Source of the DNA: a virus
Strand: one strand, 5' to 3'
IMG/VR virus record: IMGVR_UViG_3300008450_000084
Span: 1 to 43,883 of that record
Length of the DNA: 43,883 nt
Below the pieces are notes generated by a model. It was not told where the DNA came from. It searched no databases and saw only the letters and a program-made list of their open reading frames with translations. The position numbers and the translations under genes were made by a program. Below, in pieces: positions 1 to 43,883 of this stretch (position 1 is its first letter; every line of letters starts with the position of its first letter).

Positions 1-135
1 TACAGACTGTGCGTACTGCATCAGCACAGCCTTCTTGCTCTTGCGGAACTCCTCGAGGTAGATCCGTTCAGCCTTGGCCTTTGCGTACTTTTTGCCGTGC
101 TTAAAGATGTACTCAATTGCGTCATCTGGTTCCAT
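1..135 (-). CDS. Conserved small phage protein, 3' end cut off by window edge
   Basis: The reading frame opens with ATG at 135 and runs off the left edge after 45 codons, so only the N-terminus is visible. It begins MEPDDAIEYIFKHGKKYAKA and continues with a charged helical stretch (KAERIYLEEFRKSKKA). From memory this pattern occurs in a family of about 100-residue phage proteins of unknown function near replication and recombination genes; I cannot confirm this by search. The start overlaps the end of the preceding minus-strand gene by 14 bases, which suggests translational coupling in one early operon. No catalytic motif is visible and no function is proposed. Confidence 0.75.
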   Translation of the reverse strand, partial: MEPDDAIEYIFKHGKKYAKAKAERIYLEEFRKSKKAVLMQYAQSV

Positions 136-316
136 CAAGTTCCTCCATCGTTCGCTTGAGGTAGATCGCCATGTCTAGGGCTTCTTCGTAAGCCTGCTGC
201 AGCCATTCCCGCAACTCCAATGGGTTCTCAGCTACGGTAGTTCCGTACTTGTTGATGCCCATCTTCTGCCGGTATTCGATGTCCTGACACACCGCCAGTT
301 CAGTTCCTGTTGGCAT
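122..316 (-). CDS. Small MazG-like/unknown phage protein (64 aa)
   Basis: A 64-residue acidic helical protein. Its core reads INKYGTTVAENPLELREWLQ followed by AYEEALDMAIYLKR. The E-x-x-x-A-x-D-x-A-x-Y-L-K pattern is like the second metal-binding helix of MazG-type nucleotide pyrophosphohydrolases, and the KYG..V motif resembles short phage proteins related to dATP/dGTP pyrophosphohydrolases. The first ExxE metal helix is not evident, so activity is uncertain. ATG at 316 is preceded by GGAG seven bases upstream, which supports this start. It overlaps the upstream gene by 17 bases and the downstream gene by 14 bases. The family resemblance is from memory and the nucleotide-metabolism role is inferred. 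Confidence 0.75.
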   Translation of the reverse strand: MPTGTELAVCQDIEYRQKMGINKYGTTVAENPLELREWLQQAYEEALDMAIYLKRTMEELDGTR

Positions 317-452
317 GTCTGCGCTCCGATTCCCTCAACATCCCTTCAGCAGCGTCGTAGACATCCTGCGCCGTTACATGCTGCTGGCCGCTAACGATCA
401 CCGCGTGTTGGATGAAAGCCGCAAAAACATCCAGCAAAGTCGGTTCTCTCAC
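300..452 (-). CDS. Hypothetical 50-aa protein, GTG start overlapping the resolvase stop
   Basis: The open frame extends far back into the resolvase gene, but the best start is a GTG at 450-452 that shares four bases (GTGA) with the resolvase TGA stop. The same type of overlap joins other genes here, and AAGAG lies just upstream. The resulting product is about 50 residues: MREPTLLDVFAAFIQHAVIV, then a polar helix with SGQQHVTAQDVYDAAEGML. The upstream alternative, ATG at 539, would add a low-complexity arginine/serine-rich extension that looks like an antisense-frame shadow of the resolvase. No family is recognised. Small helical proteins of this kind are common between phage recombination genes. 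Confidence 0.6.
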   Translation of the reverse strand: MREPTLLDVFAAFIQHAVIVSGQQHVTAQDVYDAAEGMLRESERRHANRN

Positions 453-907
453 AACTCTTGTCTGCGGAGCCACTCCGCCAGCAGCAGTGCTTCTGCTACG
501 CCGTGGTCTTTTTTGCGGGTGAGGGGTGCTGTCGTCCATAGTTGCCTCGCAAGTTCCAAACTGGTGGATTTTTCTGCTGTCACGCCCATGTCTGCCTTCC
601 ACCTTTGCGGTCGGACGATGTACCACGGGTCTCGGAATAGCTCTGTAACGGCTTCTATGGCCCCTACAGCACGCGCAAAGGTGAAGGTTGAGGCTACCCC
701 CTGCTTCGGCATGGAATGAACGTCCTCGACCACGAATATCGCGTCATTGCTTCCGATTACTTGTCCAAGCTGGTCACGCAACTGGATTGCCTTGATTCGG
801 CCACCCTCGTTAGGTATTGGCCCGCAGGCAACGTAGTCACCGTGATGGTTCACTACTCCCCATGCACCAGAGACTGCTCCGGGGTCTAGCCCGATGAAGA
901 GTCTCAT
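449..907 (-). CDS. RuvC-like Holliday junction resolvase / crossover junction endonuclease
   Basis: A 152-residue protein of the RuvC/RNase H-fold resolvase type. Strand 1 holds the first catalytic aspartate, D8, in FIGLDPGAVSGAWGV. A second acidic residue, E61, lies in IFVVEDVHSM. The C-terminal helix has the acidic pair D134 and E139 in KKDHGVAEALLLAEW. Spacing and length fit the family (about 150-190 residues). In phages such enzymes cut branched recombination or replication intermediates before packaging. ATG at 907 follows GGAGAG and sits directly against the TAA of the PAPS-reductase-like gene, so the two are probably co-translated. Resolvase type is confident; substrate specificity is inferred. 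Confidence 0.9.
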   Translation of the reverse strand: MRLFIGLDPGAVSGAWGVVNHHGDYVACGPIPNEGGRIKAIQLRDQLGQVIGSNDAIFVVEDVHSMPKQGVASTFTFARAVGAIEAVTELFRDPWYIVRPQRWKADMGVTAEKSTSLELARQLWTTAPLTRKKDHGVAEALLLAEWLRRQEL

Positions 908-1750
908 TTACTCTCCACAGAAGCACGCAATGGCTTCTTCGTCCTGATCAAACATATCTCTCTGCTCTTGGGCGAACTTCAGCATCGCTGCGTAAGAAGG
1001 GCGGTCAGTCCAAAACTTAGCGCCAGAAGGCGCAGAGGCCAGGGCCAGGGCCTCCATCTTGATCCACCACACCGCACGCTCAGGCTTCTCCGCTATCAGG
1101 CTTTGTATCTGCGCTGCACCTTTTAAGTAACAGAGATCACAGTTGCCGTGATAAGTGACACCGCTAATGTTTGGTAGTTCAAGATCAAAAGACTGCGCTG
1201 CCCAAAACTCGCCAACCATTTCTTTGGTTATGCCAACCTTACCAAGAGGCGCAACTTTCTCTTCATGCTTGCCGTAATCTTGATTGCCAATCTTCGCCAG
1301 TCGGCGCTGTTCGTCTGCCCGGATGCCAAGCATTAAATCCCACTCAGTCCAACCGATGCTTTTCAGATAACGGTGGATTGCGCGGACCTTCATCTCCACC
1401 GTGCAGAAGCGGCTGACAGGGTTAGGTAGGTAGTTGCGCTTGCGGATGATTGCTTCAAAGGGTTCACCATCCCTGCTGGCGGTTTCAAACGTGACAACAC
1501 GGAAGCGATCTTTGGTTTCTTCCGCATCAACGTACTCCACCCAGGTAATCGGAACGCCCCACTCTTTGCTGCAACGGTCTACAAACCTCAGCGTTGCCTC
1601 ATCTTCTTTCCCCGTATTCGCAAAACAGACCTTAGCCTCTTCCGGCAAACCATCGTTACTCTGAAGCACACGCCACAGCATGTAGGCGCTGGTCCTGCCT
1701 CCAGAAAATGAAATGCAAGTGGGACCATCAATCTTGAATGGATCACTCAT
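908..1750 (-). CDS. PP-loop PAPS-reductase-like family protein
   Basis: A 280-residue protein. An N-terminal PP-loop, SFSGGRTSAY (around residues 14-23), is typical of the phosphoadenosine phosphosulfate reductase/ATP pyrophosphatase superfamily. Later come RFCTVEMKVRA (C116), LGIRADEQRR, and a cysteine pair C204/C207 in GNCDLCYLKG. A final pair, C276/C278 (CFCGE), sits at the C-terminus. C116 with C204/C207 and one C-terminal cysteine could ligate a metal or Fe-S cluster, as in DndC-like relatives; this is inference. Phages often carry such proteins, but their true substrates are mostly unknown, so sulfate reduction should not be assumed. The gene lies directly upstream of the resolvase and overlaps the preceding gene by 8 bases. 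Confidence 0.85.
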   Translation of the reverse strand: MSDPFKIDGPTCISFSGGRTSAYMLWRVLQSNDGLPEEAKVCFANTGKEDEATLRFVDRCSKEWGVPITWVEYVDAEETKDRFRVVTFETASRDGEPFEAIIRKRNYLPNPVSRFCTVEMKVRAIHRYLKSIGWTEWDLMLGIRADEQRRLAKIGNQDYGKHEEKVAPLGKVGITKEMVGEFWAAQSFDLELPNISGVTYHGNCDLCYLKGAAQIQSLIAEKPERAVWWIKMEALALASAPSGAKFWTDRPSYAAMLKFAQEQRDMFDQDEEAIACFCGE

Positions 1751-1964
1751 ACCACTCTCCTTTTCTTCCTTTGTTGCCTAATGACCACTGCTTCTTCGTG
1801 TCACGCTCAAGCGTAGATGTCGGATGCAGCTTCTTGAATCGCTCCAGCCAATCGTGAGATGCCTGCCTGTCCCTTAATCGGTACTGAATAAGCCACCTTA
1901 CGAGGCACTGATGCTGGAAAGTTAACTGTGACTCGTTGGTAGGCGTCGGTGTTGTCTGGCTCAC
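1743..1964 (-). CDS. Conserved small phage protein, GTG start (73 aa)
   Basis: A 73-residue basic protein. Its second half, DWLERFKKLHPTSTLERD followed by QWSLGNKGRKGEW, has the composition of a real conserved phage protein. From memory, related small proteins end in an N/W-rich GN-G-x-G-x-W motif. The start is GTG at 1964, preceded by a strong GGAGAGG four bases upstream. Its 5' 158 bases overlap the 3' part of the Cys-rich gene at 1807-2049 in another frame, which is unusually long for this window. Its stop overlaps the PAPS-reductase-like gene by 8 bases. Function unknown; the helical, charged character could suit nucleic-acid binding, but that is a guess. Confidence 0.7.
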   Translation of the reverse strand: MSQTTPTPTNESQLTFQHQCLVRWLIQYRLRDRQASHDWLERFKKLHPTSTLERDTKKQWSLGNKGRKGEWYE

Positions 1965-2049
1965 AAAGCCTCTCCATGGTCATCTCGCTCTCCTGCCAGT
2001 AGTACACGCAGTTCTGCCTCTTCAGGCACCAGCCACCCATGCAGTTCAT
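1807..2049 (-). CDS. Cys-rich small phage protein (80 aa) overlapping the next gene
   Basis: An 80-residue frame starting with ATG at 2049, which overlaps the TGA of the upstream gene (ATGA), with GAGG just before it. The N-terminus MNCMGGWCLKRQNCVYYW carries three cysteines (C3, C8, C14) and resembles the start of a family of short phage proteins with a C-x4-C-x5-C pattern, probably metal-binding. The C-terminal half (after about residue 30) overlaps the GTG-started gene at 1743-1964 in a different frame. It reads less like a conserved protein, so the true product may be read through the overlap or depend on the conserved N-terminus only. Function unknown. Confidence 0.6.
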   Translation of the reverse strand: MNCMGGWCLKRQNCVYYWQESEMTMERLCEPDNTDAYQRVTVNFPASVPRKVAYSVPIKGQAGISRLAGAIQEAASDIYA

Positions 2050-2330
2050 TCCAACCTCAACGCGATCTTAAACTTCTCGATCTGGATGCCGGTCAGCTTC
2101 TCACCGCAATCGTGGCGGTGCTTCAGCTTGTGCGCCCAGGCAAGGTGAGTCTGCGGAATAAGCCCTGCAGGAAACTTCATCGCGGGCCAGATGTCTTTGC
2201 AGTAGACCTCGTAGCACCTTGAGCATCTCGCACCCAAGGTAGAGAGAGCTTCAGCCGTGGCAGGGTTGTTGCAGAACTTGCAGGTGTAGGCGGTATAGGT
2301 GCCTTCAGTTTCACGCTTGACGTAGCTCAT
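2046..2330 (-). CDS. Zinc-ribbon-like hypothetical protein (94 aa)
   Basis: A 94-residue protein with two CxxC pairs, CKFC (about residues 17-20) and CSRC (about 36-39), then CKD and a later HRHDCGEK. This is a treble-clef or zinc-ribbon-like arrangement. The C-terminal part is basic and helical (KLTGIQIEKFKIALRLE). It is coupled to both neighbours by 4-base overlaps: its ATG sits on the stop of the DUF1376 gene and its TGA on the ATG of the Cys-rich gene. Metal binding is inferred from the cysteine spacing only. A DNA- or protein-binding accessory of replication is plausible given the neighbours, but there is no direct evidence. Confidence 0.75.
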   Translation of the reverse strand: MSYVKRETEGTYTAYTCKFCNNPATAEALSTLGARCSRCYEVYCKDIWPAMKFPAGLIPQTHLAWAHKLKHRHDCGEKLTGIQIEKFKIALRLE

Positions 2331-3097
2331 TGGTCGTACTTCCCATCAATGATCTTTTGAAAATTCGTGGCGTTCACCACCCACTCCAAGTCTGGCTTCC
2401 AGACACGGCCTTGACTCTCAAAGCCGTTCGACAACTTCGTGTCTTTGGCGATGTAGTCAAAGAACGAACCCCACCACTCCAAGCCAGCGTCTTGCGTGGC
2501 ATAGCCATCTTTGTTGAAGGCGGAAGGCTTAGAAGCCTGCACCCAGCGCTGCCTCAAGGCAGCAGCCCTGGAGCCCTCCCAGATTCTGGGCTGGGCAAGA
2601 TGAGGGAGCTTCTCCTTCCAAAGCCAAAGAATCTCTCTTTGCGGGCAGGGAGGGAAGGCACTTCCCGACAAAGAACCTTTAGGTTCTATATCTATTGGTT
2701 CTTGGTTCTTGGTTATTGGTTCATGGTTAGGGTTACGACTGGGTTCTTCTGGGATGCCACTGGTATCCGATTGGGAACCCATTGGGTTCTTTGGCCTGCC
2801 TCCCAGACTGCCGTTTCGCTTGTTTCTTTCAGCTAACTGACGAAATCTCTCGATCTCTTGCTGGCAGCGGTCCTTTGAGTAGCCCTCTTCCGTGCGAACG
2901 AAGAAGTCTCGCAGTACGGATTCAACCGTCTCGGTTGCCACTCGCAACCGTCTGGAAACCCATTGGGTATCGAGCGGTATTGGCTTCTCAGAGGTGTAGT
3001 ACATATCGAGCAGACGTCGATATGCCAAGTCTTCCTCGTTGGAAAGATGGCTGGTTGAGGACAGGTAGTCCCCGACATGGAACTGGTAGTAATGCAT
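2327..3097 (-). CDS. YdaU-like DUF1376 protein, probable replication-initiation accessory
   Basis: About 256 residues. The N-terminal domain (residues 1-110) carries MHYYQFHVGDYLSSTSHL and EDLAYRRLLDMYYTSEKPIP, the hallmark of DUF1376/YdaU-family phage proteins. A basic linker (ERNKRNGSLGGRPKN) follows, then a tryptophan-rich C-terminal domain (residues about 165-256; WGSFFDYIAKDTKLSNGF). DUF1376 proteins sit at the replication-initiator position in lambdoid phages and contain a winged-helix-like fold. The preferred start is ATG 3097, with AGAGGTG upstream; a GTG at 3115 with another AGAGG is the alternative. A shorter relative of its N-terminal domain lies just upstream at 3199-3546. A role in loading replication proteins is inferred from the family. 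Confidence 0.8.
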   Translation of the reverse strand: MHYYQFHVGDYLSSTSHLSNEEDLAYRRLLDMYYTSEKPIPLDTQWVSRRLRVATETVESVLRDFFVRTEEGYSKDRCQQEIERFRQLAERNKRNGSLGGRPKNPMGSQSDTSGIPEEPSRNPNHEPITKNQEPIDIEPKGSLSGSAFPPCPQREILWLWKEKLPHLAQPRIWEGSRAAALRQRWVQASKPSAFNKDGYATQDAGLEWWGSFFDYIAKDTKLSNGFESQGRVWKPDLEWVVNATNFQKIIDGKYDQ

Positions 3098-3198
3098 GAA
3101 CACCTCTAACGACACCTCTGAAGGAAACCAACGGCAGGCGGAGGTGTGACGCTTTTCGGTCAGGGGATCAGCCAGACCTAGCCGGGTTTCGCAACACT

Positions 3199-3546
3199 TT
3201 AACTGACTTCTGCTGGCTGGCGCAAGCCTTTTTTGTTGCCCCTGCCGCCCATCTTGCCTGCGGCTGCCGCCTTGAGCAACCGTTCGTGTCGCTTCTCAAT
3301 GTCGAACTGCCACTCAACATGGACCCACTGATCGTGCTCGTTCAGCAAGAAGAACTTGATCAGGACAGGGATGATGCAGTCCCAATCAAGCCCGATTGAG
3401 CTGCAAAGATCATCTGTGTTGTTGGGGATCGGCCCTTCTCGCTCGTAGTACCGGTCCATCAGCCTGCGGTAGGCAAGGTCTTCGGCATCGGGCAGACCGT
3501 AGGTCTCCAACTGGTATGCCTTGAAATCAAACTTGTACCAGTTCAT
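3199..3546 (-). CDS. Short DUF1376-like paralog (115 aa)
   Basis: A 115-residue protein beginning MNWYKFDFKAYQLETYGL and containing EDLAYRRLMDRYYEREGPIP. This matches the larger DUF1376 protein downstream almost residue for residue in that block (EDLAYRRL-x-D-x-YY-x-x-E-x-PIP). It then has a basic Gly/Lys-rich tail (KAAAAGKMGGRGNKKG) where the larger protein has its linker, and no C-terminal domain. It therefore looks like a tandem paralog reduced to the N-terminal domain. Its ATG overlaps the stop of the repressor gene (ATGA), so it is probably translated right after it. A role in replication control, or competition with its larger neighbour, is only a suggestion. Confidence 0.75.
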   Translation of the reverse strand: MNWYKFDFKAYQLETYGLPDAEDLAYRRLMDRYYEREGPIPNNTDDLCSSIGLDWDCIIPVLIKFFLLNEHDQWVHVEWQFDIEKRHERLLKAAAAGKMGGRGNKKGLRQPAEVS

Positions 3547-3749
3547 GGGGCACCAAAGATGTCAGGACGCAACTCCATCCGGTCCACCGCACCTTCAGTG
3601 ACTTGATGGATCGCAGTAGCCAGAGCCGGGGAACAAGGCACTCTGTTGTTCACCAGCAAAGACATCCAAGTCTCACTCACGCCGATCTTCTGGGCCAGCT
3701 TCTGCTGAGACCCTCGGCCTTGAGACTTCAACCATTCGCGCAGGTGCAT
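3543..3749 (-). CDS. YdaS/Cro-like helix-turn-helix repressor (68 aa)
   Basis: A 68-residue protein starting MHLREWLKSQGRGSQQKLAQ. The helix-turn-helix is SQQKLAQKIGVSETWMSLLV followed by NNRVPCSPALATAIHQVTEG and ends VDRMELRPDIF. The Val-x-Arg-x-Glu-Leu-Arg-Pro-Asp C-terminal motif is typical of YdaS antitoxin/Cro-family proteins. The start at 3749 is fixed by a perfect GGAGG six bases upstream; the longer open frame back to 3782 has no such signal. It is the first gene of the minus-strand block and faces the plus-strand block, so it probably acts as the transcriptional switch by binding the palindrome in the control region. No YdaT toxin partner is visible. Confidence 0.85.
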   Translation of the reverse strand: MHLREWLKSQGRGSQQKLAQKIGVSETWMSLLVNNRVPCSPALATAIHQVTEGAVDRMELRPDIFGAP

Positions 3750-3771
3750 AGATCCTCCAAAGTTTGATGTG

Positions 3772-3800
3772 ATCTTACACAAGTGTCTGAGTGTTGTAAA
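3772..3800 (-). promoter_or_regulatory. Candidate sigma70 promoter for the repressor/minus block
   Basis: On the minus strand, TTTACA (plus 3795-3800; five of six matches to TTGACA) and TAAGAT (plus 3772-3777; four of six matches to TATAAT) are separated by exactly 17 bases. This places a start site about 15-20 bases before the repressor ribosome-binding site. Predicted by eye only. Confidence 0.55.
3775..3799. promoter_or_regulatory. Operator-like imperfect palindrome in the divergent control region
   Basis: The 25 bases from TTACA (3775-3779) to TGTAA (3795-3799) form an outer inverted repeat. An inner ACAC-AA-GTGT symmetry lies at 3777-3786 and a further GTGTTG at 3791-3796. The site occupies the spacer and part of the -10 and -35 boxes of the minus-strand promoter. 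Occupation by the neighbouring YdaS/Cro-like protein would therefore block its own promoter. Binding is inferred from position. Confidence 0.45.
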
Positions 3801-3805
3801 GGGTA

Positions 3806-3834
3806 TTGTATTGTTTCGTTAAACGCACTATGAT
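3806..3834 (+). promoter_or_regulatory. Candidate sigma70 promoter for the plus-strand block
   Basis: TTGTAT (3806-3811) and TATGAT (3829-3834, five of six matches to the -10 consensus) with a 17-base spacer. Transcription would start near 3841, just before the first small plus-strand gene at 3860. The -35 element is weak, so an activator or phage factor may help. Confidence 0.5.
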
Positions 3835-3859
3835 CTCGTCACTTTGATGGAGCGAAGCA

Positions 3860-3994
3860 ATGACGTTAGACGATGAAATCAGCGAAATGATTCAAGACCT
3901 CCTGAAGAGACTGTCCGAAGCACTTGATCGGGCAGAAGCTGGTGAAGCTACAGCGCAAGACTGGAAGCTGATCCGTAGACAACTTGGACTTTAA
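3860..3994 (+). CDS. Small helical protein, first gene of the plus-strand block (44 aa)
   Basis: A 44-residue protein, too short for most gene finders: MTLDDEISEMIQDLLKRLSE, then ALDRAEAGEATAQDWKLIRR and QLGL. ATG at 3860 is preceded by GGAG seven bases upstream (the GATGGAGCG sequence). It is strongly acidic and helical. The GEATAxDWxxxRxxLGL ending resembles short N-terminal helical segments in some phage proteins, including DNA-packaging small subunits, but the similarity is too weak to assign a function. As the first gene after the plus-strand promoter, and next to an SSB-like gene, it may be a replication or regulatory accessory; this is inference. Confidence 0.75.
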   Translation: MTLDDEISEMIQDLLKRLSEALDRAEAGEATAQDWKLIRRQLGL

Positions 3995-4003
3995 GGAAAC
4001 ATC

Positions 4004-4654
4004 ATGGGACTCACAGCAAAAGCCTCGAGCGAATCTAAGTTCACACCCGTACCTGCGGGCATGCACCTTGCCCGGTGCTACCGCATCATTGACTTGGGAA
4101 CTCAATCCACCGAGTGGCAAGGCCAGCAAAAGAAGTCTTACAAGATCATGATCTTGTGGGAAGTTCACGGGGAAGACGAACAAGGCAAGGCTCTGGTCAC
4201 CGACCGCAACGAGCCGATGAGCATCTCTAAGAACTACACGATGAGCTTGGGTGAGATGTCTCGTCTGAGGGCGGATCTGAAGGCTTGGCGTGGCCGTGAC
4301 TTCACCGCAGACGAACTGCGGGGCTTTCAGTTGAAGAACGTTCTGGGAGCGTGGTGCATGTTGACTGTCATCCACGCCGAGGGCAACGATGGAAAGGTCT
4401 ACGCCAATGTCTCCAACGTTAACCCTGTGCCCTCCGCGCTGCGTAAGGCAGGTCTTCCTGAAGGCGTCAACCCTCTGACTACCTTTGACCTTGACAACCC
4501 TGACATGGCTTTGTTTGACACCTTCTCCAACAACTTGAAAGCCAAGATCGAAGCCAGTCCTGAGTGGAAGGCTAAGGGGTCTGCTGCAGAGCAATACCAG
4601 AAACAGCAGAACGCTGAGTTCTTGGCTGACATGGAATCGGAAATCCCTTTCTGA
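4004..4654 (+). CDS. Putative phage single-stranded-DNA-binding-like protein
   Basis: A 216-residue protein: MGLTAKASSESKFTPVPAGM, a beta-rich core (HLARCYRIIDLGTQSTEW; KSYKIMILWEVHGED; LKNVLGAWCMLTVIHAEG; VYANVSNVNPVPSAL) and an acidic tail ending DMESEIPF. The core looks like an OB-type barrel. The terminal acidic-IPF peptide is the signature by which bacterial and phage SSBs recruit partner proteins. From memory, homologues are common as uncharacterised proteins in phage replication regions. It is the second gene of the plus-strand block, where an SSB would coat replicating DNA alongside the downstream RecB-like nuclease. The tail is seen directly; the SSB role is inferred and the protein is not a close relative of E. 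coli SSB. Confidence 0.65.
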   Translation: MGLTAKASSESKFTPVPAGMHLARCYRIIDLGTQSTEWQGQQKKSYKIMILWEVHGEDEQGKALVTDRNEPMSISKNYTMSLGEMSRLRADLKAWRGRDFTADELRGFQLKNVLGAWCMLTVIHAEGNDGKVYANVSNVNPVPSALRKAGLPEGVNPLTTFDLDNPDMALFDTFSNNLKAKIEASPEWKAKGSAAEQYQKQQNAEFLADMESEIPF

Positions 4655-4685
4655 GTTACTACAGCTTTGATTGAGGTAATAACTC

Positions 4686-5321
4686 ATGCCAGCTAAACTC
4701 ATTGACCGTTCAGGCCTTCGCTTTGGTAAATGGACAGTAATTTCGCTTGCCAAGAAACAAAAATATGGCGTCTTTTACTGGAACTGCGCCTGCGATTGTG
4801 GAGTAACAAAAGAAGTCTTGTTCCGCAGCTTGTCTAGCGGCGCAAGCACCTCTTGCGGGTGCAACGCTGTTGCCAAAAGAGTTGAAAAGATAACCAAGCA
4901 CGGCTACGCAGGAACGCCCACATATCGTAGCTGGCACAGCATGCTGCAACGGTCTTTGGGCAAGGGTGGGCATGAGTCTTACCCCGAAAGAAACATAGGC
5001 GTATGCCAGGAATGGCATGACTTTGAAATCTTTTTGCGCGACATGGGAGAACGTCCCGATGGATGCTCTCTTGATCGAATCAACAACAACATTGGCTACT
5101 CAAAAGCCAATTGCAGATGGGCCGATCAGAAAACTCAACAAAACAACAAAAGAACAACTGTGTATGTGTATACCGATGATGGAATAGTCACCGCCACACA
5201 GGCCACAGCTATTCTTAATGTCGGCATTAGCGGCATACGACATAGGCTGCGGGACGGAAAACTACAACGCGCATCGCAGATTGACTTTTACGAACAAACG
5301 ATAAACAGGAGAACCGCATGA
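4686..5321 (+). CDS. Free-standing HNH-type endonuclease (homing endonuclease-like)
   Basis: 211 residues in three parts. The N-terminal zinc-binding module has YWNCACDCGVTK and SLSSGASTSCGC (C34, C36, C38, C57, C59). The central part carries the HNH-like signature GCSLDRINNNIGYSKANCRW (residues 126-145) followed by TQQNNKR. The C-terminal helix-turn-helix-like segment (TATQATAILNVGISGIRHRL) probably binds DNA. This layout is typical of phage free-standing homing endonucleases. The position usually holding the first histidine reads Cys-Ser-Leu-Asp, a variant also seen in the family. It is inserted between the SSB-like and MazG-like genes and overlaps the latter by four bases, so it may have arrived as a mobile unit and become coupled. 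Confidence 0.8.
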   Translation: MPAKLIDRSGLRFGKWTVISLAKKQKYGVFYWNCACDCGVTKEVLFRSLSSGASTSCGCNAVAKRVEKITKHGYAGTPTYRSWHSMLQRSLGKGGHESYPERNIGVCQEWHDFEIFLRDMGERPDGCSLDRINNNIGYSKANCRWADQKTQQNNKRTTVYVYTDDGIVTATQATAILNVGISGIRHRLRDGKLQRASQIDFYEQTINRRTA

Positions 5322-5629
5322 GCAGTTTTAACTATCTTGAGCTTGAGATTGTTCGATGGGCCGAGCAAAGAGGCATCATCCCTAACAGCACCCCGGAGGC
5401 ACAACTCCTCAAGGCCGTATCCGAACTCGGGGAACTTGCGGACGCAACCCTCAAGAAGGATCTGGAAAAGATTGCAGATGGTGTTGGTGACGTAATGGTT
5501 TGCCTCATTAACTACTGCGCTCTGCAAGACCTGAATCTTGTTGACTGCCTTGAATCGGCCTACAACGAGATCAAAGACCGCAAGGGCACCATGATGCCCA
5601 ACGGCGTATTTGTGAAGGAGGACAAATGA
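5318..5629 (+). CDS. MazG-like nucleotide pyrophosphohydrolase
   Basis: A 103-residue protein with the all-alpha NTP pyrophosphatase core: KAVSELGELADATLKKDLEK (E36 and E39 of the ExxE metal helix) then IADGVGDVMVCLINYC (D54 and D58 in the second metal helix). Members of this superfamily hydrolyse (d)NTPs to monophosphates; phage versions may clean altered nucleotide pools or lower host ppGpp, which is known for the family but not shown here. ATG at 5318 overlaps the HNH stop (ATGA) and has AGGAG seven bases upstream. Its own stop overlaps the next ATG. Length is short but normal for single-domain phage MazG-like proteins. Confidence 0.85.
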   Translation: MSSFNYLELEIVRWAEQRGIIPNSTPEAQLLKAVSELGELADATLKKDLEKIADGVGDVMVCLINYCALQDLNLVDCLESAYNEIKDRKGTMMPNGVFVKEDK

Positions 5630-5820
5630 ACGCCTGGGAGAAGATCAAGGTGTTGTTCCAGCCGCCCTCTGCGGAAGTGCTGGCCGCTCAGGAATATGAC
5701 CATGCCCGCCGAGCGCTTCTAGAGGCTCATAGCGCACGCGAATACGCAGAGGCAATGGTGACGTACCACCAGACCAGAATTGAACGTCTGAAGGCCACTC
5801 TGGCGGGGGAGGGAGCATGA
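5626..5820 (+). CDS. Conserved helical phage protein (64 aa)
   Basis: A 64-residue, almost entirely helical protein: MNAWEKIKVLFQPPSAEVLA, then DHARRALLEAHSAREYAEAM and a basic end (RIERLKATLAGEGA). The FxPPSAEVLAAxE start followed by an amphipathic ALLEAxSAxEYAxAMV helix is familiar from small phage proteins next to replication genes, but no function is established as far as I know. It is joined at both ends by ATGA overlaps, so it is surely part of this operon. A coiled-coil dimer is plausible. Confidence 0.75.
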   Translation: MNAWEKIKVLFQPPSAEVLAAQEYDHARRALLEAHSAREYAEAMVTYHQTRIERLKATLAGEGA

Positions 5821-5987
5821 ACGACCATCCAGAAGCGGCGGAAGCGGCAACAGAAATTGGGCAAGAAGAGCCAGACTTCTACAGCCTGGAAATGATGTTG
5901 GAGGAGACCGCCAAGTTTGCCATCGGATTTTTGGTGATCTTCGCCGTGGTCGGCGCGATTGCTGCTCTTGTGGGGTACTTCGTTTGA
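5817..5987 (+). CDS. Small single-pass membrane protein (56 aa)
   Basis: A 56-residue protein read from the ATGA overlap at 5817 to TGA at 5985-5987. The first 30 residues are acidic (MNDHPEAAEAATEIGQEEPD). They are followed by one strongly hydrophobic segment, FAIGFLVIFAVVGAIAALVG (about residues 34-53), so it should span the inner membrane once, probably with the acidic end inside. It lies among early plus-strand genes, away from the lysozyme and holins, so an early membrane role such as superinfection exclusion or membrane attachment of replication is as likely as lysis. No family is recognised. Confidence 0.75.
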   Translation: MNDHPEAAEAATEIGQEEPDFYSLEMMLEETAKFAIGFLVIFAVVGAIAALVGYFV

Positions 5988-6187
5988 AAACCCCATGGTT
6001 TGATGGGGGAGAGAACCCCGTGCGGATCGGTGTCTACGAACGTGACCACTGTGGAAACTTTGGCTACTCCTACTGGAGTGGTGCTGAATGGTGCTTTGGT
6101 TCACTCACCATCGGCGGGGCACTTCTCAGCAAAGTCCCATCAAGGTTCCAAGACCTGCCCTGGAGAGGGCTAAAGGAGGATGTATGA
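5984..6187 (+). CDS. Conserved small aromatic-rich phage protein, TTG start (67 aa)
   Basis: A 67-residue protein starting with TTG at 5984 inside a TTGA overlap with the previous stop. The sequence is rich in Trp, Tyr and Gly: VRIGVYERDHCGNFGYSYW, SGAEWCFGSLTIGGALL and the end SRFQDLPWRGLKED. The PVxxGVYE...YxYWxGxxW...Q-x-x-PWRGL pattern is typical of a family of short beta-rich phage proteins without known function (memory-based). No other good start codon exists without losing the conserved beginning, and the overlap supports coupled translation. Confidence 0.7.
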   Translation: MKTPWFDGGENPVRIGVYERDHCGNFGYSYWSGAEWCFGSLTIGGALLSKVPSRFQDLPWRGLKEDV

Positions 6188-6495
6188 GCCTACGCGAAGC
6201 CGCCCAGCAGGCGCTGGAGGCGTTGGAATTGGCCTACGCTGGCACACCCGCGATTACGGTCCACGGCAAAGCCATCGCCGCCCTCAAGGCCGCGCTGGAG
6301 CAGTACGACAAAGACCGGGTGTGGATTGAGGAGCGCAGGGCCAACTGGGTTTTACAGCGCAAGTTGGTTACGGAAACGCCGGAGCGCGACAAACAGCGGC
6401 AGGAGTATGAGGAAGCACGCAGCGCCGCGCTGGAGCAGCCGGAGCAGCCGGTGGCGTGGTGCGACAAGGCCGCGCTGAAGGAGCGCAACGCATGA
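6184..6495 (+). CDS. Hypothetical helical protein with ALE-type repeats (103 aa)
   Basis: The start is ATG at 6184, overlapping the previous stop (ATGA) and preceded by AGGAGG, so the longer open frame from 6088 is rejected. The product has about 103 residues: MSLREAAQQALEALELAYAG, a second ALKAALEQYDKDRVWIEE, a charged coiled-coil-like middle (RDKQRQEYEEARSAALEQPE) and EQPVAWCDKAALKERNA. Such alanine/leucine/glutamate-rich proteins recur in phage early regions; the P-V-A-W motif near the end is often seen in them. Function unknown. The repeated ALE codons (GCG CTG GAG) give local GC-rich repetitive DNA at 6210-6300 and 6425-6445. Confidence 0.7.
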   Translation: MSLREAAQQALEALELAYAGTPAITVHGKAIAALKAALEQYDKDRVWIEERRANWVLQRKLVTETPERDKQRQEYEEARSAALEQPEQPVAWCDKAALKERNA

Positions 6496-6722
6496 CTCGC
6501 GACGACATCATCCGACTACGCGAATTGTGCGATCAGTGGGCAGAAGACCATCTGCAATGCGTGGGCGAATATCACCCCGACTTCCACGCGGTCAGTGATG
6601 AACGCTTCGCCGCCCTTGTCGCCGCTGCCGAGCGCGAACGTGCTTGCCGCATCGTGACTGGCTTGTGCATCAGTGACAACAACGCCAGAGAGATTAACGA
6701 GGCGATCAGAGGGCAACCATGA
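6492..6722 (+). CDS. Hypothetical phage protein (76 aa)
   Basis: The start at 6492 lies in an ATGA overlap with the previous gene; the longer frame from 6456 would run inside that gene and is less likely. The product is about 76 residues: MTRDDIIRLRELCDQWAEDH, then FHAVSDERFAALVAAAERER ACR and a C-terminal CISDNNAREINEAIRGQP. The FA.LVAAAERERAC helix is a very common closing motif of small phage proteins whose roles are unknown. Here it continues into another short segment. Coupled to the following gene by another ATGA. Confidence 0.7.
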   Translation: MTRDDIIRLRELCDQWAEDHLQCVGEYHPDFHAVSDERFAALVAAAERERACRIVTGLCISDNNAREINEAIRGQP

Positions 6723-6925
6723 TCAGCAGCAACATCTACAAGTACAAGCCGCAAGACTTTGCGCGCTGCGAGAGCAATCCTTTGCTCGACCAGTGCAAAA
6801 GATGTGGACGAAACGTGCACATAAATCCTGCGCATCCGGGATGGCAAACGTGGATAGGACCGTGGACAGGTCACGGGCCTTGCCCTAATGGAGACTTCAT
6901 GGAGATCAAGAATGCTGACAGCTAA
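6719..6925 (+). CDS. Hypothetical Cys-containing small protein (68 aa)
   Basis: A 68-residue protein: MISSNIYKYKPQDFARCESN, then LLDQCKRCGRNVHINPAHPG and W-rich WQTWIGPWTGHGPCPNGDF. Cysteines 17, 26 and 29 plus C55 could bind one zinc ion; the pattern is unlike a classic zinc finger. ATG at 6719 overlaps the previous stop by ATGA. Its 3' end overlaps the RecB-like gene by 14 bases. No family is recognised. Confidence 0.65.
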   Translation: MISSNIYKYKPQDFARCESNPLLDQCKRCGRNVHINPAHPGWQTWIGPWTGHGPCPNGDFMEIKNADS

Positions 6926-7667
6926 AGAACGACCATCAGACGCAGGACACTGGTACTCCAGAAACGGAGAACCCACCTACACAATCCTTGGGAAGAACGG
7001 GAAGATCCGCAACACCACGCTCAGAGACGCTAGGGAGTTCAACCTCGTCCCAAGTGTCACTACGATCCTGAACGTGGCCGCAAAGCCTGCTCTGACGAAG
7101 TGGTTGCAGACTCAGGTTCTCCTTGCTGCGCTGACGCTTCCGAAGATCGACAACGAGTCAGAAGACGACTACATCGAGCGAATCCTCGAGGACTCCAAAG
7201 CCCAAGGCAAAGCTGCAGCAGATGCAGGCACTGACATCCACGCCTCGATACAGGGCTTCTACGAGGGTCAGGGATATGGCAGGCATGAACCCCATGTCAT
7301 CGCCTGTAAAGAGGCTCTAGAGGGCTTCTACGGCCCCCAGGAGTGGGTTGCCGAGAGATCCTTTGCCCACGAACTTGGGTACGGCGGGAAAGTTGACCTT
7401 CATGCCGACAACATCGTGGTTGATGTGAAGACCAAAGACTTCACTGATCCTGCGAAGGTGGATGCTTACGATGACCATCTGATGCAACTGGCGGCATACA
7501 GGGTAGGTCTTGGCATGCCTGAAGCAAGATGTGCAAACATCTTTGTGTCTAGGTCCGTCCCAGGCTTGGTAACGATGCGTCATTGGACGCAGGAAGATTT
7601 GACGAGGGGCTTTGCAATGTTCTGCAAGCTCTTGGAATTCTGGCAACTAAGGAGTGACTACAAGTGA
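6912..7667 (+). CDS. RecB/Cas4-like PD-(D/E)XK nuclease
   Basis: About 251 residues from ATG 6912, which has GGAG seven bases upstream. The N-terminal part includes VPSVTTILNVAAKPALTKWL and GTDIHASIQGFYEG (motif-I histidine at about residue 110). The catalytic core is AERSFAHELGYGGKVDLHAD with D162, then VVDVKTKDF with D171 and K173. It ends with the QxxxY signature HLMQLAAYRV (Q192, Y196). GxxD, DxK and QxxxY together define the RecB/Cas4-type exonuclease clan. In phages these act in recombination-linked replication, often beside an SSB or recombinase, which fits the upstream SSB-like gene. It overlaps the following gene by the GTGA at 7664. Confidence 0.88.
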   Translation: MLTAKERPSDAGHWYSRNGEPTYTILGKNGKIRNTTLRDAREFNLVPSVTTILNVAAKPALTKWLQTQVLLAALTLPKIDNESEDDYIERILEDSKAQGKAAADAGTDIHASIQGFYEGQGYGRHEPHVIACKEALEGFYGPQEWVAERSFAHELGYGGKVDLHADNIVVDVKTKDFTDPAKVDAYDDHLMQLAAYRVGLGMPEARCANIFVSRSVPGLVTMRHWTQEDLTRGFAMFCKLLEFWQLRSDYK

Positions 7668-7879
7668 AAGCAATATCCGCATACCTGACTGCAGACGGCA
7701 AGCTATTTGAGTCAGCCGAACAAGCTCATAGGCATGAGTTCATGTTGGCCCGAGAGGAGTCCATCAACGAGTTCATCACTAGCGAGAACAACCATTACAG
7801 GTCGATTTCTCAACGGGCAATGGTTAAAAACACCATCCTCAACTGGGAACTCTGGAAGATTCGCAATGACATTGAGTGA
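7664..7879 (+). CDS. Hypothetical phage protein, GTG start (71 aa)
   Basis: A 71-residue protein starting with GTG in a GTGA overlap with the nuclease stop. The beginning KAISAYLTADGKLFESAEQA and AHRHEFMLAREES resemble a small phage family with a beta-hairpin that reads F-x-x-x-x-x-A-x-x-H-E. The rest is polar and helical (ISQRAMVKNTILNWELWKIR). No function is known to me. It overlaps the last plus-strand gene by 14 bases. Confidence 0.7.
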   Translation: MKAISAYLTADGKLFESAEQAHRHEFMLAREESINEFITSENNHYRSISQRAMVKNTILNWELWKIRNDIE

Positions 7880-8084
7880 CGACCTGATCAAGCAAATCTA
7901 CTTCTACACAGACTCTTTGAACCCCAAGGGTCCTGTAGGAGAAGTAGACATCCTAGATTTCGCCCGCAAGATCGAGGCAGTCTGCAAGATCGAACACGCA
8001 AAAGAGGAACATGCTCGTTGCGTAGAGATCGTGTCTCACATGAATAAGGAAGTCGCCAAAGCACTGGCGAATCAGCGACCATAA
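7866..8084 (+). CDS. Hypothetical phage protein, last gene of plus-strand block (72 aa)
   Basis: The start ATG at 7866 overlaps the previous gene by 14 bases; the longer open frame from 7707 is antisense-like sequence inside that gene. The 72-residue product reads MTLSDDLIKQIYFYTDSLNP, then VDILDFARKIEAVCKIEHAK EEHARCVEIV and a basic end (HMNKEVAKALANQRP). The FARxIEAxxxxxHAxE and AxCVEIV motifs look like a common small phage family without assigned role. Its TAA stop (8082-8084) touches the run of A that is the U-tract of the minus-strand terminator. Confidence 0.7.
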   Translation: MTLSDDLIKQIYFYTDSLNPKGPVGEVDILDFARKIEAVCKIEHAKEEHARCVEIVSHMNKEVAKALANQRP

Positions 8085-8114
8085 AAAACCCCCACCCCGG
8101 TTAAAGGGTGGGGG
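8083..8114 (-). terminator. Strong intrinsic terminator ending the late operon
   Basis: A perfect 9-base-pair stem, CCCCCACCC at 8089-8097 with GGGTGGGGG at 8106-8114, has an 8-base loop. On the minus strand it is followed by six T (plus A at 8083-8088). It sits just after the stop of the last virion gene (8173) and at the meeting point of the two convergent blocks. In the plus direction there is no T-run. Confidence 0.9.
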
Positions 8115-8172
8115 GAACATACCGCTTAATTGGCAACTGCGGTAATCCAGGCGGGAGACTTGCCTGAATTCT

Positions 8173-9207
8173 TTACGGGCGGGGCATCCTGCGCATCACT
8201 GCTTGCCTTCCTGCAGGGGTAGCAAATGATGGCTGAGATGCTTCCGCCATTTCTTCGTAAGACAGTTCCTTCTGGTCGGGCTCTAGTCGGCTGCGCATGT
8301 ACTGCATAGCCCCAGCACCCATACCAATAGGAGCCGCAATAGGTGCAAGCGGCGTCAGCGAACCGACAGCACCAAGAGCAGAAAGACCAGCAAGAGTCGC
8401 ACCAGTCGTGTCGCCCTCTTCGTACATCTGCTTGGCACGAATGCCTTCTCCACCAGCAGCAGCAAGCGCCAGAGGAGGCAGTGCATATCTCGCACCCAAA
8501 GATGCAGGACCGATCATTGATTGGAATATGGCGCTGACCCTCTCAAGACCCGATGGAGGAGTACCACGCGCTATAAGGCGATCCACCAACGCTTTAGGCT
8601 CATTTGGTCCTGCTGGCCCATACATCTTGCTTAGACGTTCCGAGACCTTGCCCTGCCCCTTGGATCGCTGATATGCAGCAGATGCTTGGGGTACACCACC
8701 TATGCCTGGGCGTTCCTGCCCTGCCCAGTTACGAGCCCACTTCTCTCCACTGGTCCCTCCTTGAGGGCCTTGAGCAGTTGCTGCGCCTTGTGCAATGTTG
8801 CGCCCGATTCCTTGAAGAGCAGAGCGACTTACGTCAAGGCCAGCCTTACCCGTTCCCAGAGCAAGGCCAGCACCGCCACCGATGATCTGACCCATCCGGA
8901 CATCTTGCTCCTTCTGAGCTTGATTCATCCTTTCCTCTAAATCGCCCATGTCCGGCATGCCACTAACCGGGGCTGGAATCTCAGGGGGCTCCATAGGAGC
9001 AGTCTGTGGTGGCGCAGCTTGAGGAGCAGCACCCGGTTCTCGCGCAGGCGGAGTCCCTGGTTGCTTGGCCTTGCGCTCCATCTCAAATAGACGCTCTGCA
9101 ATTATGTTTAGTTGCTCTGGAGTCGCATCCTTGGGGGCGGTGAACCTGATGATCATCCCACTGCCGTCAGTGGCTTCCGCCTCGTACTGCTGAATTTCAG
9201 CCATCAT
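8173..9207 (-). CDS. Putative virion/ejection protein, last gene of late operon (344 aa)
   Basis: 344 residues (ATG at 9207 or 9204; GGGGG lies just upstream). The N-terminus has a short domain (EIQQYEAEATDGSGMIIRFT, then ATPEQLNIIAERLFEMER) of a type found at the beginning of some phage internal proteins. A Pro/Ala-rich linker (about 50-90) follows. The rest is glycine/alanine-rich and weakly hydrophobic (MGQIIGGGAGLALGTGKAGL; LPPLALAAAGGEG; GLSALGAVGSLTPLAPIAAP), as expected for a membrane-active internal protein ejected with DNA. No enzyme motif is seen. Its position at the distal end, after two other putative internal proteins, supports the assignment. The ATG overlaps the previous stop. 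Confidence 0.6.
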   Translation of the reverse strand: MMAEIQQYEAEATDGSGMIIRFTAPKDATPEQLNIIAERLFEMERKAKQPGTPPAREPGAAPQAAPPQTAPMEPPEIPAPVSGMPDMGDLEERMNQAQKEQDVRMGQIIGGGAGLALGTGKAGLDVSRSALQGIGRNIAQGAATAQGPQGGTSGEKWARNWAGQERPGIGGVPQASAAYQRSKGQGKVSERLSKMYGPAGPNEPKALVDRLIARGTPPSGLERVSAIFQSMIGPASLGARYALPPLALAAAGGEGIRAKQMYEEGDTTGATLAGLSALGAVGSLTPLAPIAAPIGMGAGAMQYMRSRLEPDQKELSYEEMAEASQPSFATPAGRQAVMRRMPRP

Positions 9208-10826
9208 TGACCCCCTACTGGACGAATAGTGAATCTGGGCTTACCGGATGGAGTAGCCCCAGGCTGTTGTGCAGGAGGATTGACAGAAAATGCCTTAGCA
9301 AGGTCTTGGTCGTAGTTGCTTATCAGGCTCTTGTATGTTGGCGACCGCTCAAACTGGTTGTAGTTCGCTCTCGGGTTCTGCTCTTGGTATCGGCTCCATG
9401 CTTCACCGATGTTGATGTCATGCTGCGCACGCATCGCAATCAGCTTTGCCTTTTGCATCAATACGCCTGGGCTTTGACTTATGTTTCCTCCGATATTGCG
9501 AACAATTGCTCTCTCGCCCTCAGTAATCGCGCCTTGCTTCTGCATGTACAAGATCGTGTAGGCAAGCTCCATTTCAGCCAACGTGCCAGCAGTCTTAGAA
9601 ACATTATCCAAGTCTTTTTGGCTTATGTTGGGCATAAGCTGCCGAACACTGTTCTCAAACCCGCCAAGATTTACACTGGTTGTGCCTGCCTTGATGCCTT
9701 CGTTGATCAGGTTGCCGAACGCAGAGGCGATACCTGGGCGAGAGAACATGCCAAAGCCCTGCGGGCTCTCACTCACAAGCTGTTGAACTCGATTGGCGTT
9801 AAACAGCATTGATCGTGCAGCAGCCGTATTTGTTGTTACCTGCTTTTCTCTCTCAACAGCAGTCCTAGCGCGTCCTACTGCAGTTTCTTTTTCCTCTGCG
9901 GCAGACGATTCAAGTTCTTGAGCAGTCAAGACTCTGCCAGGGCCACTTGGTGCTCCCTGCGAAGGAGCCGCGGGCTGCTCTGCAAAGGACGAGACCAAAG
10001 ACTTCTCAATCTCTCTAAGCCTTGCGGGGTTGCCGCTCATGGCTTCCCTTAAGGCATCATCGTGTTCTCTTGCCCTAGTCATAGGGACATTGAGAGTTTG
10101 ACCTTCAAGGCCTTTGATAGTCCGCAGTTGAATTGCTACCGGCGTAATGTCTGGTCTCTTGGTTCGATACAGCAAACCAGTAGCCAAGTCCACCATGCCT
10201 TCAGGAGTCTCCTGATACCGCTTGCGTTGAAGCTCCCCCAGCTTCTCGGTAATGTCAACAATGCCCTTACTCGGGTCCATCATTGCCGCCCGCAGGAGGT
10301 TCACACTGTTGGCGACATTGGGGTTGGGCGGCATGAAAGGCTCACCCTTGATGCCTTCAGTTCCCGGAGGCTGTTGAGCTACCGCCGCTTGTGCAGGAGG
10401 TGCCCCAGCCGGTGCGGCCATAGGAGTCGGCGGTTGTGCTCCAGGCTGCCCTGCAGGTTGTGGCTGTCCCGGAGTTTGTGACCCAGGTTGCGGAGGCGCT
10501 GCCCCAGGCTCCATTTGACCCATTAGGAAGCGCTGACGAGCCCTCTGTTGCTCAAGCTGCATGCCCTGCTGGGCTACGCCTAACTGAGCCTGGGCAAGTT
10601 CCTGCTCTCGCTTGAACTCTGCTTCTTCAGCGCCTCGCAGCTTTCCAGCAGCGTTTCCTAGGGCCTCTCCAAAAGAACCCGTGCGGGTAGGAGCCAAGAA
10701 GCCTTCTGCCATCGCAAGCAGAACCGGATCAAACAGCCTGTTCTTTCTTGCGTCCAAAGACTGAGTTACCCGATCAAGAGCCTCTTGGTACTTGCGCTGA
10801 TACTCTTCAAGTGTGTCAACAGCCAT
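9204..10826 (-). CDS. Putative internal virion / DNA-ejection protein (540 aa)
   Basis: A 540-residue, mainly helical protein. Residues 1-110 form a coiled-coil-like segment (LEEYQRKYQEALDRVTQSLD; EEAEFKREQELAQAQLGVAQ). Next comes a Pro/Gln/Ala/Gly-rich linker (about 110-165), a middle helical part and a long helical domain (about 330-500; FGMFSRPGIASAFGNLINEG; ISQKDLDNVSKTAGTLAEME). The ending is Pro-rich (NPPAQQPGATPSG). Long helical proteins with Gln/Ala-rich linkers, grouped next to a giant tail-end gene, are typical of podovirus ejection proteins that are packed inside the head; P22 gp7/gp16/gp20 are the functional model, not demonstrable homologues. Tightly coupled to both neighbours. 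Confidence 0.6.
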   Translation of the reverse strand: MAVDTLEEYQRKYQEALDRVTQSLDARKNRLFDPVLLAMAEGFLAPTRTGSFGEALGNAAGKLRGAEEAEFKREQELAQAQLGVAQQGMQLEQQRARQRFLMGQMEPGAAPPQPGSQTPGQPQPAGQPGAQPPTPMAAPAGAPPAQAAVAQQPPGTEGIKGEPFMPPNPNVANSVNLLRAAMMDPSKGIVDITEKLGELQRKRYQETPEGMVDLATGLLYRTKRPDITPVAIQLRTIKGLEGQTLNVPMTRAREHDDALREAMSGNPARLREIEKSLVSSFAEQPAAPSQGAPSGPGRVLTAQELESSAAEEKETAVGRARTAVEREKQVTTNTAAARSMLFNANRVQQLVSESPQGFGMFSRPGIASAFGNLINEGIKAGTTSVNLGGFENSVRQLMPNISQKDLDNVSKTAGTLAEMELAYTILYMQKQGAITEGERAIVRNIGGNISQSPGVLMQKAKLIAMRAQHDINIGEAWSRYQEQNPRANYNQFERSPTYKSLISNYDQDLAKAFSVNPPAQQPGATPSGKPRFTIRPVGGQ

Positions 10827-10838
10827 GTTTGACTCCTG

Positions 10839-11801
10839 TTAATCCCCAGGCCCACGATCTTCGTCAGCAGGAGTTGGTACTTGATACAACGTGTACAGCG
10901 AAGCCGTGTCTTGCGGAGTGGCAGTACCTGCAAACACTTTCTCCCACAGCGACTTCAGTCGATCACCAGCAGTACCTGCAGCAGCAGACCCCAAGACCCC
11001 AAGCAATCCAGTAGCGGTCGCAAGCGGAGACTGTTGATATGCACCAGCCTCCGGACCAACAAACTTCTGTTCGCTGGTAAGGGGCACTTGATAGCCACGC
11101 AACAACCCAGACACGTTGGTCGCCTGATTCAGCGGGAAGTCAAGTTTGCTTTGCTCGTACTTCTGACGTTCAGCACCTGCCTTGGTCAGAGCTTGAGCAC
11201 CCGTCAATCCGAGTTCTTGCTCCTTGCCAGCAATCTCAGCCTGCGCCCTTGATGCAGCAGTCTGGCCCGTCATCTCATCAATAGCGGCCTTCAGAGCGCC
11301 CTCATATCCCTTAGACAGAGCACCGTACTGCTGACCCGTCAGATTAGATTGAACGTCTGCTAGAGACTGTCCTAGAGCCCCCGCGTAGCGCTGGCTTCCA
11401 AGACCACCAGAACCTACAAATCCAGCCTTCAGAGAGGGAAGAAGATTGCGCTGCAGGTTCTGCTGGCTCAACCTCGCCATCTCATCCACCACGTTCGTGG
11501 TGTACGGATTCATCAGAGCATTGATGCGGTCAGGAGTGATGCCACTTGCTGCGGCAGCAGCAGTCTGACCCGCAGCAGTTAGCCCAGGCTTGTAGGCGTC
11601 AGCAGCGGTAGTAAGAGCGCCATACCCCTGCGTTTGCAGAGGGTCATACGCCGCAATGCCTTCTGCTGCAGTTCTCTTTAGAGCATCCTGCCCCGTGTTG
11701 GACAGTTGCGTCAGGTAGTTGGTGTAGTAGTCCGGCGCCGTCTGAGTCGTCGTCGTCGTCTTGGTGATATCCGGCAGCGGAGCGCCTTGGGTGATACTCA
11801 T
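10839..11801 (-). CDS. Putative internal virion / DNA-ejection protein (320 aa)
   Basis: 320 residues, helical with many Ala/Gly/Gln. The conserved-looking core INALMNPYTTNVVDEMARLS then QQNLQRNLLPSLKAGFVGSG and GSQRYAGALGQSLADVQSNL is familiar from uncharacterised proteins next to giant tail-end genes in environmental phages (memory-based). A weakly hydrophobic region near the C-terminus (ATGLLGVLGSAAAGTAG) could touch membranes. The N-terminus is Thr-rich and disordered. It lies immediately downstream of the giant gene (two-base gap) and upstream of another helical internal protein. A role in the ejected protein set is inferred. Confidence 0.6.
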   Translation of the reverse strand: MSITQGAPLPDITKTTTTTQTAPDYYTNYLTQLSNTGQDALKRTAAEGIAAYDPLQTQGYGALTTAADAYKPGLTAAGQTAAAAASGITPDRINALMNPYTTNVVDEMARLSQQNLQRNLLPSLKAGFVGSGGLGSQRYAGALGQSLADVQSNLTGQQYGALSKGYEGALKAAIDEMTGQTAASRAQAEIAGKEQELGLTGAQALTKAGAERQKYEQSKLDFPLNQATNVSGLLRGYQVPLTSEQKFVGPEAGAYQQSPLATATGLLGVLGSAAAGTAGDRLKSLWEKVFAGTATPQDTASLYTLYQVPTPADEDRGPGD

Positions 11802-11803
11802 GT

Positions 11804-14800
11804 TTAACCCCTAGCTGACTTTTGCTTGCTGGTCTTCTTGAGATACTCAAGAGGAGACTTGGCAGGCGGTGGGAGATCCTTCGGACCAGACGACCTCGCG
11901 TGAGCACGGATGGAGTGCATCATGTCGTAGAGTTTATCTGATCCAGCCTTCGTTGAGCCATTTCCTAGCGCAGCAACTACGTCCGCGGGAAAGACGAATT
12001 CACCATCGGCCAGCATCGCAGGAATGTCGTCAGACTGCCCGTCTCCCGGCCCTGTCACAGCATCCCCTCGACGGAAGTCAACTCGAGCCTTACCGGAGTG
12101 GTGAACTACGTTCAAACCACCCTTTGCATACTGGCCATATCGAGTACCCATCGCAAACAGCGGAGTAGCTAGACCACCCGCCTTGAATGCTGGAGCTTCT
12201 TCAGACTTCCTCTCTCCATACGGATCAAGCAGTTCGTCAATGCTCTGCTCTTTGCCGTATGCGTAGCGGTCGGGTTGTTCCATCGGTTGGCTTGGAGTCA
12301 TAGGTTGTTGCTGCCTTGGAGTTGGGGTGTAGTCGTTCCTCTCAACTTGAGACAAGAACGCGGCAAGGGGGCTGATGAACTTTGCGGCGCCCGATGTTTG
12401 TAATGGAGACACAGTAGGCAAAACATCAGCAGGCTTACCAGCAGCAGGCGCCAACATCTGCAAGCCACTTTGCATCCGTTTTTTTCTTGCAGCTTCTTCT
12501 GCCGCCTTTGCCGCAGCCAGTTCTTGTGCTGTTTGTGCTTGCGTCAGAGTAGCCAACTGACCAGTCAACTCAGACATTGCAGCATTTGTGGCTGCCGTCT
12601 CATCAAGACCCGCCTGGACTAATTGATCAATTCGCTCTTGCAATTGGGCGATACGAGGATCTGCAGGAGGAATTTCAGGCTCATCTATGTTTGTTTTTGT
12701 GCCTGCATCAGTCGATGTTTGAGTGTTGGTTGTCAGGTCAACCGCTGTCTGTGTATTGCTGGTTGGATCAACAGTTGTCTGTGTTCCTGTGTTTGCATCA
12801 ACTGTTGTTGTTATGCCACTAGCCGTGTCTGTGACGGTCTGAGTGTTGGCATTTGGATCAACCGTCGTTTGTACGCCCGCATTTGGGTCAACGGTTGTCT
12901 GAGTGTTTGTCGCTGCATCAACTGCGGTCTGTGTGCCTGTATTTGCATCAACAGTCGTAGTCACCCCAGTGTTGTTGTCAACACTCGTCTGCGTGTTGGC
13001 ATTCGGGTCTGTTGTTGTTTGCGTATTGGTTGTTGGGTCAACAGTCGTTTGAGTGCCAGTGTTCGCATCAACCGTTGTGGTTGTCCCCGTCGTTACGTCA
13101 GTTGCCGTCTGAGTATTTGCGTTTGGATCAACGGTTGTCTGAGTGTTTGTTGTCGGGTCAACCACAGTCTCTGTGCCAGTGGCGGCATCAACGGTAGTCG
13201 TCGTGCCAGTGCTGGTGTCAACATTTGTCTGAGTGTTTGTGTCTGGATTAACCGTTGTTGCGGTGTTCGCACTGGTATCAACAGCAGTGTTCGCATCTGG
13301 ATTGACCACTACACCAGTGTTCGTGTCTACCTCAATGCCCGTATTTGGATTTGTAGCCACACCAGTGGCAGTGTCTACCGCAACGCCAGTGTCGGTGTTA
13401 ACAACCTGATTGCCATCAACAGCAACATCTGTCTTGGTCGCCGTATTGGTTGTTGGATCAACCGAAACCGTATCTCCTGTATTAACAGGGTCAACCGTTT
13501 CAACAACTTTTACATTGCCGTCGTTTGTCTCAACAACAGCTTTTGTGCCATCGTCATTGACAGCAACAACTACTGCAGTTTGAGTGGTATCTGTTTGTGT
13601 AGCTGCATCAGTCACAGTTGTGTCTTCAACTGTGGTGGCTGTGTTGTTTGTTGAGTCAACAGTTACTGAGTCTCCAGTCGTAACACCAGAAGGCGTGTCA
13701 ACAATTGCCGTAGTCCCATCTGGAGACTCCACAATCGCCTTTGTGCCGGTGTCGTTTGTTGCGACTACGATTGCTTGATTGTCTGTAGTCAAATCAATAG
13801 CTGTATCGGCAACTGTATTGACAACAGCATCTGCCTTCGTGGCAGTGTTGGTTACAGGATCAACAGTTACGCTGTCTCCGACATTGATGTCAGGAGATGT
13901 TTGAACAACCGAAGTCTCTCCAGTAGGAGACTGAACAACCGCCAAAGTGTTGTCGTTATTGACTGCAACAACAGTTGAAGGCTCAACAGTCGGCTCAGTA
14001 GTTGGCTCAACGGATGGCGTGGTAACTGGCTCAGTAATTGTCTCTACAGGGGTTGGCTCAGTAGTCAAGACCGCAGTATTGGTCGCAGGGTCTACAGCTA
14101 CCGTATCACCAGTCGTGACACCAAAAGGCGCGTCAACAATTGCAGTGGTCCCGTCTTGGGACTCCACAATCGCCTTGGTGCCAGTTTCGTTTGTTGCGAC
14201 TACGGTGGCTTGGTTGGTAGTGACCTTATACGCAGGCGCCAATCTGGTTCCCGCCTGCGTATCAACCGTAACTGATTCTCCGAAAGTGAAACTTTCCCCA
14301 GGATTACCTGCAGCTACTTGTACGACACTGCCGTTTGCTAACGCAACCGTTGCGGTGTCTCCGTACTGGCCTACATCTACGATCTTTCCCTCAATCCGAC
14401 CAGTTGGAGCTGGGCCTGTCAGAGACGTAACCTCCCCCGTATACGGGTTGGTCATCGTTTGATTCTGAAGGTTAATCGTATATTGACCGCCGACCTTCAT
14501 CCCAGGGAATGCAGTGACAAGCGTTCTATTCCCAAATCCGTCTTGAATTACAGCGTTTTCAGCATCAACACTAAGCACCCAACCAGAAATCTGAGTAGGC
14601 GCTGCAGGCGGATTCAGTCTTAGTTCTTCCTCCCGTCTTGCTTGATCTTCTCTCTGCTTAAAAAACAAGGCCCAATCTGTTTCGTCCGTGGCCGTTCCGT
14701 CCTTGGCATCTTGACGCTTCTGGTCAATGTAGGCACTGCTGTATCCAGCAGCTTGCATTGCATTAGCCACTTGATCGAATGACTTTCCAGAAGCCAAGGC

Positions 14801-17800
14801 CTGATCAATGTACTGATTAAGTTGAGCGATGGACGTCTTATTCGGGTCTAGAGCAATTGTTGCAGGTGCTGGAGCAGGTGTCGGAGCAGGAGCAGGCGCA
14901 GGAGTTGGTGCCGCAGCCGTAACAACTGTTTTGGCAACAGGATCAACCTCAATGATGCTATCTATTGCAGTACCCGCAGGTGCGGCTACTGCGTAAATCT
15001 TCCCAGAGGAATCTTGTACGTTATATGTGCCGTTTCCGTTGCGGGAGATAACAACCGCAAGGCTTCCAGTTGTAGCCCCAAACTTCAACTCACCCGTCAA
15101 AGGATCACGAATACCAATGTCTTGCGGGCGCAACTGCACAACCGTACCCGCCTGAACTCCAGGCTCATACCTCATGGCAACACTGGACTGATCCCTTGAG
15201 TTCATCGCAACAGCGAAACCTTCGTCAGGGAAGATGCTCAAGACCTTGTATTGCTGTGTCGGTACTTGAGGTGCGGCCACACTTTGCGTTGGAGCCTGCG
15301 GGAAGAAGTCTGGACGTTTAGCCTTGGCAACATCAATCGCCCGAGTCACATCTGTTGAATCAGCCGCGTACCCAAGAGACGTAAGGCCTGACTTAACCTG
15401 ATCCAGCGTCTTGCCCGCAGACAGTTGACCAATAACGTAGCTTCCAAGATCAGCAACACTCGTCACTCCAGGCTGAACACCGACCTCTTCAGCAACGGCG
15501 ACTGAGTTTGTCAGCGCCTGCATAGCCCCAGTAGGCCCAATGCCGTCTCTTGTGTATCCAAATGAATAGAGATCCATCAAGATATCTGACGGAGTATCGC
15601 CAGACTTGTACCGATTGATAACATACGCATTCAGATCAGCTTGCGATGTAACTCTAGGATTGACTGGGTATACAGGCGCCGGAGCAGCAGCAGGCGCTAC
15701 ATATTGACCGGGTGCTGCTACAGCTTGTGAATCAATAGGCCCTGGGGCCGCAGTAGGAACAACAGTCGCCGTGCTGGTGTTGACGTTAACAATAGCCCCA
15801 GGCGCAACACTCGTACCACCCGTATCAACGATAGTCTTGGTGCCATCAGCCGTCACAACCGTGGCCGTGCCGTTAGTTGTGTTGACGCTCTGCACCACCG
15901 CGTCTGTAACAGCAGTATTGCCACCTCCAGTAATGCTGGCAGTGTTGGTAGTCTGGTCAACAGTTACAGAGTCTCCCGGATTCACGCCCCCAGGCGTACC
16001 AACGACAGCCGTAGTTCCATCTGAAAGCTCAACAACAGCCTTATCGCCACTGTCGGTTACAGCAATTACTGTCCCAGTGTTCTGCGTTGTGTCGGACGCT
16101 GCGCTATCAGCAGTAACGCCAGCCGTTATGTCCGCACCACTTGTAGTGTCAGATCCTGCCGCGTCAGCAGTAGCGCCAGTAGTAGCGCCATTAGTGGCAC
16201 CTGCAGTGTCAGCTACCGCGTCAACAACAGTTCCTACAGTAGCACCTGTAGTGTCAGTTGCCGCACCAGAGGTGGCCCCAGCAGTAGCACCTGTAGTAGC
16301 ACCTGCAGTAGCACCCGTAGTGGCGCCTGTAGTGTCAACAACAGTTCCGCTGCCTGCAGTGTCAACAACCGTACCTACAGTAGACCCAGTAGTAGCTCCA
16401 GCAGTACCTGTCGTTGCCCCTGCAGTAGAAGCAACCGTTGCGGTGTTGCTGACTTGGTTGGTGTTTACTGTGTCGCCAACCTTGACGTCACCAGTTGTTG
16501 AGACCACCCTGGTGGCGCCATCTTCACTCTTAACAGTCGCAGTGTTGTTGGCGCTATCAACAGAAACAACCTGAGAAGTCGCAAGGGACACCGTCCCACG
16601 ATTGGGATCAACATTGACTGAATCGCCTACTTTTAGGTCTGTCTCAGCTCGTACAGTTGTTGAGTTGCCTGTTTGATCAGCAACGGTTACGGTCCCATCA
16701 GGATTGACAGCAACTACACGGTTTGTCGGAGTCTTGGCAGTCAGTCCCAGGCCAACATAATCTTGAATGACTGTACGGGCTTGCTCCGCAGGAGTCTGAC
16801 CCGAGAACACATCTCCCAAAGTGATGTCATTACCCAGCGCATCGCGGCTCAGAACAATGTTGTTGTCCGTTGTGAACGAACTAGGCAACGACTCGTTTAG
16901 CGTTGCAGGCGTGAAGCCCTGATCAATCGCTACAGCGGACAGCGACCCAAGAGTAACGTTCTGGCCTTGTGCGTTTTGTCCAATTACGGCGTTCGGGTTC
17001 AGAGTGTTGAGATCAACATCTCGCGTACCACTCAACAGTTCTTGCAGAGTGACGTTCTGACCCAGCTTGTCCTTTGCGACTACCGCAGAATCAACAACAG
17101 CGCCACCAGCAAGAATAGACGCAGTAGTACCGCCTCCAAGAGACATTGCAAATATAGATTCAACATTGATTTGCTTGAGGTCATCTACGGTCATCGCCCG
17201 GTCAAGGGTGGTGATCTTCGTAGAAAGCCCTTGACCAACAGTTTCTATCCATTCACCTACCGTCTGCGCAACTGTGGCCTGCAGGTTCTTCGCCATGTAG
17301 GCTTTGATGCCGCCTGTCAGGCTAGAGGTCAAAGCGCCAAGAGTCAGTTTGTCTGCAAGAAACTCAACTGGCGTAACAACTAGCGCGTGCATCAAACCAT
17401 TCTTTATGGCCTGTGATCTTGCGTACTCTTCTGGTACGCCCTGCTTCCTGAGGGTTTCGTATGCTTCTTTTACACCTGACCCAAATGCTTCAAGCCCATC
17501 AACAATTGCGGATGAACCTGCGGCCAGAGTAGCAACTACTGGGGCAGATGCTCCACCTGTCGCAGCGATAGTACCGACTCCAATAGCCGTAGCATACGGA
17601 GCAAACTCCTGAACAATCTCTTTGCCGTTTTCTGACAGCCACCAACCAAAATTGTCTCTTGCAAGTTTTGCAAACATCAAAGGTTGATCTTTGAAGTCTG
17701 CCTTGGCAATATCACGCATCCCCGCTTCAGCGGAGGACTTTTGTTGATCCAATGACCTAGACGTCAACGACTCACCAAGTTGCACCATTGCAGCGCCAAC

Positions 17801-20800
17801 TCGGTCGTAATAGTTGTTGATGTTCCCGCCAGTAGCAGCAGCGCCGGCAGTCGCAAAGTAGCGGACTTGTTCTCCCAAGCCTTGCAAGGACAAGCCAAAC
17901 AGATTAGCTACGGCCCCAGAAACACCATCCAAGTCACCCAGCTTCTTGGTCTGCAGCTTCTTCTCAAGAGCCGCGGCTTGCTCGTTGCTGATAGCCGTTG
18001 CATTAGCCTCAACCAAACGCCTAGCTTCTGCACGGTTTTGATTGCCTACGTTATCCAGTGAGCCAGCAGGGATGTTGTAAATCTTTCCGTCGTACTGGAA
18101 CATCGTCTTGCCGTTCTGGTGGGCAAGGATGGCAGCATCAGTCTTAGATCCCGCACGGGAGCCGTCGTACAGTTCCGTAGCGGTGTAGGTGTTGTAGGTC
18201 TTCGTCTGTCCAGTCTCAGGGTTCGTCCACTCAAACGTTCTGCCTGGGCCAAGTTTTGCCCGCGCATCAGCAAACGCCTGCCCAAACGTCTTAGTCTGCT
18301 TAATCTCGTCTTTGATCGCGCCTTCTTGGGCAGGATCTAGAACCATGTAGTGCTGCTCGTCAGGCCCGACAAAGGTCGTCTTCCCGGCCTCTCTAGCGGC
18401 ATCACTTGCCGCCTTTACAGAACCGAACGTAGTCCCGTCAAAAGCCCCAGCCTGGATCGCCACAACAGGCGAAGACACCATGTGGGTCTTGCCATCAGGC
18501 CCAATGAAGTTGTTGTAGCCCTGAGCCTTAGCGGCCTCCATAGCAGACTTCATGCTGCCGAAGGTGCTGCCATCAAACGTGGTGGCTTCTCTATCTGTAT
18601 CCGCCTGAATCTGCGCAACAGCCCCTGCGTTGAGCCCCGTGTACCGCCTGATCTCATCAGGCGTCGGATCTCTAGGCTCAAGTCCTGCAGCTTCCCGTGC
18701 GCTCTTAAACGCATCAACCACTTCATCCTCAGACATGAAGCGGGCGTCCATCTGCCGAACGATGTCGTCGTACTTCTGGCCCGTGATCTTCTCAACAAAC
18801 GCAGGAGTAATGTTGTACTCCTTCATCACGTTGATGAGATCTTGATCCGTCATCTGCGGATCGTTGAACACCCTGTTCAACTCATCAAACCGCATCTCAT
18901 CAACAGCAATGTTGGCCCTGATCTGGTTGTCTAGGCCCACCTTCGCTGTAGCCTCATCCATACCTGTAAAGGTGGACAGAAGCTCCGCATCAGCATCCGT
19001 TGCGTCCTTACCAGTGATCTGCTTGTAGAACTGGCGGATCTCTTCAGGGGTAGTCGTCTGCTCGTTGATGTACTGAGCAGCAGCAGCCTTCGGGTCTTTC
19101 TGCTGGGAAAGACGGTCAACAAGCTCCTTCTGACGGTCATCCAAGCCGTAATAGCTGGCATCGCTAATGATCCCGGCCTTCTTCAGTTCGTCCAGCGCAG
19201 GGCCAGCCTTGAAGACCTTTTGCAGTTCTTGCTGGGCCTGCCCAATTGCCCATTTGACCGCGGACTCAGACAGATCACCACCATCAATACCCGAGCGCAG
19301 CATCGTCGTAATGAACGACTGTGTACGCGCATCAGCATCCTTGAACTGAGGGATCTGATTTAGGCCATATGCCAGCAAGCCTTCCTTGGCGGCATTAGCC
19401 AGCATCGCACCAGCATCAATGTCTTGGCCTTGAACCGCAGCACTGATTGACTGCTTGATTGTGCTCTTTACCGCGTCCGGAAGACTATCGAAGCCGGGAA
19501 TCTTGGCAGTGCCATAGTCAACAGCACCAGCAACCAGCGTGTTTAGGGCTGCAGTCTCAACGTCTTGCCCGAGAACAACTGCTCTTGTAGCTTGATTGGC
19601 AACATTGCTGATCAGCTTGATCCCCTCGGGATTGCTGAACATGGTCTTAGCGGTCTCACCAGCAAGTTGTCCTGCTTGAGCACCAGCCCAAGAGGCAACA
19701 GAGGACTTAACGGCGGACTCAATGTCTCCACCATTCAACACAGTGTTAATTACCGTGTTTCCGATGAAAGCGTTAGTGGCCGCAGATGCAGAAATACCCA
19801 AACCAGTCGTGATAGACCCGCCAATAACGGCTCCAATGGCGGGGTTCATGGTCACAGCCATGACGGCCAATTGCGAGAGAGCACGAAGACCATACTTGTC
19901 TTCGCCGGGGTTGTGAATGTTGGAACTTACATATTTGCCGTTGGTATCGTAAACATCCGTTCTATAAAAACCTTGTCCATATTCAGGTGCAGCGACTGAT
20001 TTTGAGTACCCACTGAAAACAGACTGGCCTGTGTCCTGTTCTGTTTGCCCAACTAAATCGTATGTCTTCTGTACCTCTGCGCCATCAAGAGTGGCGAACT
20101 CTCCAGCGTATTGTTCTGTTGGGTTACCTGACTCAACAGAAGCACCAGTAGGCTGATACCTCGACTCAAACTTTAGATTGGCAAACGGATTTGAACCCGA
20201 CGCGGCAGACGGCGCAGGCGAGGGCGCAGCGGCAGGCTGCTCTGCTACAGGTTGCGCCGCCTGTTGCGCAACGGGTTGCGGGGCCTGCTGTTGCGTCTTC
20301 TGCGCTTCAGCAACACTGCTCCCAAAGATAGGCGTCAACTCAAGAACCGCACCCTTGGCGTTCCCATAAACAGAGTTGTCGCTGATCGTGCTGTTTTGAA
20401 AGCTAGAGTTGTTTTCAGCCCAGCCGCCAATCGCGTATTGCTGCGTAGGCGTCTGCTGGTCGTCATAGATGCTATTGCCCTGGATTACGTTGTTTGATAC
20501 GTTTGAAGTCGTATGAACGCCGATGCCAGAAGCATTCGCAAAGCCTAGATAAGAAGACGACTCCTGACCGTTGTTAAAGATCGCGTTGTCTTTAATGACG
20601 GAGTTAGATACGTCCGTCAGCGAAATGCCATCTGCAGCGCAGTTGGAAATCTTGTTGCCGTAGACCTGCAGGTTCTGACCACCAAGCTCAAGACCACTGC
20701 CAGAGATATCCATCCTACGAGAGCCGTCGATCACATTGTTTGCAATCGTGACGTTCTTGCCAGTGTGATTCATGAACAGCGTAGATTCGCCGTTATTTAC

Positions 20801-21598
20801 ACAGGTGTTGTTGGAAAACTGCCCGCCATCTGGCATAAAGTAGGCGGCTGACCAGTTGTTGTCCTTAAACGTGTTATTTACCACGTTTATGTTCTTAGAT
20901 TGATATTGGCCTTCACCGCCAGCGTAAATAGCGGGGCCACCCATCTTGGTAGATTGCGGGTTCCCTGTATTTGCAAAAACAGAGTTTTGGATGGTTACGT
21001 TTTGAGAGCCACCAAGGTCAACCCCGGTATACGGGGTATTTTGAACGCCGCTGTTTGCAAAATTGACGTCAGACACATTTCTGATTTCAACAAGAGCCCG
21101 CGACCCCCTTGGATTATTGCCGCCATCAAACGTAACTCCGTTAATATTTACAGAGCTACTTTGGTGTATTACTCGCGCAAGTGGCATATCAGGAGAGTAG
21201 TTCTCCCCCGCCAAAAAAACAGTTTCCCCAGCACCGTCTCCTATAAGCGTAACATTAGACGGTATGTTCAGAGCGCTGCTAAAAGTGTATGTGCCTGCTG
21301 GGAAGTAAAAAGTGCCCCCAAGAATTAGCGCCCTGTTTAGCGCCTTAACATCCACAACTCCAGAAATGCCAAAAGCCTCCTGCACATTTACTTGCGCATC
21401 GGATGCAGTACGCGTCGCTCCCCCCTTGAACCCCATGTCATAAAAGGCATCAATATCGGAATCTGGAATACCAGCAATTGCCAGCTCATCTGGCGTGACG
21501 CTGTTCTCATTGAACCAAGCAATCCTTTGTGATCCGCTTTTTGTCGCCCAATCACTAGGCAGCATTGACGCAACATCACGAATACTTGGGTTTGCCAT
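11804..21598 (-). CDS. Giant 3264-aa multidomain virion protein: beta-helix, ejection-like middle, repeat modules
   Basis: One uninterrupted 9.8-kb frame. Residues about 1-60 form a small helical N-domain. Residues 70-425 form a right-handed beta-helix of the pectate-lyase-3/tailspike type (GTFYFPAGTYTF; NVTLIGDGAGETVF; many NNVI and DNSVYGN turns). An Ala/Pro/Gln linker follows at 430-470. Residues 560-1600 are helical and partly hydrophobic (for example YATAIGVGTIAATGG near 1340), like an ejection or pilot protein. From about 1620 to 2720 about 12 beta-barrel-like repeats are interspersed with Ala-Pro and helical linkers. About 2790-2970 holds decapeptide repeats. The C-terminus has AKGGL and DIPAMLADGEFVFPADVV, a motif I recall from other phage virion proteins. 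Probably virion-associated; a combined host-attachment and ejection role is inferred. Confidence 0.75.
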   Translation of the reverse strand: MANPSIRDVASMLPSDWATKSGSQRIAWFNENSVTPDELAIAGIPDSDIDAFYDMGFKGGATRTASDAQVNVQEAFGISGVVDVKALNRALILGGTFYFPAGTYTFSSALNIPSNVTLIGDGAGETVFLAGENYSPDMPLARVIHQSSSVNINGVTFDGGNNPRGSRALVEIRNVSDVNFANSGVQNTPYTGVDLGGSQNVTIQNSVFANTGNPQSTKMGGPAIYAGGEGQYQSKNINVVNNTFKDNNWSAAYFMPDGGQFSNNTCVNNGESTLFMNHTGKNVTIANNVIDGSRRMDISGSGLELGGQNLQVYGNKISNCAADGISLTDVSNSVIKDNAIFNNGQESSSYLGFANASGIGVHTTSNVSNNVIQGNSIYDDQQTPTQQYAIGGWAENNSSFQNSTISDNSVYGNAKGAVLELTPIFGSSVAEAQKTQQQAPQPVAQQAAQPVAEQPAAAPSPAPSAASGSNPFANLKFESRYQPTGASVESGNPTEQYAGEFATLDGAEVQKTYDLVGQTEQDTGQSVFSGYSKSVAAPEYGQGFYRTDVYDTNGKYVSSNIHNPGEDKYGLRALSQLAVMAVTMNPAIGAVIGGSITTGLGISASAATNAFIGNTVINTVLNGGDIESAVKSSVASWAGAQAGQLAGETAKTMFSNPEGIKLISNVANQATRAVVLGQDVETAALNTLVAGAVDYGTAKIPGFDSLPDAVKSTIKQSISAAVQGQDIDAGAMLANAAKEGLLAYGLNQIPQFKDADARTQSFITTMLRSGIDGGDLSESAVKWAIGQAQQELQKVFKAGPALDELKKAGIISDASYYGLDDRQKELVDRLSQQKDPKAAAAQYINEQTTTPEEIRQFYKQITGKDATDADAELLSTFTGMDEATAKVGLDNQIRANIAVDEMRFDELNRVFNDPQMTDQDLINVMKEYNITPAFVEKITGQKYDDIVRQMDARFMSEDEVVDAFKSAREAAGLEPRDPTPDEIRRYTGLNAGAVAQIQADTDREATTFDGSTFGSMKSAMEAAKAQGYNNFIGPDGKTHMVSSPVVAIQAGAFDGTTFGSVKAASDAAREAGKTTFVGPDEQHYMVLDPAQEGAIKDEIKQTKTFGQAFADARAKLGPGRTFEWTNPETGQTKTYNTYTATELYDGSRAGSKTDAAILAHQNGKTMFQYDGKIYNIPAGSLDNVGNQNRAEARRLVEANATAISNEQAAALEKKLQTKKLGDLDGVSGAVANLFGLSLQGLGEQVRYFATAGAAATGGNINNYYDRVGAAMVQLGESLTSRSLDQQKSSAEAGMRDIAKADFKDQPLMFAKLARDNFGWWLSENGKEIVQEFAPYATAIGVGTIAATGGASAPVVATLAAGSSAIVDGLEAFGSGVKEAYETLRKQGVPEEYARSQAIKNGLMHALVVTPVEFLADKLTLGALTSSLTGGIKAYMAKNLQATVAQTVGEWIETVGQGLSTKITTLDRAMTVDDLKQINVESIFAMSLGGGTTASILAGGAVVDSAVVAKDKLGQNVTLQELLSGTRDVDLNTLNPNAVIGQNAQGQNVTLGSLSAVAIDQGFTPATLNESLPSSFTTDNNIVLSRDALGNDITLGDVFSGQTPAEQARTVIQDYVGLGLTAKTPTNRVVAVNPDGTVTVADQTGNSTTVRAETDLKVGDSVNVDPNRGTVSLATSQVVSVDSANNTATVKSEDGATRVVSTTGDVKVGDTVNTNQVSNTATVASTAGATTGTAGATTGSTVGTVVDTAGSGTVVDTTGATTGATAGATTGATAGATSGAATDTTGATVGTVVDAVADTAGATNGATTGATADAAGSDTTSGADITAGVTADSAASDTTQNTGTVIAVTDSGDKAVVELSDGTTAVVGTPGGVNPGDSVTVDQTTNTASITGGGNTAVTDAVVQSVNTTNGTATVVTADGTKTIVDTGGTSVAPGAIVNVNTSTATVVPTAAPGPIDSQAVAAPGQYVAPAAAPAPVYPVNPRVTSQADLNAYVINRYKSGDTPSDILMDLYSFGYTRDGIGPTGAMQALTNSVAVAEEVGVQPGVTSVADLGSYVIGQLSAGKTLDQVKSGLTSLGYAADSTDVTRAIDVAKAKRPDFFPQAPTQSVAAPQVPTQQYKVLSIFPDEGFAVAMNSRDQSSVAMRYEPGVQAGTVVQLRPQDIGIRDPLTGELKFGATTGSLAVVISRNGNGTYNVQDSSGKIYAVAAPAGTAIDSIIEVDPVAKTVVTAAAPTPAPAPAPTPAPAPATIALDPNKTSIAQLNQYIDQALASGKSFDQVANAMQAAGYSSAYIDQKRQDAKDGTATDETDWALFFKQREDQARREEELRLNPPAAPTQISGWVLSVDAENAVIQDGFGNRTLVTAFPGMKVGGQYTINLQNQTMTNPYTGEVTSLTGPAPTGRIEGKIVDVGQYGDTATVALANGSVVQVAAGNPGESFTFGESVTVDTQAGTRLAPAYKVTTNQATVVATNETGTKAIVESQDGTTAIVDAPFGVTTGDTVAVDPATNTAVLTTEPTPVETITEPVTTPSVEPTTEPTVEPSTVVAVNNDNTLAVVQSPTGETSVVQTSPDINVGDSVTVDPVTNTATKADAVVNTVADTAIDLTTDNQAIVVATNDTGTKAIVESPDGTTAIVDTPSGVTTGDSVTVDSTNNTATTVEDTTVTDAATQTDTTQTAVVVAVNDDGTKAVVETNDGNVKVVETVDPVNTGDTVSVDPTTNTATKTDVAVDGNQVVNTDTGVAVDTATGVATNPNTGIEVDTNTGVVVNPDANTAVDTSANTATTVNPDTNTQTNVDTSTGTTTTVDAATGTETVVDPTTNTQTTVDPNANTQTATDVTTGTTTTVDANTGTQTTVDPTTNTQTTTDPNANTQTSVDNNTGVTTTVDANTGTQTAVDAATNTQTTVDPNAGVQTTVDPNANTQTVTDTASGITTTVDANTGTQTTVDPTSNTQTAVDLTTNTQTSTDAGTKTNIDEPEIPPADPRIAQLQERIDQLVQAGLDETAATNAAMSELTGQLATLTQAQTAQELAAAKAAEEAARKKRMQSGLQMLAPAAGKPADVLPTVSPLQTSGAAKFISPLAAFLSQVERNDYTPTPRQQQPMTPSQPMEQPDRYAYGKEQSIDELLDPYGERKSEEAPAFKAGGLATPLFAMGTRYGQYAKGGLNVVHHSGKARVDFRRGDAVTGPGDGQSDDIPAMLADGEFVFPADVVAALGNGSTKAGSDKLYDMMHSIRAHARSSGPKDLPPPAKSPLEYLKKTSKQKSARG
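12690..13226 (-). repeat. Tandem decapeptide repeats in the giant protein (about 17 copies)
   Basis: About 17 units of 30 bases, each encoding a variant of VDPNANTQTT, VDANTGTQTT or TDVTTGTTTT. Degenerate copies continue upstream to about 13400. The units share strong protein similarity but vary at third codon positions. Asp at position 2 and Thr/Gln at alternating positions suggest a beta-roll or an extended, disordered spacer; which is not decidable by eye. Confidence 0.85.
13430..16735 (-). repeat. About 12 dispersed beta-barrel-like repeats of about 45 residues in the giant protein
   Basis: Units follow the pattern VVAVNxDGTxAVVExxDGTT then a valine-rich strand, VxxGDxVxVDPxTNTAT. The most alike are encoded at roughly 13450-14210, with further ones toward 16735, separated by Ala/Pro-rich or helical linkers. 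The short strands with a conserved G-D turn look like small SH3/KOW-type or OB-type barrels. The fold is inference; the periodicity is seen directly. Confidence 0.75.
16140..16440 (-). repeat. Low-complexity Thr/Gly/Ala tract in the giant protein
   Basis: Short repeats built from AGCACCTGTAGT-like units encode runs such as TTGATAGATTGATAGAT and ATTGATADAAGSDTT. The tract links two of the beta-barrel-like units and is expected to be flexible. The near-identical short units could change copy number by slippage. Confidence 0.75.
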
Positions 21599-21599
21599 A

Positions 21600-21941
21600 T
21601 CAATTTACCGCAGGGTTTATCGCGCCTAGCAGAGCCTGAGCCCACTCTTGCCAGTCGTCGTAGATGTCTGTTGCTGGGATTGCTTCGTTGGTGAAGACGT
21701 CAATCGCCTTCAAGCCATTGCCCCAGAGCTTCCAGTCTGTGTTCTGGCTTGGAATCTCGAGATGATTGACAGCGTACTGTTCTGCCATCAGGCTTGCCCA
21801 AGAGTCAAAGGTGTGATACCTCGGATCATAGACAAGCGGAGAACTTCCCGCCACCCCATTCGACTCCGGGGCAAGGCCAAATGTAGCCACCAGCAGTGGC
21901 GAGAACCCAATGCCAAATAACGCTACTGAACGTGGCGTCAT
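21600..21941 (-). CDS. Hypothetical virion-operon protein (113 aa)
   Basis: 113 residues. The start region is hydrophobic (VALFGIGFSPLLVATFGLAP), followed by a polar Trp-rich part (TFDSWASLMAEQYAVNHLEI; TDWKLWGNGLKAIDVFTNEA; DIYDDWQEWAQALLGAINPA). The pattern, with one alpha-helical domain, resembles small proteins beside fibre genes in environmental phages; no function is known to me. The N-terminal hydrophobic run could be a membrane or signal segment. It overlaps the upstream repeat-protein gene by four bases and is one base from the giant gene, so it may assist or attach one of them. Confidence 0.6.
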   Translation of the reverse strand: MTPRSVALFGIGFSPLLVATFGLAPESNGVAGSSPLVYDPRYHTFDSWASLMAEQYAVNHLEIPSQNTDWKLWGNGLKAIDVFTNEAIPATDIYDDWQEWAQALLGAINPAVN

Positions 21942-23392
21942 GTCAGCCTCGTCACCACTGTGGTGAACCCGTTCGTTTCAATGGACTGAGACAACGTACC
22001 CACAAACCTGCCGTTGCGAGTCACCTGCAACGTATCCGTCAGGGCATACAGAGCCGCCAGCTCTTCAATCATCACCCCAGGATTGTCAGTCGTGTAAGTC
22101 AGACCAGCAGTTGTTTCAACAGTTATCGTCCCATTCCTAGCTTCTGCGATGGATTGAACGATGTCATCTACCGCTCTGAAGTTAGTGCCCACAGTCAACG
22201 GTGTCGAGTCAAGCCCATTGAGCTTGTATATCTGCTGCAGCAATCTGGCCTGGGCTCTGGTGATCGTGTACGTCCCAAGTTCTACCGCAGCAGAGAAGAA
22301 CTGGTTAGTGTTGACGTACAGCGACGGCAGCAGATTAACTGGCCCAGGCGCAACCGTTGGTGAATAGAAGACCTGACTGTTTACAAGCAGCGCAGGAACT
22401 AACCTTGTGTCAACAGTTGGCGAATAGAACGTGTTGGGGTTCGTGTAGAGCCCCGGATTCAGGAAACTCTGAGCAGTGACAGACGCTAAGTAGAACGTCT
22501 GGGTGTTGTTGTACCTTGCTGGATCTAAGCTGTACGTCCCAACAACCGTAGGCGTGTAGAACGTATTGCTGTTGGTGAACAGCGCAGGCAGAAGCTCATT
22601 CGAGGCCTCAACGACAGGCGAATAGAACGTCTGAGTGTTCGTGTAGAGCGAAGGCAGCAGCGTGATGTCTGTGCTGACAGTCGCGCTGTAGAACGTCTGC
22701 GAGTTGACTACAAGGCTCGGCAGCAGTTCATTTTCTGCCTGTACCGTAGCGCTGTAGAAATTCTGAGTATTCGTTACCAGCGACGGGCTAAGAGCATATG
22801 AACTCGCAACCGTTGCTGAGTAGAAGGTGTTTGTGTTTGTGTATAGCCCAGGCAGCAGCGTATTGCTGAACGTGACTGTGGGCGAATAGAACGTCTGCGT
22901 ATTGACGTACAGCGACGGCAATAGCTCAGTAAACTGGAAGACTGTAGGAGAGTAGAAGGTCTGACTATTCGTGTACAGCGATGGCAGCAGTTCGTTGCTG
23001 GCGCTAACAGTTGCCGAATAGAAGGTCTGTGTATTGGTGTAGAGAGCCGGAGCTAGATCATTGCTGACCGAGACAGTAGGCGCATAGAACGCATTGGCGT
23101 TGTCAAACCTTGCAGGCAGTAGTTCATTACTTGACGCAACTACTGGCGTGTAGAAGGTATTAGTGTTTGTGTAAAGCGCAGGCGTAAGCGTGTTGCTGGC
23201 TGCAACAGTCGCCGCGTAGAAGGTGTTTGTGTTGTCGTACCGACTAGGCTGGAGATCAACTGTTCCAGCGGTTACTGTCGGTGTGTAGAAATCATTGCTG
23301 TTAGTGAACAGCGATGGCGATAGGTTTTGTACCGCAGCATCTGCTTGGAATGCGTCACTCTGAAACGCATTACTCTGAAATGCCGCGGCCAT
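21938..23392 (-). CDS. Repeat-rich virion protein with sixteen 22-aa repeats (484 aa)
   Basis: 484 residues. The N-terminus has a short AFQSN/AFQSD/AFQAD repeat (residues 4-19). Residues 24-376 are 16 units of about 22 residues with consensus LLPSLYTNTQTFYSATV plus five variable residues. The C-terminal domain (about 380-484) reads ITRAQARLLQQIYKLNGLDS, then TVGTNFRAVDDIVQSIAEAR and repeats of IxxxTxxT. A similar C-terminal domain is, from memory, present in other phage structural proteins. A fibrous or shell-decorating role is inferred. It follows the methyltransferase and glycosyltransferase genes; its many Thr and Ser residues could be modification targets, but that is speculation. Confidence 0.7.
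   Translation of the reverse strand: MAAAFQSNAFQSDAFQADAAVQNLSPSLFTNSNDFYTPTVTAGTVDLQPSRYDNTNTFYAATVAASNTLTPALYTNTNTFYTPVVASSNELLPARFDNANAFYAPTVSVSNDLAPALYTNTQTFYSATVSASNELLPSLYTNSQTFYSPTVFQFTELLPSLYVNTQTFYSPTVTFSNTLLPGLYTNTNTFYSATVASSYALSPSLVTNTQNFYSATVQAENELLPSLVVNSQTFYSATVSTDITLLPSLYTNTQTFYSPVVEASNELLPALFTNSNTFYTPTVVGTYSLDPARYNNTQTFYLASVTAQSFLNPGLYTNPNTFYSPTVDTRLVPALLVNSQVFYSPTVAPGPVNLLPSLYVNTNQFFSAAVELGTYTITRAQARLLQQIYKLNGLDSTPLTVGTNFRAVDDIVQSIAEARNGTITVETTAGLTYTTDNPGVMIEELAALYALTDTLQVTRNGRFVGTLSQSIETNGFTTVVTRLT
22267..23323 (-). repeat. Sixteen tandem 66-base repeats
   Basis: Each unit encodes L-L-P-S-L-Y-T-N-T-Q-T-F-Y-S-A-T-V and five free residues; aromatic positions F-Y and the P and N are nearly invariant. 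The alternating hydrophobic pattern suggests a stack of short beta strands (beta-solenoid or beta-prism-like), though no fold is proven. Confidence 0.9.
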
Positions 23393-23395
23393 TGC

Positions 23396-23938
23396 TTAAT
23401 CCACTTTGGTGATTGGTTTGATCAGGGTAGCGTGAGTGTCAAGGGCTGCTTCTTTGTAGTTCTGCAGGGCGAACTGGACATGCTCAGGATGTCTAGCGCC
23501 AAGTTCTGGAGAGAACGAGTAACCCCAGGTGGCGTCGAAGTTGCAGGAGTAGCCTGCAGCATTCCACTTTTTGTCAGTGTGCGGTGCATTTGTGTCCCGC
23601 CACGCCTGCTTCAGATAGTAGTAGAACATCTCCGAAACAGGGGGCCACTGGTGCGTGAAGTCCCCATAGGCACGGTTCGAGGCCCAGTGCGGCGTGATCA
23701 CCGTGGCTTTCGCCCCTTCCTTCATGACCCGGAATGCTTCGTTCATGAAGTGAACCCGCTGCGGTGCAGTCAGGTGCTCAAGAAAATGGCTGGCGTGGAT
23801 CTCCTCCACAGTGCCGTCTTCCCAAGGCCAAGGGTCAACACCGATGTTAAGGACGACATCAACACCTTCCATAGCGTACTGATCTACGCCGAGGAATCCT
23901 TCTTTCTTCTTGCCGCCACAACCAAGGTCAAGTTTCAT
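23396..23938 (-). CDS. SAM-dependent methyltransferase-like protein
   Basis: 180 residues with the nucleotide-binding start MKLDLGCGGKKKEGFLGVDQ, the glycine-rich motif I of class I SAM-dependent methyltransferases. It continues through VDVVLNIGVDPWPWEDGTVE (acidic motif), HASHFLEHLTAPQRVHFMNE and VMKEGAKATVITPHW, typical motif II-III neighbours. The C-terminal half, rich in Trp/Tyr/His, is probably the substrate-binding part; the substrate is unknown. It lies just downstream of a glycosyltransferase gene and within the fibre gene run. The two could modify a virion glycan or the host envelope, which is inference. Its length is short but complete for the fold. Confidence 0.85.
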   Translation of the reverse strand: MKLDLGCGGKKKEGFLGVDQYAMEGVDVVLNIGVDPWPWEDGTVEEIHASHFLEHLTAPQRVHFMNEAFRVMKEGAKATVITPHWASNRAYGDFTHQWPPVSEMFYYYLKQAWRDTNAPHTDKKWNAAGYSCNFDATWGYSFSPELGARHPEHVQFALQNYKEAALDTHATLIKPITKVD

Positions 23939-23941
23939 TGA

Positions 23942-24676
23942 TCACCACACGTAGTCAGGAATTCCGCCGCGCTTGCCTTCGAGGTCATAATGTCCGACCT
24001 TCACTGAGCAATCAATAGCACAGCGGTAGCCGTACTTTCTAGCATCAGACCAGAAGTACAAATCTTGAGTAGCAACGCCTTGATCTGTCTGCGTCACAAA
24101 CCAAGGTTTACGTAGGCGCTCGTCCTTGAACATATCAAGACGCCAGACGTTGAACCCCATGCCGGTGCCACAGCACTCCACCAACCCACCGGCAGGATCA
24201 GGACGCTGGGGGCGGAAGTTGGTCACAGGGTCTTTGGGATCACCCCAGATCTGAGCACATCCCCCTGGGCCTTGCGTAAAGTACAGACCGCCAATACACG
24301 CATACTCCGGGTGGTTCTCCATCTGCATCAGGAGCTTCACGATCCCATCAGGAGGCGGAATGTTGTCGTGCTCAAGAGTGATGACGTACTTCCACTTGCT
24401 CAGGTCTGGGTGAGCCAGGATGCTCTCAATGGCAGCGCTAAACGCCTTGCCAACCTCCATGCCTACAGCCCACAGGCGTGTAAATTTGGCATTAGGAGGG
24501 GCGTAGAGGTTCATCCATGACGCCACCGCCCGCGTGGGGATCTGCCCAAAGCACGGCACGATCTGGATGCAAGACAGGTCTTTGTAAGACTTCTCCGCAG
24601 TCAGGCGAGATACGGTCTTTTCCAGATCAGCGTTGTGTGCGCCGCCGTCATAGGAGGAGATGATTTGTGGCTGCAT
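23942..24676 (-). CDS. Family-2-like glycosyltransferase
   Basis: 244 residues resembling GT-A-fold glycosyltransferases. The acidic motif YVITLEHDNIPPPDGIVKLL (E102-H-D104, in place of DxD) would bind the sugar-nucleotide metal. Later come GLVECCGTGMGFNVWRLDMF and VATQDLYFWSDARKYGYRCA (D205), then CSVKVGHYD, a common arrangement in this family. Such phage enzymes usually glycosylate DNA, host envelope or virion proteins; no DNA-modification system is visible here. It overlaps by one base the small gene before it and precedes the methyltransferase by three bases. A virion- or host-surface-directed role is inferred from the surrounding fibre genes. Confidence 0.85.
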   Translation of the reverse strand: MQPQIISSYDGGAHNADLEKTVSRLTAEKSYKDLSCIQIVPCFGQIPTRAVASWMNLYAPPNAKFTRLWAVGMEVGKAFSAAIESILAHPDLSKWKYVITLEHDNIPPPDGIVKLLMQMENHPEYACIGGLYFTQGPGGCAQIWGDPKDPVTNFRPQRPDPAGGLVECCGTGMGFNVWRLDMFKDERLRKPWFVTQTDQGVATQDLYFWSDARKYGYRCAIDCSVKVGHYDLEGKRGGIPDYVW

Positions 24677-24837
24677 CAGGGCATCCCAACAATCACAGTA
24701 GCCACGTAGGAGGCACCGCCAGTTACATCAAATTCACGGACGCACAGAGCAATGTTTGGCACGGGAATGGATAACACGATGTAAACAGTATCGTCAACCG
24801 TAATCCTTTGGCAACTATCAAAGTCGTTGATGTCCAT
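24676..24837 (-). CDS. Small protein before the glycosyltransferase (53 aa)
   Basis: A short gene read from ATG 24837 to TGA at 24676-24678. It encodes 53 residues: MDINDFDSCQRITVDDTVYI, then IPVPNIALCVREFDVTGGAS and VATVIVGMP. The start follows directly after the stop of the fibre gene (two-base gap) and its stop shares one base with the glycosyltransferase ATG. Two cysteines and alternating hydrophobic residues suggest a small beta-rich protein. Similarity is unknown. A structural or chaperone role in the fibre cluster is possible, but nothing in the sequence proves it. Confidence 0.65.
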   Translation of the reverse strand: MDINDFDSCQRITVDDTVYIVLSIPVPNIALCVREFDVTGGASYVATVIVGMP

Positions 24838-24839
24838 AC

Positions 24840-26903
24840 TTACACCGTGCTGTTGATGAACCTAATTGCAGGGGCGCGGAACGCCAGAGAATCAGATCCA
24901 CGAATCTGACTAAACGCCACACTGTTTGGCAGTGCTGCTGTAGTTGTTGAGTACACACCTTGCCCTTGCGTAAACTGCTGCGTGGTGTTGTGAGATTGAC
25001 CGAAGAAACCAACAAAATTGCTATTGATGTTGGTAACTAACATCTGAGAAATAGAGGCGTTGTTGCCGCCTGTTGTGGTTCTGGAAAGCTGACCAATGTA
25101 AACTTCCTGATCGGCTAACGTCAATGACCACGGGATAGTAAGCAGCCGCATTCCCGAAAACAACGAGTAGCTTGCAACGGTTCCAGAAAACGTAAAACCA
25201 GTGCTAAATGAAGTGCTACTTGCAAGTGAAAGAGTACTGACGTTCTGTGTGTATAAGCCTATATAGTAACTAAGCGTTACTGACCCGGTGGAGTTTGTGG
25301 CGTTGGTGTACGCAATTGGGATTCCAACTCGGTCTTGAATAAAATTAGGGCTATGCTCAGGCTCAAAGTACAAGGTTCCTTGCCCTTGTTGGCCTGCGAC
25401 CAATTCAAGGTCACTATACGGAGCCCAGCCGTCACGCACAGGGTTTGGCAGAACTGAAGCCGTCAACGTACTGCCGTTGAGGCCAAAACTTACGCCGTTG
25501 GAGTTGCTAAAGACTACCGTGCCGGATGTGATGGTCGAGCCTACAACAGCGATGTTTGGCCCCGTCTGGTTGGTTGTACCACCACCTGCACCAGCAGAAA
25601 TGACGATGGTGTTGGAGTTCCCGCTCAAGGTGATGTTGTTGCCACCGTGAAAATACAGCGCCCCTTGCGTAGTGACCGTGGTAGCAGTGGTTCCGGAGGT
25701 ATTGCCCAGCAGGTTCCACGCATTAAAGTCCACATCTGGAACACTCATAGACAGCGCCACCCCGTTGGTGTTCGCGCTCAATGTAGCGTTGATGTTGGTT
25801 GTTGCTAACGTGGTTCCCGTACCCGCCCGACCCGAGGTCAGGTCGTTAACGTAAGTCGTGATGTACGCAGGCACCGCCATTGAGAGGCCATTTGTGTCTT
25901 GCGTGGCGACGATGGCCGTACCCGCCGTGGTTGTGCTGGTGAAGCCTGTCCCGGCTCGGCCTGACGTCAGGTCGTTAACGAAGGTCGTTATGTACTGCGG
26001 GACTGCCATTGACAGTCCGTTAGTCCCTAGCGCAGCAGTGATCGCCGTACCAGCCGTGGTGGTCGAGGTGAAGCCAGTACCAGCTATCGCGCCAGAGGCT
26101 TGCGTTTGAACGGACTGCGTAGCTGTGGTGATAAACGCAGGCCAAGCAGCAGACAGCCCGTTGCTGTTCTGCGTGATGCCTACCGTAGACCCGGCTTGTG
26201 TGGTGCTGGTGTACCCCGCCCCAGCGATGTTGCCTGCTGGCTGAGTCTGGGTTGTTTGCCCAACGTAGGTTGTTATAAACGCAGGGACGGCCATGGAAAG
26301 GCCATTGGTGCCCAGCGCAGCAGTAATTGCTGTTCCTGCTGTTGTTGTCGAAGTGAATCCCGTCCCAGCCCGTCCAGAGGTCAAATCATTGACGAAGGTG
26401 GTGATGTAGGCCGGAACAGCCATTGAAAGGCCGTTGGTCCCTTGGGTGGCAACAATCGCTGTACCAGCCGTCGTAGTGCTCGTAAAGCCGGTCCCTGCTC
26501 GACCTGAAGTTAGGTCATTTGCAAAGGTCGTGATGAACGCAGGGACGGCCATTGACAGGCCGTTTGTCCCCATCGTTGCCGTAACAGCGGTTCCCGCTGT
26601 CGTCGTGGAGGTAAACCCGGTCCCGGCTATCGCACCTGACGCTTGGGTCTGTACCGTCTGCGCGACAGTGTTCGCCCCGCTGATGATGATTGTTGCTGCA
26701 CCCGCCGCAGTCGCCGCACTCAGCGTGACGTTATTGCCACCCTGGAGGACGATGTTCGTCCCCGTAAAAGACGAAAACCCCGCCGTATTACCAGAGATTG
26801 TCTGGCCTTGAACGTGGGCGGAATTCCAGTCGCTAGGACGAACGACAGATGTCGCTGTCCCATCCGCAACCGTCTGGGAATAAGCGTGGTACAGAGCCGT
26901 CAT
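24840..26903 (-). CDS. Repeat tail-fibre-like protein (687 aa)
   Basis: 687 residues. The N-terminus has a short conserved domain (TATSVVRPSDWNSAH then ISGNTAGFSS, followed by LQGGNNVTLS). Residues 89-390 are seven units of about 43 residues with consensus AGTGFTSTTTAGTAI, then ATQGTNGLSMAVPAYITTFV. The C-terminal part (about 400-687) holds LGNTSGTTATTVTTQGALYF, HGGNNITLSGNSNTIVISAG and a receptor-like end without repeats. The WNLLG/HGGNN module is familiar from environmental phage fibres (memory-based). A trimeric fibre is likely. It lies next to a small beta-rich gene and the glycosyltransferase cluster. Confidence 0.7.
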   Translation of the reverse strand: MTALYHAYSQTVADGTATSVVRPSDWNSAHVQGQTISGNTAGFSSFTGTNIVLQGGNNVTLSAATAAGAATIIISGANTVAQTVQTQASGAIAGTGFTSTTTAGTAVTATMGTNGLSMAVPAFITTFANDLTSGRAGTGFTSTTTAGTAIVATQGTNGLSMAVPAYITTFVNDLTSGRAGTGFTSTTTAGTAITAALGTNGLSMAVPAFITTYVGQTTQTQPAGNIAGAGYTSTTQAGSTVGITQNSNGLSAAWPAFITTATQSVQTQASGAIAGTGFTSTTTAGTAITAALGTNGLSMAVPQYITTFVNDLTSGRAGTGFTSTTTAGTAIVATQDTNGLSMAVPAYITTYVNDLTSGRAGTGTTLATTNINATLSANTNGVALSMSVPDVDFNAWNLLGNTSGTTATTVTTQGALYFHGGNNITLSGNSNTIVISAGAGGGTTNQTGPNIAVVGSTITSGTVVFSNSNGVSFGLNGSTLTASVLPNPVRDGWAPYSDLELVAGQQGQGTLYFEPEHSPNFIQDRVGIPIAYTNATNSTGSVTLSYYIGLYTQNVSTLSLASSTSFSTGFTFSGTVASYSLFSGMRLLTIPWSLTLADQEVYIGQLSRTTTGGNNASISQMLVTNINSNFVGFFGQSHNTTQQFTQGQGVYSTTTAALPNSVAFSQIRGSDSLAFRAPAIRFINSTV
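25734..26639 (-). repeat. Seven tandem 43-aa (about 129-base) repeats with a four-unit superperiod
   Basis: Units 1 to 4 (SGAI-, SGR-, SGR- and PAGNI-types) are followed by 5 to 7 in the same order (SGAI-, SGR-, SGR-type). Units 1 and 5 are preceded by the same VQTQA. DNA of the copies differs mainly at third codon positions, so the repeats are old and kept by protein selection. Confidence 0.85.
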
Positions 26904-26906
26904 GGC

Positions 26907-27311
26907 TTACAGCGCAAAGATGCCGCTGGCGTTCCAAGTAACCGTGATGTTGCCGCCGTTCGGGGTCACAGGAAGACCCGTCACACCAGTATCGATGTAC
27001 GCCACCAGCGGAGAAGTAGCAGCAGAACCGGTGTCCACATAGATCACCAATGCCTCAACACTTGCACCCGTTACAGAGGTGTAGGTCACATCGGCCCCAT
27101 CAAACACGCCGTTGGTCACAGACTTGGTAGCGCCAATCGTTTGGGCCGTTCCCACAACACCCGTCAACGAAGTCAGGAACTGGTCCGCTGCGTTGTAGGT
27201 GTACGTTCCAGTATCAACCAGCGCAACCTTGACCGTGCCGGTAAGCAGGTTAGTGTTGGTGGCCGCGCCAAGGATGACTTCCTTGTACTTCGGATAAATG
27301 GCGTTTGCCAT
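26907..27311 (-). CDS. Conserved phage virion protein (134 aa)
   Basis: 134 residues, beta-rich: YPKYKEVILGAATNTNLLTG, then TVKVALVDTGTYTYNAADQF, LTSLTGVVGTAQTIGATKSV and DVTYTSVTGASVEALVIYVD. The start of the protein and KVALVDTGxYTYNAAxxFL are familiar from conserved phage virion proteins next to fibre or tail genes; the exact role is not known to me. It lies between the gp10-like hub and the repeat fibre and was probably acquired as a unit in this family of phages. A ribosome-binding sequence (AAGGAG) precedes the ATG. Confidence 0.7.
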   Translation of the reverse strand: MANAIYPKYKEVILGAATNTNLLTGTVKVALVDTGTYTYNAADQFLTSLTGVVGTAQTIGATKSVTNGVFDGADVTYTSVTGASVEALVIYVDTGSAATSPLVAYIDTGVTGLPVTPNGGNITVTWNASGIFAL

Positions 27312-27330
27312 GATTTACTCCTTCAGGGGA

Positions 27331-29538
27331 TCAATAACCTCGGACATCACCGATGTCAGCACTCAAGATGACTCGGCCTAGCTGATAGTCGCCATCAGCC
27401 ACATTTGACACGAACTTCAACCGCAACTCACGGCGTTGTTCCTTCATGTCAATTTTGTTCGTATTCGGGGCAAACGTATAGGGGTCTGACTCAACATCTT
27501 CTGATTGAGCGTAAGGCCTTCCCGTAACGATCAGAGACATATCACCCTCTTGGATGAAGTCTGGCTCAACACGCTCAAGCCTCAACCACCTGTTCGCGCC
27601 TTCCATTGCAGGTTGCGTAGGGCCACCAGAAACCCATCCAAGATCATTCGTCTCAAAGTAGCTCTCAATAGCAGTTACGGTAGTGCCATCAATTGCGTTC
27701 ACTCCGAACTCATGCTGATAGACACTGATCAACCCAGGCTCTGTACTAAACGTTGCCGTTGACGATCCAGTTCCCGTCGCCACCAAGGACATCTCAATGC
27801 CTTGCAGATAGATTGCGCTTACAGGAACAGAAAAGCCAGACCCCGAGCCGCCAAGATTCGTGTTGCTCGCGCTTAGAGAATCGCCTATCTCGTACCCAGC
27901 GCCAACCTGCGTAATTGTGACAGCAGTAACCGCTCCACCACTGACCGTGACCGTGGCTTGCGCTCCCGCACCATTGCCTCCAGTCAGAGGAACATTTGTG
28001 TAAGTGCTGTTCGGATATCCAGAACCACCTGTAATCGCGCCCAGCGTCTTGATGTTGCTGGAGGTGATTGAAACTACCGTAGCACCAGATGCTATGTTTG
28101 TGCCATCAATCATCTGCCCCACAACAACATCCACGTTGTAGGTGTCCAACAAGAGCATGTCTTTGCCGCTTGTCGCATTTACCGTGGCAGTTGTGATTTC
28201 AACTTCTTCAGTCGCGTCCCATCCCGCAGCGACAGGGAAGGCGAACACCTGTGAGAAGTATCCTGCAGACCTTCTCGTACCAAGAGCCTGACCAGCGTCA
28301 TACCACGTGTTCTCTCGAATGTTGTAGATGATTGCATCATTGCACTCATCAGAGTCACCTCGAGGGTAGAACCACCAAATCTCGCCAAAACGAGGAACCT
28401 TTGTCACCCATACCTTTTGACGCTGAGAGTAGTTCAGGTTGTCAAAGAAGTAGTTCTGGTTCATGTCGTTGGGTATTTCCTTCACAACACCGTTGTACAG
28501 AAGGAATCGGTCTACACCACACCAGTAGTACACACCGTCGTACTCAATGGCAGACTGGCTAGACAGAATTGAAGACTGACTTGAAACAATGTCATACCTC
28601 CAATACTGCGCCGGTGTTCCTTGACCACCTATGAAGCTAACTTTGACAAGGCTGTCCAAGCTCCAGAAAAGACCACTCGGAGAGTTAGATCCACCACGAA
28701 CAGGAAGACCTTGAACGATCTTGCCTGTAGCTACGTTTACTTCATTGGCATCCGCGGACACCCAGTCTTGAGCGTTGCCCGCAGAGCAGTTCCTGATTAG
28801 CCCACTGTTCCCGTAGACAAACACATACGGATGCAAGGTAACAACACCGCCAGATACCTCAACGTTATTGTTAAACGTCAGCGTAACAGTGCCTGAAGCA
28901 CTAGCGTTGTTTGACAAAGTTACCGTAGTTGTAGAGACAGATACAACTGTTGTGTTTGCGGGTATTCCCGTCCCCGTAACTGCTTGCCCAGCCCCAATCA
29001 AAAGATTCGTAGCAGCCAACGTGACTGTTGGAAGTCCACTGGAGGTGGTCGCAGTGTCCGTGAAAACACCAATCTGAGACATTGTTGTGCCGTTGATGTC
29101 GCCAATCAGCACAGGAGTATTTGATGTGGCATCCGTTGACGCCAGATTTAATCCTGGGTGAGCCAATAAAGAGGCATTGCCAGATCCGTCTACATCAAAG
29201 AACCCGTCAAACTGCCACAAGTTCAAAGCACTTGCTGTGAAGTTGCTCAAAGTAAATTCAGTAACCCCTGCACCCACACCGTTGTCATCAATGACAAGTT
29301 GCTGCAATCCATCGCTGTAACCACTAAAGATGTAGTTGAAACTGTCTTGAGCGTTGACCCAAATGCCTCGAGATGGGCCTGTCAGTTGGCTAGATATGAC
29401 CCTATAACCCGAAATCTTGCGGGGCCTGCCGCGCTGGAACCTTACCCAACGCCCATCACTATAGAACTGCTTGTCAAAAATAGTCCCATCCCGCTGGATG
29501 CCAGCCTTGGTGTCTAGGGCGAAGACTTTAGCAGTCAT
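27331..29538 (-). CDS. P22 gp10-like packaged-DNA stabilisation / tail hub protein with nested insertions
   Basis: 735 residues. The framework matches what I know of the stabilisation/hub family: DKQFYSDGRWVRFQRGRPRK near residue 25-40, then SFNYIFSGYSDGLQQLVIDD, VKEIPNDMNQNYFFDNLNYS and KVWVTKVPRFGEIWWFYPRG. A C-terminal adhesion part has RRELRLKFVSNVADG. Two foreign-looking domains interrupt it. One lies at about 162-222 (GQAVTGTGIPANTTVVSV). A larger one at about 447-600 is a second copy of that fold carrying another insert (GGSGYPNSTYTNVPLTGG) in its middle. In P22 the equivalent protein plugs the portal channel and joins head and tail. The assignment is by motif memory; the framework is clear, the name is moderate. 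Confidence 0.65.
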   Translation of the reverse strand: MTAKVFALDTKAGIQRDGTIFDKQFYSDGRWVRFQRGRPRKISGYRVISSQLTGPSRGIWVNAQDSFNYIFSGYSDGLQQLVIDDNGVGAGVTEFTLSNFTASALNLWQFDGFFDVDGSGNASLLAHPGLNLASTDATSNTPVLIGDINGTTMSQIGVFTDTATTSSGLPTVTLAATNLLIGAGQAVTGTGIPANTTVVSVSTTTVTLSNNASASGTVTLTFNNNVEVSGGVVTLHPYVFVYGNSGLIRNCSAGNAQDWVSADANEVNVATGKIVQGLPVRGGSNSPSGLFWSLDSLVKVSFIGGQGTPAQYWRYDIVSSQSSILSSQSAIEYDGVYYWCGVDRFLLYNGVVKEIPNDMNQNYFFDNLNYSQRQKVWVTKVPRFGEIWWFYPRGDSDECNDAIIYNIRENTWYDAGQALGTRRSAGYFSQVFAFPVAAGWDATEEVEITTATVNATSGKDMLLLDTYNVDVVVGQMIDGTNIASGATVVSITSSNIKTLGAITGGSGYPNSTYTNVPLTGGNGAGAQATVTVSGGAVTAVTITQVGAGYEIGDSLSASNTNLGGSGSGFSVPVSAIYLQGIEMSLVATGTGSSTATFSTEPGLISVYQHEFGVNAIDGTTVTAIESYFETNDLGWVSGGPTQPAMEGANRWLRLERVEPDFIQEGDMSLIVTGRPYAQSEDVESDPYTFAPNTNKIDMKEQRRELRLKFVSNVADGDYQLGRVILSADIGDVRGY

Positions 29539-30780
29539 TTAGAACGTACCACCTTGAACGCCGCCGCTAAACACTCCAGTTCCTGTAATTGACAATCCTG
29601 TAGCCGTTAGCCCAGAACGTTTGACGCCAAGTATAGAAATTCCAAACTCGCCAGATCCTGGGCGGTAGACGCCCGTTGAAGTCTCACTAGCAAAGTTCAA
29701 TGACGGAGAGCCAACCAATCCGTCACTCAATGAGAGATTAGTTGCCCCAGCAGCGACAGTTGAAGCATTCAACAGATTGACTGAATCGCATAGCAAAATT
29801 ACCTGCTGACCTGCGGGAACAATTGCTGTACCTCCACCAGAGACTCCAGTTGTAAACGTGATGGTGTAACCAGCACCCGTTCCGTCAGTCTGATTCGTGA
29901 CGTAGTACACCTGAATAGTCTGAGGCACCGTGATTGTCACATTGCCCGACAAAGTGCCGGTGTACTTTTGAATCGAATTAGCCGCCTCTAACGCAGTCAA
30001 AGAATAAGACCCGCTAGTAACGGCTTTCGTCAATTGTGAGAAGTTGAACAGAGTGCTCTTGCCAAGACCAACCGTATAGAAAGCAGAGCCAGAACAAGCG
30101 ATCAAACATGAGTCCGATGGCTGCAGATCCAAAGATGAAGACCCATTGATGATCTGTCCACCAGTCGGTGTAACCGCTAAAGTTCCTGTGCCGCCATTTC
30201 TTATAAAGAAGAACCAATCATCCCCTAGCGTAACAGCCGAAGTAAGAGACAACGTTCCTGCGCCTGCGGTCCACACATAAGTGCTGGCACGATCTGCCGC
30301 TACTGCTGTGTAGTCAGAGGAGAACGTATTAACAGGAGATGCCGCATTCAGCGTGTTGCTGATTGCCTTGAGGCCATACCCAGCAAGGGTTGCCGCATCA
30401 GCGTTTGAAGTTCCAACGCCAAACGCAATGATGCCCCACGTTCCCGCGGTGGTTGCGTTTGTCTTGATGTAGATGTACTTGGCTTCTCCAGCAGCAATGG
30501 TAACAATCGCACCGCCAGCGTAGTCCAAAACATCAAACGAGTTTGCGCCGATGTTTCTGATCAGAGCATCTTGTCCAACAGACGCCTGATTTGCAGGAGG
30601 CATTGACAAGTCAAGCCCCGCAGAGGATGCCGTGACATCCATGATGCGGGCAGCATAGTCATCCGTCGCATTCCCATTGATCGGCCACGAAAGAATCGTG
30701 TTGGCCGTTAGAGTAATGCTGCGATACGAGACATCCGTAGGCTGGATGACGTTCCCAGTGAATGGACTGTTGAAGCTCAT
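29539..30780 (-). CDS. Virion fibre-type protein (413 aa)
   Basis: 413 residues, beta-rich and Gly/Ser/Thr-rich. The N-terminal domain DVSYRSITLTANTILSWPIN, DDYAARIMDVTASSAGLDLS and MPPANQASVGQDALIRNIGA then AGEAKYIYIKTNATTAGTWG (residues about 15-125) is, from memory, a frequent phage structural domain. Two further beta domains follow (SSDYTAVAADRASTYVWTAG; LTKAVTSGSYSLTALEAANS). The C-terminus has GLVGSPSLNFASETSTGVYR, the signature commonly ahead of a fibre-tip chaperone-like region. An adaptor-linked side fibre is inferred; no catalytic residues are seen. It overlaps the adaptor gene by one base. Confidence 0.65.
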   Translation of the reverse strand: MSFNSPFTGNVIQPTDVSYRSITLTANTILSWPINGNATDDYAARIMDVTASSAGLDLSMPPANQASVGQDALIRNIGANSFDVLDYAGGAIVTIAAGEAKYIYIKTNATTAGTWGIIAFGVGTSNADAATLAGYGLKAISNTLNAASPVNTFSSDYTAVAADRASTYVWTAGAGTLSLTSAVTLGDDWFFFIRNGGTGTLAVTPTGGQIINGSSSLDLQPSDSCLIACSGSAFYTVGLGKSTLFNFSQLTKAVTSGSYSLTALEAANSIQKYTGTLSGNVTITVPQTIQVYYVTNQTDGTGAGYTITFTTGVSGGGTAIVPAGQQVILLCDSVNLLNASTVAAGATNLSLSDGLVGSPSLNFASETSTGVYRPGSGEFGISILGVKRSGLTATGLSITGTGVFSGGVQGGTF

Positions 30781-31415
30781 CAGGAATCCTTCGCAACCGC
30801 TTGCCTGTCACCAATCCTGAGCGTGTCTTCCGTCTTCAGGACATTGACGATTTGATCATATTGCGCCTGCCACATCTGCATTCTTTCGTCATTCTTTAGG
30901 AAAGGCATGGCCTGCAAAAGAGACCCATACAGCAACGCCTGGGGAGCGTACTGAGTGAACCAGTTTGACTGGTTAGATGAGTCTAGAGGCGCCAACCGCT
31001 CGTAGTACAGCACCTCGTAGGAATAGTCATCATCTGGCGTTGGTGCTATCAACCAGTGCGTGTAGTCGTAGTCACAGTAATACTTAGGCGTATCCTCTAA
31101 GGCGGGATTGGGCCAATACTCACGCAGGTACTCGTACTTGCGAAGAAGCACAGGTTGCCTCTGTCCACTCACGGTGACGTTCATGGAGACTGTCTTTCTC
31201 CACCGTGCAGGCTTATCAATGGTTGCTTGACCCTGCACCATGTTTGAGGTGGCAACCGTCAGGTTCCCCAAGAACTTCAGGTCTGCCGCCAAGACTTGCT
31301 CGGCAAGCATGATGAAGGTTGGGATCTTGTCAATCGTGGCTTGGTCTGTACGCTCCAGATATGTCTCAATATCAGCCGCCAAGCTGTTATACGTCATTAC
31401 TGCTGCAACAGGCAT
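30780..31415 (-). CDS. Head-tail adaptor/connector-like protein (211 aa)
   Basis: 211 residues, helical: MTYNSLAADIETYLERTDQA then KIPTFIMLAEQVLAADLKFL, the middle WPNPALEDTPKYYCDYDYTH and WLIAPTPDDDYSYEVLYYER, and LLYGSLLQAMPFLKNDERMQ then WQAQYDQIVNVLK. This YEVxYYxR...PxALLYGxLxxAxPFLxxDxRxxxWxxxYD pattern is familiar from phage adaptors that ring the portal (SU10-type adaptor family); assigned from memory. The longer adaptor at 37224-38285 has a similar overall design, so the two may form successive rings. The lysozyme gene ends three bases upstream. Confidence 0.65.
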   Translation of the reverse strand: MPVAAVMTYNSLAADIETYLERTDQATIDKIPTFIMLAEQVLAADLKFLGNLTVATSNMVQGQATIDKPARWRKTVSMNVTVSGQRQPVLLRKYEYLREYWPNPALEDTPKYYCDYDYTHWLIAPTPDDDYSYEVLYYERLAPLDSSNQSNWFTQYAPQALLYGSLLQAMPFLKNDERMQMWQAQYDQIVNVLKTEDTLRIGDRQAVAKDS

Positions 31416-31417
31416 AT

Positions 31418-31921
31418 CTACCCCAAAAAGAGCAAGCGCTCGTCTTTACGTCTACGCACCAATCCAGGCAACTCTTTTCCGCCGCCCTTTGTCCACATCA
31501 TAAATGCGTCTGCAGCGCCCTCAAAGTCCTCTCGGTTGTTCTTCGTGCGGATGGTGCTGCGCTGGTAGTTGCCTAGCCCAGCGTTGAACGCAAAAGAGAC
31601 CACAGCGTCAAATGCGCCTTGACGATCAACCAGATTAGGAGACAGTCGAAGAGCACCACGCTCAAACGATGCGACATCTTCGCTGAAGAGCTTCTCAATC
31701 TCATCCTTGCTCCAGACTCGATTGTCCTCGGGCTTTAGCGGGAACTCTTTGCGGATCATCCCTTGGTAGTCACCAACACGGACTACAGGCAATCTGATCT
31801 GCTCTTGGTACAGAACGTGGCCATAGCCAATAGTCCAGATGTGCGCTGGGCAAAGGTACGGCCTCGTCCGATACCCTTCGTATCGGTGCATCAAGTCCGC
31901 GCCCTTTGCGCTCAGTTTCAC
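31418..31921 (-). CDS. Endolysin: GH24 (T4-type) lysozyme
   Basis: 167 residues with the lysozyme catalytic pattern E15-x8-C24-x5-T30 in HRYEGYRTRPYLCPAHIW then TIGYGH. The E-8-C-5-T version is used by P1/P22-like endolysins. Later parts (GAFDAVVSFAFNAGLGNYQR; ELPGLVRRRKDERLLFLG) are the typical GH24 C-terminus. It hydrolyses the N-acetylmuramic acid-N-acetylglucosamine bonds of peptidoglycan. There is no N-terminal signal or anchor (it starts MKLSAKGADL), so release probably depends on holin holes. It overlaps the 3TM holin gene by ATGA. Confidence 0.92.
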   Translation of the reverse strand: MKLSAKGADLMHRYEGYRTRPYLCPAHIWTIGYGHVLYQEQIRLPVVRVGDYQGMIRKEFPLKPEDNRVWSKDEIEKLFSEDVASFERGALRLSPNLVDRQGAFDAVVSFAFNAGLGNYQRSTIRTKNNREDFEGAADAFMMWTKGGGKELPGLVRRRKDERLLFLG

Positions 31922-32421
31922 TTCTTGCTCCAGCTACGAGTGCCGAACCAAAACCCAATAATTCCACCCAACATCGCCATCTCGTCTTCAGAGAAAATTA
32001 CAGCGGTCACGCGGATTAGGCTGTCTACATCTTTAATCAGCCCAGGCTGATTAAACGCATACCAAGCGATAGCCGCGTTGATGGCGACAAGCTCAAGGAT
32101 GAAAATGTAGGTCACCGTGGGGCGGACCGTACCAACATAGTTGGCAACCCACCTGCTGGCCTTCTCCAGCACCTTCTCGTCATGCTTGAGCGCCGCCTCA
32201 GTCATCTGGGCCTCGGTCTGCATCGCCACTTGGTCAGTGCGGATCTCTTCCATCCGAGCTTGGGCAGCAAAGCCTTGAGCCGCGAGTTGCAACTCTCGCT
32301 CTGTTTGAACACGGGCAAGAGCCAGTTCGTGCTTCTGGTCAGCCTTGTTCTGGAAATAGTCCAGCAGCTTAGGAAGTCCTGAGATCAACAGACCACCGAG
32401 GGTAGATAGAAGAGACAGCAT
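31918..32421 (-). CDS. 3TM-type holin (GTA-holin-like)
   Basis: 167 residues. A short hydrophobic start (LSLLSTLGGLLISGLPKLLD) is followed by a long charged helix (about 25-90; HELALARVQTERELQLAAQG, MTEAALKHDEKVLEKASRWV). Membrane segments then lie at VRPTVTYIFILELVAINAAI (about 100-120) and near MAMLGGIIGFWFG. The layout matches the holin-of-3TM family found in gene transfer agents and phages. Such holins form the membrane lesion that frees the lysozyme encoded next. The end overlaps the lysozyme start by four bases, so the pair is translated together. Confidence 0.8.
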   Translation of the reverse strand: MLSLLSTLGGLLISGLPKLLDYFQNKADQKHELALARVQTERELQLAAQGFAAQARMEEIRTDQVAMQTEAQMTEAALKHDEKVLEKASRWVANYVGTVRPTVTYIFILELVAINAAIAWYAFNQPGLIKDVDSLIRVTAVIFSEDEMAMLGGIIGFWFGTRSWSKK

Positions 32422-32892
32422 TTACTTCTCCAGCAGGAAGGTCAGGTTCTTATGCTTCGGGTACGTCACAGTTCGCTGCCCCTCGGGGCACTTGTAGGTG
32501 ATCGTTGCCAGCAAAGTGGCCGTCCCAGGCGCAAATTTGTCTTTGGCCGACAAGGTAAGTTGATATGTGAATGTGTCAACCTCAGGGCTTGCAGGGCCGG
32601 TAAATTTGGACATGCTCGGCGTTGCTTCATGGATCATCCCTGAGGCATCACGCACCGTAGGCACAAACCCTTCAACAGCGCAGTCGTCACGCCGTTTGAT
32701 CCGAGCTACCTGAACCGTTATGGGAGAACCAATTTTGGCAGGCTGAATCTTGAAATGCTCAGGCGACCACTCCAAAATAGGACGCTCCGTTGACCACCAC
32801 CCAAACTTATCCCCAGCGGTAAACCCGCCAACCGCCAGCGCAAACGCAGCGGTGCATAACTGGACAACCGGAGTGAGCTTAGGGATTTCCAT
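32422..32892 (-). CDS. Membrane-anchored lysis-cassette protein of unknown role (156 aa)
   Basis: About 156 residues from ATG 32892. A TTG at 32901 is the alternative but lacks a ribosome-binding site. One N-terminal hydrophobic segment (VVQLCTAAFALAVGGFTAG, about 9-27) probably spans the membrane. The rest is a soluble beta-rich domain with DDCAVEGFVPTVRDASGMIH, FTGPASPEVDTFTYQLTLSA and TATLLATITYKCPEGQRTVT then YPKHKNLTFLLEK. From memory, similar proteins occur beside holin and lysozyme genes in other phages, so an accessory of lysis (anti-holin or spanin-like) is suggested; there is no lipobox or coiled coil to prove spanin identity. Confidence 0.65.
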   Translation of the reverse strand: MEIPKLTPVVQLCTAAFALAVGGFTAGDKFGWWSTERPILEWSPEHFKIQPAKIGSPITVQVARIKRRDDCAVEGFVPTVRDASGMIHEATPSMSKFTGPASPEVDTFTYQLTLSAKDKFAPGTATLLATITYKCPEGQRTVTYPKHKNLTFLLEK

Positions 32893-32897
32893 GATTT

Positions 32898-35800
32898 TCA
32901 AAACATCAGGAAGAACTTGCCTGCCGCACCGCCTGCAAGGGCAGCATATGCAATGTCTTTCACATAAAAGTAGTCAGGCGATGATCCAGTGAATGTCAAT
33001 CCACTGTTGTTACCGCCGTCTACGCTGTTAGCGCCAACTGCACTGGTTGTCGTAGCTAACGTAGCTCTTTGGCCGGGAATGCTGGTGTACCAACGAACCA
33101 CACTACCAGATGCACCTGAGTAAGTGAAGTTAGTAACCGTCTGCGTTGTCCCTGATGTAAAGATCAGATACGTCCGTGCGGTGTTTGTGAACGTCGTAAA
33201 CGTGTTGCTGCCGCTTATTGTCAGGGGACTTGTGGTTCCGCCTGTAGAAGATAACGTGCCAAATGTCTGTCCGCCGCCTGCAAATGTTTTTGCGGCTGCA
33301 GAAGACAAGTTAATCGTGGACGAGGCGCCACTAAATGTGAGTCCTGTTGTGTTTGACAATTGCCAAGTATTGGCACCAGAACCATTTAATGTAATTGTGC
33401 TTGTCCCTAGCGTAATTGACCTAGTGTTTGAGTTATTGGAATTAAAACTAAGAGCTGATATATTGTAATTTTGTGAATTTAATGTCCCGCTAGTTACATT
33501 TACGGCTGAGCAAGATAAAGCGTCCCCCAAATTAAGCGCTACTCCAGCAGGTTTTGTAACTGCTACGGTACTTGACAGCGATTTACCAGCAGTAGTCAAC
33601 GTCTGTGTTGATGCGCCACTAAATGTGAAACTGCCAGTAGCCGAGGACGTTATTCCTGAACCATATGTAATATCACCATAAATTGATGGGGAAGAAGTCC
33701 CAGCAAGAGTCCATGCAATAGTTCTTCCACCAGAACTAATAGTGCCAATGTTCCATGCGGCATTGATCGTTATTGTTCCAGCAGAACCCGTATCATCAAA
33801 AACGGCCGTATCTTGTGCCAGAGGGAAGTTGTTTGCTGCTGGCGACCCGCCGCTACTTGTGGCCCATGCTGTAGCAGACCAGTTTTGTGTTCCCGCAAGG
33901 TTCCAATAAACTGTCTTGGCAGCAGGGAACGTGATGCCGCTGTTGCCCCCACAATCTCCTAGTCTGGTGCCTGTTGTCCAGTTAGCTGCGCCAGCACCTT
34001 GGATATCGCGGAAGTCAATATCTGTCAGGCCGGTGACTGTTGCAGCAGTAATGGTGCGCGTTATACCAATCACACTACTTACTATTTGCCTTCTTTGGGT
34101 GACAGATGTACCACCGGCCAACGCAAGCGTTCCACTGATGGTCTGGTTTCCACTTAGTGTAATTGCAGTCACTCCTGTAGCGGTAGGAGATGTACAAGTC
34201 AAGTTATTAAAGGTGTTGGTGCCATTTAATGTTACGGCACCAGTTGATGTTGACGTAACATTGTAAAACGTAGAAGAAACCCCCGCAACTCCAACATAAG
34301 TACTCGAAGCTGTAATTGATGATGTGCCTGCATTTAATGTAAAATTCGTTATTCCGGTTGCGGTAGCGCCGAACGTTGTGCAAGAAACCGTGCTTGAGCC
34401 AAGCGTAATTGTTTTTGATAACGAGTTTGCAGTTACAACCAAGGGACCAGACACAGTTACGTTTTGATTATTGGTGTCAAATGTTCCGGATATAACACTA
34501 ATGAAATTGCCGTTATATGCGTCCGCAAGTGTTACAGTGCTTCCAGAGTTATTTACTGCTATAGCACCTAATGTTCTTCCCGCAGAGGTAATAGTCTGAG
34601 TTGTTCTGCCCTCAAACAAAATTGATAAGCTAGAAACTGTCATTGATGTGCTCAATGTCACATCATCATTTATTCTTGGCTCAATTCCAGATAAAGTTGC
34701 AGCATTAGACCGCGTGCTGCAATCCAAGGTTTTGAGGTTATATCCGCTAAAGCCCGTGATTGAGGCGCTGGTATTCAACCCTGTGTTCTCAATGATTGCG
34801 GTGTCTTGAGCCAAGGGAAAATTAGTGACACTTGCCGCGCCACCACTTGTTGTGGCCCAAGCTGCAGCAGTCCAAGCTCCACCTGCAGCAAGGTTCCAAT
34901 ACTTGGTTGCACCAGCGCCAAACGTGATGTTGGTGTTGCCACCAGCATTTCCAAGACGGGTTCCTGACCACGGGGAAGATGCCCCAGCTACCGTGATGTC
35001 TCGGAAATCAACGTCAGTCAGAGTTCCGACTGTGGCAACAGTAAGTGTTCTTGTCGTCCCAATAGGGTCAGACAAGAACATGTATCTGTTGATTGCTCCC
35101 GATCCAGCTACAGTCAATGTGCCATTTACAGTTTGATTCCCAAACAATGTAATTGGAACAAGTGTACTATTTGTAGGAGTAGTGAATGTAAGGTTGTTAA
35201 ATGTGTTTGTGCCTCGAAAATTGCCGCTTGTGGGTGAGCTAGAACTAAATGTTACATTATAGAATGTGTTGCCTGTGTAATTGGTGCCGCCGCCAATATT
35301 TGGCGTAGTGCCAGATAGAGTTATGTTTGAGGTTCCGGCATTTACAATTACAGGCGCGTTGGGAGTAAAACTCGTGGCGCTTACCGTTGATGCACCAAGA
35401 GTTAAAATACCAGCAGTTGCCCCTGCAGTAGCAGTTATGCCACCACAAGTAAGATTTTTGCCATCAGTATCAAATGTTCCGCTGTTAATACTGACAGCTC
35501 CCGCTCCAATATTTAATGCATCTTGAAGAGTATATGTTCCTGATCCATTAAAGTAGATATTTGAACCAAGTGTCACTCCATTTGTTGTGATAGTACGACT
35601 TCCAGAGCCATAATAAAAAGTCTCACCCGTGAAAGTTCTGGTAATCCCTGCCGCAGACAAAGACAAACTGCCATAGATATACAAGTTACCATTGCCCGCA
35701 ACCGTAACGTTTCCTGAGGCAGGCCCACTGATCGTGAGGTCACGGCAAACAGATGCGTTGTTTGAGATCGTGACCGTGTACCCCGTCGCGTTTGAAGTCG

Positions 35801-35933
35801 AATCAAACACAACATCGTCTTCAGCGCTCGGAGCACGGGTAGACAAAACGGTTCTGGCGAGGTCTGTGTACCAATTGGTCGTGGCGAATCCATCCCACGT
35901 TCCCGTGCCACCGCCCCAGTAAAGTGTCGCCAT
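32898..35933 (-). CDS. Three-module beta-rich virion adhesin (1011 aa)
   Basis: 1011 residues, mostly Ser/Thr/Gly/Asn with short beta strands, like autotransporter passenger domains. It consists of three modules of about 330 residues (5-344, 346-675, 677-985). Modules 2 and 3 start YWNLAGxxxWxAxAWATxSG then NFPLAQDTA; module 1 starts with the related YWGGGTGTWDGFATTNW. Inside are GTNTFNNLT and GNQTxxGTL and the ending DFRDIxxAGA then GTRLGxxGGN. The pattern GSRTITTNGVTLGSN and repeated STVSxxTFx suggests a beta-solenoid. The C-terminus (DYFYVKDIAYAALAGGAAGK) lies outside the modules. It is probably a fibre or host-adhesion protein, by composition. Confidence 0.7.
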   Translation of the reverse strand: MATLYWGGGTGTWDGFATTNWYTDLARTVLSTRAPSAEDDVVFDSTSNATGYTVTISNNASVCRDLTISGPASGNVTVAGNGNLYIYGSLSLSAAGITRTFTGETFYYGSGSRTITTNGVTLGSNIYFNGSGTYTLQDALNIGAGAVSINSGTFDTDGKNLTCGGITATAGATAGILTLGASTVSATSFTPNAPVIVNAGTSNITLSGTTPNIGGGTNYTGNTFYNVTFSSSSPTSGNFRGTNTFNNLTFTTPTNSTLVPITLFGNQTVNGTLTVAGSGAINRYMFLSDPIGTTRTLTVATVGTLTDVDFRDITVAGASSPWSGTRLGNAGGNTNITFGAGATKYWNLAAGGAWTAAAWATTSGGAASVTNFPLAQDTAIIENTGLNTSASITGFSGYNLKTLDCSTRSNAATLSGIEPRINDDVTLSTSMTVSSLSILFEGRTTQTITSAGRTLGAIAVNNSGSTVTLADAYNGNFISVISGTFDTNNQNVTVSGPLVVTANSLSKTITLGSSTVSCTTFGATATGITNFTLNAGTSSITASSTYVGVAGVSSTFYNVTSTSTGAVTLNGTNTFNNLTCTSPTATGVTAITLSGNQTISGTLALAGGTSVTQRRQIVSSVIGITRTITAATVTGLTDIDFRDIQGAGAANWTTGTRLGDCGGNSGITFPAAKTVYWNLAGTQNWSATAWATSSGGSPAANNFPLAQDTAVFDDTGSAGTITINAAWNIGTISSGGRTIAWTLAGTSSPSIYGDITYGSGITSSATGSFTFSGASTQTLTTAGKSLSSTVAVTKPAGVALNLGDALSCSAVNVTSGTLNSQNYNISALSFNSNNSNTRSITLGTSTITLNGSGANTWQLSNTTGLTFSGASSTINLSSAAAKTFAGGGQTFGTLSSTGGTTSPLTISGSNTFTTFTNTARTYLIFTSGTTQTVTNFTYSGASGSVVRWYTSIPGQRATLATTTSAVGANSVDGGNNSGLTFTGSSPDYFYVKDIAYAALAGGAAGKFFLMF
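32979..35921 (-). repeat. Three large modules of about 330 residues (about 1 kb each)
   Basis: Module 1 is encoded at 34902-35921, module 2 at 33909-34898 and module 3 at 32979-33905. Modules 1 and 2 share TFYNVTxxS, GTNTFNNLT, GNQTxxGTL, DFRDI and GTRLG in the same order; modules 2 and 3 share the opening YWNLAGxxxWxAxAWAT. Module 3 has lost most of the middle landmarks but keeps the ending GNNSGLTFT. The region is AT-richer than its neighbours. Confidence 0.85.
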
Positions 35934-35934
35934 A

Positions 35935-36150
35935 TCAGACCTTCTGGTACTTCACACCGTCAATTTCAACGGTTTCTGGCTCAGGTTCCGGTTGAGGCGG
36001 GTTATCCATGTAGGCCACCCAGTTGTTGACGCGCTCATCCATCATTGCGTCAATTTGAGCTTGGGTGAACTGATGATCATCCGGCAGCGTGATGGCATCA
36101 CGGTACATGCCGTGCCGGGTCTGTCTTTCAAAGTCAATCTTGATCATCAT
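35935..36150 (-). CDS. Small conserved virion-operon protein (71 aa)
   Basis: The start ATG at 36150 overlaps the previous stop (ATGA) and follows GGAGG; the longer frame to 36207 is a shadow. 71 residues: MMIKIDFERQTRHGMYRDAI, TLPDDHQFTQAQIDAMMDER, VNNWVAYMDNPPQPEPEPET and VEIDGVKYQKV. The GMYRDAI-LPDDHxFT-x-AQIxAMMxxRxxNW pattern is familiar from small phage tail-fibre-associated proteins, although the role is not established as far as I recall. It sits between the 1011-residue adhesin and a fibre-type protein and may help assemble them. Confidence 0.7.
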   Translation of the reverse strand: MMIKIDFERQTRHGMYRDAITLPDDHQFTQAQIDAMMDERVNNWVAYMDNPPQPEPEPETVEIDGVKYQKV

Positions 36151-36914
36151 GCCTCCGTAGCAACCGCCACAACATCCCAAAACGTGGCGTCTGTGTTGTA
36201 GATGCACCCGATGTAGGAAGTCTTATTTGCCGTTGTAGTCGTGGGCAAGGTCACGCCAACAACTCGATACCCACCAGACGTTGTCGTCCAAGTCAGGGCT
36301 CTGGCAGTGCCGTTGTCTTTGATGCGCAGGATCAGCTTCTGCCCGCTTGTAGGGGTTCCAGAAGGCGCTGCAACGGTCGCAGGCTGGGCCAGTGCGGTGA
36401 CGTTGTACTGATCTGAAGAATCGCCCGTAGGAGTGATTGTGGCGGCATCAGCAATCGATGTGACACGCTGCGTAATCCGCTTGTTTGTGAACGTCTCTGT
36501 GCCTGCCAGCGTAGCCAAAGTTCCAGACGTTGGGAACGTTATTGCAGTTGTGCTGGTCAGCGTCATCGTGATGCCAAATGCACCAGAGAACGTGATTGTG
36601 TTCGCGGCGTTATTAGCTACACCCGTGCCGCCTTGAACTGCAGTAACAGTTGCCGCTTGCTTGATGAGCTTCCCAGTAACCCCATCAAACGCTGCTAGGT
36701 TGCTGTCAGTAGCAGACGCAGGCCCAACCACATCACCGTTGGCACCCGCCTTGCTGGCGATGACTTGAACAATACCGCCGCTGTCTTTGTAGTACAGCTT
36801 GCCGTCAGCCGTATTGATCGCCAACTCTCCAGCCGAAAGATTCCCAGCCGTAGGAGCCGCACTTGCTGTAGAAGAGTTGTACAGTTGAATCGGGGTGTAT
36901 CCAGACTGAGCCAT
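36147..36914 (-). CDS. Fibre-type virion protein (255 aa)
   Basis: 255 residues. The N-terminal domain is YTPIQLYNSSTASAAPTAGN then LSAGELAINTADGKLYYKDS and GGIVQVIAS. This GELAINxADGKLYYKD pattern is the common N-terminal attachment region of phage tail fibres. Next is a repeated Thr/Ala-rich stretch (VVGPASATDSNLAAFDGVTG; KLIKQAATVTAVQGGTGVAN; ETFTNKRITQRVTSIADAAT), also shared by phage fibre proteins. The C-terminus is SGQKLILRIKDNGTARALTW and YIGCIYNTDATFWDVVAVAT. Probably a short fibre or a fibre base. Coupled to the next small gene by ATGA. Confidence 0.7.
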   Translation of the reverse strand: MAQSGYTPIQLYNSSTASAAPTAGNLSAGELAINTADGKLYYKDSGGIVQVIASKAGANGDVVGPASATDSNLAAFDGVTGKLIKQAATVTAVQGGTGVANNAANTITFSGAFGITMTLTSTTAITFPTSGTLATLAGTETFTNKRITQRVTSIADAATITPTGDSSDQYNVTALAQPATVAAPSGTPTSGQKLILRIKDNGTARALTWTTTSGGYRVVGVTLPTTTTANKTSYIGCIYNTDATFWDVVAVATEA

Positions 36915-36939
36915 TACAAATTCCTTTACTTGTCACTCA

Positions 36940-37221
36940 CTAACTCTGATCAGTCAGAACAACGCCCCCATACGGGATTTCTGCTCCTTCTAGATCATTC
37001 AAATTGACGTCTGGACGCGGGAACCGAATTGTGATCTTTTCGGTCTTTCTTGCAGGCAGACGATACGGATCAAACTCATCCGCACATCCCTCATTGCAGA
37101 CCTGCAACCCAGGAAAGTTGGGGTCCGATCTCATCACAGAATGAGCCCGCTTCATCTTGCAGCGGTCACAGACTGCAATCGATAAGTCTGAGTTTCCGAG
37201 GGTGTCCAAGAACCTTGGCAT
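36940..37221 (-). CDS. Conserved zinc-binding phage protein near the connector genes (93 aa)
   Basis: 93 residues. A cysteine cluster CDRCKMKRAHSVMRSDPN then FPGLQVCNEGCADEFDPYRL (C18, C21, and the pair C42/C46 in the second half) is followed by PARKTEKITIRFPRPD. The CxxC...CxxxC pattern plus FDPYRLPARKTExITxRFPRPD is well conserved in my memory of phage genomes next to adaptor genes; the function is not known to me. It may be a zinc-dependent structural plug. It ends two bases before the adaptor start, so co-translation is likely. Confidence 0.75.
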   Translation of the reverse strand: MPRFLDTLGNSDLSIAVCDRCKMKRAHSVMRSDPNFPGLQVCNEGCADEFDPYRLPARKTEKITIRFPRPDVNLNDLEGAEIPYGGVVLTDQS

Positions 37222-37223
37222 GA

Positions 37224-38285
37224 CTACCTCGTATATACAGATATGTTAGGCGCGAAGTATATGGGCGACTTGTCGCGTTCTTCCTGCTCGGCTTGATTCA
37301 GGTACTTTTCAGCTTGCCCTTCAAGGTACTGAATCCTTGCAACATCAACCCCAGGAAGCTCTTGGCTCATCTGGTGAGCCAACATGCTCTGGACTGCCAA
37401 GAACCACCTCTGGGGAATCTCAAGCTCTCCAGAAAGATCACCCACATCCATGATCTGCCTTGAGTACCATACAGTCATCTGTACAAATGGATCTGACGGA
37501 ACCGGCCACAGATACAGATTGGCTTGAGGGATCGTGCGATCTACCCAGAACTGGAACGGCTGATTGGCCGTGAAGTTCTTGTTGGGCAAGTTGGTGTAAT
37601 CATCACGATTCAACCGTGCCATCGTGATCTCGGTAGAGTTATTACCCAGGTACAACTCACGCACACTGATCGTGCTGCCGCCAGTGGCACGCATTCTGTA
37701 ATACGGAACACTTTGCCCAGGATCAACGTCATACCAAAGCCACTGACCATCTACCCAGTCAGCAGCACCAGGGTTGTACAGAGTACTCCACGTTGTGTTG
37801 TCGTTTGAATACTCAAAGACAACATTGGTCGTGCCCGTTGCGGCAGGCATGACACCAATTGAGCCAATGTACACAGGGTCAGTTGATCCATAGTTGATCA
37901 ACACATTCCCGTTGGGAGACGTCTGCGTAAAGATGGTGTCTATGTTGCTGTCAAAGGCATTCGCCACCGTGCCACCAGCACTGCTTGTGTAGCTCCCAGA
38001 GGGGCGATTCATACGCCTATACAGAGCATTCAGCGCATCATTAGCCCCCACAGGAAGCTCATAGATGTACTTGTTAGCCTGCAGACCAATCACTGTCTTG
38101 TCAATCGCCCAATACTGAATTCCGATGTTGATCAAGTTAGACATCAGAAAAAACAATGACTCTTTGGCCGACAGAACCTGCTCAGAAGTCAGTTCTTCCG
38201 CCAGCTTCCCGCACCTACGGGCACCGTGATCAATCAGAGTCTGGACAGAAATGACCGTCTGACCAACAGTTCCCGAGTAAGCCAT
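37224..38285 (-). CDS. Head-tail adaptor/tail-tube-like protein with inserted discoidin-like domain (353 aa)
   Basis: 353 residues. The framework is helical: ISVQTLIDHGARRCGKLAEE, YIYELPVGANDALNALYRRM at residues 73-92, then ITMARLNRDDYTNLPNKNFT, LWPVPSDPFVQMTVWYSRQI, DVGDLSGELEIPQRWFLAVQ and LEGQAEKYLNQAEQEERDK. Between about 97 and 215 lies a separate domain (GGTVANAFDSNIDTIFTQTS, VLINYGSTDPVYIGSIGVMP, FEYSNDNTTWSTLYNPGAAD, then YYRMRATGGSTISVRELYLG). It has the order of a discoidin/F5-8 type C beta-sandwich, a carbohydrate- or surface-binding fold. The framework is, from memory, a phage adaptor/tubular protein; the exact ring is unsure. Confidence 0.65.
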   Translation of the reverse strand: MAYSGTVGQTVISVQTLIDHGARRCGKLAEELTSEQVLSAKESLFFLMSNLINIGIQYWAIDKTVIGLQANKYIYELPVGANDALNALYRRMNRPSGSYTSSAGGTVANAFDSNIDTIFTQTSPNGNVLINYGSTDPVYIGSIGVMPAATGTTNVVFEYSNDNTTWSTLYNPGAADWVDGQWLWYDVDPGQSVPYYRMRATGGSTISVRELYLGNNSTEITMARLNRDDYTNLPNKNFTANQPFQFWVDRTIPQANLYLWPVPSDPFVQMTVWYSRQIMDVGDLSGELEIPQRWFLAVQSMLAHQMSQELPGVDVARIQYLEGQAEKYLNQAEQEERDKSPIYFAPNISVYTR

Positions 38286-38288
38286 CGT

Positions 38289-38465
38289 TTACTCTCTTCC
38301 CAAGAGACGTTTGACCGTATCTGTCTCCCAAATACGGATTCCAGTCCAAATAATGGTAAACAACGCAGCAATGGCCGGAAGAAACTCCACAAGCGTCCCC
38401 AAAACAGTAGCGACAGACAGCGCATCGACTACATGCTTGGTGGAATCTGACAATTCTTGCTTCAT
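38289..38465 (-). CDS. Small holin-like membrane protein (58 aa)
   Basis: 58 residues from ATG 38465 (a one-base overlap with the previous stop; GGGGTGG upstream). It has a polar N-terminus (MKQELSDSTKHVVDALSVAT), a hydrophobic segment VLGTLVEFLPAIAALFTIIW (about 21-40), then TGIRIWETDTVKRLLGRE with a basic end. The small size, VLGTL...LPAIAALFTIIW and IRIWETxTVxRLL ending are familiar from T7-like and related phage holins. It probably makes membrane lesions at the end of infection. It is remote from the lysozyme and the 3TM holin (about 6 kb away), so two separate holin-type genes exist. Confidence 0.7.
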   Translation of the reverse strand: MKQELSDSTKHVVDALSVATVLGTLVEFLPAIAALFTIIWTGIRIWETDTVKRLLGRE

Positions 38466-38713
38466 CACCACCCCGGACAGTTCCAACGCTTCATTGAAGC
38501 CCTTGATCGGCTTCCCTTCTCGCTCTTTTCAGCGATAGACCCCATTCTCGCGCAGAACGAGTCTCTACGAAAACCCCCTTGAGGCTGCGGAGCCTTGAGG
38601 TTACTGCCTGTCTCGCGGTTGTACTTCTCTCGACCCTTCTGAGTCAGACCAGCACCGCGGTCAACTGACAGTTTTTCGCCCCTGCCAACTGCTAAATTGA
38701 CATTTTTTGTCAT
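38465..38713 (-). CDS. Conserved basic phage protein (82 aa)
   Basis: 82 residues, strongly basic. It contains LSVDRGAGLTQKGREKYNRE then TGSNLKAPQPQGGFRRDSFC and ARMGSIAEKSEKGSRSRASM, KRWNCPGW. The GAGLTxKGRxKYNRxTGSNLKAP and SFCARM...KRWNC motifs define a common family of phage proteins of unknown role (I recall DUF6321-like; from memory, unconfirmed). A DNA-binding or minor virion role is possible, given the charge. The gene sits between a small DUF3008-like basic protein and the small holin. Confidence 0.7.
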   Translation of the reverse strand: MTKNVNLAVGRGEKLSVDRGAGLTQKGREKYNRETGSNLKAPQPQGGFRRDSFCARMGSIAEKSEKGSRSRASMKRWNCPGW

Positions 38714-38716
38714 AAG

Positions 38717-38899
38717 TCACCAGCAACAGCCGCCTCGTTTGAGCTTCTTCTCGGGCAACTTAGCGTATTTCTTGCCTTTGATGTTGCCTTCAGTAAACTC
38801 ACCCGCCGCCATTGGGCTAATGCCCATCTTTTTGGCAAATGCAGGGCTGTTTTCAGCCGCCTTCATGAGGCGAAACTGCGCTTTGCTTCTTGCTGGCAT
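38717..38899 (-). CDS. Small basic DUF3008-like protein (60 aa)
   Basis: 60 residues read from the ATGA overlap at 38899. It begins MPARSKAQFRLMKAAENSPA then FAKKMGISPMAAGEFTEGNI and ends KYAKLPEKKLKRGGCCW. The MPARSKAQxRLMxAA start is a hallmark of DUF3008-type small phage and bacterial proteins. It is rich in Lys and Ala and ends with two cysteines. Function unknown. The longer open frame up to 39145 contains only shadow sequence before this start. Confidence 0.7.
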   Translation of the reverse strand: MPARSKAQFRLMKAAENSPAFAKKMGISPMAAGEFTEGNIKGKKYAKLPEKKLKRGGCCW

Positions 38900-39480
38900 C
38901 AATGCACCCTGTTGATGGTTGCAATTACAGAAGCCGTTGACGGGTAATTCGCTCCAGAGGCATACGTCTGCAGGGAGACATTGGTGTTGTCTGCTTCCCA
39001 GAACAGTTGAACGTAGTCTCCAGCATTCAGCGTGATGTAGTAGTTCCACCCCACCACGATGTGACCATTCACGCCACCGTGAGATGACGGCACAGAGATG
39101 TATCCGGTGGAACCAGTTACGTTGTTGCCGTTGATCTTGATCCAAACACGCACATCATGATCTTGCGACTGCGTGTTCTCAAACTGACCACTCCACTGGA
39201 AGTTGTACACACCAGTCTGAGAGGCGGTGATCCGAGAGTTCAACACCAACGTGATACCACTGGAGTAGTCAGTGGTGTTGAACGTCATCGCGTATGCCGT
39301 GTTGGCAAGCGTTGCAGGCTGATCAGTAAAGTCAGAGAACGCGGCATACGAGTCACGAACGAAGTCAGTGACCGTATTGAGTGTCGCCTGAACGTTTGCG
39401 CCAGACTGCACCAACGGAATGAGTTCTGCACCCGTTAGCGTTGCCGCAGAGGGCATCGCTGAAATCTTCTGGTCGGCCAT
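38899..39480 (-). CDS. Fibre-like protein with C1q/jelly-roll-like C-terminal domain (193 aa)
   Basis: 193 residues. The first 45 residues (KISAMPSAATLTGAELIPLV then SGANVQATLNTVTDFV) are the ISAMPxAxxLTGxELIPxVQ module common at the base of phage fibre proteins. The C-terminal part (AYAMTFNTTDYSSGITLVLN, SRITASQTGVYNFQWSGQFE, HDVRVWIKINGNNVTGSTGY, HIVVGWNYYITLNAGDYVQL and FWEADNTNVSLQTYASG) looks like a C1q/TNF-type jelly-roll, a trimeric fold used by capsid spikes and fibres. A head- or tail-surface spike is inferred. It overlaps its neighbours by one and four bases. Confidence 0.65.
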   Translation of the reverse strand: MADQKISAMPSAATLTGAELIPLVQSGANVQATLNTVTDFVRDSYAAFSDFTDQPATLANTAYAMTFNTTDYSSGITLVLNSRITASQTGVYNFQWSGQFENTQSQDHDVRVWIKINGNNVTGSTGYISVPSSHGGVNGHIVVGWNYYITLNAGDYVQLFWEADNTNVSLQTYASGANYPSTASVIATINRVH

Positions 39481-39716
39481 TACGATGCCTCTCTAATGAT
39501 CTTTGAGTCGTCTTCCTGCAGTACATACCCAGGAGATGTCTCATCAGCAATGTAGAAGGTCTCCACGGGAGTAGTTCCGTAGAGATCAACTACGCCCGTA
39601 TCACCAACTTCAGCACCAACACCGCCGCCAACTACGTTGACAGCATTGACATTGGCAGCAAATCCATCAGACGTATTCGCCTGATTTGCAACGTCGGTAT
39701 ACCCAACGTAAGCCAT
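39480..39716 (-). CDS. Hypothetical virion-operon protein (78 aa)
   Basis: 78 residues, Gly/Val/Ala-rich: MAYVGYTDVANQANTSDGFA then ANVNAVNVVGGGVGAEVGDT, VVDLYGTTPVETFYIADETS and GYVLQEDDSKIIREAS. It has a beta-rich and flexible look and no recognisable motif. It lies in the row of small genes after the basic protein and before the fibre-like protein, with a one-base overlap to the latter, so it is probably a minor capsid or decoration part; this is inference from context. Confidence 0.55.
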   Translation of the reverse strand: MAYVGYTDVANQANTSDGFAANVNAVNVVGGGVGAEVGDTGVVDLYGTTPVETFYIADETSPGYVLQEDDSKIIREAS

Positions 39717-39718
39717 GA

Positions 39719-40021
39719 TCAGATACCAGCTTGGATCAGCTTCAGCGTGGCAGTACCAGCCCCAGAATTGACCAGCAACTTGATGCCAGTCACTGGGAAC
39801 GCATAGTTGCCATCAGCATTTGCCGCAAGCGAGGCAATCGTCGGGTGAGAGAACCACGTTGTGAATCCCGCGGCAGGATCGTCAAACGTATGTTGCACGG
39901 TGTAGTTGACCGTGCCAGTCACGATCACCCCAAATCCCACGTTGAACGGGGAAATGTTGGTGTTCATGACCAAAGAGGAACTGGAGCCAACGCCAGTTTT
40001 GGAAACAGTTTGCAGCTTCAT
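39719..40021 (-). CDS. Small beta-rich virion protein (100 aa)
   Basis: 100 residues: MKLQTVSKTGVGSSSSLVMN then TNISPFNVGFGVIVTGTVNY, TVQHTFDDPAAGFTTWFSHP and YAFPVTGIKLLVNSGAGTAT. Alternating hydrophobic residues and the absence of charged helices suggest a single beta-sandwich domain. It follows the hairpin after the basic protein and precedes another small beta-rich gene. A capsid or tail surface-decoration role is inferred; no family is named. Its start has AAAGGAG upstream. Confidence 0.6.
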   Translation of the reverse strand: MKLQTVSKTGVGSSSSLVMNTNISPFNVGFGVIVTGTVNYTVQHTFDDPAAGFTTWFSHPTIASLAANADGNYAFPVTGIKLLVNSGAGTATLKLIQAGI

Positions 40022-40037
40022 AGCAGCCTCAAAGGAG

Positions 40038-40061
40038 AAGCGGGGGCCGAAGCCCCCGCTT
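40038..40061 (-). promoter_or_regulatory. Perfect intercistronic hairpin with TTCG loop after the basic protein
   Basis: A perfect 10-base-pair stem (AAGCGGGGGC at 40038-40047 with GCCCCCGCTT at 40052-40061) lies three bases after the stop of the Lys/Gly/Ala-rich protein gene. On the transcribed minus strand the four-base loop is TTCG, a very stable tetraloop. There is no T-run, so it is unlikely to be a simple terminator. It may protect or process the mRNA, or partly attenuate. Confidence 0.75.
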
Positions 40062-40064
40062 GGT

Positions 40065-41039
40065 TCAGCAGGTAACGGCCCCGCCGCGCTTCTTTGGAGT
40101 GACTGTTACAGACTTTTCAGTCTTTGTCACTGCCCCAGGCGCACTAGCCGCCTTAGCTGGCGAGAAGATTTCCTTCAGCTTACGAGGAATTGACGAGAAC
40201 ATGCTGCCAGCGCTTTGTGCCGCGGCCTTGTTCTCTTCAACCTGACTCTTCTCCCAGGCCCTGTAGTCCCGTTCGTTTCGTGCAGTCTGAATCGTATCCT
40301 CAACACCCTTGGGAGGAACATCAGCCTTGCCGCCCTCTTTCATCATCACCGCCCCACCCTTTTTGAAGGTGCCTGACAGTTGATTGATGCTTACAGGCTT
40401 CGAAGGCTTCTTCGCTCCTTGAGGCATCGCCACGGGACGTCCTGAATCAACAAGACCCCCCGTGGCGTAGGCTTTTTTTGCTGCGCCACCTTTCTTGTAG
40501 CCGCCAGCATTTGCCTTCGCCACGCCACCAGTAGCGTAACCACCAGCGTTGCCCATCTTCACATCACCAGTCTTGGCTGGTGAGTGATCAGGCTTTGCAG
40601 TGTCCATCTTGGTGGTTTTGCCGACCTTGGACTTGATGATGCCGCCAGACTTGTAGCCGCCTTGCCCATCCACCACACCACCCGTCTTCAAGCCCTTGTG
40701 GGCCTTGGACGCAGGCATGCCGGCGTGAGCCTTCAGGCTAGTAGCCTCGCCACCATCTTTCATCATGCGACCAGCCATGCCCGCTGGGCCTGCCGGAGCA
40801 GCACCAGTAGGACCGGCCATCATCGCACGGCGCCGAGCAGCCATAGAAGGCTTCCCAGGGGCGCCCGCGGGCATCATCCCACCGCGAGCCGGAGCACGCA
40901 TAGCAGGACCAGCAGCAGGCGCAGCGGCAAGCGCACCGCCCATCTGCATCTTCTTCTCCACCGCGCCGCCACTCTTGAGCTTCAGTTCGACTGAAGGCTC
41001 GGTGGTGACCATTTTCACCATCGGCTTAAATTGGCCCAT
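40065..41039 (-). CDS. Lys/Gly/Ala/Met-rich basic virion protein (324 aa)
   Basis: 324 residues of very low complexity, strongly basic. It contains repeated GG motifs such as MKDGGEATS, YKSGGIIK, GGYATGGVAK, GGYKKGGAAKKAYATGG and GTFKKGGAVMMKEGG, and Ala/Pro/Met-rich segments (RAPARGGMMPAGAPG). A C-terminal helical part (RNERDYRAWEKSQVEENKAA) and VTVTPKKRGG follow. It recalls histone-H1-like tails. Position next to the capsid genes suggests a capsid-associated or DNA-compacting protein; this is inference. The YATGG/YAKGG motif also occurs in the C-terminal part of the giant protein. Start: AAGGAGG eight bases upstream. Confidence 0.65.
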   Translation of the reverse strand: MGQFKPMVKMVTTEPSVELKLKSGGAVEKKMQMGGALAAAPAAGPAMRAPARGGMMPAGAPGKPSMAARRRAMMAGPTGAAPAGPAGMAGRMMKDGGEATSLKAHAGMPASKAHKGLKTGGVVDGQGGYKSGGIIKSKVGKTTKMDTAKPDHSPAKTGDVKMGNAGGYATGGVAKANAGGYKKGGAAKKAYATGGLVDSGRPVAMPQGAKKPSKPVSINQLSGTFKKGGAVMMKEGGKADVPPKGVEDTIQTARNERDYRAWEKSQVEENKAAAQSAGSMFSSIPRKLKEIFSPAKAASAPGAVTKTEKSVTVTPKKRGGAVTC

Positions 41040-41050
41040 ATCGAACCTCC

Positions 41051-41500
41051 TTAAACCTTCTGGGCATAGACCACCGTCAAACGGTAGATGCCCTGAGTGG
41101 TGGAAATGGTGCCGTTCGGATCGACAGTAATGACAACGCCGGTAGAAGTACCAACGTTAGCCATCGCAGCCAATTGAGCAGCGGTGAACGTAAGAGCAAT
41201 CCGACCGCCACCGATAACGTCAGTCGAAGACACATATTGCGTCCCCGCAGCAGCCGTACCAATAGTCATCGCAATCGCAGTAGCAGAACCACCGCCAACC
41301 ACCTCGTCTTGCACAGTATCAACAAAGAAGCTGATGATCTGTGAACTTGCAGGCAGAGTGATAGTGGCGCTAGACGCCGTACCCGCAGCAACCGTGGTAA
41401 CCGTCGTGGTCTGACTTACGACAACGAATCCGCCGTCGGTGGTGTCAGTCAACGTACCAGAGCCAGTGCGTAGCGTGGACCCAATATAGGTCTGTGCCAT
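41051..41500 (-). CDS. Small beta-rich virion protein, probable decoration (149 aa)
   Basis: 149 residues, Thr/Ala/Gly-rich: TYIGSTLRTGSGTLTDTTDG, TASSATITLPASSQIISFFV, DTVQDEVVGGGSATAIAMTI, YVSSTDVIGGGRIALTFTAA and GVVITVDPNGTISTTQGIYR. The pattern of short strands ending with IYRLTVVYAQKV suggests one beta-sandwich domain. Its position directly after the capsid gene makes a capsid-surface decoration protein likely; there is no named family. AAGGAG eight bases before ATG is partly trapped in a small hairpin. Confidence 0.65.
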   Translation of the reverse strand: MAQTYIGSTLRTGSGTLTDTTDGGFVVVSQTTTVTTVAAGTASSATITLPASSQIISFFVDTVQDEVVGGGSATAIAMTIGTAAAGTQYVSSTDVIGGGRIALTFTAAQLAAMANVGTSTGVVITVDPNGTISTTQGIYRLTVVYAQKV

Positions 41501-41508
41501 TGTCTTTA

Positions 41509-41521
41509 CTCCTTAGAGGAG
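41509..41521 (-). promoter_or_regulatory. Hairpin trapping the ribosome-binding site of the decoration gene
   Basis: CTCCT (41509-41513) and AGGAG (41517-41521) form a 5-base-pair stem with a three-base loop. On the transcript the AAGGAG ribosome-binding site of the gene at 41051-41500 is in the second arm. Melting of this stem, perhaps by ribosomes finishing the capsid gene, could tune translation. Predicted by eye. Confidence 0.5.
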
Positions 41522-41540
41522 TGGGAGCCGAGGCCCCCAC
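41521..41540 (-). promoter_or_regulatory. Hairpin after the major capsid gene
   Basis: About eight base pairs (one G-T wobble) with loop CTCG on the transcript, between the capsid stop (41547-41549) and the next ribosome-binding site. On the minus strand no T-run follows, so it is not a clear terminator; mRNA protection or partial attenuation is more likely. Confidence 0.6.
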
Positions 41541-41546
41541 TTTTAC

Positions 41547-42461
41547 TTAGACGCCAGGAGTGCCGTACATGGCCCGAGGATCGGTGAAGCCGACATCGAA
41601 ACGCTCGGTGGCCTTGTAGCGCATCGAGTCAGTTTCGAAGTCACCTTCCATCGTCTTCTCCAGCTTGCGGCGCATCAGCAGCTTCATGCCTTCCGGAGCA
41701 TCGGTCTGAACCCACCATGCCGAAGCATTGGTCAGACGCGACAGAACAGCGGCACCCTCGTCGAGCAAGCCAATAGACTTGATCGGGTTGATGTCGTTGT
41801 TCGCGTTACCAGCACGCAGAACGCTCTTCAGCAGCACTTCAGCTTGGAAGACGTTGCCAGGAGCCACCACCAGTTGGCGGGGAACCAGACGGATCTTCTT
41901 GCCGTTGTTGTCCACAGCCTGACGGATCTGAATCAGCATCTGCTCCAGAGAGGTCTGGGACAGGTTAGCTGCAGTCGTCAGCAGGTTGGAGAACGTGCCG
42001 CTCACGATGGGGTGAGAAGCGCTGTTCAACTGCACACCGTCGCCGCCAGGATACGAGCTATTGAAAGCGCGGTTCAGCACGTTGGCCGACAGCGTTTCCT
42101 TCGTCTCAATCAGCGACTGGGCAAGGTGACGGGCGTACACCTGACCAATACGGATGTGATCGCCGTCTTCAACGAGCACCTTGGTCAGCGCAAAGGCCAG
42201 ACCGTACACATTGTAGACATAGCGCTTCAGGAACAGAACACCACCCTGCTGGTACGAAACCGGGGTGCCGTCCGGCAACTGCGGAGCCGCGCCAAAGCCG
42301 TACAGAACCGGCTCTTCGTGGTAGTTACGGGGAATACCTTGTTGCTCGCGGAAAACACGCGACCATTCATCGGTACGTTGGTCATACACGCCATCGAAGC
42401 ATTCGTTGAGGATAGGCTCAACGATTGAACGAAAGTCGGTACTGCGCATCGGGGCTGCCAT
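41547..42461 (-). CDS. Major capsid protein
   Basis: 304 residues. It starts MRSTDFRSIVEPILNECFDG then VYDQRTDEWSRVFREQQGIP, a long hydrophilic helix. It continues QQGGVLFLKRYVYNVYGLAF, KETLSANVLNRAFNSSYPGG then DGVQLNSASHPIVSGTFSNL, LMIQIRQAVDNNGKKIRLVPR (spread), QLVVAPGNVFQAEVLLKSVL and MRYKATERFDVGFTDPRAMY. The order of helices and strands resembles the Mu gpT-like HK97-fold major capsid proteins (short N-arm, spine helix near LEQMLIQIRQ). A strong AAGGAGG precedes ATG, and the gene sits in the middle of the head module. Assembly of the icosahedral shell is the family role. Confidence 0.88.
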   Translation of the reverse strand: MAAPMRSTDFRSIVEPILNECFDGVYDQRTDEWSRVFREQQGIPRNYHEEPVLYGFGAAPQLPDGTPVSYQQGGVLFLKRYVYNVYGLAFALTKVLVEDGDHIRIGQVYARHLAQSLIETKETLSANVLNRAFNSSYPGGDGVQLNSASHPIVSGTFSNLLTTAANLSQTSLEQMLIQIRQAVDNNGKKIRLVPRQLVVAPGNVFQAEVLLKSVLRAGNANNDINPIKSIGLLDEGAAVLSRLTNASAWWVQTDAPEGMKLLMRRKLEKTMEGDFETDSMRYKATERFDVGFTDPRAMYGTPGV

Positions 42462-42476
42462 GATCTGCCCTCCTTA

Positions 42477-43079
42477 TTAAACAGCCGTACCAGCAACACC
42501 CGCGAATTGGAATTCAGCGATGGTTGCACGGACGATTACATAGTCATCTCCCCAAGCATTGTCGGGGTACGGGGCGATATCCACGATACGCATTTGCGCA
42601 GTATTGGGCGAAGCCACAACACTGGTGGACAGCGTGCACTGAGACAGGCCAGTGGTCGTAGAACCAGCAGTCGTGTTGCTCAGGTCAGCTTCAGCGCCAA
42701 GCGAGGTTTGCGCCAGAGTGCCGTCGGCCTGGATTTCGTACACGATGTTGGGATCGCTGTAGAAATAGGCAACGACAGAGCCGACTTGGAACGACTCGTT
42801 GGCAGGCCAGTAGTTAGACACACGCCGACGACCAGTCGAGTCAGTCCACTCAACACCCGCAAAGGCGCCAAGGAACGAATCGCCAGCAGCGGCAACCACG
42901 ATGTAGCCGCCAGTGTCCATCTTGACGGGCTGACCCTTCAGGATAGTCGTGGCATAGCCAGCAGAGACGTTGCCGCTCGTAGAGACAGCTTGAATACCGT
43001 TAGCCAGCGCCTGAGCGCGATCCAGACCAGAGGGATGGAACGCAGGACGCAGGCCGAACGGAGCATTAGTCGAAGACAT
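42477..43079 (-). CDS. Putative head protein (capsid decoration or scaffold-related), 200 aa
   Basis: 200 residues: MSSTNAPFGLRPAFHPSGLD then VSAGYATTILKGQPVKMDTG, SFLGAFAGVEWTDSTGRRRV, SNYWPANESFQVGSVVAYFY and TAQMRIVDIAPYPDNAWGDD. The first part and the GAFAGVEWTDxTGRRxVSNxWPAN motif are familiar from environmental phage head regions directly upstream of the major capsid gene. It is rich in short beta strands, so a decoration-type or head-stabilising protein is likely. ATG 43079 follows AAAGGAG. Confidence 0.7.
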   Translation of the reverse strand: MSSTNAPFGLRPAFHPSGLDRAQALANGIQAVSTSGNVSAGYATTILKGQPVKMDTGGYIVVAAAGDSFLGAFAGVEWTDSTGRRRVSNYWPANESFQVGSVVAYFYSDPNIVYEIQADGTLAQTSLGAEADLSNTTAGSTTTGLSQCTLSTSVVASPNTAQMRIVDIAPYPDNAWGDDYVIVRATIAEFQFAGVAGTAV

Positions 43080-43096
43080 AATTTACTCCTTTGTGC

Positions 43097-43639
43097 TCAC
43101 CCATGAAAGATTGGGGTTTGCACGTTTCGGTCGAAATCGCCAAAGCCTTCGCCTTCAACCTTGCCCAGGCTCTTGCCTGAACTGTCTCGCGCACCCTGAA
43201 GATTCTCAACTTGGACACGGATCTTGTCCGCCTCCTCGTTGGGCATCTCATGGTGCATCTGCAGCATGATGTCCTGATAGACCTCCATAGGGATCTTGTA
43301 CAGGCGCATCTCGTTGCATGCGATAAAACCAATGTCCTCGCCAGCCTTGACGCGGTAATTGTCGAACCCAGGGAACTCATCCGCTTTCACGGGAACGTAC
43401 CCAAGCCGCATCCGCTTATCAATGCTGTCGTAAGCATTAGTGGTTGAGAGCCAGCAAAGGTGCCATCCGGGCATTTCCGGAACCTTTGGCAGCGCACTTT
43501 GTGTCCACTCATCGCTCCACATCTTCCGACGTTCCTGCGCTGACATGAACTTTTCCTCTGGGGCTCGACGGGATACGTCCTCACTAGCGCGAGTTTCGCG
43601 GCCACCGGCAGACAGAGACTTTTTCAGACGTGAATCCAT
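43097..43639 (-). CDS. Conserved head-module protein of unknown function (180 aa)
   Basis: 180 residues. A charged N-terminus (SRLKKSLSAGGRETRASEDV) precedes a conserved core: WTQSALPKVPEMPGWHLCWL then STTNAYDSIDKRMRLGYVPV, GFDNYRVKAGEDIGFIACNE and VYQDIMLQMHHEMPNEEADK, ending with a flexible acidic tail. The GWHLCWLSTTNxYDxIDKRxRLGYxPV core is, from memory, a common uncharacterised protein beside capsid genes in environmental phages. It lies first before the head-decoration gene, so a scaffold or capsid-assembly accessory is possible. ATG follows GAGG. Confidence 0.7.
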   Translation of the reverse strand: MDSRLKKSLSAGGRETRASEDVSRRAPEEKFMSAQERRKMWSDEWTQSALPKVPEMPGWHLCWLSTTNAYDSIDKRMRLGYVPVKADEFPGFDNYRVKAGEDIGFIACNEMRLYKIPMEVYQDIMLQMHHEMPNEEADKIRVQVENLQGARDSSGKSLGKVEGEGFGDFDRNVQTPIFHG

Positions 43640-43643
43640 TTGT

Positions 43644-43883
43644 TTAACCTCGGTTGTTTCGTGCTTGTTCGGCGTAACGCTTGATCATCTTGGCTCGCAT
43701 TGCTGGGTCATCCCAGAATCCAGCCTCCTTGATTGCTCTTACCTGTTCAGGCTCAAGCACCAAAGTGTTGCCTTGTCGGCCACCAGTTGACTCGCGTCCA
43801 GATCCAGTTACAAAACTCCTAGGCCTCCTTCTGGGTTCGTCTTGTGATTGAGTATAACGATGCGGAAGACGTTTCTGCAAGCG
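43644..43883 (-). CDS. Conserved phage protein C-terminus, cut by the right window edge
   Basis: An open frame of at least 78 codons entering from the right edge. A TTG at 43880 is the first in-window start-like codon, but the true start is probably beyond the window. The visible part is basic and disordered (RRRPRSFVTGSGRES), then EPEQVRAIKEAGFWDDPAMR and AKMIKRYAEQARNNRG. The EAGxWDDPxxRAxMxKRY motif closes a conserved phage protein family that I recall at the front of head genes, possibly part of a scaffold or a small regulatory protein. Its stop is three bases from the next ATG. Confidence 0.6.
   Translation of the reverse strand, partial: RLQKRLPHRYTQSQDEPRRRPRSFVTGSGRESTGGRQGNTLVLEPEQVRAIKEAGFWDDPAMRAKMIKRYAEQARNNRG

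Follow-up and report, generated by a model that had tools for sequence, protein, structure and literature searches.

The 3264-residue protein encoded at positions 11804–21598 of the window (the whole 43,883-nucleotide stretch of viral DNA analysed here) is most likely one of the proteins that are stored in the head of this uncultured phage and pushed out ahead of the DNA. More specifically, this giant is probably the product of the first gene in a four-gene cassette for ejection (internal virion) proteins in a P22/SU10-type short-tailed phage, and has grown by inserted modules. An ejection protein enlarged by modules is the most economical account of the giant. The evidence comprises its domain order and gene slot, the conserved ends and variable interior of the family, a tape-measure-type motif and a depletion of cysteine. 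The ends and core of the giant recur in many lake phages, and the sugar-enzyme-type domain and the repeats look like optional additions of this lineage.

The giant gene and its neighbourhood

The gene is a single unbroken frame with an ATG start, running from 21598 down to 11804. The initial annotation had given these coordinates without the strand, and had named a β-helix, a helical middle, barrel repeats, a ten-residue tract and a C-terminal motif. The 3264-residue frame is indeed intact, on the minus strand, and all of the named parts are present. The whole gene was found in one further record only, L004, which is 100% identical over 29,792 bases, and the fusion therefore rests on one virus population. 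A Megablast search of phages with the giant gene gave no match. The features of the giant and its neighbours are as follows.

30780–31415, minus strand: homologue of head-to-tail adaptors (profile)
27331–29538, minus strand: homologue of tail nozzle proteins (profile)
21600–21941, minus strand: 113-residue gene; in 70 of 77 loci its homologue is the first shared gene upstream of the giant
11804–21598, minus strand: giant ORF, 3264 residues
21413–21598, minus strand: N-terminal helical module, residues 1–62 (relatives' profiles and model)
20324–21412, minus strand: right-handed parallel β-helix, residues ~63–425, a lineage-specific insert
20174–20308, minus strand: Ala/Pro/Gln-rich linker, residues ~431–475 (read by eye)
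19049–19921, minus strand: Gly/Ala-rich hydrophobic helical domain, residues 560–850 (relatives' profiles and model)
17669–19048, minus strand: helical and small α/β segment, residues 851–1310 (relatives' profiles and model)
16799–17668, minus strand: second hydrophobic helical domain, residues 1311–1600 (15 of 77 loci, L004 counted)
15749–16729, minus strand: barrel-like repeats 1–4, residues 1624–1950, with a low-complexity spacer (self-profile)
13427–15064, minus strand: barrel-like repeats 5–11, residues 2179–2724 (self-profile and Pfam)
12734–13411, minus strand: ten-residue repeat tract, residues ~2730–2955 (autocorrelation)
11807–12424, minus strand: conserved C-terminal block with a motif in common with tape-measure proteins (profiles)
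10839–11801, minus strand: 320-residue gene whose family has weak matches to a PHROG 'DNA ejection protein'; no cysteine
9204–10826, minus strand: 540-residue gene in the putative ejection cassette; lacks cysteine and has no informative family match
8173–9207, minus strand: 344-residue gene closing the putative cassette; lacks cysteine and matches no family

A whole-protein scan gave 101 confirmed stretches, and the best 80 of these yielded the 77 loci referred to below. Full-length giants number 70 among the 77 loci (62 after removal of near-copies) and range from 511 to 3264 residues; the window's protein, counted as L004, is the longest of the 70. Wherever the neighbours lie on the contig the gene order is kept: adaptor, 29539, nozzle, 21600, giant, 10839, 9204 and 8173 (the numbered genes being named by their lower coordinates in the window). 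Many of the 77 loci are incomplete contigs, and in this sample the adaptor is found in 60, gene 29539 in 67, the nozzle in 70, gene 21600 in 70, the giant in 77, gene 10839 in 75, gene 9204 in 65 and gene 8173 in 29.

The nozzle and adaptor profiles match the solved nozzles (E 2.6e-9) and adaptors (E 1e-4) of short-tailed phages, and these homologues uphold the original assignment to a short-tailed phage. The structure entry 7z47 is that of SU10. Directly downstream of the giant, 10 of the 21 members of the 10839 family that were scanned match phrog_4287, 'DNA ejection protein', weakly (best E 1.9e-4), and the 9204 and 8173 genes gave no informative PHROG match.

The arrangement resembles that of known ejection genes. 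The ejection proteins gp20–24 of SU10 (Kuravirus) and gp7, gp20 and gp16 of P22 are likewise encoded several in a row after the adaptor, nozzle and needle genes, the SU10 gene table placing gp20–24 after the nozzle and needle genes; they share with the giant cassette the lack of cysteine and the company of homologous nozzles and adaptors. They differ in being 229–1473 residues long and in having no match to the giant itself in the sequence searches made. SU10 gp20–24 are reported to be in virions and to be gone after genome release (PMC9509320). There is also a precedent for size, in that the 3,398-residue virion RNA polymerase of phage DEV has been identified as an ejection protein encoded in an operon with two others (PMC10925440, a preprint). 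The DEV/N4 polymerase and the giant each place about 3,400 residues in one chain; however, no polymerase was recognised in the giant with Pfam, PHROGs or NCBIfam, and the phages belong to different groups.

A few further window genes lie between the nozzle and the giant. Genes at 23396–24676, which by eye look methyltransferase-like and glycosyltransferase-like, are present at this place in one of the 77 loci, that of the same virus. The gene at 21938–23392 encodes a 484-residue protein built of a repeated 'LYTNTNTFYSPTV'-like unit, has homologues in 4 of the 77 loci and gave a weak PHROG tape-measure match (E 0.0013). Elsewhere, 32898–35933 and 24840–26903 encode two long Gly/Thr/Ser-rich repeat proteins with an adhesin- or fibre-like look; PHROGs gave no match for the former and one weak family of unknown function for the latter.

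The C-terminal motif and the scarcity of cysteine

The C-terminal ~200 residues of the giant are present in 77/77 loci, and a strict pattern for the motif within them is found in 75 of the 77 family proteins. A scan with the C-terminal alignment gave at least 541 confirmed stretches, from which 80 loci were kept. When the whole chain was scanned against PHROGs no match was obtained at E ≤ 1; the C-terminal block alone, however, matches several PHROG tape-measure families towards their C-termini (best E 1.8e-5), which indicates that the whole-chain scan had concealed the short motif. The C-terminal motif noticed at the outset is real. Similar motifs are found in tape-measure proteins of PHROG families 6090, 25241, 3547 and others, and in those of Arthrobacter phages, and lie towards the C-terminal part of several of these profiles. 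The giant's phage differs from the tape-measure phages in carrying short-tail nozzle and adaptor genes, and the family's length varies from 511 to 3264 residues; among the window genes covered with PHROGs (21 of 40), none matched a family carrying the name tail tube or major tail protein. That a short-tailed phage carries a tape-measure-type motif supports, at the level of sequence, a relationship between tape measures and ejection proteins.

Four annotated phages carry the same motif as the giant: Caulobacter phage GB2A (gp065c), Phage DSL-LC04 (annotated 'tail tape measure'), pelagiphage HTVC027P (gp82) and Planktothrix phage Pag-Yong1 (UMO76003). In each the counterpart lies behind a nozzle-like gene (in Pag-Yong1 by annotation only) and is followed by two or three cysteine-free genes. 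These counterparts have just 294–759 residues, and in the sequence search their similarity to the giant is confined to the motif. For the cluster of Caulobacter relatives, the authors' annotation (PMC11053796) includes a tail tape-measure protein, and internal virion proteins are not listed. The shortest relatives (294–531 residues) look like a Gly/Ala-rich hydrophobic segment joined to the C-terminal motif. In phage HTVC104P (6144–7445 of locus L089) the tape-measure-type motif occurs in a gene between the portal and capsid genes; the motif is thus not bound to one slot, and its role may be a broader one in internal docking.

The second mark of the cassette is the scarcity of cysteine. The 77 giants contain 61 cysteines in 119,800 residues (0.51 per 1000 residues), with 44 of the 62 non-redundant full-length giants having none and the other 18 carrying 1–6, and the three families that follow (10839, 9204 and 8173) have 0 in 74,436 residues. 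In the nozzle, 29539, adaptor and 21600 families the rate is 4.3–10.1 per 1000. The loci are related, so that these family counts are not independent. Within the window, residues 321–3264 of the giant and the three downstream genes (4148 residues together) contain 0 cysteines against 13.7 expected from the rate in 17 other putative virion genes, which were chosen by hand. A similar bias is seen in the T7, P22 and SU10 controls, where 10 of 11 ejection proteins lack cysteine as opposed to 5 of 25 other virion proteins; this set was also hand-chosen, with T7 gp13, which is labelled an internal virion protein and has 3 cysteines, placed among the 25, and P22 gp16 counted as an ejection protein though its record label does not say so.

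The mark is an empirical one, derived here rather than taken from a published criterion, and it is not specific, since scaffolds, needles and adhesin-like genes also lack cysteine (the 5 of 25 controls, and families 21938, 24840 and 26907). In ctpbd312 (locus L082) the rule is reversed: the giant's counterpart (20074–21993) has 36 cysteines in 639 residues and the next gene (21997–23235) 33 in 412. Searches of titles and abstracts, mostly without subscription journals, returned nothing on the absence of cysteine in ejection proteins and nothing on the giant's gene family, and neither 'cysteine' nor 'Cys' appears in the review PMC8954989. Should the scarcity hold in a larger survey, it could aid the annotation of ejection genes.

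The β-helix and the exchangeable interior

The assignment of residues 70–425 as a β-helix is supported by matches to Pfam Beta_helix (PF13229, E 1.2e-12) and NCBIfam para_beta_helix (E 1.5e-4), and by a single-sequence structural model (mean pLDDT 58.5, pTM 0.64). In VIA-align 2, residues ~60–440 of the model align with right-handed β-helix proteins at Z 26.6–32.3 among the matches listed. The PfbA adhesin, the A-modules of the AlgE4 and AlgE6 epimerases, and the Dettilon and Sf6 tailspikes all share the fold at Z 28–32, yet are just 13–22% identical to the giant. The best fold neighbours thus include an adhesin, bacterial C5-epimerases and tailspikes within a few Z units of one another, and for this reason the fold leaves the function of the β-helix unsettled. 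DPHE is a motif of the AlgE enzymes, and it is absent from the giant's β-helix. None of the known head-binding domains of tailspikes could be identified in the giant. The only two cysteines of the chain, at positions 266 and 320, both lie inside this domain.

Of 104 related records, a single one (L004) has the β-helix within the giant gene, and it is the same virus; the 104 include some near-duplicates and many fragments, and in several fragments the contig begins within the giant, which leaves its N-terminus out of view. PF13229 scored above its cut-off in two of the records, L004 and L077, in the latter within a 341-residue frame away from the giant, and a sub-threshold match in the L021 record lies in another gene, upstream. 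Among 56 family members searched with Pfam, the window's protein included, it alone has the Beta_helix match. Searches with exact eight-residue patterns, which find close relatives only, recovered β-helix homologues from the same virus alone among viral contigs and none among genome contigs; plasmids gave none at E ≤ 1e-5, a PDB sequence search gave no match, and the one phage match was a weak one to a Raoultella phage (25.9% identity, E 4e-4). As judged from these comparisons, the β-helix is a lineage-specific insert, absent from near relatives whose nozzle proteins are 89–92% identical. The N-terminal module (residues 1–62) was found among the 77 loci only in L004, L005 and L026. Both L005 and L026 have the module and lack the β-helix, and Ala-Pro-Thr-Pro linkers fill the same slot in both.

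The middle of the chain (~560–1600) was originally described as helical and hydrophobic. Its predicted model is mostly helical, and two Gly/Ala-rich hydrophobic stretches (578–616 and 1328–1369) confirm the description; with a mean pLDDT of 61 and a pTM of 0.27, the model is usable for secondary structure only. A crude rule for such hydrophobic stretches selects 48 of 69 giants; in the nozzle family it selects 21 of 59 proteins, and some proteins of other families fit it too. Residues 560–700 are present in nine of the 77 loci and 700–850 in seven, L004 being counted in both. The PDB gave no match to the middle by sequence, and none by fold at E ≤ 0.001. In BFVD the fold search matched one uncharacterised phage protein at E 5.4e-4, and BFVD entries named polyvalent-associated, vRNAP, tape measure or internal virion protein appeared only at E 0.04 or worse. 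Neither the middle nor the barrels matched annotated phages at E ≤ 1e-3. A toxin or an ordinary enzyme domain, which had been raised as an alternative identity for the middle, gained no support, residues 560–1600 giving no match in Pfam, PHROGs or NCBIfam.

The barrel-like repeats are likewise real, though an iterated self-profile counts 11 (at 1624–1950 and 2179–2724) rather than the 'about 12' first estimated. They match the OB-type Pfam family Prot_ATP_ID_OB_C, the best stretch being 2543–2587 (E 1.6e-7). The decapeptide tract that follows stands out clearly, its identity at a lag of ten residues being 0.45, above all 500 shuffles (mean 0.18, maximum 0.26).

Comparison with near relatives shows the giant's interior to be exchangeable. 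L005, whose nozzle is 91% identical to that of the window, keeps residues 545–1622 at 76% identity and 2897–3260 at 69%, and shows no match to the β-helix or to most of the barrel region. In L013, with an 89% identical nozzle, BLAST matches only residues 827–1055 (30%) and the C-terminus (79%), and profiles additionally detect the 850–1050 and 1310–1600 pieces. Across the 56 members searched with Pfam, collagen was found in 4, RTX repeats in 2, CBM_14 in 1, and coiled-coil-like and dockerin modules in a few members each; in PHROGs, four relatives matched nothing beyond weak families whose function is either unknown or unlikely.

These distributions bear directly on the initial proposal that one chain joins a receptor-binding spike to an ejection core. 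The ejection-like chain stands, by its slot, its cysteine depletion and its tape-measure-type C-terminal motif, and so does the tailspike-type fold. The identification of the β-helix as the receptor-binding spike is not supported: it is a lineage-specific insert, its fold matches include epimerases and an adhesin, and the window has another gene (36147–36914) with weak tail-fibre matches as well as other repeat genes that look adhesin-like by eye. With the β-helix in 1 of 104 records, and residues 545–1622 kept without it in L005, a receptor-binding role is unsupported.

Proposed ejection, its alternatives and its implications

We infer a location for the giant in the virion, its ejection and refolding, and any role for the β-helix, from the likenesses described above. 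The chain would be packaged in the head together with the three following proteins, its C-terminal block would dock it to the portal or nozzle, and it would exit ahead of the DNA, partly unfolded. The hydrophobic helices could then help to build a conduit through the envelope, and the β-helix and barrels would refold in or at the envelope, there to bind or process glycan or to serve as spacers. The family chain would have been enlarged by exchangeable modules, which in this virus are the β-helix, extra helical domains, barrel repeats and the ten-residue tract. Several points weaken the ejection reading. A stable β-helix is ill suited to passage through a narrow channel; the collagen, RTX and CBM_14 modules of some relatives would be at home in an external fibre; the Caulobacter phages carry a tape-measure annotation; and the middle has neither a family match nor a PDB fold match at E ≤ 0.001. 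Further points are the lack of informative matches for the 9204 and 8173 genes, the poor specificity of both the cysteine mark and the hydrophobicity rule, the cysteines in 18 of 62 giants and in the ctpbd312 counterpart, and the different slot of the motif in HTVC104P.

An external tail fibre or spike, with the C-terminal block seated on the nozzle and the chain reaching outward to a β-helix tip that binds or cuts surface glycan, is an unlikely alternative. The giant's repeat-rich, extended make-up would fit it, as would the several tailspikes among the matches to its β-helix fold and the collagen, RTX and CBM modules mentioned above. Set against these are the rarity of the β-helix in this gene (1/104 records, and absent from near relatives), the tape-measure-type motif at the C-terminus, the cysteine-poor block in common with the ejection-type genes downstream, and the separate gene at 36147–36914 with weak tail-fibre matches.

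Less probable still is a precursor from which cleavage, either post-synthetic or in the course of assembly, would release a β-helix part and an ejection part that act apart. Low-complexity linkers do lie at the module borders, and according to the record note of P22 gp7 a host protease removes its 20 N-terminal residues; however, Pfam, PHROGs and NCBIfam revealed no protease domain in the giant, and nothing in the sequence demands cleavage. That the β-helix was joined from another gene during contig assembly is very improbable: the fusion is known from a single population and no other family record shows it, but the reading frame is kept at both β-helix borders, the GC content of the insert (48.3%) is close to that of its neighbours (48.9–53.4%), and two records of different length, which may not be independent assemblies, carry the β-helix identically.

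If the enlarged ejection protein is the right account, one gene slot shows an internal virion protein growing from a few hundred to more than 3000 residues by means of modules, and the β-helix, a fold of phage spikes and glycan enzymes, sits in a class of proteins that pass through the portal. Three things set the giant apart: how extensively its modules turn over, its tape-measure-type end and the presence of a β-helix in such a chain. A more tentative extension, which we regard as possible rather than likely, is that the slot serves as a cargo platform, with widespread lake phages inserting folded domains into a tape-measure-like ejection chassis, such that lineage-specific glycan-active, adhesive or structural domains are delivered into the host envelope with the DNA. 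The C-terminal motif would then mark a docking part common to the tape measures of siphophages and the ejection proteins of podophages. Domain swapping among ejection proteins has been described in a review (PMC8954989).
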